From IMG/VR virus record IMGVR_UViG_3300031576_000224, positions 1 to 33,027 of that record: DNA of 33,027 nt; one strand, written 5' to 3'. Both the position numbers and the translations under genes were made by a program. The notes below the pieces were generated by a model. It was not told the origin of the DNA. It did no database searches and saw only the letters and a list, made by a program, of their open reading frames with translations. Source of the stretch: a virus. Positions 1 to 33,027 of the stretch are shown piece by piece. Position 1 is the first letter of the stretch; each line of letters begins with the position of its first letter.

Positions 1-7
1 AAGACCG

Positions 8-802
8 ATGGGATTTCCTATGGGCATGGGTGGCGGAGGTGGAATGGAGAACCTTGCCTTGATTCAAATGGCTTTAAATTCGGCCGGTCAAGTTAACAAC
101 CAACCCAAGACCGTCAATATCGGCGGAAGAAATATTTTAGACGTTACGCCTGAGAATAGACTTGATCGCATAAATCAAGGCCTCACGCTTTTGGCTCAGG
201 GATTTATGATGAATCGTCAAGCGAAGGTAAGACAGGGTTTTGTCAAATCGGTTGAAACGATTATGGGAAGCAATGCTCCGGTCGAGGATAAATTAAATGG
301 GCTTTGGAAATTGAAGCTTGAGCATCAAGGAGATTATGGTCTTGGCGTTGATGAAATTATTAAACATTACAGCTCAAAAACAGGGAAGGAATGGAAGCCG
401 CAAACAAAAGATGAGGCATTAGATTTTGAAAGAGCAAAAAGGGATGTCTCTGGCAGAGGAGATTTTAACACAGATATTAAGGGCGGCATGGCGCAAATTA
501 AAGGAGGGGCAAACTCCGATGATGTTATCAACTCCCTTAGAGAAAAATATCCGACGCGCATCACGCCATCCATTGAGAAGAACATTCGTAACTTTACGGA
601 TAGATATAAAAGTCAGAAAAATAAAAAAGATATGGAAGATTTATCCGCGAAGATTAGAAGCATCCCGGCAGGGGCATTGAATAGTATTAAAAAAAATGGG
701 GCTAAATCCGGCGCTCAAGTTCAAGAAGGTGCCACGGCCTTGAATCCAAAAACAGGGAAAAGAATCCAATTTAAAGGCGGGAAATGGCTTCCACTGAATT
801 GA
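8..802 (+). CDS. Probable internal virion protein, 5' end cut off by window
   Basis: The reading frame is open to the window edge, so the true start may lie upstream; the first ATG is at position 8. The 264 residues begin with a Gly/Met-rich stretch, followed by a charged, mostly helical region. The C-terminus (NPKTGKRIQFKGGKWLPLN) is of a kind I associate with phage structural proteins. It overlaps the start of the giant virion gene by 19 bases, so the two are probably translated together. A structural or ejection role is inferred from this position; no enzyme motif is visible. Confidence 0.7.
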   Translation: MGFPMGMGGGGGMENLALIQMALNSAGQVNNQPKTVNIGGRNILDVTPENRLDRINQGLTLLAQGFMMNRQAKVRQGFVKSVETIMGSNAPVEDKLNGLWKLKLEHQGDYGLGVDEIIKHYSSKTGKEWKPQTKDEALDFERAKRDVSGRGDFNTDIKGGMAQIKGGANSDDVINSLREKYPTRITPSIEKNIRNFTDRYKSQKNKKDMEDLSAKIRSIPAGALNSIKKNGAKSGAQVQEGATALNPKTGKRIQFKGGKWLPLN

Positions 803-3800
803 TTCCAAAAGGATTCGTACTCGAATCCGACGAAGTTTTCAACAAAGCCATAGATTTAACTTCCGGCTTTGAAGGTGGATTCACTGTTGATAGTGGCGGC
901 CCGACGAATTACGGCATAACGCAAACGGCCCTTAATAATTATCAGGAAAAAAAGGGGTTATCTAATGTCGATGTTAAAAAAATATCCCCGGATTATGCGC
1001 GGAAGATTGCTAAAGAAGAATATTTCGACAGACCAAATTTTTCTGTTCTCCCCGAAAACACAGCCATTGTGATGTTCGATTATGGGTTTAACGCCGGACC
1101 GCAGAAAGCCGCTAAAACACTTCAGCGAATTGTTGGGGCAACGCCGGATGGTCAAATTGGCCCTAAGACAATCAAGGCCACACAATCATATATCGAAAAG
1201 AACGGTGAAGAATCTTTGCTTAAGGGCATCCTTGATTCCCGCGAGAAGGAACTGACAAATCTCATAGAGAATAATCCCAAGAAATATGCTCCTTATAAAA
1301 ATGGTTGGATGAATCGGCTTAATTCAATACGTAAACAATTTGATATCTCCTCGTTGAACCAATTCTCGACAAAAGAAGCCTTTGCAGATGAATTTGTGAA
1401 TACTTTACCTGAAGGGTTTCAATTAGAAAAACCTTCCGCCGGTGAGGTGCCAACAAATCTTCCAGAAGGCTTTCAGCTAGAAAAATCAACTCCCATATTA
1501 GAGCGACTTGGCAAAGGTTATGGCATGGGGGTTGCGGGCACAGTAGAGGCCACCGGCGGGCTTTTAAAGTGGTTTGGTGCGGAGAAGGTTGGGAAAGCAT
1601 TTACGGATTATGCCAATGAGATGAAACAGTTTTATTCCGTTCCCGATCCTAAATTTATCGACCAAATAGCAGCCGGGTTCGGCTCTTTTTCAACATTCTT
1701 TTTACCTGGGCTCGGGATCGCCAAGGGGGCCCAAGCTTTACAAGCTGTCCCTAAGCTTGCCATGTTGTTAGGGGCGACATCATCGGCCACATTAGAAGCC
1801 ATGGTTGAGGCTGGCTCGACCTATGAACGATCCCGCAATAAAGGAATGGATGATGAAGGAGCATCAAGCGCGGCGACGTTCGATTTCATTCTAAATCTTC
1901 CCAGTAGTGTTGTCTTGAATAACCTCGGGGTTTTCAGTCATGCCGGTAAACCACTTCTAAAAGCCTTGAAATCAGCCGCGGGTGAGGGGTCTCAGGAATT
2001 CCTTCAGCAAGTCGTTTCCAACGTGGCGGCCAGCGATCCGGCCCTGGAAGGGGCCTTGGCATCTTTGTTTGTCGGTGCAATCACCGGCGGGGTGACGATG
2101 GGGGTTATATCCACAGCTCAAGACTTGGATACTTTAAGGCAAGCTAAAATTTTAAAGGACAAAATCAAGGATTTAAGTCCAAAAGATAATCTTGCCAGGG
2201 ATGCGAGTGGAAAACCTATTGAAATCAACCCCATGCCGTCTGTTCAGCCAGCTACCCCAGAGGAAGCCACTCAACAGCAGATTCTTACTGAAACAATAAA
2301 GTCTGATGTTAAAGCCGTCGAGTTACAAATTTCTAATGAGTCCAATGTCAAATTCATTATTGAGAAGGCTGGGGGAAAGTTTAAGGCAATTACGGATATG
2401 AATAACAGCCTCTTTGAAGATGAGCCCACGATTTATTACGATACACCCAGTGGAAACACTCAGACAATAAGACCGTCACAATTAAATTTTGAAACCGTTC
2501 AGAAAAAGATTCAAGATTTTGAGAATAAGTTTGTTCAGAGACCGAAACCAAACATTGAGGTTGTAAAAACTCCGTTAGAGAAAGCCGGTCAAGAATTCTC
2601 CTATAAAGAATTTAAGGAACTGAATCTTGCTGAACCAGCCAAGACTCCGCAGGATTTTAGTAAACGCATAGACCAATTAAATAAATTCGCTCAGGCCCGG
2701 GCCATTCTACGCAAATCCGGGAAGATGAAAGGCAAGTCCGGGGTTTTTAAATCAATTCCAAAAGAGGGAGAAGTTGGATTGGCCCATGAGACCATGTATT
2801 CCCCCAAACAATACATGGAAACGTTGGGCCATGAACTTGGGCATTCGATTGAATTCAATGTCTTAGGTAAAACGAATCAGGGCTTAAAATTGTTCGGAGA
2901 AAAACTTGACGTTGAGACTCTGAAAAGCGTCAGAAAAGAATTGATCGCCGTTACAAAAGACTTGGTGGGCGAAGAAACAATGAACAGCAAGCCTGGGTAT
3001 TATTATCGACCGGCTGAGTTAATTGCGCGGTATTTTGAAAAAATGATTGGTTCTCCTGGGAACCTTGAGGAATTGGCCCCAACCGTCTCACGGTTGATTA
3101 AAGAAAAATCTTTAAAACATCCAATCATCCAGGAATTTCTTGAGGCCGCCAATGAGGGCATCGATAAAGGTGCGCCGAAATTCGTCTTGCTTCGTGATTT
3201 AAAGCAGACATATCAGAAATTTCTTGGCAAACGAGTCGGCGATATTGCTTACGGGGAAGAAGTGGCATACCGGGCTATGAAGGAACGGGCAAAGTTTCAA
3301 ATCGAGAAATTTATCAATGAGAAGTTCAAAGGCGTTAAGGATTCCCCAGAGGCACTTTTTAAAACTGCTGAATCAATAAAAATATCACGAAGCGGTCAAC
3401 CTGAATTTGGGACAAGAGATTTTGCGATTGCCAAGACACAAGAAGAAGAGGCCAAACTTTTAGAAATGGGATATACGAAAATTCCGCTGCCTGTCACGGA
3501 AGATGGTAAAGCTTACGCTCAATTCGCCAAGTGGCGATATACACCCGAGCAGGCTAAACAGATTTTCGATTCACTATCACCGGCCGGGAAAAAACTCGTC
3601 TTAGATTTTACTGCCGAACGCTCTGAGGCCAAGGACTACTTCAACCGGGAAGTGATCAGAGAAGTTAATAAAATCGAGGCCAGCATTGAGGGATGGGTAC
3701 ATCATTATTTTGAAGAAACTCCCGGCGGGTCGACAATCGTTGGGGGCAAAAAATTTAGGAAGAAAATCGCTGGGACTAGAAAACATCGAGAAGGTGCTTT

Positions 3801-5526
3801 AGGTTACGTCGAGGATTTCCAGAAGGCCATGACAAAAGTGCTGATAGATTTGGAGGGGGAGAAGGTTTACAACGATTTTATCAAGCGCCAATTCGCCCGT
3901 GTCACCAGGCCATTGGCGGAAGGTGAAGATCCAATGCCAGGATGGATTGAAGTAGTCGGCACGCTAAAAACAGGCGTTGGATTGCCATTTGAGAAGAGAA
4001 CAACCATTATTGATAAAGAATCGGGAAAAACAATCCCAGCAAAGCAGGCCCGGTATCAAATGCCTAAACCAATTTATGAGCGATACAAACTCTGGCGCGG
4101 GTTGGTTGATGAAGCGACTACGGCGGTACGTGTGGTCAATGACATCAACCGTTACTGGCGCATCAATATTTTGACCCATCCAGGCTTACCAATAACCAAT
4201 TTTATTAGCGGGGGCATTCAGTATAGCTCAAAGATTTTGACTGATTTTTATAAAGAGATTTTGACCGGTGATTTATCCATGTCACAGACAAAGCGAAATA
4301 TCTCGGCCATGGCCAAGGTGCTTTTGCCTAAAGGATGGATGTCCGCCCCAGATTGGGTTTACGGTGGAGACCTGTCTAATTTCTACGGTCAATTTATGAA
4401 GCAACCAAGCGCTCTTGGTGGCGCAATTGATGAATATGGCAACAAAGCCTTAAAGCTTTATGGATTAATTGAGCGGTATTGGAAAAAGGTCATTCTCTTG
4501 GCCGATAACGTTTCTGATATTGATTCTCTTAATAAGATGACACCGGAAGGGTTGAAACTCCCAACGGAAGAAGAGCGGAATCTGATTGCCTCGATCAACG
4601 AAGATGTGGATCTCTACGCTTACGATTACGATAATGTCTCACTTTGGCTGGAAGCCCATCAAAAAAGCGTAATGGGGCAAGCCATTAAACCATTCGCAAA
4701 ATATCCGTATAAATACGCAAAACAGGTTTTAGACATGATTGGATCGGCCTTTGACCAAACTCAGTCATGGCAGGACCGTACTGCCAAGATACTGGCGTTG
4801 ACTACGATGGTGGCCGCTTATGCTGCCTTTAGTAAAAAACGCAAAGAAGAGCAAAAGACTCCAATGGCGGATGTCAATTTGGAAATTCCAGCCCGTTTAC
4901 AGACACGCGGCCGATTGTTTATTACCACTGACGATGAAGGACGTGAATTATTTATGCGCGTGGCCAAGTATCCATTTATCAATCTAACAGAGAGTGGGAT
5001 GCAATTTATCGATGGGAATTGGGAATCAGGGAAAGATGCTATTTCAGATATGTTAGGATCGGTTGGCCCAGCTGCACAGATTGGACTTCTGGCGTTGAAC
5101 TTTCGAAACAAATACAACACTTATGATTCAGTTCCGGTGATATTAGGCGAGAATTTGGCCACGTTCATTCCTGGATATAGGATTTTAAATGATGTATCGC
5201 GGATGTTGGATCCATTTCAGCGTAAGCAGGAAACTTTCGGGCAAGCCGTGTTTTTCAAACTCATTCCAACAACTGATTCGGATTTGCAACGTGAACTTCA
5301 TGGAAATATTCGGGAAGAAAGAATCCCAATTGAGGGAGAAATTGAAGGGCCAGTAATCCGCCGGACAACTATCGAAAAAGAGTTGGAGAATTATTGGCAG
5401 GATATTTTGTTGTCAATGCTTTCTGGTGTTTATGTCAGCCGTATAGATCCAAAGATTGTTGAGGCTTTCATTATCCGGAAGGAAAAGAACTTGGAGAAGA
5501 GACAGGCGAAGGAATTAAGAGAATAA
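784..5526 (+). CDS. Large polyvalent virion (ejection) protein with GH108 muramidase domain and HELGH motif
   Basis: This 1580-residue protein starts at an ATG behind AAAGGCGGGAA. Residues 20-105 match the glycoside hydrolase 108 pattern: FEGGF with the likely catalytic Glu30, then GGPTNYGIT at 38-46. Residues 110-180 look like the peptidoglycan-binding domain that follows GH108. Two LPEGFQLE repeats lie near 208-215 and 226-233. Residues 295-440 are rich in hydrophobic and small residues, suiting membrane insertion. HELGH at 683-687 is a zincin metalloprotease motif. The C-terminal 400 residues resemble large polyvalent phage proteins. The likely role is a virion protein that opens peptidoglycan and helps DNA enter the cell. 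The GH108 assignment is firm; the later domain functions are inferred. Confidence 0.85.
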   Translation: MASTELIPKGFVLESDEVFNKAIDLTSGFEGGFTVDSGGPTNYGITQTALNNYQEKKGLSNVDVKKISPDYARKIAKEEYFDRPNFSVLPENTAIVMFDYGFNAGPQKAAKTLQRIVGATPDGQIGPKTIKATQSYIEKNGEESLLKGILDSREKELTNLIENNPKKYAPYKNGWMNRLNSIRKQFDISSLNQFSTKEAFADEFVNTLPEGFQLEKPSAGEVPTNLPEGFQLEKSTPILERLGKGYGMGVAGTVEATGGLLKWFGAEKVGKAFTDYANEMKQFYSVPDPKFIDQIAAGFGSFSTFFLPGLGIAKGAQALQAVPKLAMLLGATSSATLEAMVEAGSTYERSRNKGMDDEGASSAATFDFILNLPSSVVLNNLGVFSHAGKPLLKALKSAAGEGSQEFLQQVVSNVAASDPALEGALASLFVGAITGGVTMGVISTAQDLDTLRQAKILKDKIKDLSPKDNLARDASGKPIEINPMPSVQPATPEEATQQQILTETIKSDVKAVELQISNESNVKFIIEKAGGKFKAITDMNNSLFEDEPTIYYDTPSGNTQTIRPSQLNFETVQKKIQDFENKFVQRPKPNIEVVKTPLEKAGQEFSYKEFKELNLAEPAKTPQDFSKRIDQLNKFAQARAILRKSGKMKGKSGVFKSIPKEGEVGLAHETMYSPKQYMETLGHELGHSIEFNVLGKTNQGLKLFGEKLDVETLKSVRKELIAVTKDLVGEETMNSKPGYYYRPAELIARYFEKMIGSPGNLEELAPTVSRLIKEKSLKHPIIQEFLEAANEGIDKGAPKFVLLRDLKQTYQKFLGKRVGDIAYGEEVAYRAMKERAKFQIEKFINEKFKGVKDSPEALFKTAESIKISRSGQPEFGTRDFAIAKTQEEEAKLLEMGYTKIPLPVTEDGKAYAQFAKWRYTPEQAKQIFDSLSPAGKKLVLDFTAERSEAKDYFNREVIREVNKIEASIEGWVHHYFEETPGGSTIVGGKKFRKKIAGTRKHREGALGYVEDFQKAMTKVLIDLEGEKVYNDFIKRQFARVTRPLAEGEDPMPGWIEVVGTLKTGVGLPFEKRTTIIDKESGKTIPAKQARYQMPKPIYERYKLWRGLVDEATTAVRVVNDINRYWRINILTHPGLPITNFISGGIQYSSKILTDFYKEILTGDLSMSQTKRNISAMAKVLLPKGWMSAPDWVYGGDLSNFYGQFMKQPSALGGAIDEYGNKALKLYGLIERYWKKVILLADNVSDIDSLNKMTPEGLKLPTEEERNLIASINEDVDLYAYDYDNVSLWLEAHQKSVMGQAIKPFAKYPYKYAKQVLDMIGSAFDQTQSWQDRTAKILALTTMVAAYAAFSKKRKEEQKTPMADVNLEIPARLQTRGRLFITTDDEGRELFMRVAKYPFINLTESGMQFIDGNWESGKDAISDMLGSVGPAAQIGLLALNFRNKYNTYDSVPVILGENLATFIPGYRILNDVSRMLDPFQRKQETFGQAVFFKLIPTTDSDLQRELHGNIREERIPIEGEIEGPVIRRTTIEKELENYWQDILLSMLSGVYVSRIDPKIVEAFIIRKEKNLEKRQAKELRE

Positions 5527-5535
5527 TTAATGTCC

Positions 5536-5802
5536 TTAATAATCATCATGGGCAGGCCAATGAGATTGCTTTTCCAGTTCAATCTCTTCCATGAGATTGC
5601 AAGCATCTTTGGAGTGTGTATCACAATATTCATCTAACCAGGTTCTTTTTTGATGCTCTTTGTTGTAAGTTTCTTCTCTCTTGAGGTCAATTTTTTTGGC
5701 GATTGGGCTATTTATAAAAATTAAAAGGAATGTTGGGAATACAAACAAAATCACCCAGAGATACATCAGATTAATTTTTTCTGTGAACGCCATGGCAAAC
5801 AT
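5536..5802 (-). CDS. Small single-pass membrane protein, unknown function
   Basis: The 88-residue reverse-strand frame starts at an ATG at 5802; a TTG at 5811 or an ATG at 5793 are alternatives. Residues about 12-32 form one hydrophobic segment, followed by a charged helical tail containing two Cys residues. A good promoter lies about 40 bases upstream on the same strand (5844-5872), which supports expression. No Shine-Dalgarno site is clear. The gene points against the giant virion gene and belongs to the reverse-strand island. I do not recognise a family. Confidence 0.55.
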   Translation of the reverse strand: MFAMAFTEKINLMYLWVILFVFPTFLLIFINSPIAKKIDLKREETYNKEHQKRTWLDEYCDTHSKDACNLMEEIELEKQSHWPAHDDY

Positions 5803-5843
5803 TTTATCCAATAATTGGGGGAAAACCGAAGCCGAATATTTAG

Positions 5844-5872
5844 ATTATAAAAACACCAAATAAAATAATCAA
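5844..5872 (-). promoter_or_regulatory. Sigma70-type promoter for the reverse-strand gene at 5536-5802
   Basis: On the reverse strand TTGATT (5872-5867), a 17-base spacer and TATAAT (5849-5844) make a near-consensus promoter. Transcription would start near 5836, about 35 bases before the ATG at 5802. Confidence 0.6.
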
Positions 5873-5889
5873 ATCAGCGCGGACAATAC

Positions 5890-6072
5890 ATGCAAATTTT
5901 AAATATTCTTGAATTATCTTTCTCGGTTGTGATCTTAGTTATCTGTGTCGTTCTTATTTTTTTGTGTGGCAATCTTATGTCTTTATGTCAACAAAACGTT
6001 GAAATTTTCAAAACAGTTAGAGAAGCTATGAAGGAATTAAAAAAACATCTTGATACACATGATGAACGTTAA
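5890..6072 (+). CDS. Small membrane protein with helical tail, unknown function
   Basis: The 60 residues consist of one strong transmembrane segment (about 10-30) followed by a charged helix ending KKHLDTHDER. The upstream sequence GCGCGGACAATAC gives only a weak ribosome site. Its 3' end overlaps the end of the opposing gene at 6037-6210 by 36 bases. The architecture resembles small phage lysis or exclusion proteins, but nothing more specific can be said. The frame could be fortuitous. Confidence 0.45.
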   Translation: MQILNILELSFSVVILVICVVLIFLCGNLMSLCQQNVEIFKTVREAMKELKKHLDTHDER

Positions 6073-6210
6073 GATGGCAATTACAATGGTCAAAAATAAT
6101 AATATTTTATTGAAAAATAACAATATTTTATTAGTTGATTCTGAACGGGTAGCGAGAGTTTCGAGTGTTTTGATTAAATTGTTCATGGCATCATCAAATC
6201 CTTTGTCCAT
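6037..6210 (-). CDS. 57-residue single-pass membrane protein
   Basis: Reading the reverse strand from 6210 gives an ATG seven bases behind AAGGAG, then a polar helix (MDKGFDDAMNNLIKTLETLA) and a hydrophobic C-terminal half from about residue 29 to 52. The strong ribosome site overlaps the stop of the zinc-ribbon gene at 6219-6503, so the two are translationally linked. It is an N-in or tail-anchored type of membrane protein of unknown function. The forward-strand frame across the same bases lacks a ribosome site. Confidence 0.65.
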   Translation of the reverse strand: MDKGFDDAMNNLIKTLETLATRSESTNKILLFFNKILLFLTIVIAILTFIMCIKMFF

Positions 6211-6218
6211 GTTTCTCC

Positions 6219-6503
6219 TTATGAAAGTTGACCTTTTATAAAACCATTTTCTTTGAGACGGGAGGCAAGTAAGTTGTTTAAATCTAATTCAATCGATTTG
6301 ATTATTTGGGCAACGGATTCTGGGGAAGCCAAAAAAGGAAACCGTGAAGAATCTATTTTCATGCCACTGGCAAAATGGCAGATAGGGCAACGTAAATCTC
6401 CCGACTTTCCTGCGGATAAATCAGAGAATATTTGTACTAAATCAAATTCCATTTCGGGTTTGCAATGCTTACAGGTTATCGTTTGAATGATTTTTGCTTT
6501 CAT
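6219..6503 (-). CDS. Zinc-ribbon protein, paralogue of the 6513-6836 product
   Basis: The 94-residue protein starts at an ATG. It has CKHC at residues 11-14 and CPIC further on, a two-knuckle zinc ribbon, followed by a helical C-terminus ending in LKENGF. It aligns with its upstream neighbour over its whole length: K-A-K/R-I at the start, C-x-H-C, EFD, L-x-CP-x-C, and a final LK-x-x-GF. The pair arose by tandem duplication. No catalytic motif is visible; nucleic-acid or protein binding is the likely use. Confidence 0.65.
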   Translation of the reverse strand: MKAKIIQTITCKHCKPEMEFDLVQIFSDLSAGKSGDLRCPICHFASGMKIDSSRFPFLASPESVAQIIKSIELDLNNLLASRLKENGFIKGQLS

Positions 6504-6512
6504 AAAGATTCA

Positions 6513-6836
6513 TCATTCTTTGACTTCAAAACTTCGGAACCCATATTTTTTTAATTGTTTGACAAGTCCAGATTGAAGATGCTGTTCAATGGCTAAAAAG
6601 GCAACAGACAGATCAGAAATAGTACGAAATGGCGCAGTCATTTCCATTAAAGTTATTCCAATGGCTCGTTGGCAATTTGGGCATATTAAATCAGCGCGTA
6701 CTTTATTATCATTTAATTTCGATGAGTGGGTAAGAGATACAATAGCGGCCTCTGATAATAAAGGAGTATATGTAATGTCAAATTCCTTGTAACAATGTAG
6801 ACATTTAAAAGTAGCGACTATTCTGGCTTTAAACAT
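6513..6836 (-). CDS. Zinc-ribbon protein, first gene of reverse-strand island
   Basis: The 107-residue protein starts at the ATG at 6836; a TTG at 6848 would add four residues. CLHC at residues 12-15 and CPNC further on form a zinc ribbon. The C-terminal half is helical and ends with LKKYGFRSFEVKE. It is the longer member of a duplicated pair with the next gene. No clear Shine-Dalgarno site precedes it, so the start is uncertain and it may be leaderless or nearly so. Function unknown. Confidence 0.6.
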   Translation of the reverse strand: MFKARIVATFKCLHCYKEFDITYTPLLSEAAIVSLTHSSKLNDNKVRADLICPNCQRAIGITLMEMTAPFRTISDLSVAFLAIEQHLQSGLVKQLKKYGFRSFEVKE

Positions 6837-7013
6837 TATGAAAAACAAATTTATTATTTGTGACGGAGTTAAGCACCCATGTATCTATGAATCAACTGGC
6901 GGAGATTGGCAAACTAGAATTTTCGCTCCTCCTCCAAGTATTTTGTCAAAGCATAAGAAAACTCATAGCAAAGTTACGCGATCGTATTTTAAGAATTCAT
7001 CCATAATAAAAAA

Positions 7014-7083
7014 CCCCACGAAAACGGCTAAGTAAACGTGGGGAAAGGGACAAAATCCCTTTTAAAATGTCCTTAGCCGTTTT
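7014..7083. terminator. Overlapping bidirectional terminator / alternative hairpins
   Basis: Bases 6837-7117 hold no convincing gene. Three stems share the stretch 7014-7083. CCCCACG (7014-7020) pairs with CGTGGGG (7037-7043); on the reverse strand it is followed by TTTTTTATT, a normal leftward terminator. AAAACGGCTAAG (7021-7032) pairs with CTTAGCCGTTTT (7072-7083) and ends in a T run, a rightward terminator with a long loop. AAAGGGA (7044-7050) pairs with TCCCTTT (7056-7062) inside that loop. The first two stems overlap in the primary sequence, so they exclude one another. Confidence 0.6.
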
Positions 7084-7117
7084 TACAAGGGAAATATACC
7101 ACATTTTGGAGGATATG

Positions 7118-9196
7118 ATGAGCATTTTACTGAGAAAGTTTCGAATCAACAAGGGGGAGATTTTGAAGCGATTTTTTCTATTCCTCCCCGTTGTGGCGTT
7201 GATATGGCTTAGTTTATTGCCCTTGCCAGTTCAATCTCAACCGGCGACTTTTGTCCCTAGCACAGCTTCAGAGATAGATACAAACACCTCAGCCTTCAAT
7301 AACAACCTTTCATCGGCGGATAATACCGTACAAAAAGCATTGGACACACTTGATGAATTGGTTGGGGGTAGTGGTGGGGACAATGTGACAGTCAATTCCA
7401 CCACCGCAACGAATGCTAATTTCCTTGATAATCTTTATGTCGATTGGGCGATAAACACCGCTGCCACTCCCGATGACATTACAGCAAAATTTAATTATGC
7501 CGAAACTCTAGCGGGCAACCCGGCGCTATTGACAACAGAGTGCGTATTCACGGCAGATGGTATTTTATGCGAGGGGACGACTGCCGATACCATTGAAATT
7601 AAATTGGCATTTCCCGATCCTGTCACATCTGACAAAACCATTACTTTCCCTAATGCCACGGATACTTTGGTTGGGAAAGACACGACGGACACATTGACCA
7701 ATAAGACTTTAGCGGCGGCCAGCAATGTTATTGACGCGGATACAGCAGTGGCTTTGGCTGCCAACGGAGCAAATTGCTCAGCTGGTCAATATCCTTTAGG
7801 GGTAGATGCTTCGGGTGCTTCCGAAAGTTGCACAGCAGATGATGATATTCCCGATGCCGGAGATTATAGCAATCTTACCGGTGGGGCAGGCATTGTAAAC
7901 AATCCGACGGGAACAATAGCCACGGCTTCAAGCGAGGCGGATTTTTTGGCTACGGGTGCGTTGACTTGTGGAGCTGGAACACAAGGCAAGATTCAGGTAC
8001 ACACGACACCACTTCAATATTGCGACAATGCCGCCACACCTGCCTTACAGTATGCGGCCTATGGGAACAGCTCGGGAGTAGCGACTTCGGCAACGGCCTT
8101 AGCCGCCAACGGCGCCAACTGTTCGGCTGGTTCTGCGCCATTAGGCGTAGATGCTTCCGGCGCGGCTGAATCATGTACAGATTATGAAGAGGATTTAGCG
8201 AATTCTGCCGGTCTTGCCGCGGCATTATCTGATGAAACTGGCACTGGAGTTGCGGTATTTGGGACATCACCGACCTTTACCACAAGCATAGCCATAAATT
8301 CCACAGATCCGGCTGATGCCGGAGCAATCCGCTTAAATAATAATGAGAATATAGCATGGGAAGCGTCTCCGGCCGGAACAGATGAAACCATCAATCTTGA
8401 TGTATCCGAGAATTTTAATATTTCATCCCCCATTCAACTTGACGCCGATGATCCAGCAGATATTGAAGCGCTTCGATTCGATAATGCCGAAGGGATTGCG
8501 TGGGAAGCTTCCCCAGCGGGTACGGATGTTACTTTAAAAGTTGACGCCTCAGAGATATTACAAGCCAGCGGGACATTTAATGCCACAACGATAACCGAGA
8601 GCACGAATGCAGTTCCAAACTCTACCGATCATCTTGGATTTTTCGCGGCCACGACTTCCGCTCAACTAGCTGGAGTTATAAACGATGAAACCGGAAGCGG
8701 GGCGTTAACTTTTGCAACGAGTCCAGTATTTACAACATCAGTTGCTATTCCCCAAGGAACGGGCCCAACGGTGGATGCAGCCGGAGAAACCGCAGTTGAT
8801 ACTACCGACGACCAGCTTGTCTATTACGGAGGGGCCAAAAGGGTTATTCCTTATGAAAGGCCAGTATGTGTCGGTTTGGAATCTTTGGCCGCCACTGATG
8901 ATAATTACGCTTTCTGGATGGCCAATGATGCCGTTACTGTTACTGGGGTGGGATGTAATTGCCGCGGGACGTGTTCGACGTTGGCGACATTTACTCTTGA
9001 AGATCGTGGCGGGAACGCAATGACAATCACCGGGACGAATCCGACTTGTGCGACAACGGGGGCCGCAACGTTTGCCGCTGTCACCGCTGGTAATCAGCTA
9101 ACAGCCGGAGAAATGGCGGCTTTCGATGTAACTAATACGCCGACAACTGGGGACACATATGTTTTGTGTATTACTTATACGGTGGACGCACAGTGA
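7118..9196 (+). CDS. Secreted tail-fibre-like repeat protein
   Basis: The start at 7118 is chosen because GGAGG (7108-7112) lies five bases upstream; an in-frame ATG at 7067 falls inside the terminator hairpin. The 692-residue product begins with a signal peptide: basic n-region, hydrophobic FFLFLPVVALIWLSLLPLPV, and a likely cut after VQS. The rest is low in charge and rich in Thr, Ala, Asp and Asn. It includes the TLTNKTL motif common in phage tail proteins, two copies of ANGANCSAG...LGVDASGA-ESC, and two copies of an IAWEASPAGTD module. A fibre or host-contact role is likely. The signal peptide is unusual for a virion protein. Confidence 0.75.
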   Translation: MSILLRKFRINKGEILKRFFLFLPVVALIWLSLLPLPVQSQPATFVPSTASEIDTNTSAFNNNLSSADNTVQKALDTLDELVGGSGGDNVTVNSTTATNANFLDNLYVDWAINTAATPDDITAKFNYAETLAGNPALLTTECVFTADGILCEGTTADTIEIKLAFPDPVTSDKTITFPNATDTLVGKDTTDTLTNKTLAAASNVIDADTAVALAANGANCSAGQYPLGVDASGASESCTADDDIPDAGDYSNLTGGAGIVNNPTGTIATASSEADFLATGALTCGAGTQGKIQVHTTPLQYCDNAATPALQYAAYGNSSGVATSATALAANGANCSAGSAPLGVDASGAAESCTDYEEDLANSAGLAAALSDETGTGVAVFGTSPTFTTSIAINSTDPADAGAIRLNNNENIAWEASPAGTDETINLDVSENFNISSPIQLDADDPADIEALRFDNAEGIAWEASPAGTDVTLKVDASEILQASGTFNATTITESTNAVPNSTDHLGFFAATTSAQLAGVINDETGSGALTFATSPVFTTSVAIPQGTGPTVDAAGETAVDTTDDQLVYYGGAKRVIPYERPVCVGLESLAATDDNYAFWMANDAVTVTGVGCNCRGTCSTLATFTLEDRGGNAMTITGTNPTCATTGAATFAAVTAGNQLTAGEMAAFDVTNTPTTGDTYVLCITYTVDAQ

Positions 9197-10959
9197 AACG
9201 CCTAATCTTAAAAACATTTTTTTTCTTGATGCTGATGTGTACGACAGTCTATGCCCAGGATTATTGGGTATTTATTCGTACTTATGATCGTCCTGGAACA
9301 AATGCGTTAACTGACGCTGGCATATCAAAACGAGGTGATATTGTACAAATTACTCCGGTTGTTGCGGGACAGGAACCGACGCCGGATGAACAGAAAGAAT
9401 GGGCGATAGTAAGAGTTACTGGAATTACGCAAGCAGATATCGACACTTATACAGCTTCTTTTCAAGAAAGTACTCCGATGCTGACTTCACCTACGGGATA
9501 TCCAGTATATAGAGATAAGGCGTTTCGTAAGTTTAAAGTAGATATTGATACTTTAAATTATAAGCAACCTGGACTTTATAAAACGCCAATCATATGGTCT
9601 GGCGTAAAGACAAAGATTAATCAAAAGACGGTATTAGATATCACAAGATATCGAATGGGATGGATGAAATATGCTTATCTTGAGAGACTGTTAATACGAT
9701 TAAGTAATATTTTAGTGCCGAGAGCATGGGCTGTAACAACAGTCACATCAAAAATATGTGCTACTGGTTCAAATTGTACGGATGAAAACTACAATACTCT
9801 ACAGGCATGGGAAGATGCGAAAAATGGAGATTTGGTTACAGCCGATACTATACAAAGAGCTGAATGCTATGACGACGATGGAAATATTACCGGAGCACTT
9901 AGTGTTGCTGGATGGACTACGAATAGTACACATTATGCTGAAATTACAGCTCCGGTTGGAGAACGACACAATGGAACCGCCGCATCCGGTGCTACGTTGA
10001 CATACACGACAACTGGCTCTTCGCAAAATATGATTTCAGTATCAACCAGTAATTACTTTCATATTAGCTGGCTGGTTATAAAAATGACAATTTCCCATCC
10101 TGACGGGAAAGCTCTGAATCTAAGTAATTCGACTGGAGAACAATGGTTTGTCGACCATATGGTCATTGGAAACTATGGTGCAAAAACAGCGAATGACCCT
10201 CTTGGCGTGGTATTTGGGTATACGGATTCAACAGGAAGATTATCTAATTCTGTTGTTTATGATTTTCTTGGCCCGGCTGCTCATGAAGGAAGCTGTGTGC
10301 AGATGCAAAGATTGTTACATTACGCTTATTCTAATACGCTTTATGGATGTGGATATGGACTTACACATGGGACTGGGGCTGGAGAGTCACCATCATATGC
10401 AAAGAATAATATTTCTTACAATAATTCAATCGCAGATTATTCTGGAGCAAACGATAATGGAGCTTGGAATTCTGCATCAACGGGAAATTTATCAAAAGAT
10501 GGCACAGTAGTTTGCGGTGCGACATTCGCCACTGGAACGAATACTACAGCGACAGCGAATAAGTTGATTGATAGTGGAGCATCATTTCAAACAGCAGAAA
10601 TCGTTGTCGGTTCAAAGGTCAAAAATCAAACAGATACAACATGGTCTTATGTCACATCAGTAGATAGTCAGACGCAATTAACCTTGAATGATGACATATT
10701 TTTAGCGACGGCAAAATCCTATAAAGTTTTCAAAGCATATTCTAATCGGACGTTAACTTTTTCGGATACTACAAATAAAAATTTTCATTTAGTTTCTGGA
10801 GATACAGCCGCAATGGACTTAGGAGCTGATTTGGATGCAGATGCGACTATCGCCATTACCGATGATATCGATGGAAATGCGCGGCATGCAACAACGCCGG
10901 ATATTGGGGCAGATGAGTTTATTGCAGCGGCGGCCAGAAGAACGTTTACGGTGAATTAA
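9193..10959 (+). CDS. Secreted right-handed beta-helix protein (tailspike or adhesin-like)
   Basis: The GTG at 9193 overlaps the previous stop (GTGA) behind GGTGGA. The 588-residue product has a clear signal peptide ending VYA before QDYW. After a unique N-terminal domain of about 180 residues, the sequence shows short beta-strand repeats rich in Asn, Ser and Gly, as in pectate-lyase-like beta helices. It ends with DIDGNARHATTPDIGADEF, the closing motif seen in many beta-helix surface proteins (choice-of-anchor Q type). It may bind or cleave surface polysaccharide. No catalytic residues can be assigned by eye. Confidence 0.7.
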   Translation: MKRLILKTFFFLMLMCTTVYAQDYWVFIRTYDRPGTNALTDAGISKRGDIVQITPVVAGQEPTPDEQKEWAIVRVTGITQADIDTYTASFQESTPMLTSPTGYPVYRDKAFRKFKVDIDTLNYKQPGLYKTPIIWSGVKTKINQKTVLDITRYRMGWMKYAYLERLLIRLSNILVPRAWAVTTVTSKICATGSNCTDENYNTLQAWEDAKNGDLVTADTIQRAECYDDDGNITGALSVAGWTTNSTHYAEITAPVGERHNGTAASGATLTYTTTGSSQNMISVSTSNYFHISWLVIKMTISHPDGKALNLSNSTGEQWFVDHMVIGNYGAKTANDPLGVVFGYTDSTGRLSNSVVYDFLGPAAHEGSCVQMQRLLHYAYSNTLYGCGYGLTHGTGAGESPSYAKNNISYNNSIADYSGANDNGAWNSASTGNLSKDGTVVCGATFATGTNTTATANKLIDSGASFQTAEIVVGSKVKNQTDTTWSYVTSVDSQTQLTLNDDIFLATAKSYKVFKAYSNRTLTFSDTTNKNFHLVSGDTAAMDLGADLDADATIAITDDIDGNARHATTPDIGADEFIAAAARRTFTVN

Positions 10960-11270
10960 TGACCAAACCTCAAGAGTTTAGTTTTTATGGTTTTGCGATG
11001 AAAGATTTTATTCAATTTACAATTTATGGAATTGGGTTAATTGTTTTTTTAGTCAAGACGGACATGAGGGTTACGAAAGTTGAAGAAAGTTATGCTATGC
11101 TCGTCCAAAATAGCAAGATTCTAACAGAATTCATGATTGATTCGGACGCTTATCATTCGGCGGTGTTAGCAACACAGTTTAAGGGCGGTAAGCCCGTCAA
11201 TGCGAGTTACAACACAAAGAAGATTAGGGATAAGCTTATTGGAAATGATGCCAACGAGGCGGCGCAGTGA
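10959..11270 (+). CDS. Small membrane-anchored protein, unknown function
   Basis: The 103-residue frame starts at an ATG that overlaps the previous stop (TAATG). One hydrophobic segment (about residues 17-33, FIQFTIYGIGLIVFLVK) is followed by a soluble helical region. The gene is coupled on both sides, so it belongs to the tail/secretion operon. It could anchor or chaperone the neighbouring exported proteins, but this is only positional inference. Confidence 0.65.
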   Translation: MTKPQEFSFYGFAMKDFIQFTIYGIGLIVFLVKTDMRVTKVEESYAMLVQNSKILTEFMIDSDAYHSAVLATQFKGGKPVNASYNTKKIRDKLIGNDANEAAQ

Positions 11271-11440
11271 CGTATGAAGAGGCCCGCATTATCATTGATG
11301 AATTGGAGGAAGCCATAAAAGACGTGGAGGCGGTGAGGGCAAAGTTGATGTCTGATGTTTGGATTCCAGAAGCACAGATGTTGACAAATGCTATCGTAAA
11401 TTTGGATTTTGTGAAATTAAAACTGTTACGGTGCAACTAA
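11267..11440 (+). CDS. 57-residue helical protein, unknown
   Basis: A GTG at 11267 overlaps the previous stop as GTGA. The product is one long helical stretch beginning MTYEEARIIIDELEEAIKDV and ending in KLKLLRCN, consistent with a coiled coil. It fills the gap before the next gene, whose ribosome site directly follows the stop. Coupled starts on this operon make it likely to be real. Confidence 0.6.
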   Translation: MTYEEARIIIDELEEAIKDVEAVRAKLMSDVWIPEAQMLTNAIVNLDFVKLKLLRCN

Positions 11441-11453
11441 AAGGAGGGAGTAA

Positions 11454-12050
11454 GTGAAGAAGTTAGTTTTGGTGGCAATCATTTTGTTAGTATCAGCAAA
11501 TTGGTCTTGGGCGTTATTTGATGACAAATCGAAAGACAATATTTTTGAGGCTATCCAACAAGATAAGCAAGAACAAGAACAAAATCAAGGACAGGCTCAA
11601 GGACAAGATCAGGGACAAGACCAAAAGCAAAATCAGAATGCTTTTGGCGGAAATGGCGGGAATGCTTTCCAGGGCCAATTTCAGGGGCAGTCTTCAGACC
11701 AGGGAAACGCTCAAACCACAAATATCGGCGGTGATGAGACAAAAGTCACAACCGCCGTCTGGCCGCAAACGCCATCCACATCAGATAAAGAAGAGAAAAC
11801 CATATCTTCTTTATTCGGCTCTATTGGAAACAACAAAACTGAGGAATATATCCGCCTTCAAAAACAGATGGAGCTTTCTAAAAGTTTATTGGATCAGGGA
11901 TTGCTTACCACGGAACAATATAAGAAAGATGTTCTAGCGAGTTATGAACAATTAAAGCGGGCCAATAAAGAACAGAAGCTTTTTGGCGTACTGCCCATTG
12001 CTGAGCGTGGATGCTCGGTAATAAATGCCTGCGGTCTTTTGAATTGGTGA
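11454..12050 (+). CDS. Secreted Gln/Gly-rich protein with SHOCT-like C-terminus
   Basis: The GTG start lies seven bases behind AAGGAGG. The 198-residue product has a signal peptide (MKKLVLVAIILLVSANWSWA, cut before LFDD). Residues 36-90 form a low-complexity tract of QGQ, QDQ and NGGN units. Near residues 139-168, LQKQMELSKSLLDQGLLTTE resembles the SHOCT module, a short oligomerisation domain. The last residues hold two Cys. The Gln tract may form an extended or self-associating spacer. No known phage family comes to mind. Confidence 0.7.
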   Translation: MKKLVLVAIILLVSANWSWALFDDKSKDNIFEAIQQDKQEQEQNQGQAQGQDQGQDQKQNQNAFGGNGGNAFQGQFQGQSSDQGNAQTTNIGGDETKVTTAVWPQTPSTSDKEEKTISSLFGSIGNNKTEEYIRLQKQMELSKSLLDQGLLTTEQYKKDVLASYEQLKRANKEQKLFGVLPIAERGCSVINACGLLNW

Positions 12051-12061
12051 GCGAGAAAATA

Positions 12062-12358
12062 ATGTTAAAGAACGATTCGTTTTTAGATAACATCAAAGAG
12101 TTGGTAGATGGCGGATGGATAATGCTGTTTATCTTTGGCGGAACGATTTGTTTTCTGGCATCAGCATCACTTATTGCTCTTTGTTTTCTGCATGAATCGG
12201 ATACTGTTCGTCTTAGTTTATTTAAAGAAATTCTGATAGGCGCGCTTGGATACTTGACAGGGATTTTTACGACTATGTGGAATAATAAACATTTCAAATC
12301 CGGCAATCCAACAAATGGCGATGGGAGAAAAACTGAAAGCAATCCTCCTGTGGCTTAA
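12062..12358 (+). CDS. Putative holin (two transmembrane segments)
   Basis: The 98-residue protein starts at the ATG at 12062, just after the previous stop; upstream in-frame codons would overlap that gene. Two hydrophobic segments are visible: GGWIMLFIFGGTICFLASAS to about residue 38, and LIGALGYLTGIFTTMW near 60-75. A polar tail follows. Size, topology and position before the lipoprotein and other small lysis-type genes fit a holin. A holin cannot be proved without a functional test or family match. Confidence 0.6.
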   Translation: MLKNDSFLDNIKELVDGGWIMLFIFGGTICFLASASLIALCFLHESDTVRLSLFKEILIGALGYLTGIFTTMWNNKHFKSGNPTNGDGRKTESNPPVA

Positions 12359-12437
12359 GGATAAGCTCTGGGAGTGGATAAACAATAAAAGGGGGGATCC
12401 CCCGATGGGAGGAATACCGTTATGCAGACTACTTTAA
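12315..12437 (+). CDS. Possible 40-residue amphipathic peptide
   Basis: An ATG at 12315 (or 12321) opens a 40-codon frame, MAMGEKLKAILLWLKDKLWE then a Pro-rich end. It overlaps the holin candidate and the next gene in another frame. The Trp/Lys helix would be strongly amphipathic, as in membrane-active peptides. No ribosome site is visible, so this is a weak call. Confidence 0.25.
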   Translation: MAMGEKLKAILLWLKDKLWEWINNKRGDPPMGGIPLCRLL

Positions 12438-12625
12438 TTTCTTACTTGGTCGGGGCTTTAATCAAAGTTTTGAGCCCAGAGGCGGTAAAGAGTGTTATCG
12501 ACAAATTGCTTGATGCTGTCGAGGATGCGGTGAGTAAATCAAATACAAAGATTGACGATCAGGTGGTGTTGCCTTTGGTCAATGCGATTCGTGTCGCCCT
12601 TAACGTGCCCGACAATGACAAATGA
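12422..12625 (+). CDS. Small conserved phage protein of the lysis region
   Basis: The ATG at 12422 is preceded by GGGAGGAA. The 67 residues contain a short hydrophobic start (ISYLVGALIKVL), a helix, and a C-terminal IDDQVVLPLVNAIRVALNV followed by PDNDK. I recall similar endings in small proteins next to phage lysis genes, but no function is established to my knowledge. It is coupled to the next gene by ATGA. Confidence 0.65.
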   Translation: MQTTLISYLVGALIKVLSPEAVKSVIDKLLDAVEDAVSKSNTKIDDQVVLPLVNAIRVALNVPDNDK

Positions 12626-12822
12626 GCTTCGGGCAAGCTATAAATATTATCTCCTGGGTCATTTCAAAATATGAAAACATCAAGAAAATCATCATGGAAA
12701 ATTACCGAAAATACCGCTCTCGGAAAATCCGGGATGCTGTTGATAGTGGGGACGTGTCTTATATCACAAGGTTGCTTCGGGAAATTAAACAGAGGCGACG
12801 AGATAGAAGTGACTCAACCTAA
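12622..12822 (+). CDS. Small basic phage protein, unknown
   Basis: The ATG at 12622 overlaps the previous stop (ATGA). The 66 residues have an amphipathic N-terminus and a strongly basic C-terminus (REIKQRRRDRSDST). RKIRDAVDSGDVSYITRLLR resembles small proteins found beside lysis genes in other phages. It hosts the start of a lipoprotein gene in another frame, as in Rz/Rz1 arrangements, but it lacks the transmembrane segment expected of an inner-membrane spanin. Confidence 0.6.
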   Translation: MSFGQAINIISWVISKYENIKKIIMENYRKYRSRKIRDAVDSGDVSYITRLLREIKQRRRDRSDST

Positions 12823-12910
12823 GATAATCACTGAAGGAAATTTAACTTATTGGTGTCTCGGTCCGGAGGAATTGACTTCTCTAATCCAGGAGGCAGATAG
12901 GTGCCGATGA
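12671..12910 (+). CDS. Putative lipoprotein, possible outer-membrane spanin-like
   Basis: The frame of up to 79 residues starts at 12671 or at the ATG at 12734. A hydrophobic stretch MLLIVGTCLISQGC ends in a Cys that could be the lipidation site, although the lipobox is not ideal. The mature part would be about 45 residues. It begins inside the previous gene in a different frame and ends inside the start of the next, the nested layout typical of Rz1-type spanins. The match is structural only. Confidence 0.5.
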   Translation: MKTSRKSSWKITENTALGKSGMLLIVGTCLISQGCFGKLNRGDEIEVTQPKIITEGNLTYWCLGPEELTSLIQEADRCR

Positions 12911-13383
12911 CAAATGAATATCTCACCCTCTATCAATTTACCTGCGCTTTGCTCGGACTTGTCCTGGGAAGTTTTTGTTATGGGCTTGGGGGCCGCAGTG
13001 GGAAATGGCGACGCCGGATATGTGGAAGCTTTGTTTTGGCTTTTACTGTAAATTACGTGAGTTTCTTGAGAGGCGTATGGGAATGGCCGTTAGTTTTCGT
13101 CTGGTTATTCCTGTACGGGGCCTTCTCGATTGGGTATGGCGGCGATTCAATCGGGGTTAAGCTCAGGAAGCGAACTCTCTATGCTTTGGCTGTGTGTACA
13201 GCAGGGACCTTATTTTGGCCCATATTTGGCCCAAAGATGCTCTGGATTACTATTCCCCACTTATATATAGGTCTTTGGTCGGTTTATTTCGGAGTCAGGA
13301 ATCCCATTCCTGCGGCGGCTGAAGAAATGCTGATCTGTGCCCTCCTTAATATAGGGCTTATTTCCTACCCGTTTTTAGGCTAA
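12901..13383 (+). CDS. Multi-pass membrane protein, unknown
   Basis: The GTG at 12901 sits seven bases behind AGGAGG; an ATG at 12907 is possible but less well placed. The 160 residues contain about four hydrophobic segments: YQFTCALLGLVLGSFCYGLG near the start, one near 55-75, one near 90-110 and one at the C-terminus. It is the last gene before the regulatory region. It may act in lysis, exclusion or membrane remodelling. No family is recognised. Confidence 0.65.
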   Translation: MPMTNEYLTLYQFTCALLGLVLGSFCYGLGGRSGKWRRRICGSFVLAFTVNYVSFLRGVWEWPLVFVWLFLYGAFSIGYGGDSIGVKLRKRTLYALAVCTAGTLFWPIFGPKMLWITIPHLYIGLWSVYFGVRNPIPAAAEEMLICALLNIGLISYPFLG

Positions 13384-13408
13384 TCACGATATATTTTTCC
13401 TGTCGGTC

Positions 13409-13444
13409 TTGACAAACCAAAATTGTAATATATACTTCCGTATA
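13409..13444 (+). promoter_or_regulatory. Promoter with dyad over the -10 box
   Basis: TTGACA (13409-13414), a 16-base spacer and TATACT (13431-13436) form a strong sigma70-type promoter upstream of the ribbon-helix-helix gene. A perfect dyad, TATAC-TTCC-GTATA (13431-13444), covers the -10 box. It is a natural operator candidate for autoregulation by the first product. Confidence 0.65.
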
Positions 13445-13464
13445 GCAAGAATGGATGGAATATC

Positions 13465-13626
13465 ATGGCCAAAATCAAAAAAACCGCAAAATATACAAAA
13501 TCTGTTCCTATCCGCTTTCAAGATGAGGATTGGCACAGGATTGTTCTTGCGGCAAATAAAGAAAAGCTTGAAGCCTCAACGTGGATAAGACAACGAATTC
13601 TTAAAATACTCGATGGGGATCAGTAA
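13465..13626 (+). CDS. Ribbon-helix-helix (CopG/Arc-like) DNA-binding protein
   Basis: The ATG at 13465 opens a 53-residue frame directly downstream of a strong promoter. A basic N-terminus is followed by a beta-strand (SVPIRF) and two helices (EDWHRIVLAANKEKL and STWIRQRILKIL), the ribbon-helix-helix order. Such proteins bind short palindromes as dimers, and one overlaps this gene's own promoter. It is followed seven bases later by the HTH gene. It is probably an early repressor or switch component. Confidence 0.7.
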   Translation: MAKIKKTAKYTKSVPIRFQDEDWHRIVLAANKEKLEASTWIRQRILKILDGDQ

Positions 13627-13632
13627 ACTTAT

Positions 13633-14073
13633 ATGTCTCTCAATCTGTTAAAACTATTTAGACACAACGGCAAAAAGAATGGTAAATTCTATTTACCAAA
13701 TCCCCAATTGGAATATCGGATTGTGTTCAAAAAGGGGGCGGTTGAGGCTATTAAAAAAGTGAAGGGATGGACAAGTTATAGTGAAATGGCCAATGCGCTT
13801 GGAATAACCAGGCAATATCTGTCTATGCTCCGGTTGACGCGGGTTTCCGTTACCCATACGGTCATAACCCGGCTGGCTGTTATCTTGGGCAATGTTCAGG
13901 CGAATTGGTGGGTACATTTCGAGATCGTGCCCTATGGAGTCAAAGACACCAATCATCCAACTTGGAATTATGAAAAGGAACGTGGCAGGATGCCATACAA
14001 GCGGTATTCTTTATCGGCTTACGCAAGGAAACACGACTACGACATAGAAACTGAAGGTGTTTGCAGGGCCTAA
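13633..14073 (+). CDS. Helix-turn-helix regulator
   Basis: The 146-residue protein starts at an ATG seven bases after the upstream stop. Residues 45-90 show an HTH core: YSEMANALGITRQYLSML followed by a second helical part (HTVITRLAVILGNV). The flanks are basic. It is encoded with the ribbon-helix-helix protein and directly precedes a promoter, a 22-base operator-like dyad and two terminators, so it probably controls that region. The N-terminal 40 and C-terminal 50 residues are not recognised. Confidence 0.7.
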   Translation: MSLNLLKLFRHNGKKNGKFYLPNPQLEYRIVFKKGAVEAIKKVKGWTSYSEMANALGITRQYLSMLRLTRVSVTHTVITRLAVILGNVQANWWVHFEIVPYGVKDTNHPTWNYEKERGRMPYKRYSLSAYARKHDYDIETEGVCRA

Positions 14074-14143
14074 GAAACTGCGGTAAACCCGTTATAAGGA
14101 CTGGACAGAAAAATGACAAAAATAGCGATTTTTGAAAAACCTA

Positions 14144-14208
14144 TTGACACAAAAACACTTGCGAGCTATTCTTTAATCATGCGTAGTTTACATAACATGT
14201 ATAGTAAA
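14144..14208 (+). promoter_or_regulatory. Promoter plus 22-bp operator dyad
   Basis: TTGACA (14144-14149), 17 bases and TATTCT (14167-14172) form a near-consensus promoter. About 15 bases downstream lies TTTAC-ATA-ACATGT-ATA-GTAAA (14187-14208), in which both arms and the 6-bp centre are exactly symmetrical. A dimer of the HTH protein encoded just upstream is the obvious candidate binder. Confidence 0.6.
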
Positions 14209-14246
14209 AATCCGTCGAGAAATGTAAAATCATCGTCGGATTTTTT
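14206..14246 (+). terminator. Intrinsic terminator T1
   Basis: AAAAATCCG (14206-14214) pairs with CGGATTTTT (14237-14245) and an inner CGA/TCG adds three pairs; the 3' arm lies in a run of six T. It lies about 60 bases after the predicted start of the 14144 promoter. Confidence 0.6.
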
Positions 14247-14260
14247 GTCAAATACCATTT

Positions 14261-14291
14261 ACCCATTGCGTCGAGACGTAGTGGGTTTTTT
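14261..14291 (+). terminator. Intrinsic terminator T2
   Basis: ACCCATTGCGTC (14261-14272) pairs with GACGTAGTGGGT (14275-14286), using two G-T pairs and leaving the centre open, and runs into TTTTTT. T1 and T2 stand in tandem, so a transcript from the 14144 promoter should end within roughly 70-115 bases unless antitermination occurs. Confidence 0.65.
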
Positions 14292-14337
14292 GTTGTGTAT
14301 GAATTAAAGAAAGTGATTTCTTTATGAAATTTTTAGT

Positions 14338-14451
14338 GCCGGGTAAATTAGTGGTTTTTTTATTGTCAAAAACAATCCCCATATCTCGAAACCGAAAAAA
14401 ACCACTAACCAAGTGATTGGTCTACCCGGCCCGGCGTAGAGATTGGGGATT
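14338..14451. other. Interleaved inverted-repeat element (structured RNA or bidirectional terminator)
   Basis: Between the HTH gene and the gene start at 14474, 400 bases hold only regulatory structure. In this part GCCGGGTA (14338-14345) pairs with TACCCGGC (14423-14430). TTAGTGGTTTTTTT (14348-14361) pairs with AAAAAAACCACTAA (14395-14408). ACCAA/TTGGT (14408-14421) forms a small hairpin. AATCCCCATATCTC (14374-14387) pairs with GAGATTGGGGATT (14439-14451), which is followed by TTTCTTTT. The last pairing crosses the others, giving either a pseudoknot or a switch between two folds. Confidence 0.6.
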
Positions 14452-14473
14452 TTCTTTTAAGAAAGGAGGAGAG

Positions 14474-15151
14474 ATGAATAACTCAACCGTGCAAATATCC
14501 GCCGTCAGCTTGTCGCGGAAGGTCTTTCGGGTAGCCTGGTTTGTATGTAAATCCATGTTTTTCACATTCCCAGTATTCCTCTCTTTCGCTTACATAAAAT
14601 TTCCGCCGATCATTTCTCGAACAAGTGAGGCAGACGCATCCTTTCTCGTCTCCGTGTCTTCCAATGTTTTCCTTAACTTGTACCAGATCATTTTTAATTC
14701 TCTCCCAATCTTCATATCTATCTATTTTTTCTTGTATGCCTTTCGACCATCTTTCAAGAGCGATAAGCCTGTCATTGAAAATAGAAGTGTTTTTAAAATT
14801 TCCAAAGAACATCCCAATATTATGATGAAACTTGAAGATAAGCCCAAGGATAGCGATGACAGCAGAGATAATCTGAAGAATCACGAAGATTATATTATTC
14901 GGATCTATCAAGAACCCCATGGCGACTCCTCCTTATTTCACGCATCAGTTATAGCTATCTGGGAAGACGGTCCTTTTGAGCTGCGATTCCCAGATTTGGT
15001 CTCTTGTTTGGAACAGATAGCCAATGTTCTTTGGTGGCGAAGCAGTGAGGGGATAAAGTCATACAAAGAACTTAAAAATTCAGGGAAAAGATTTAATGCA
15101 GGTCATTATAAAGTTCATGTGGACTTTACGCCGCCAAGAGTTATTGAATAA
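14474..15151 (+). CDS. Possible membrane protein with HicB-like C-terminal region (overlaps an antisense gene)
   Basis: An ATG at 14474 follows a strong site, GAAAGGAGGAGAG, and opens a 225-codon frame. Two hydrophobic segments lie near residues 20-40 and 58-90. The last 75 residues look like a real soluble domain: SVIAIWEDGPFELRFPDLVS resembles the strand and FPDL motif of HicB-type folds. The first 149 codons overlap a convincing reverse-strand gene in exact codon register, so the N-terminal half could be a mirror-frame artefact. The C-terminal third has no competitor on the other strand. Confidence 0.4.
   Translation: MNNSTVQISAVSLSRKVFRVAWFVCKSMFFTFPVFLSFAYIKFPPIISRTSEADASFLVSVSSNVFLNLYQIIFNSLPIFISIYFFLYAFRPSFKSDKPVIENRSVFKISKEHPNIMMKLEDKPKDSDDSRDNLKNHEDYIIRIYQEPHGDSSLFHASVIAIWEDGPFELRFPDLVSCLEQIANVLWWRSSEGIKSYKELKNSGKRFNAGHYKVHVDFTPPRVIE
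14483..14920 (-). CDS. Membrane-anchored coiled-coil protein with zinc knuckle
   Basis: The reverse-strand ATG at 14920 follows AAGGAGGAG at ideal spacing. The 145-residue product has an N-terminal transmembrane helix (about residues 9-30, IIFVILQIISAVIAILGLIF). A charged helix (LIALERWSKGIQEKIDRYED) follows, then a Cys-rich end with CVCLTC and CEKH that could bind zinc. This order of domains is natural and codon use is like that of its neighbours. It is the only reverse-strand gene outside the island at 5.5-6.8 kb. A role in exclusion or membrane sensing is possible but unproven. Confidence 0.7.
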   Translation of the reverse strand: MGFLIDPNNIIFVILQIISAVIAILGLIFKFHHNIGMFFGNFKNTSIFNDRLIALERWSKGIQEKIDRYEDWERIKNDLVQVKENIGRHGDEKGCVCLTCSRNDRRKFYVSEREEYWECEKHGFTYKPGYPKDLPRQADGGYLHG

Positions 15152-15167
15152 ATAAATCATGAAAAAT

Positions 15168-15237
15168 CCCCCTTTCTTTAAAGGTTAACTTTGGAAGGTG
15201 ACCTCGTCCTGCATTATAGCAGGGCAAAGAGAGGGGG
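15168..15237. other. Predicted three-way-junction RNA element before the HNH gene
   Basis: CCCCCTTTCTTT (15168-15179) pairs with AAAGAGAGGGGG (15226-15237) with one G-T pair. Inside lie AGGT/ACCT (15182-15185 with 15201-15204) and the perfect stem CCTGC-ATTATA-GCAGG (15208-15223). On the reverse strand the last one contains TATAAT, but no good -35 box was found at the right distance. The stretch 15152-15332 otherwise has no convincing gene. Confidence 0.4.
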
Positions 15238-15332
15238 AATACTTGATATATGCCAAAGAGCAAAGCTTCGAGCATGAAGATATTTTAAGGATGATTGAAA
15301 GCTGGCAGGTTGTTTAGATAAAGGGGAGTTGG

Positions 15333-15845
15333 ATGAAAGTAAATTATTGCATTGATTGTAATAAAACAATTAGTGCAAATTCTAAAAGATGCTGGGCATG
15401 TTACAGAATGAATATTCTTAATGAGGGGAATAATTTTAGTTGGTTTAAAGGAGATATGGCGAGTTATAGATCTAAACATATTTGGGTAGAAACTCGACTT
15501 GGTAAGCCAATGAAATGTTATCTTTGCCCCGATACTTATGCAAAAAGATATCATTGGGCAAATATTAGCGGTGAATATAAAAGAGATTTAACTGATTGGG
15601 TTCGCTTATGTCCAGGGTGCCATTCAAAATTTGATAATAAGAAAAAAGAATTTTGTAAAAAAGGGCATTCTTACACACAAGAAAATACGCGCATTAAAAA
15701 GAATGGTCAACAAGGATGCCGAATATGCATAAGAGAATCAAGGAAGCAATACAAGAAAAGGCGGATGGAAAATGAAAAGCGTGTCCACAAGGCTTATACG
15801 AAAACACGGAGGGACGTGGTACGGTCGAATACAAGGCGAGATTGA
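15333..15845 (+). CDS. HNH homing-type endonuclease, free-standing
   Basis: The ATG follows AAAGGGGAGTTGG. The 170-residue product has an N-terminal zinc ribbon (CIDC and CWAC), a basic linker, then an HNH core: CYLCPDTYAKRYHWANISGE and LCPGCHSKF. A third Cys cluster (CKKGH and CRIC) and a basic tail follow. Such enzymes cut one or two DNA strands to spread their own gene among related phages. No intron boundaries could be matched here, so it is called free-standing. Its end overlaps the next gene by 74 bases. Confidence 0.8.
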   Translation: MKVNYCIDCNKTISANSKRCWACYRMNILNEGNNFSWFKGDMASYRSKHIWVETRLGKPMKCYLCPDTYAKRYHWANISGEYKRDLTDWVRLCPGCHSKFDNKKKEFCKKGHSYTQENTRIKKNGQQGCRICIRESRKQYKKRRMENEKRVHKAYTKTRRDVVRSNTRRD

Positions 15846-15960
15846 CTTTGCTGTTTACAAGAGAGAACAGGGGAAAAATTTTGAATCAATCAGCCGGGCC
15901 AATGGGTTGGAATCAACCAGAAAAACAGTGGAATATTTGGAGGCGCATAAACGCGGATAA
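15772..15960 (+). CDS. Small protein with possible DNA-binding helices, unknown
   Basis: The ATG at 15772 follows AAGGCGGATGGAAA. The 62 residues are basic and helical; FESISRANGLESTRKTVEYL could be a small HTH. It overlaps the HNH gene by 74 bases in another frame and is followed two bases later by another small gene, so it sits in the early operon. Confidence 0.6.
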   Translation: MKSVSTRLIRKHGGTWYGRIQGEIDFAVYKREQGKNFESISRANGLESTRKTVEYLEAHKRG

Positions 15961-15962
15961 AT

Positions 15963-16103
15963 ATGGTCTGGATAATTATCTCTTTGGTCATTTTGATTTT
16001 GTTTATTGGTCTTTGCGTGTGGATAGTGGCGGAGGATGAGCCGCCAAGAGATAAGAAGTTAAACCCCGACGTTGAGAGGAGGATTCGCGATGATAAAACT
16101 TGA
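15963..16103 (+). CDS. 46-residue single-pass membrane protein
   Basis: The ATG at 15963 lies two bases after the previous stop. MVWIIISLVILILFIGLCVW is a clean transmembrane segment, followed by a charged tail of about 26 residues. The stop overlaps the next gene by 14 bases. The chain of overlapping starts supports translation. Function unknown. Confidence 0.6.
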   Translation: MVWIIISLVILILFIGLCVWIVAEDEPPRDKKLNPDVERRIRDDKT

Positions 16104-16317
16104 GTCAATTCAAGTGTACGGACAACCAGAGAGAAAAGGATGCTATCGCTGTAACGACACCGGCAGAATACCTGTGACTGAAGCGCGGATGTGGGTTGAC
16201 GTTGAAGGTGTCTTTTTAAATATGCCAGTAGGAAAAGAGCGGGCCTGTGCCATGTGGAAAATTTATCGAGGCTGGACGATTGACGGATGCGTCGAATGTC
16301 CTGAGTGCAGGCAATGA
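16090..16317 (+). CDS. Small zinc-knuckle protein
   Basis: The ATG at 16090 is chosen over an upstream TTG because GAGGAGG lies seven bases before it. The 75 residues carry CYRC near the start and CVECPEC at the end, four to five Cys that can bind zinc, with a Trp-rich middle. It belongs to the chain of small early genes. Function unknown. Confidence 0.65.
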   Translation: MIKLESIQVYGQPERKGCYRCNDTGRIPVTEARMWVDVEGVFLNMPVGKERACAMWKIYRGWTIDGCVECPECRQ

Positions 16318-16490
16318 ATTACGTCGTCGAATTTATCGGACATGATGGAATGACGCGGCATACTCAACCGATGAGCAAGATGGGCGCGGAATTGGCGCAG
16401 ATTATAATTCCGCTTGAGACAAGAATTGTCCCGGAGAACGAAGTTTTAGACCCGGAGAATAAAAAGGAGGGATTGAGTGGATGTTGTTGA
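16314..16490 (+). CDS. Small early protein, unknown
   Basis: The ATG at 16314 overlaps the previous stop (ATGA). The 58 residues form two short strands (MNYVVEFIGHDG), a helix and an acidic end. Its 3' end overlaps the next GTG start by 14 bases. No motif is recognised. Confidence 0.6.
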   Translation: MNYVVEFIGHDGMTRHTQPMSKMGAELAQIIIPLETRIVPENEVLDPENKKEGLSGCC

Positions 16491-16641
16491 TGTTCGTCGT
16501 TGGCATGAATTAATCAGCGAGTTCAGGGAATTTGCTGATAAGACGGGGGCGGAGTTCAAGCTTGAACGATTTCCCGATGGAAAAGAAATGATGTTGCTGC
16601 GACTTTATTATCACAAGCCGAAAAAGGAGGAGTCAAGATGA
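16477..16641 (+). CDS. 54-residue early protein, unknown
   Basis: The GTG at 16477 follows AAAGGAGG. The product begins MDVVDVRRWHELISEFREFA and ends with a basic segment (LYYHKPKKEESR). It ends in an ATGA overlap with the ATPase gene, so the two are translationally coupled and it could be a partner of that ATPase. Confidence 0.65.
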   Translation: MDVVDVRRWHELISEFREFADKTGAEFKLERFPDGKEMMLLRLYYHKPKKEESR

Positions 16642-17798
16642 GTATTTTTAAAAAAGCCGAAAATCAATCGGCGTATCTGAAGTGCGGCATTTTAGGGTTT
16701 GCCGGATCGGGTAAATCTTTTACCGCCATGAAAATCGCAATCGGTTTACAAAAGTTTTGTAAAAGTACAGCTCCGGTCAATTTTATCGACACCGAAACTG
16801 GGTCAGATTTCCTGATCCACAAATTCAAAGAAAACGGCATTGAACTTTTTGTCAGCAAAAGCCGGGCCTTTGTGGATTTACTCTCTGCCGTCGATGAATC
16901 GGAAAAGGCGGGGTCGATTCTCATCATCGATTCCATTTCTCATTTCTGGACTGAATTGATGGAGAGTTTTAAAAAGCGCCGAAACATCGACCGTTTGTTT
17001 TTTCAGCACTGGGGCCCAATCAAAGAAGAATGGCGTGAGTTCACGGATAAATTCGTTAATTCAAAATGCCATATCATCATGTGCGGTCGGGCCGGTTGGG
17101 AATACGATTATGAGGAAGATTCCGAGGGTGTGAAAGAGTTGCATAAGACCGGAACCAAGATGAAGGCCGAAACCGAAATGGGGTATGAGCCGTCACTTTT
17201 AATTGAGATGGAGAAGGTTAAGAATCAATCCGGCTCAAAAATCGGCGGTGAGTTTTTGCATCGGGCTTGGGTGTTAAAAGATCGGTTCGACATAATCAAC
17301 GGCAAATTTTTTGATAATCCGGATTTTGCCTCCATTGAGCCGCATATCAAAATGCTCAATATCGGCGGCGAGCATATGGGCGTCGATAAAGACAGAAACA
17401 GTGTTAATCTTTGGGACAGCAACAGCTCATATTTTGTTATCAAACGGCAAAAGGATATTGCCCTTGAAGAGCTGATTATTGCTCTTGATAAATTCTGCGA
17501 TCCACGATCCGATGCTGGGAAAAAGGCCCGAATCGCAATTCTTGAGGACACTTTTGGCACTGCCTCCAAGACCGCTATTGAGGTCCTCGATTTAACACCC
17601 ATTATTGAGGGCGTTAAGAAAATCAAAGAGAAACTCTCCATGACTCAAGGATTGATTAAGCCGGAACCCAACGGCGACAAAACGGAAACTAAAGCCGTGG
17701 TGAATAAAATTGATGGTATTGACAATGCGGAACCAAAACCTAAAAAATCAGAAAAGAGCAGTCACGCGGGTCGACTGCAGAAAGCGGGGTTGCGATGA
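16638..17798 (+). CDS. Phage AAA ATPase, Sak4-like recombination protein
   Basis: The 386-residue protein has a Walker A motif GFAGSGKS at residues 20-27, an early acidic segment (FIDTETGSDFLI), and a Walker B strand SILIIDSIS near 92-100. This is the pattern of the phage nucleotide-binding AAA_24 family, which includes the RecA-like single-strand annealing protein Sak4. The C-terminal 80 residues are charged and low in complexity and could bind the small partner encoded next. It is followed by an OB-like gene and later by RusA, a coherent recombination set. The family call is strong; the Sak4 role is inferred. Confidence 0.8.
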   Translation: MSIFKKAENQSAYLKCGILGFAGSGKSFTAMKIAIGLQKFCKSTAPVNFIDTETGSDFLIHKFKENGIELFVSKSRAFVDLLSAVDESEKAGSILIIDSISHFWTELMESFKKRRNIDRLFFQHWGPIKEEWREFTDKFVNSKCHIIMCGRAGWEYDYEEDSEGVKELHKTGTKMKAETEMGYEPSLLIEMEKVKNQSGSKIGGEFLHRAWVLKDRFDIINGKFFDNPDFASIEPHIKMLNIGGEHMGVDKDRNSVNLWDSNSSYFVIKRQKDIALEELIIALDKFCDPRSDAGKKARIAILEDTFGTASKTAIEVLDLTPIIEGVKKIKEKLSMTQGLIKPEPNGDKTETKAVVNKIDGIDNAEPKPKKSEKSSHAGRLQKAGLR

Positions 17799-18217
17799 GA
17801 GAAACTACAAACACAAGCCAATTCCCGGTGACCCCGGAAGGACGGTATTTTTTTACGGTCGTTGATAAACCCGAAAAGCGACGGACTTCCTCGGGTAAAT
17901 CGACTTATCGGATATGGGTATTGCGTTGTCGTGAGCTGGGCCGCAATGTCCGTGTCCTTTTATTCCCGTGGGAAAGCAAAGAATTGCTGCTGGCCGTTGG
18001 CGGTGAAGAAATAAGCTCGGAAAATATTGACTGGGACGATGAAACAGTCTCCGGGAAAAGTTTTTATGCTGATATTGTCCACGAACAGGATAATAACGGC
18101 AATATCCGGGAAAAATTGGTGAATGTCAATTCTCCTGAAGATGAATTAAAAGTTGGCCCCGCTCCAGCAATTAAATCCTCTTCAGGGGAGAAGTGGCCGG
18201 AGGAAGAGACGTTATAA
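17795..18217 (+). CDS. Probable single-stranded DNA-binding (OB-like) protein
   Basis: The ATG at 17795 overlaps the ATPase stop (ATGA). The 140 residues begin with PEGRYFFTVVDKPEKRRTSS and several beta strands typical of an OB-like fold, followed by an acidic C-terminus (SGEKWPEEETL). An acidic tail is usual for ssDNA-binding proteins. Sak4-type ATPases are often encoded beside such a protein. The call rests on context and general appearance. Confidence 0.6.
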   Translation: MRETTNTSQFPVTPEGRYFFTVVDKPEKRRTSSGKSTYRIWVLRCRELGRNVRVLLFPWESKELLLAVGGEEISSENIDWDDETVSGKSFYADIVHEQDNNGNIREKLVNVNSPEDELKVGPAPAIKSSSGEKWPEEETL

Positions 18218-18300
18218 ATTTAGAGTTTTTCCCAAGCTAAACAATCCACCAGCCACGGATATTTTAAGGATTTATCAGTCCTAAAATTAAAAGGATAATA

Positions 18301-18489
18301 ATGCTGCGCGTTGTTATAGGCAAGGAAATAGAAATTTATGGAGGCGATAGGCGGGCCAGTCTTGTTTTAAAAATCGGGCTGGCCTCTTTTTATTTAACCC
18401 GAAAGGAAGTCAAATTCATTCGGAATAGATTGACTCGGTATTTGGAAGATACGAAATGCCAAAAGCCCGAGAGGCGCGATAAGCCATGA
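18301..18489 (+). CDS. Small early protein, unknown
   Basis: The ATG follows AAAAGGATAATA. The 62 residues show two beta strands and a basic helix (KEVKFIRNRLTRYLED). The 83-base gap before it contains an imperfect hairpin (TTTTAAGGA with TCCTAAAA) and nothing else I can call. It is coupled to the next gene by ATGA. Confidence 0.6.
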   Translation: MLRVVIGKEIEIYGGDRRASLVLKIGLASFYLTRKEVKFIRNRLTRYLEDTKCQKPERRDKP

Positions 18490-18773
18490 AAAGAAAATGT
18501 TTTAATAATCAAATTTGTGATGTTTGGATGGAACATGGTTTTGCTGTCTGTTGTGCGACGCATCCAGATCAGCCTAATAGAAATGGAAGGTCACGAGGCC
18601 GTAAAATCCACCTTGCCATTAATGACAAAATAACTTTATGCAATATGCTCGTTGATGGATATATCCCTGACGATGATCGAAATTGGGCAATGGTTTCAAA
18701 CGGTAAATGCGGAGTGTGTTTTAATGAGAATAGAATCAAGAACGTAGTGAGACTGGCCGGAGAAATGAGGTGA
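18486..18773 (+). CDS. Cys-rich early protein, unknown
   Basis: The ATG overlaps the previous stop (ATGA). The 95 residues contain seven Cys, including CC and CGVC, and several His, so metal binding is likely. The middle (KIHLAINDKITLCNMLVDGY) looks like a small beta-alpha fold. No family is recognised. Confidence 0.6.
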   Translation: MKRKCFNNQICDVWMEHGFAVCCATHPDQPNRNGRSRGRKIHLAINDKITLCNMLVDGYIPDDDRNWAMVSNGKCGVCFNENRIKNVVRLAGEMR

Positions 18774-18776
18774 GAG

Positions 18777-19043
18777 GTGAATAAGGCAAATTACATTATC
18801 ATTGAAGATGATTTTTTAAAAGAAGAACCGTTAATCATCCGCGACATAGGCCCTTTTCATAAGTACATGACAATAACCAATGCCGCTGAAAAAGTTGTCG
18901 AAGAACTTGTTTCCAGTGGACATCTGCCGCCAGGTAGAAGATTGTTTTATTATGATTCTGAGAATAATCTTGATGAGCTTCTTATTAAAGATAAAAAATT
19001 AGCAGGGTTCGCACTGATAAGAGACAACCGAGGCAACCGATGA
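18777..19043 (+). CDS. Small early protein, unknown
   Basis: The GTG at 18777 lies three bases after the previous stop. The 88 residues are acidic and mixed alpha/beta, with IEDDFLKEEPLIIRDIGPF near the start. The stop overlaps the following gene by ATGA. No motif is recognised. Confidence 0.6.
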   Translation: MNKANYIIIEDDFLKEEPLIIRDIGPFHKYMTITNAAEKVVEELVSSGHLPPGRRLFYYDSENNLDELLIKDKKLAGFALIRDNRGNR

Positions 19044-19192
19044 AACCAAAGGATAGATTGATCTCGACAATCTATTGCAAATTTTGTATGGCTAATCAGG
19101 TCGGTGTTAAATTTCGTTTAAGCAAAACTTATTTTCGTTGCCGATTTTGTGGAAATAAATGGGGTGAAGCTGATAAAACCAAAGATGAGTAA
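19040..19192 (+). CDS. 50-residue zinc-ribbon protein
   Basis: The ATG at 19040 overlaps the previous stop. The product carries CKFC at residues 13-16 and CRFCG at 34-38, a compact two-knuckle zinc ribbon, with basic strands between. It may bind nucleic acid or act as an anti-host factor. The call rests on the coupled start and the clean Cys spacing. Confidence 0.65.
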   Translation: MKPKDRLISTIYCKFCMANQVGVKFRLSKTYFRCRFCGNKWGEADKTKDE

Positions 19193-19201
19193 GGGGGGAG
19201 C

Positions 19202-19462
19202 ATGAAAGCTAAAAGAAAATGCGAGATATGCGGTTATTTTAAAATAGTCGGATTCACTGATTGTGGATTGATTTGTGAGGAATGCTTTAATAAAGAGGTT
19301 CAAATTAGTGCGTTCAATTATGGAATTGAAACGGCGGCTAAAATTGCCGACGGATACTGTGACCCAAACATGGCTAAATTTATTCGAGAATCTAAAAAGC
19401 CAGAGCATAAAAAGAATACGGAGTTGATAGATTTTAAAGCCCAGGAGGAGCCCGCGGCATGA
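19202..19462 (+). CDS. Zinc-finger protein
   Basis: The ATG follows AAGGGGGGAGC. The 86 residues begin with CEICGYFKIVGFTDCGLICE and CEEC, a four-Cys treble-clef or ribbon fold. A helix (AFNYGIETAAKIADGY) follows. It sits third in a run of Cys-rich early genes. Function unknown. Confidence 0.65.
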   Translation: MKAKRKCEICGYFKIVGFTDCGLICEECFNKEVQISAFNYGIETAAKIADGYCDPNMAKFIRESKKPEHKKNTELIDFKAQEEPAA

Positions 19463-19824
19463 AGATAAAAGATATTAGAGGCCTTCTGCCGGAGAAAATA
19501 ACAACAGAGCGCTCACCGGATGCTCGGAATGGATGGAATGATGCCATTGACGAAATGGGTAGGCGGGAGTTGTTTGATTTTTTGGAGGTGGATGAGGAAA
19601 AACTCGCTGCACATTATCACGATAAACAATGGTCACGATGGATAAAATATTTATTTTCAAAACTTGAAGGGCATCGACATATTCCAAAATGGGCCTGGGA
19701 GAGATGGGCGCGCCAAGCAAATACTCTATATAAAGATTTACCAGAAGAAGAAAAAGAATCAGACAGATTAGAAGCCCGTGCCATCACCGCCGCAATTCCG
19801 GAGATTGTCAGGGGGAAGAAATGA
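19459..19824 (+). CDS. Conserved-looking phage early protein, unknown
   Basis: The ATG overlaps the previous stop. The 121 residues are Trp-rich and helical: WSRWIKYLFSKLEGHRHIPK, then WAWERWARQ and a C-terminal LPEEEKESDRLEAR. I associate this last pattern with small early phage proteins of unknown function. It is coupled to its downstream neighbour by ATGA. Confidence 0.65.
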   Translation: MKIKDIRGLLPEKITTERSPDARNGWNDAIDEMGRRELFDFLEVDEEKLAAHYHDKQWSRWIKYLFSKLEGHRHIPKWAWERWARQANTLYKDLPEEEKESDRLEARAITAAIPEIVRGKK

Positions 19825-20036
19825 GGGACCCGCTTGAAAAAGCTGAAATTACTGCGCGAGATTTGGGCCGGAGAATTAAATCAGCCATGCCCGTCGGATG
19901 GGGATTTACTCTCGTTCTTTACAATTACGGAGGGAATGGCGCAATAACGTATCTCTCCTCGGGACAGCGTGAAGATTGTATAAAAATGTTAGAGGAATTA
20001 TTAACCAAAATCAAAACAAACGAAGGGAATATTTGA
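19821..20036 (+). CDS. Small early protein, unknown
   Basis: The ATG overlaps the previous stop. The 71 residues form a helix, two strands (GWGFTLVLYNYGGNGAITYL) and a C-terminal helix, a small alpha/beta fold. The next gene starts directly after its stop. No function can be assigned. Confidence 0.6.
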   Translation: MRDPLEKAEITARDLGRRIKSAMPVGWGFTLVLYNYGGNGAITYLSSGQREDCIKMLEELLTKIKTNEGNI

Positions 20037-20228
20037 ATGAACATAAGAACTGGAGATTTATTCACGTTGGGGGAAGTCAAGAAAAAGCCAATAGCGGAAC
20101 AAAAACATTTTGTCGAAATTCCAGATGCTTTTCTTCCAGAGATTGAGGGGATGAATCGGCAGGAAAGACGAAAGTGGCTAAAATTAAATCGAAAAAGAAT
20201 TGAAAGGTTTACGGCTTCAGAAAAATAA
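20037..20228 (+). CDS. Small basic early protein, unknown
   Basis: The ATG follows the previous stop without a gap; GGGAATATTTGA gives a moderate ribosome site. The 63 residues end in a basic helix (RRKWLKLNRKRIERF), suggesting nucleic-acid contact. No motif is recognised. Confidence 0.55.
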   Translation: MNIRTGDLFTLGEVKKKPIAEQKHFVEIPDAFLPEIEGMNRQERRKWLKLNRKRIERFTASEK

Positions 20229-20259
20229 ATTAACCACCACCAAAAACAGGAGGTATCAC

Positions 20260-20550
20260 ATGCACGACCAATCCGCAGTAGGGGCAGCCGAAGAACCAAG
20301 AGTTGATCACACCGGGCAAATCGAACTTTTCAACATTGATTCGCCTTTAGGCGAAAAGGCCGAAGCTTTTATGCAGGCCGACGCGCATTTCAAAACATCG
20401 ACGGAGGCGCGCCAGAATGCCATGGCGTTGTTGATCGAAGAAATGAAAAACTCAGGTATCCGCACTTTGAAATTCAAGGGCGATACCATGCAGTATCAGC
20501 CCGGACATGTCACACCGGATAAAATCAAATTCGTTCCAAGTCAAACGTAA
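20260..20550 (+). CDS. Early protein, unknown
   Basis: The ATG at 20260 is chosen because CAGGAGGT lies at good spacing; an upstream TTG would overlap the previous gene. The 96 residues hold a helix (MQADAHFKTSTEARQNAMAL) and a C-terminal strand pair (TLKFKGDTMQYQPGHV). It may be a small DNA-metabolism accessory protein, but this is a guess from position before RusA. Confidence 0.65.
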   Translation: MHDQSAVGAAEEPRVDHTGQIELFNIDSPLGEKAEAFMQADAHFKTSTEARQNAMALLIEEMKNSGIRTLKFKGDTMQYQPGHVTPDKIKFVPSQT

Positions 20551-20569
20551 AAACGTAAGGGGGGGTTGA

Positions 20570-20734
20570 ATGGAGAGGTATGTTATTATCGGCATTTCGG
20601 GCAATGAGTGCCAGACAGAAGTTATGGCGTGGGATTACAATCACGCCGTTAAACTTGCATTGAAGAAAACCGGCGGACCCGCGCTGATTCATAAATACGG
20701 AAGAATCAGCGACGTGGTTTATATAAATGTTTAA
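20570..20734 (+). CDS. 54-residue early protein, unknown
   Basis: The ATG at 20570 follows AAGGGGGGGTTGA. The product starts MERYVIIGISGNECQTEVMA and ends DVVYINV, a short alpha/beta fold. It fills the gap before the RusA gene and has a good ribosome site. Confidence 0.6.
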   Translation: MERYVIIGISGNECQTEVMAWDYNHAVKLALKKTGGPALIHKYGRISDVVYINV

Positions 20735-20746
20735 AAGGGGTAAGAC

Positions 20747-21103
20747 GTGATAACCCTAACCATTCCTGGAAGCATTCCAAGTAAGAAAAATTCAAAACGT
20801 ATCTTTTGTCACGGCCGCCGGCCAATCGTTCTCCCCTCCGAACGCCATGAAGCTTGGGAGAAAGAGGCCGGTAAGGTACTGGCGGGTGTTAAGCTCTGCC
20901 CAAACCCGGCTTTGGTGGAGATCCTCTTCTTCTGGCCGGATTTGCGCAAGGCCGATCTCTCCAACAAAGCTGAAAGCATCATGGATTTACTGGTCAAATG
21001 CGGCATTCTTTTGGACGACTCTTGGCAAATCGTTCCAAAGCTGGTCTTAATCAGCGGGGGTCTTGATAGACAAAATCCCCGCGCTATTGTGATGATTCAA
21101 TAA
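20747..21103 (+). CDS. rusA: RusA-family Holliday junction resolvase
   Basis: The GTG follows AAAAGGGGTAAGAC. The 118 residues match RusA: start MITLTIPGSIPSKKNSKR, then RKADLSNKAESIMDLLVKCG and ILLDDSWQIV, the metal-binding Asp cluster and helix of the family. RusA resolves branched DNA made during phage replication and recombination. The length is normal. It lies between the ATPase set and the replication initiator. Confidence 0.85.
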   Translation: MITLTIPGSIPSKKNSKRIFCHGRRPIVLPSERHEAWEKEAGKVLAGVKLCPNPALVEILFFWPDLRKADLSNKAESIMDLLVKCGILLDDSWQIVPKLVLISGGLDRQNPRAIVMIQ

Positions 21104-21121
21104 AAGTAAAAGAGGTAATAC

Positions 21122-22084
21122 GTGGCTTGGATTGAATCTCATACTATTTTAACGAGGCATAGAAAATTAGTTTTTATGGCAAAAGAGCTTCGCCTGAAAC
21201 CCGTTTATTTAATGGGGCACCTTCACGCACTCTGGCACGCCGCAATGGAACAGCAAGAGGACGGCGATCTATCGTCATGGACTGACGAAATCATCGCTGA
21301 ATACGCGCAGTTTCAAGGCGACGCCCCTCAGTTCGTCTCCCTGCTCCAAAAATATAGATGGCTGGATGGTAAACTCATACATGACTGGCTTGAATATGCC
21401 GGGAAGTATCTTGAATCGAAATATCGTTCAAGTAATTATAATCGTCTCATAAATATTTGGGAAAAACATGGACTTATTTACGATAAGGCTCCGGCGCGCC
21501 AAATGAAAGCTGGATGGAATAAGATTCGTGATGAAATCCTTAAAAGAGATGATTATAAATGTCATTATTGTAGCGAAAAAAGTGAGTTTATGGAAGTAGA
21601 CCATGTTTTAGCTGTTGAGAATGGCGGAACTGATGATTTATCAAATCTTGTGGCTTGTTGTCGCTCTTGTAATCGCAAAAAAGGCGATAAAGCCATATTA
21701 AAGCCAGACTCAAGCCAGACTAAAGCCAGCCCACCTAACCTACCTAACCTACCTAACCTACCTAACCTACCTAACCAAAATACTTATGCGCAGCAAGCTG
21801 CGCGTTTGCGTATCATTTTTGATGAATTTTGGGATAAATACCCAAAAAAATTAGGACGTAAATCCGCACAGCGGCATTTTAACGCATCGGTAAAAACGGA
21901 TGATGATGTTAGTTTGTTCAAAAAAGCCTTTGATGCGTTTTTACACTCAAAAGTTGCCCATGGTGATTCGCAATTTATTCCTCACGGATCAACTTGGTTT
22001 AATAATTGGCGGGATTGGGTTGATTATCAAGAACCTAATGATGGTATTCCAAACGAATGGAAAACAAAGAAGGTGAGTACATGA
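21122..22084 (+). CDS. Replication initiator with internal HNH domain
   Basis: The 320-residue protein starts at a GTG. Residues 1-110 (MAWIESHTILTRHRKLVFMA, then YLMGHLHALWHAA) match the winged-helix N-terminus of phage replication initiators. Residues 133-190 are a complete HNH nuclease: ILKRDDYKCHYC, then VDHVLAVENGGTDDLSNLV and CRSCNRKKGDK. A repetitive NLPNLPNLP linker follows. The C-terminal 95 residues (FDEFWDKYPKK, then FIPHGSTWFNNW) match the C-terminal domain of such initiators. The HNH lies where relatives have only a linker. The coding DNA contains iteron-like repeats. It is coupled to the next gene by ATGA. Confidence 0.8.
   Translation: MAWIESHTILTRHRKLVFMAKELRLKPVYLMGHLHALWHAAMEQQEDGDLSSWTDEIIAEYAQFQGDAPQFVSLLQKYRWLDGKLIHDWLEYAGKYLESKYRSSNYNRLINIWEKHGLIYDKAPARQMKAGWNKIRDEILKRDDYKCHYCSEKSEFMEVDHVLAVENGGTDDLSNLVACCRSCNRKKGDKAILKPDSSQTKASPPNLPNLPNLPNLPNQNTYAQQAARLRIIFDEFWDKYPKKLGRKSAQRHFNASVKTDDDVSLFKKAFDAFLHSKVAHGDSQFIPHGSTWFNNWRDWVDYQEPNDGIPNEWKTKKVST
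21701..21803 (+). repeat. Iteron-like repeats and hairpin inside the initiator gene; candidate origin
   Basis: Three 10-11-bp units AAGCCAGACTC, AAGCCAGACTA, AAGCCAGCCC lie head to tail at 21701-21732. Five 9-bp units ACCTAACCT follow at 21733-21777, the last ending in A. A perfect hairpin GCGCAGC-AA-GCTGCGC sits at 21788-21803, followed by AT-rich sequence. This order recalls the origin inside the O gene of lambdoid phages. The 9-bp units also encode the Asn-Leu-Pro linker. Confidence 0.55.
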
Positions 22085-22476
22085 TAATAGATATTATTAA
22101 AGATTGGGGTGCACCCAAAAAAGCCCTTCAAATTTTTGAAATATCCGATGAAAAGGAACGTAATAGACAAATAGCCCTATGGGCATGTGAATTTGGTTTT
22201 GATGAATTGCGCTACATGCCATTACCAACTCCACCGGTTGTTGTTGAGAATTATTTTAAAATAGATATTCAACAGCGTAAAAAAATGAACAAAGATCCAG
22301 AAAATTATCTAAGCTTTTGGAGAAACCCTCAAGTTAAAAAATATTTTGACGATTGTGAAAAGATTTCTAATCTCAATAAATCAAATCTATTATGGCTTAA
22401 TCAGCTTTTGGAGTGGTTGGAAGATAATCTAGCTGAAAGAGAAAAGGTGCAACTTAGAATTTATGAATTTGAGTAA
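22081..22476 (+). CDS. Protein coupled to the initiator; possible replication partner
   Basis: The ATG overlaps the initiator stop (ATGA). The 131 residues are helical, with LWACEFGFDELRYMPLPTPP near the middle and an acidic C-terminus. No Walker motif is present, so it is not a DnaC-type loader. Its place next to the initiator suggests a replication role. I do not recognise the family. Confidence 0.6.
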   Translation: MIIDIIKDWGAPKKALQIFEISDEKERNRQIALWACEFGFDELRYMPLPTPPVVVENYFKIDIQQRKKMNKDPENYLSFWRNPQVKKYFDDCEKISNLNKSNLLWLNQLLEWLEDNLAEREKVQLRIYEFE

Positions 22477-22513
22477 GCCTTGAGTTATTTTTTTATAAAT
22501 AGGAGGTGATAAT

Positions 22514-23566
22514 TTGAGAATTTTAATTATTCGGCTTGGTGCAATAGGTGACACGATTATTACCACCCCATTGGTCAGATATTTAAAACAAGGGGGACAT
22601 GAGATTTATTATCTCGGCAGTGAGACGGCCCAAACAATCCTTCAAAACAATCCGCATGTTGATAAATTTATTCTTCACGTCCGCGATTCTGTGCCTAATG
22701 ACAAACTCGGAGATTATTTTGAGTCTGTCCGCGAGGCGCATGAATGCGACAAGTTGATTGACTTGTGTGAATCGATTGAAGTTAATCTAGCGCTTTATCC
22801 AAACGATCCGCGTTCAAAATATCCGAAGTATGAACGCATGGAAATGTGTAACAAAAATTATTACGAGGAGACGTTTCGGATTACTGAAAAGCAATTGCAA
22901 CTTCAATTCCCATGCTACGCTGATCACGATGTCCCAGCCGAAGTAAAAGAATATTACAATCCAGAAATATTTTTTACCTCAGAAGAAGAATCCGAGATGG
23001 AGAAGTTTTTTAAAGAGCTCACCGGCCGCTTCGTCATTCTCTGGGGCCTTTCCGGGTCCTCACGCAATAAAACCTATCCATACTCCGACAAGGTCATTAA
23101 GCGATTGATTAAAGACCACGGGGATGTGAGCGTTATAACCGTTGGGGATGAAGCCTGCCAAATTCTGGAATATCCAATTTGTGATATTAAGCGAGTGATT
23201 TGTAAATCAGGTCAGTGGTCTATTCGACAAAGTATTTTAGCGTGCAAATATGCGTCGTTGGTAGTAAGCCCTGATACAGGTCTATTGCATGGCTCTGGGG
23301 CCTATCCTACGCCCAAGATAGGGCTATTTACAGCTACTACCCGAGAGAACGTTACAAAGCATTTTTTGAATGATTATTCACTTGAGCCGGAGGGGATTGA
23401 TTGCGCTCCCTGCTTTTTACTTATTTACAAGGCCAACGTGCAATCGAACATGGCCGAAGATGGAATAACCCCACTTTGCTGTGCCTACGGAATTCCACCC
23501 CAAAAACTTATCGAAAGGATCGAAGTGGTCTATGATAAAAGAAAACTTCAAACCGCTAACGCCTAA
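22514..23566 (+). CDS. GT9-family glycosyltransferase (heptosyltransferase-like)
   Basis: The TTG start follows AGGAGGTGATAAT, a perfect anti-SD complement. The 350 residues begin MRILIIRLGAIGDTIITTPL, the N-terminal signature of family 9 glycosyltransferases. Near residue 250 VSPDTGLLHGSGAYPTPKIG matches the family's C-terminal nucleotide-sugar site. GT9 enzymes add ADP-heptose or related sugars to LPS core. In a phage the likely role is altering host surface glycan or glycosylating a phage product. A second, diverged copy begins at 32331. It overlaps the methyltransferase gene by 35 bases. Confidence 0.8.
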   Translation: MRILIIRLGAIGDTIITTPLVRYLKQGGHEIYYLGSETAQTILQNNPHVDKFILHVRDSVPNDKLGDYFESVREAHECDKLIDLCESIEVNLALYPNDPRSKYPKYERMEMCNKNYYEETFRITEKQLQLQFPCYADHDVPAEVKEYYNPEIFFTSEEESEMEKFFKELTGRFVILWGLSGSSRNKTYPYSDKVIKRLIKDHGDVSVITVGDEACQILEYPICDIKRVICKSGQWSIRQSILACKYASLVVSPDTGLLHGSGAYPTPKIGLFTATTRENVTKHFLNDYSLEPEGIDCAPCFLLIYKANVQSNMAEDGITPLCCAYGIPPQKLIERIEVVYDKRKLQTANA

Positions 23567-24335
23567 GCAAGAAGAAATTCGATGCAAGCTATGCGACAAT
23601 TTGGTGTTCCAGCAGTACGCTCTAAAGTCAAAGATTGATAATTTGGAGACTGTCAACAACTGGTATCATTGCCGCTGCGGGTGCATATTTAATAATCATA
23701 AGCTCAATGACAAATCTAAAATATTCAACGCCGAATATCGCAAAGTTTATCAGGAAATGAAGGGAGTGGGGGTTCTCTACGATTACTTCATCCGCCTCTA
23801 TGCGCCGATTCTCGAGGAGAAAACCTACGGTCGGAAATTCATCGACGTTGGTTATTGTTTGGAATATCTGATTGACGGAATGAAAAGGCGGGGATGGATT
23901 TCCACCGGCATTGATTTAATTCCAGGTCCGTACATTCACGATGATTTTGAAAAGTTTAATTTCGGCAAAGAGCGGTTTGATTTGATTTGGCTGGGTGGCG
24001 TTATTCAATGTTTTGAGGATCCATTGACTGCGCTTTATAAAGCCTACGATTTATTGCGGCCGGATGGGCTGATGTTTATTGCCACGCCCAACACGGATTT
24101 AATCAAATATGATTTCATTCCAGCGTGGGGGCATTGGGATATGCGAGAGAACCGTCAGTTTATTTCAGAACAGAATTTGAGAGACATTCTCTCTCGGGCG
24201 GACCGAACATTAACCGGACGATGTAAAATTATTTACATGGACTCCGAGGTGATCACTAAACGCTTTCCCAGTTGGAACGTGATGCACGCAATTATCCAGA
24301 AAAAGAAAATTGAGATGTTTAATTTCGGGAGGTAA
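23532..24335 (+). CDS. SAM-dependent methyltransferase with N-terminal zinc site
   Basis: The ATG at 23532 gives 267 residues; an in-frame upstream start would extend further into the GT9 gene. CKLC and CRCGC near residues 18-52 form a zinc site. The Rossmann core follows: KFIDVGYCLEYLIDGMKRRG (motif I, with the usual GxG replaced by GYC), GIDLI, FDLIWLGGVIQCFEDP and LLRPDGLMFIATPN. This is the Methyltransf_23/13 type often found with sugar genes. The likely substrate is a glycan or small molecule. The altered motif I could weaken SAM binding. Confidence 0.75.
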   Translation: MIKENFKPLTPKQEEIRCKLCDNLVFQQYALKSKIDNLETVNNWYHCRCGCIFNNHKLNDKSKIFNAEYRKVYQEMKGVGVLYDYFIRLYAPILEEKTYGRKFIDVGYCLEYLIDGMKRRGWISTGIDLIPGPYIHDDFEKFNFGKERFDLIWLGGVIQCFEDPLTALYKAYDLLRPDGLMFIATPNTDLIKYDFIPAWGHWDMRENRQFISEQNLRDILSRADRTLTGRCKIIYMDSEVITKRFPSWNVMHAIIQKKKIEMFNFGR

Positions 24336-24336
24336 A

Positions 24337-24483
24337 ATGACGGCATTAGAAAAGTTTCTTGAGGCATTTAATCGGTTTTCCGCAGATTGGGAGAAACAAT
24401 CCAGAATCATTGTTCGTGGCAATGAGATCGTCCAGATTGAATGCGAAGGTTTTATTTTTATGGGTGATGAAAAAGAAAAATAA
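24337..24483 (+). CDS. 48-residue protein at the end of the glycan module
   Basis: The ATG at 24337 follows GGGAGGTAAA, one base after the methyltransferase stop. The product starts MTALEKFLEAFNRFSADWEK and ends in an acidic, partly hydrophobic tail. The strong ribosome site makes it likely to be real. Function unknown. Confidence 0.6.
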   Translation: MTALEKFLEAFNRFSADWEKQSRIIVRGNEIVQIECEGFIFMGDEKEK

Positions 24484-24543
24484 AAAATTTCTTGATTTTT
24501 AATAGATTAGGCCCAAACTTTTGATTAGAAAATTGTATAGCCG

Positions 24544-24674
24544 CTTGCCTGTGACTAACCATTAGGGCAAGATGTGCCGAATTAGCTCCCAAGCTGTGGC
24601 TAATCACTAGGCGCGGGAGCGGGCAAGTGTAACGTAACAGAAGCACCAGGCTGTGACTAACCATTAGGCCGGTG
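24544..24674 (+). ncRNA. Three tandem hairpins with a shared 16-nt core
   Basis: Cores TGTGACTAACCATTAG (24550-24565 and 24652-24667) and TGTGGCTAATCACTAG (24595-24610) each sit inside a different outer stem: CTTGCC/GGCAAG, GCTCCC/GGGAGC, and CACC-a-GGC/GCC-GGTG. Within the core, GTG(A/G) pairs with (C/T)CA(T/C) around a CTAA loop. The three changes in copy 2 keep or improve these pairs. The element lies between the glycan module and the terminase genes. Nothing else is seen in 24484-24714 apart from the terminator. Confidence 0.65.
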
Positions 24675-24706
24675 TACTCCACGCAAGGAGTGCATCGGCC
24701 TTTTTT
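24667..24706 (+). terminator. Strong intrinsic terminator sharing an arm with hairpin 3
   Basis: GGCCGGTGTACTCC (24667-24680) pairs with GGAGTGCATCGGCC (24687-24700) over 14 positions, two of them G-T, around the loop ACGCAA, followed by TTTTTT. Its first eight bases are the 3' arm of hairpin 3, so the two folds exclude one another. Confidence 0.75.
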
Positions 24707-24714
24707 GTTTTTAT

Positions 24715-24882
24715 ATGCTGAAAATTACATCAAACATTATTTCTGAACCGGGCTTGTATCAGTTATTCGAAAGCCATGATCGTCGGATGATATTGATTTT
24801 GAAATTGGATTTGGAAATGAACCCACAGATTAATCTTAACCAAATGATTGAAGTTATTCTCGAACAGTCGAATAGGGGATAA
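24715..24882 (+). CDS. 55-residue protein before the terminase genes
   Basis: The ATG at 24715 lies eight bases after the terminator T run, without a clear ribosome site. The product (MLKITSNIISEPGLYQLFES, then a helix ending EQSNRG) stops directly before the small terminase ATG. It may be a head-operon regulator or a terminase accessory protein. The missing ribosome site lowers confidence. Confidence 0.5.
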   Translation: MLKITSNIISEPGLYQLFESHDRRMILILKLDLEMNPQINLNQMIEVILEQSNRG

Positions 24883-25443
24883 ATGGAACCAATTCCGCAA
24901 ACAAATCCTGATAGAATCGTTGGTTTAGAACCAAGGGCGAGCAAGCCCAGGCGATATCCCAAAAAGTTTCTTAAGTTTAAACGCATGCTACTTACCCGTC
25001 CGGACTTATCCCCAACGGACATTGCTCATAGAACTTACACCTGCAAAAACGATAATGTGGCCCGAACGATTGCGTCGCGCAATATGCGGGCCTTGAGATT
25101 AACGTTTAAAGACACTCTTGAGCGCATTGGCCTGACTGATGAACGTGACGCGACGGACTTGCTAAGACTACGCGGAGCCAAGATCACAAAGTTTTTTGCG
25201 CATAAGGGAACGGTTCTCGATGAGCGTGAGGTAGAAGATAACGATGTCCAACTTAGAGCCCTTGAGTTAACACGAAAAATAAAAGGCGACTTTTTCAGGG
25301 ACGAAAACGGGAATCTTGGAATTATTGGCGGGGTCACAGTTGCAATCATCATCGATAACAATTCCCCGGTGAATGTGATTGATGTCGCTGAGGCCAAAGG
25401 AATGGATGATGTCAAAGTTGGTGTTGAGGTTGATAAATTATGA
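24883..25443 (+). CDS. terS: Terminase small subunit
   Basis: The ATG follows AGGGGATAA. The 186 residues start with a basic linker and an HTH-like segment (LLTRPDLSPTDIAHRTYTCK), then a helical oligomerisation region and a beta/acidic C-terminus. It overlaps the large subunit by ATGA. Small subunits bind the packaging site and hand DNA to the large subunit. Size, HTH-like N-terminus and place all fit; sequence conservation in this family is always low. Confidence 0.75.
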   Translation: MEPIPQTNPDRIVGLEPRASKPRRYPKKFLKFKRMLLTRPDLSPTDIAHRTYTCKNDNVARTIASRNMRALRLTFKDTLERIGLTDERDATDLLRLRGAKITKFFAHKGTVLDEREVEDNDVQLRALELTRKIKGDFFRDENGNLGIIGGVTVAIIIDNNSPVNVIDVAEAKGMDDVKVGVEVDKL

Positions 25444-26819
25444 GTGAGCGTTATACATACGTCGTAAAAAAGGGCGAAGAAGTTGTGCGGAAGATTATTC
25501 TTTCCGACAAACAAAAGCGTTGTTTGGTTTCAAAAGCAAAAGAGATTCTTGCGTCCGGCGGTTTCCGCGCCGGAAAATCGCTGGGGATAATTATCAAGAT
25601 TATTGCCCAGCATCTTACCATCCCCAATAACCGCGGTCTCATCGGCCGCTTAACATACCCAGAGTTAAGAGATACAGTGCAAAAAGATTTTTTCCAGATT
25701 CTTCCGAGCGAATGGATAAAAACTTGGCGGGAATCCCGTGGAGAGTTGATTCTAAAAAACGGAACGGAAATTCTTTTTAGACACTTAGATTCAGTCTCGG
25801 AAGAAGAAATGCGCGGGATGACTCTGGGATTTGCGTATATCTCCCAAGTCGAAGAGACCAAGGAGTCTGTTTATCTCACACTGAAATCCCGCATTAATCT
25901 TCAACACGTCCCGGCCCGGCAGTTGCTCATGGACTGCAATCCGGTTCTTTTCTGGGCGTATAAATATTTCAAACAAGAAAATGATCCCGACCGTGAGTTG
26001 ATTGAGTTTTCCATGTTCGACAACAAAGACAATCTTCCTGAGGATTATCTGGCCGATATGATGAAACGTCCGGAGAGTTGGAAGAAGCAATACGTATATG
26101 GAGTCTGGGACGAAAGCCTTCTGTCGGACAAAGCAGTTATCCCCGTCGAATATATTCAACTCCAAAAACGCTTTGTCCGTAAACCCAAGCGCATGTTGGA
26201 TGATGTCCAGATATTTGAGGACGTTATCCCTGAACACACATATCAGGCTGGGGTTGATACATCCGAGGGTTTAGGGCTGGATTATTCATCGTTGAGTATC
26301 TTTGATTGCCAGACGGGGGAGCAGGTCGCCTATTGGAGAGGACAAGTGCAACCTGATTTATTGGCGATGAAAATTGTCCCAGCACTACGATATTTTAACG
26401 AGGCGTTTGTTGTTCCAGAGATCAACGGCTGTGGACTGGCGTTTGTCAATAAGCTCAAAGAAATTTATGAGAATATTTATAAACGCAAAGAATTTGACCG
26501 CGACAACGAAGTTGAAAAGGAAATGCTTGGATGGAAAACAAGTTTCGTGACCAAGCCACTTTTAGTATCCAACTTCATAAAGCTTTTGCGTGAAGGACAC
26601 ATCAAACTCAGATCCGAAGAGACGGTCAATGAGATGCCGACGTTTGTTTATTCCGACGAAGGACCGCGCAAGGGAATGGGCGCTCAAGGTGGATTCCATG
26701 ACGACTCTCTTATTGGGGCCATGCTTGGGTGTTGGAACATTCTTGAGAATCAAGTGCGGATGGGCGTGTCATTAGGCTCATTCGATCATTTGGTTGGCGG
26801 TGGACGAGGTGGATGGTGA
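25440..26819 (+). CDS. terL: Terminase large subunit
   Basis: The 459 residues contain Walker A GGFRAGKS at 40-47, a Walker B/catalytic segment FAYISQVEE near 129-138, and the RNase H-type nuclease motifs GVDTSEGLGLDYS near 271-283 and GGFHDDSLIGA near 417-427. This is a complete packaging motor and nuclease. It cuts concatemeric DNA and pumps it through the portal. It is coupled to both the small subunit and the portal gene. Confidence 0.93.
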   Translation: MSERYTYVVKKGEEVVRKIILSDKQKRCLVSKAKEILASGGFRAGKSLGIIIKIIAQHLTIPNNRGLIGRLTYPELRDTVQKDFFQILPSEWIKTWRESRGELILKNGTEILFRHLDSVSEEEMRGMTLGFAYISQVEETKESVYLTLKSRINLQHVPARQLLMDCNPVLFWAYKYFKQENDPDRELIEFSMFDNKDNLPEDYLADMMKRPESWKKQYVYGVWDESLLSDKAVIPVEYIQLQKRFVRKPKRMLDDVQIFEDVIPEHTYQAGVDTSEGLGLDYSSLSIFDCQTGEQVAYWRGQVQPDLLAMKIVPALRYFNEAFVVPEINGCGLAFVNKLKEIYENIYKRKEFDRDNEVEKEMLGWKTSFVTKPLLVSNFIKLLREGHIKLRSEETVNEMPTFVYSDEGPRKGMGAQGGFHDDSLIGAMLGCWNILENQVRMGVSLGSFDHLVGGGRGGW

Positions 26820-28636
26820 TGGCTGAGAAAAATAAAAAAATGACTGACACCGAATATCTGATTTTTTTGAGTGATTGCAAAACTTCAGGTATCCAGTACC
26901 GTGACAAATTCCGCGATACGTGGGAGGAAATTGAGAGACAGATCCGGTGCGTTCCGCCAGACTCCTGGCAACTCAAAGAAGATTGGCAAACGAAGATTTA
27001 TATCCCGCTTCAATCCAAGAAGTCTGAAATTGCGCTCTCTTATTTGAGCAAAATGATTTTTCCGAAAGGAACAAATTTTGGTTTAACCGGCGTGAGTGAG
27101 GACGACAAGGAAGATGTTCAACAGCTCGTTCTTCTCATTTCAACGTTAATGCGTATGGGTGGATTTCAGACGGAGAATGAATTTGTTTTAACAGAAGCCA
27201 TAGACCAGGGGACGGCATTTTTGAAACTCACCATGACGGGCGATGAGAACATAACAAAACTCACATGGCGAAGTCCGCTTAATTGTGTGTTCGATCCAGA
27301 CTGCGGACACAATTTCTCGCGCAAGAGATTCTGGACTGACCTTTACAAAAAAGATATTTCTTGGTTGATGAACGAGACCAGAAATCCGCATAGCCTTTAC
27401 AGTAAAGATAAAATCAAAAGCTTCTTTGATGATGCTGCCGGAGAAGTTGCTGCTGTCTCCCAAACCAATCAGAACACATCTTCTCAATCTCAAGAGAATC
27501 GAGAGCCGACATTAACCATACGCTCAATTGACGGGACACAGGATATTACAATCCCCGCAAAATATAAAATCGTGGACATTGATGAGCACTGGGTTATGGT
27601 ACCGACAAGCGACGGATACGATATGCGGGTCACAACGATCTTGAATTCAAAATACATTCTCAGGGATAACGAAAATGAGTTGGGGTTTATCCCTGTTACG
27701 TGGTGCCGAACAAAGCCGAGAAAATACGATGCCTATGGACGCGGATACATGGAGAACACCAGGGGGCTTCAGGATTTGATAAACACGACAATTAATCTTG
27801 GATTCGATAGTCTGAAAATTTCGTCGATGGACATCATCGTCATCAACGAAAGGGCCGTAGCGGATCCGGCATCAATTAAATATAAGCCTCTCGCAATCTG
27901 GAAGATGAAGGACATTAACGGTGTCAAGATTCAGAGACAACCATCGTCTTCCATCACGGATATTTTGCGAGGCCTGACGATTATCGATCAGATTGATCAG
28001 GATGCTTCTGGCATTACTCGTCATGCCGCCGGAACGCCGTCTTTATCATCAACGGGGACAGAGCCAAACACTCTGGGAGAATACAAATTGCAGTTGCAAA
28101 TGGTAGATGATCGATTCTTAAAGCAAGGACGATTTATTGAAATGGATTATTACGTCCCTTTAATCACCATGTATTACAAAATTGTAATGAATGAAAAACT
28201 TTTTACTCAAAAAATGGCGGATGACATTTTGGGGATGAAACAGGTGGATGAACTCGAAATTGATCCAATTTCCAAAGAAGCCAAAGTTATCGGAAAAAAG
28301 AGTATCCCAAAGCTTGATCTTAAGAATCTCCGAGAAAAAGGCGACATGTCCAAGAATTTCGTCGCTTTTGGCGTGACTTTATTCACCGATAAGCTTGAAA
28401 AAATTGAAAAGCTTAAACAAGCTCTGGATGCGGCATTATCGAATCCGACATTATCGGCGTTGACGAAGATTGATGTTCTCTGGCAGAGGCTCTGGCAGGC
28501 GGCTGAGATTGATGATTATCAAGATTTCTTGAGGTCTATCGACGAAGTTAAGGAGATGTTGGGTGAACAGGGCGCACCGCCCGGAGCACCCCCAATGGCA
28601 CCACAAGGGATGCCCCAAGGAGCGCCAATTGCCTAA
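26819..28636 (+). CDS. Portal (head-tail connector) protein
   Basis: The ATG at 26819 overlaps the terminase stop (TGATG); an ATG at 26813 is also possible. The 605 residues match podovirus-type portals: an N-terminal helical region with DWQTKIYIPLQSKKSEIALS, a central GYMENTRGLQDLINTTINLG segment, and a long helical C-terminus ending in a Pro/Gly/Ala-rich tail. Portals form the dodecameric DNA gate of the head. Length and gene order agree. Confidence 0.85.
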   Translation: MAEKNKKMTDTEYLIFLSDCKTSGIQYRDKFRDTWEEIERQIRCVPPDSWQLKEDWQTKIYIPLQSKKSEIALSYLSKMIFPKGTNFGLTGVSEDDKEDVQQLVLLISTLMRMGGFQTENEFVLTEAIDQGTAFLKLTMTGDENITKLTWRSPLNCVFDPDCGHNFSRKRFWTDLYKKDISWLMNETRNPHSLYSKDKIKSFFDDAAGEVAAVSQTNQNTSSQSQENREPTLTIRSIDGTQDITIPAKYKIVDIDEHWVMVPTSDGYDMRVTTILNSKYILRDNENELGFIPVTWCRTKPRKYDAYGRGYMENTRGLQDLINTTINLGFDSLKISSMDIIVINERAVADPASIKYKPLAIWKMKDINGVKIQRQPSSSITDILRGLTIIDQIDQDASGITRHAAGTPSLSSTGTEPNTLGEYKLQLQMVDDRFLKQGRFIEMDYYVPLITMYYKIVMNEKLFTQKMADDILGMKQVDELEIDPISKEAKVIGKKSIPKLDLKNLREKGDMSKNFVAFGVTLFTDKLEKIEKLKQALDAALSNPTLSALTKIDVLWQRLWQAAEIDDYQDFLRSIDEVKEMLGEQGAPPGAPPMAPQGMPQGAPIA

Positions 28637-28784
28637 ACCACTGAAAGGTGAATCAAAGCAGAAATATATCAATCGCGCGATCCCTTTTATGATTCGCAAG
28701 GAAGGCTTGACGCGGGATGAAGCCGCTGGCAAAGCTTATGGGCTTTGGGACTATTTCAAGAAAAAGAAGGGAGGGCGGAAGTAA
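28629..28784 (+). CDS. Small head-module protein, unknown
   Basis: The TTG at 28629 follows AAGGAG at six bases and overlaps the portal end. The 51 residues read LPKPLKGESKQKYINRAIPF and end in a Lys-rich tail. I recall similar small proteins beside portals in other phages, without a known function. A GTG at 28563 would extend it into the portal gene and lacks a better ribosome site. Confidence 0.6.
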   Translation: MPKPLKGESKQKYINRAIPFMIRKEGLTRDEAAGKAYGLWDYFKKKKGGRK

Positions 28785-28930
28785 TGCCTAAAATTGGGAA
28801 AAAGAAATTTCCGTATAACAAGGTTGGAAGGAAAGCCGCAAAACGTTATGCGAAGAAAACTGGCAAAAAAATGATGATGGATAGTGACGCTGCTATGCGT
28901 ATGAAACGTCAGGCCATGCAAGGGATGTAA
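28784..28930 (+). CDS. Lys/Met-rich 48-residue protein
   Basis: The ATG overlaps the previous stop (TAATG) behind GGGAGGGCGG. The product is strongly basic (KKKFPYNKVGRKAAKRYAKK) and ends with a Met-rich stretch (MRMKRQAMQGM). It may bind DNA in the capsid. Such small basic proteins in head operons can be packaged with the DNA, but that is inference. Confidence 0.6.
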   Translation: MPKIGKKKFPYNKVGRKAAKRYAKKTGKKMMMDSDAAMRMKRQAMQGM

Positions 28931-28940
28931 CTGGAAAAAT

Positions 28941-29231
28941 ATGGACGAAATTACGGAACAAAAAATAAAACTTCAAAAAGATGCCGTCGAGGCAGAGCAA
29001 TTGAATTCCCTGAAATCACACAATGGTTGGAATGTTTTGCTTGGAATATTTCAGGAACTTTTTGTTGCCGAAGCCGAGAATCTGATTGAATCGGATAACT
29101 CGGAAGCTCGGGCTACCATGAAAGCATTACAAAAAATTGTTGACCGGATTGATGGAAAAATCAGCCTTGGGCAAGTTGCCAAAGAAGAGCTGAGAAAGCC
29201 GGTATTTAATAAAATGCAGGGCACCTCTTAA
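28941..29231 (+). CDS. Head-module protein, unknown
   Basis: The ATG at 28941 lies ten bases after the previous stop, with CTGGAAAA as a weak ribosome site. The 96 residues are helical and acidic (ELFVAEAENLIESDNSEARA). Its position between portal and scaffold suggests a head assembly role. No family is recognised. Confidence 0.65.
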   Translation: MDEITEQKIKLQKDAVEAEQLNSLKSHNGWNVLLGIFQELFVAEAENLIESDNSEARATMKALQKIVDRIDGKISLGQVAKEELRKPVFNKMQGTS

Positions 29232-29280
29232 ACAAGAATCCTGCCAGGCCCGCAAGGGTAAAACGAAAGGAAATTTTGCT

Positions 29281-30027
29281 ATGACAAATCCTGCCACCCC
29301 CAATCCAAATGACCAGAACGCACCGGGAATCGGCACGCCCAACGGTCAACCAGATCCAGGAACAGGATCTCCCAACAACGACGAAATCGTCCGGCTGAGG
29401 GAAGAAAATAAAAAGCTGAACGACCAGAACGCCGAGAAAGACCGGCACATTACCGAGCTTTCGACTGAAAAGGCGACTCTGGAACAAAGACTAACCAGTT
29501 CACCTTCGCCGTCCGCCCCATCGGCAGTTGTCGATGTTAATGACGAAGAACTTGAGAAAGAAGTTGCGGAAATCCTTGAAGAAGGTCAAGTCGATCCAAA
29601 GAGCGCGGCAAAGAAATTGACGGGGATCATTAAAAAATCAAATGATACCGTCTTTCAGAGAGCGACAACGGATATTCTCTCTAATCTTGGGCCAAGGATC
29701 GACAATGTTAACTTCGCGAATAAATTGGAAGATGAGAATAAAGACCTTTTTGAGTTAGGCTTAAAACCAGCCATAACGATAAGAGTCCAGGAACTTATCA
29801 ACCAAGGCAAGGATTTTAGAACCGCGGCAGCTCAAGCTGTCAGTGAGGCCAGGACGAGAGTGGACAAAATCAAAGGACCAGCGATGCCAAAACCTTCTAC
29901 ACCACCTGGCGCTCAGGGAGAAGTTGGAAATAATAATCAACAGCCTCCACCGTCTCCACCAAAAGAAGAGACGGAAGATGAAGAGGTTCAGGATAGAAAG
30001 CGAAGACGAATGGCATCCGGCCTATAA
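29281..30027 (+). CDS. Scaffolding protein
   Basis: The ATG follows AAAGGAAAT. The 248 residues have a Pro/Gly/Asn-rich start, a coiled coil (IVRLREENKKLNDQNAEKDR), an acidic central region, and a C-terminal Pro-rich and basic part (DRKRRRMASGL). Low complexity, coiled coil and a place just before the capsid gene are the usual marks of a scaffold. The basic C-terminus would be the capsid-binding part. Confidence 0.75.
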   Translation: MTNPATPNPNDQNAPGIGTPNGQPDPGTGSPNNDEIVRLREENKKLNDQNAEKDRHITELSTEKATLEQRLTSSPSPSAPSAVVDVNDEELEKEVAEILEEGQVDPKSAAKKLTGIIKKSNDTVFQRATTDILSNLGPRIDNVNFANKLEDENKDLFELGLKPAITIRVQELINQGKDFRTAAAQAVSEARTRVDKIKGPAMPKPSTPPGAQGEVGNNNQQPPPSPPKEETEDEEVQDRKRRRMASGL

Positions 30028-30041
30028 AGGAGTGATTTTAA

Positions 30042-30311
30042 ATGGCTCAATTGTGGGTAACAAATTCGCTTGGCGGGCATTTGACAAATAACAGGTTGTC
30101 AAAGAGTCTCCGCAAACAAGCGCTCCCAAATTATGTGTACCGGCAGTTTGTCAACATCAAAGAAGACTTCGGGAAAAAATCCGGTGACACGGTCTTCTTC
30201 GATAAGTTGCTTAAGATTGACACGAAAGGTGCGACCTTAACGGAAACCTCGACGATTCCGGAAAACAAATGGAAAGTGGTCAAGGATTCCGTTGTGGTTG
30301 CAGAGTGGGGT
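30042..30311 (+). CDS. Major capsid protein, exon 1
   Basis: The first 90 codons of the capsid gene, starting at an ATG behind AAAGGAGTG. MAQLWVTNSLGGHLTNNRLS, then GDTVFFDKLLKI and VVVAEWG, match the N-terminus of N4-gp56-type HK97-fold capsid proteins. Unspliced, the frame ends at 30371 after 19 foreign residues. The exon ends with the T at 30311, where the expected continuation AEWG-NSVPYTEKLD is found at 31002. The spliced protein would be 316 residues, a normal length for the family. Confidence 0.85.
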
Positions 30312-31001
30312 AAAACTATTGCCCTCTGGATTAACCAATTAATGAGCGTCGTATGTTTAAGAATTGCGTAAATTGCGGAAAAGAGAAGAAGTTGACCAGG
30401 CATGAGAAATGCGTTTCATGTGCTCATTTGGGTCGATCGGCTTGGAATAAAGGCTTACAAGGATTTATGAAAGGCCGCATTACTTCTTTTGAAACTAAAC
30501 ACAAAATAAGCATAGCTCAAAGTGGGAAGAAAAACCATAACTGGAAAGGCGGCATTACGCCAAAGACAAAGTCTTTCCTTTATTTCATATTCAAGGAGGA
30601 CGTTATTAAAAGGGATGAGAGCAAATGCACTATTTGCAAAATCTTTTTAATGTATCCGATTGTACACCACATTATCCATCAATCAGAGCGTCCAGACTTA
30701 AGATATGAAATAAATAACGGCAGGACAGTTTGCTATGACTGCCATATGGTTATTCACAACGAAGTTGGTTATTACAGGAAAAAACGGGGTGAATTCAGTG
30801 AAGAGCTTAATGAGCAAACACTGAGCCAAGCTTGGGAAGAAATTTCCTTGAAGGTGCAACGCATAATGGACGAGGCTAAAAGCTTAAATGCTCATGCCAG
30901 TAATTCCAACACGAGCGCCCTGGGCGTAAGCCAAGATATATGCTGAACATACGGGCAACCGTATGAGCTAAGAGATAAAAAGCTCTTAGGATAACAGAAC
31001 G
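30312..31001 (+). mobile_element. Group I intron in the major capsid gene
   Basis: The guide CTATTGCCCT (30316-30325) pairs GCCCT with the exon end GGGGT (P1, G-U at the splice site). It also pairs CTATT with the exon 2 start AATAG (P10). The intron ends in G. Core elements: Q CTGAGCCAAGC (30821-30831), P6 GGGAA-GAAA-TTTCC (30834-30847), R GTGCAACGCATAA (30854-30866), P8 closing GGCT/AGCC, and S AAGATATATGC (30933-30943). P7 is GCATA with TATGC. P9-type stems are CATACGG-GCAA-CCGTATG and CTAAGAG/CTCTTAG. AAATTGCGGAAAAG (30370-30383) resembles element P. CGTC (30347-30350) and GACG (30869-30872) can form P3. Confidence 0.9.
30353..30946 (+). CDS. HNH homing endonuclease inside the intron
   Basis: The 197-residue frame opens at an ATG 41 bases into the intron. 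It has an N-terminal zinc ribbon (CVNCGKEKK and CVSC), NUMOD-type DNA-binding segments (FETKHKISIAQSGKKNHNWK), and an HNH core (CTICKIFLMYPIVHHIIHQS, then RTVCYDCHMVIH). Such enzymes cut intronless capsid alleles and drive spread of the intron. The frame continues through ribozyme elements Q, P6, R and P8 and stops inside P7. The last 45 residues therefore read catalytic-core sequence. No strong ribosome site is present. Confidence 0.8.
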   Translation: MFKNCVNCGKEKKLTRHEKCVSCAHLGRSAWNKGLQGFMKGRITSFETKHKISIAQSGKKNHNWKGGITPKTKSFLYFIFKEDVIKRDESKCTICKIFLMYPIVHHIIHQSERPDLRYEINNGRTVCYDCHMVIHNEVGYYRKKRGEFSEELNEQTLSQAWEEISLKVQRIMDEAKSLNAHASNSNTSALGVSQDIC

Positions 31002-31682
31002 AATAGCGTTCCTTATACGGAAAAGCTTGACACGTTGGCTGAATTCGATCCGAGTGATATTTCTTCCCAAGTGTTAAAAAATGATCAAGTGGAAGTGCTC
31101 GATTCCGCGGCGTATGCGCAGTTTAATACCTGCAAGTACATTGCGGTTGCGACGAATACAGCGACAACCGTTTTCACCTCCAACGGAACCGCGACAATTA
31201 CCGCGACGGCTAACGCTTCGGATAAGACCGTTCGTGACATCATTGACGATATGGAGAAGAAAACCACTCCGAAATTCAGTGATGGAAATTATCGGGGCAT
31301 CGTGTCAGTCAATACCCGACGCGGAATCTATGACTTCTTGCAAGCGATTGCGCAATATACCAAACCGGAATACATGCACAACAATGAACTCGGTATGTAT
31401 TACAACTGCCGGTTCGTCGTTGATAATTCCGGGAATGTTCGGGACACCGTTGGCGCCAGCAGTCTTTATGGCGAAGGATTTTTCTTTGGCCAAGAGTCTG
31501 TCCTCGAGGCTGTGGCCTTGATGGAAGAAGTCCGCATGAAAATTCCTACGGACTACGGGCGCAGTAAGGGTGTGGCATGGTACGCAATCATGCAATTTAA
31601 AAAGATGTGGGATTTAACCAACGACGATCTCAACAGCACCAATAAGGGCATTGAGAGAATCTGGAAGTTAACGTCCGCATAA
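31002..31682 (+). CDS. Major capsid protein, exon 2
   Basis: The second part of the capsid gene, 226 codons plus stop, begins NSVPYTEKLDTLAEFDPSDI and includes LKNDQVEVLDSAAYAQF, the conserved spine-helix region of N4-gp56-type capsids. It ends with a helical region and WKLTSA. It has no start of its own at the splice point and is in frame with exon 1 after removal of 690 bases. Without splicing, no full capsid protein can be made. Confidence 0.85.
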   Translation, partial: NSVPYTEKLDTLAEFDPSDISSQVLKNDQVEVLDSAAYAQFNTCKYIAVATNTATTVFTSNGTATITATANASDKTVRDIIDDMEKKTTPKFSDGNYRGIVSVNTRRGIYDFLQAIAQYTKPEYMHNNELGMYYNCRFVVDNSGNVRDTVGASSLYGEGFFFGQESVLEAVALMEEVRMKIPTDYGRSKGVAWYAIMQFKKMWDLTNDDLNSTNKGIERIWKLTSA

Positions 31683-31722
31683 TCTTAACAGTCATAGAAT
31701 AAAAAAATGGAGGTGATTTTAC

Positions 31723-32121
31723 ATGGGTAGAGATTACGCAGACGCACGCTTTGGCGTCGAACAAAATATCGGCCCGACTGACCTTACCGGATCATTAGCC
31801 GGTACAGTTGGGGCTACCGTCTTGCAGAGATACCGTGTCAAGAAGGCCATGGACATTACGGCTGTCTACGCCCGCATCAAAACGGGCGGGACAGATGCTG
31901 TCCGCAAAGTTCTTGTCGGTACGGCTTCTGCCGGAGGCGCTGCCACCTATATCGGGACGGCAACGTTGGGAACTCAGGCTGATTTGACAACCAAGGATTT
32001 GAGCATCACCGGGGCTGTGGCCGCGGGTGAGGAGATTGTTATTTCCCACTTGGGGACTGGCGCGGAACCTTGGAACATTCAGCTCTCGATATTTGCGACT
32101 GAGAAATTCGCAAACGTGTAA
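31723..32121 (+). CDS. Probable capsid decoration protein
   Basis: The ATG follows GGAGGTGATTTTAC. The 132 residues are small-residue-rich and mostly beta (LTGSLAGTVGATVLQRYRVK, then GTASAGGAATYIGTATLGTQ), ending with LSIFATEKFANV. It directly follows the capsid gene, where decoration or stabilising proteins are usual. No family motif is certain. Confidence 0.6.
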   Translation: MGRDYADARFGVEQNIGPTDLTGSLAGTVGATVLQRYRVKKAMDITAVYARIKTGGTDAVRKVLVGTASAGGAATYIGTATLGTQADLTTKDLSITGAVAAGEEIVISHLGTGAEPWNIQLSIFATEKFANV

Positions 32122-32130
32122 GGAAAAAAT

Positions 32131-32334
32131 ATGGACGTGGGAGATAAGGTCAGAATAAAACCCGAATATTGGAGAGGCAAGCGGAAGTTTTGCCTTAACG
32201 AAGTTGAGCTATTCATTCGGGACAATGGTTTTGGCTTTATCTCCCAACGCCATACTCCTAATGGTTTTTTTGTCGGCACTTCCGGGGTAAATGGAAGTGT
32301 TTGCATTGAAGAAGGGTATCTTATACCAGCATGA
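32131..32334 (+). CDS. Small SH3-like beta protein, unknown
   Basis: The ATG follows AAGGAAAAAT. The 67 residues begin DVGDKVRIKPEYWRGKRKFC and form short beta strands typical of SH3-like barrels. It overlaps the next gene by ATGA. It may be a head-completion or regulatory protein. No family is recognised. Confidence 0.55.
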   Translation: MDVGDKVRIKPEYWRGKRKFCLNEVELFIRDNGFGFISQRHTPNGFFVGTSGVNGSVCIEEGYLIPA

Positions 32335-33027
32335 AAAAAGCATACATCATACGCTATGGGGCTCGGGGAGATCATATCCATTGTTCTCACTTGCCGCGGC
32401 TTCTCAAAGAGAAAGCTGGATTTGAGTATGTCGCTTTTGAATACAATGCCAAGGGATTCGAGATTCATTCTAAGAATCCGTTTATCGACCGGCATCTTCA
32501 CTTCGAGCCAACCATCAATCCAATCTGTCATTATCCCTACTCTTTCTTCCGGAAAAGATGGGATACCATCGCCAAAGAGGGAGGCTTCGATAAGGTCATA
32601 AATCTTCAAGGTTCCCTGGAATATGGTTATATAGCCATGGAAGACCAGAACGAATATTACATGTCTTCTAAATTCCGTCGAGAAAAGTACGGGAAACTCA
32701 ATTATTACGACCAGACGACTATCTGGGCGGGATTCCCGGAGCAAATCGGAACCGTCGGGGATTTGCACTTTAGTGATGATGAATACGATGCCATCGAGAA
32801 AATATTTGATGATAATTACAGTAATAAATTTGTCATTGTGGCCAATCTCTCAGGGACATCCAAGCACAAACTTTTTTATAACGCCGAATATATCATCAAA
32901 ACATTTCTCGACAACCATCCTGACGCTGTTTGTATAACGATGGGGGATGAGGATTGCAAAGAGAAACTTGAATTTAAAGGGCGGGCAATCATTAATCGAT
33001 GTGGAATATTTGAAGTCGATGGAGAGA
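32331..33027 (+). CDS. Second GT9-type glycosyltransferase, 3' end cut off by window
   Basis: The ATG overlaps the previous stop (ATGA). The frame is open for 232 codons to the window end. MKKAYIIRYGARGDHIHCSH matches the GT9 N-terminal signature. FVIVANLSGTSKHK and ITMGDED align with FVILWGLSGSSRNK and ITVGDEA of the enzyme at 22514-23566, so the two are paralogues. The nucleotide-sugar site should lie beyond the window. A GT9 gene inside the head operon is unusual. A long reverse frame over it (32079-32768) is a shadow. Confidence 0.75.
   Translation, partial: MKKAYIIRYGARGDHIHCSHLPRLLKEKAGFEYVAFEYNAKGFEIHSKNPFIDRHLHFEPTINPICHYPYSFFRKRWDTIAKEGGFDKVINLQGSLEYGYIAMEDQNEYYMSSKFRREKYGKLNYYDQTTIWAGFPEQIGTVGDLHFSDDEYDAIEKIFDDNYSNKFVIVANLSGTSKHKLFYNAEYIIKTFLDNHPDAVCITMGDEDCKEKLEFKGRAIINRCGIFEVDGE

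Follow-up and report, generated by a model that had tools for sequence, protein, structure and literature searches.

A 231-nt non-coding leader in this virus, lying between the replication genes and the terminase genes, is a real structured element with the layout of an antiterminator/terminator leader: three tandem hairpins share a constant apex, and the last of them shares an arm with a strong intrinsic terminator. Based on this layout, we consider it moderately likely that the leader is a transcription-attenuation switch gating the packaging and structural operon. The window analysed is one virus record over its whole length of 33,027 bases, and everything rests on this one contig.

All genes with assigned families in the contig lie on the plus strand, and the leader with its terminator sits at the border between the replication module and the terminase–portal genes. 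Its immediate neighbors are a 57-aa open reading frame (ORF) upstream (24310-24483) and a 55-aa ORF downstream (24715-24882). The gene order is as follows.

784-10959, plus strand: lysis and virion proteins
Early region, plus strand: good promoter-like site at 13409
Up to ~22.1 kb, plus strand: replication genes, then a glycosyltransferase and a methyltransferase before the 24484-24714 gap
24484-24714, plus strand: non-coding leader holding the array, 231 nt (ORF table and gaps; whole-region fold z -3.1)
24883-25443, plus strand: probable terminase small subunit, the first clear downstream gene (adjoins terL; weak phrog_51 match, E 0.082)
25440-26819, plus strand: terminase large subunit (phrog_2, E 1.8e-32)
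26813-28636, plus strand: portal protein, SU10-type (PF23899 SU10_portal above cut-off; phrog_332)

The major capsid gene follows downstream of the portal gene. An AlphaFold model of the terminase small-subunit candidate, with a pLDDT of 41, was too poor for use. The 1580-aa protein encoded at 784-5526 carries an N-terminal endolysin domain, and its residues 332-639 weakly match the N4 virion RNA polymerase family phrog_2206 (E 4.7e-8); the replication-initiation-like protein at 21122-22084 is interrupted at residues ~126-190 by an HNH domain, which may be an endonuclease insertion.

The array is built on an 18-nt core, CTGTGRCTAAYCAYTAGG, whose only occurrences in the contig are the three in the leader, at 24549, 24594, and 24651. 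All 18 nt agree between copies 1 and 3, and copy 2 departs from them at three positions. With up to three mismatches allowed, 0.05 matches would be expected by chance, and three copies appeared in none of 100 shuffles. RNA folds of all three copies have a common apex, consisting of a C-G pair, a U.G pair, a GUG/CAY stem, an RCUAAY hexaloop, and a bulged UA dinucleotide on the 3' side. Each copy has its own outer-stem sequence, and each of these stems is paired.

24549-24566, plus strand: core copy 1, CTGTGACTAACCATTAGG
24594-24611, plus strand: core copy 2, CTGTGGCTAATCACTAGG
24651-24668, plus strand: core copy 3, CTGTGACTAACCATTAGG
24544-24571, plus strand: hairpin 1, with a 6-bp outer stem CUUGCC/GGCAAG, U.G, GUG/CAU, hexaloop ACUAAC, and the UA bulge
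24585-24620, plus strand: hairpin 2, with an outer stem GCUCCC/GGGAGC, a 2x2 internal loop, GCU/GGC, GUG/CAC, hexaloop GCUAAU, and the UA bulge
24643-24675, plus strand: hairpin 3, the proposed antiterminator, with a GCACC-A-GGC/GCC-GGUGU stem, U.G, GUG/CAU, hexaloop ACUAAC, and the UA bulge
24666-24701, plus strand: intrinsic terminator stem-loop of 15 bp, then TTTTTGTTTTT (terminator scan, fold, and pair list)

The cores are spaced 45 and 57 nt apart, and the hairpins are joined by linkers of 13 and 22 nt. CRISPR arrays have regular spacing, near-identical repeats of 23-50 nt, and unique spacers; here, three 18-nt cores are irregularly spaced and their flanks are paired, which bears out the view taken in an earlier note on this DNA that the array is not CRISPR-like.

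Statistical support for the outer stems was obtained by replacing the flanks of each core. With the core fold enforced, shuffled flanks gave p values of 0.0016, 0.0036, and 0.0018 for hairpins 1, 2, and 3, respectively, and in the joint test the three stems were matched in 0 of 5000 trials; random flanks gave 4e-4, 5e-5, and 2.5e-4. The shuffled-flank test was much weaker when the core was not enforced (p 0.04-0.08 for each hairpin), because the flanks are G+C-rich. The earlier note's description of three tandem hairpins with a constant core and variable but paired stems is confirmed by these tests.

That note had also placed all core changes of copy 2 at predicted pairs, and this holds: at the base of the apical stem a G-U pair is replaced by G-C, and the A.C that closes the loop is replaced by G.U. 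Its reading of these changes as covariation stands in part. The outer stems do differ and yet pair, but A.C is a non-standard pair that the thermodynamic fold leaves unpaired, and formal covariation across the three sequences was non-significant, with two two-sided pairs, a count reached in 218 of 500 shuffles. The percentage of paired cells in the three-copy alignment was reached in 11 of 500. Viral, phage, plasmid, and GTDB collections yielded no homologous array, so the covariation has only three copies behind it and is weak. The core-internal changes are suggestive, though three sequences are too few for significance, and the case for compensation therefore rests on the differing yet paired outer stems. 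Together, the data support selection on the fold and its use as a recognition site; a constant apex on freely varying stems is what a protein reading loop and bulge would select.

Two other descriptions of the repeat were rejected. A core stem of CTAA with TTAG is broken by copy 2, where A-T becomes A.C, whereas the GUG/CAY stem is preserved there. A minus-strand ORF (24458-24682, 74 aa) has the cores in frame, but two of the three copy differences in the repeated segment would alter the amino acid (LMVSH versus LVISH), its start sits inside the terminator stem, and all family-assigned genes lie on the other strand.

Copy 3 overlaps the terminator, a feature absent from the earlier note, and this recasts an unspecified binding site as a testable antiterminator/terminator switch. 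The terminator has a G+C-rich stem followed by a U-run, as expected of an intrinsic terminator. Its -28.6 kcal/mol is unrivalled in the contig, where the runner-up reaches -15.1, and the segment 24660-24712 folds at -29.1 kcal/mol with a z-score of -7.3. Positions 24666-24675 are both the 3' arm of hairpin 3 and the 5' arm of the terminator, so that the two structures are mutually exclusive. When only the 5' flank of core 3 was replaced and the terminator arm was left unchanged, the complementarity between the two had p 0.0015 against shuffled and 2.5e-4 against random 5' flanks, which makes it unlikely that the overlap arises by chance from the sequence of the terminator itself. In ensembles of the growing transcript, hairpin 3 is paired at 0.92-0.94 for 3' ends at 24675-24690, and the terminator replaces it as the 3' end moves from 24693 to 24699, reaching 0.86 at 24699 and 0.99 by 24702. 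The whole leader has an energy of -75.3 with the terminator versus -68.8 with hairpin 3 enforced. The leader is thus more stable with the terminator, which indicates that termination is the default and that something must hold hairpin 3 if termination is to be avoided.

Based on these properties, a simple model would have RNA polymerase arriving from upstream and transcribing hairpins 1 to 3 in turn. By default, the last ~25 nt would let the stronger terminator displace hairpin 3, and transcription would stop before the terminase genes. A trans-acting factor, most likely an RNA-binding protein of the phage or its host, would read the common core, that is, the RCUAAY hexaloop, the GUG/CAY stem, and the UA bulge. 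When bound, it would hold hairpin 3 and keep the shared arm from the terminator, promoting read-through into the late genes. The two earlier hairpins would act as additional sites, loading or concentrating the factor before hairpin 3 is transcribed.

The behavior of hairpin 1 adds a complication. Its 5' arm has a rival partner, GGGCAAG at 24621-24629 (pairing with 24542-24549), which repeats its own 3' arm and lies beyond hairpin 2. In the model ensembles, hairpin 1 is occupied at 0.06-0.35 while hairpin 3 is formed and more strongly once the terminator forms. The energy model may have produced this alternative pairing as an artefact, or it could be a genuine second switch.

Several copies of a recognition core in an RNA that ends at a very strong terminator could also describe a small RNA sponge, in which the terminated transcript of ~170-220 nt is itself the product and its hairpins titrate a host or phage RNA-binding protein. 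There is precedent in the sequestration of EutV by the small RNA EutX (PMC8934654). However, terminator formation destroys hairpin 3 and would leave the mature RNA with only two of its three sites, and a sponge leaves the overlap unexplained; we regard this reading as unlikely.

The earlier note had allowed the selected fold to be either an RNA site for a ligand or protein or a folded DNA site. The part concerning a recognition-site fold stands, and between RNA and DNA the evidence favors plus-strand RNA. Where the core has U.G and G.U pairs, the minus strand would have A.C mismatches, so that this pairing is specific to the plus strand. Copies 1 and 3 also fold more poorly on the minus strand (-7.3 versus -11.1 and -9.0 versus -12.8 kcal/mol, respectively). 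Plus-strand-only wobbles, together with a plus-strand terminator in the sense of the genes, make plus-strand RNA a better reading than folded or duplex DNA.

This evidence bears directly on a further alternative, namely that the repeats are DNA sites for the terminase small subunit in a cos- or pac-type packaging site. Three repeats directly upstream of terminase genes recall lambda cosB, whose three R sites (R1-R3) also lie upstream of the terminase genes. But duplex sites need no paired outer stems, and the stems here are significant; the strand dependence of the fold points the same way. In addition, spacings of 45 and 57 place the sites out of mutual helical phase, and the overlap with the terminator would be unexplained. 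We judge a packaging site improbable.

Detailed knowledge of late-gene control is available for few phages, and mostly concerns polymerase-modifying antiterminators (N, Q, put, and p7). The arrangement seen here is of a known type, found in bacterial leaders, and the hairpin recognition motif matches nothing known. The closest parallel is with the leaders targeted by ANTAR proteins, in which a terminator comes after hexaloop hairpins in tandem and is overlapped by the second of them (PMC3369931, PMC8934654). As in the EutV, NasR, and AmiR leaders, the last of the tandem hexaloop hairpins shares the 5' arm of the terminator and is mutually exclusive with it. ANTAR targets carry A at loop position 1 and G at position 4, with linkers of 5-12 nt in eut (PMC3369931). 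In contrast, position 4 is A in all three loops of the array (ACUAAC, GCUAAU, and ACUAAC), position 1 is G in copy 2, there are three hairpins rather than two, the linkers are 13 and 22 nt, and a UA bulge is conserved. Membership in the ANTAR-target RNAs is not claimed, given loop position 4 and linker length. The ANTAR profile PF03861 gave no match in the contig, but was silent on the controls too.

A protein-held antiterminator hairpin overlapping a terminator is also the mechanism of BglG, LicT, and SacY (PMC3369931). Their RAT element resembles the present hairpins in being ~30 nt long, in having a bulge or internal loop, and in being mutually exclusive with the terminator, but there is one RAT per terminator, compared with three sites here. 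No BglG-type protein (CAT-RBD or PRD Pfam families) was detected among the 20 contig proteins scanned. The sequence of the array core also appears unlike the RAT consensus.

Phage RNA stem-loops that cause antitermination include HK022 put and lambda nut/boxB. The put RNA comprises two stem-loops in ~70 nt just after the early promoters and acts through RNA polymerase over long distances, and arm sharing with a terminator is not described for it (PMC9378689); no boxB-type Rfam match was found in the leader. With lambda Q and tR', the leader shares a terminator ahead of late genes that needs to be overcome. Q, however, is loaded at a DNA site inside the late promoter (PMC6606751), whereas the leader presents its sites as RNA hairpins in competition with the terminator.

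Relatives of the array were sought with pattern scans in five forms across 2.9 million viral contigs, with scans of GTDB genomes, and with blastn against phages and plasmids; none of these yielded a second array. Strict and relaxed two-copy patterns had zero matches in the viral contigs, and the two-copy pattern had zero in GTDB genomes. The one-copy pattern found only two isolated cores in the viral contigs, lacking paired stems and scoring 22 and 16.7 bits with the three-copy covariance model, versus 42-50 for the real copies; 22 bits was the maximum across the 20 loci, related or hit by a pattern, to which the model was applied. For the leader itself, blastn gave nothing or chance-level matches among phages and plasmids. 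A three-copy pattern with free stems matched 27 contigs, which proved to hold other repeat families, and a loop-free two-copy pattern matched at least 80, among which those passing the stem filter mostly had multiple-of-three spacings, as in coding repeats. One of these other families consists of clusters of the palindrome CTAAYNNNTAG (in viral contigs L013, L016, L018, L019, L023, L028, and L035), which places stop codons on both strands and in some cases sits directly at gene ends; it is a repeat phenomenon separate from the array.

By protein comparison, the virus has only remote relatives in these collections. The terL relatives are 34% identical (L003-L005), the portal relatives 51% (L009), 39% (L037), and 26% (L038), and no portal relative was found in GTDB. 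The L009 contig begins within terL; L037 and L038 reach upstream of it and have neither array nor terminator there, which counts against the switch, as do the lack of an array homologue, the lack of a supported binding-factor candidate in the contig, and the rival pairing of hairpin 1. The homologue search proposed in the earlier note thus came back empty in the collections searched, the outcome that the note had named as refuting, but with relatives this remote the result does not disprove the fold. As these collections may lack some close records, the motif is rare or young rather than shown to be unique.

Rfam returned no family at gathering thresholds and none to E 5 over 24484-24720, consistent with the earlier statement that the motif is unrecognised. 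The same result weighs on a tandem small-molecule riboswitch, in which each core would be a mini-aptamer and hairpin 3 the expression platform. The antiterminator/terminator overlap and a conserved core on variable stems would also fit such a device, and tandem small aptamers exist, as in guanidine-II. Here, however, the core is one short hairpin, packaging genes would be an unusual target, and homologues were found neither in viral contigs nor in GTDB; an aptamer this small before packaging genes is possible but less likely, and we give the riboswitch a very low probability. Least probable is an ordinary strong terminator behind a decayed repeat of no regulatory role, for although conservation cannot be demonstrated outside the contig and three sequences lack formal covariation, decay would not maintain pairing in three different stems at the level of the joint test, nor around two identical 18-nt cores with unrelated flanks.

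Returning to the attenuation switch, a more specific version of it is offered tentatively, as one that could well prove wrong: a new regulator that binds RNA, encoded by the phage or taken over from its host, may read the RCUAAY hexaloop/UA-bulge hairpin and switch on the late genes by local stabilization of an antiterminator in a three-site leader, unlike the processive action of N, Q, and put. If true, a phage would time its packaging genes by local attenuation in the style of bacterial operons, and a new short RNA–protein recognition pair would be added. The sequence gives a sharp and cheap prediction of read-through that reporters can test. By composition only, the 63-aa ORF at 20037-20228 is a candidate factor; its arginine-rich segment NRQERRKWLKLNRKRIER (20154-20207) is of the kind seen in RNA-binding N-type peptides.

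Two further RNA features were observed elsewhere in the contig. A structured leader at 14337-14450 precedes a membrane-protein ORF (ATG at 14474). It contains the nested pairings CCGGGTA/TACCCGG and TTAGTGGTTTTTTT/AAAAAAACCACTAA, and pairing of TCCCCATATCTC with GAGATTGGGGA crosses these and would make a pseudoknot. No Rfam family matched it at a meaningful score, and its MFE z-score is only -1.7 because the folding tool does not score pseudoknots. The major capsid gene (30042-31682) is apparently split into 30042-30371 and 31035-31682, with an HNH endonuclease ORF at 30353-30946 between the parts. At 30742-30965 the group I intron family RF00028 matches below the Rfam threshold (24.8 bits, E 5e-4), suggesting that the capsid gene holds a self-splicing intron that carries a homing endonuclease.
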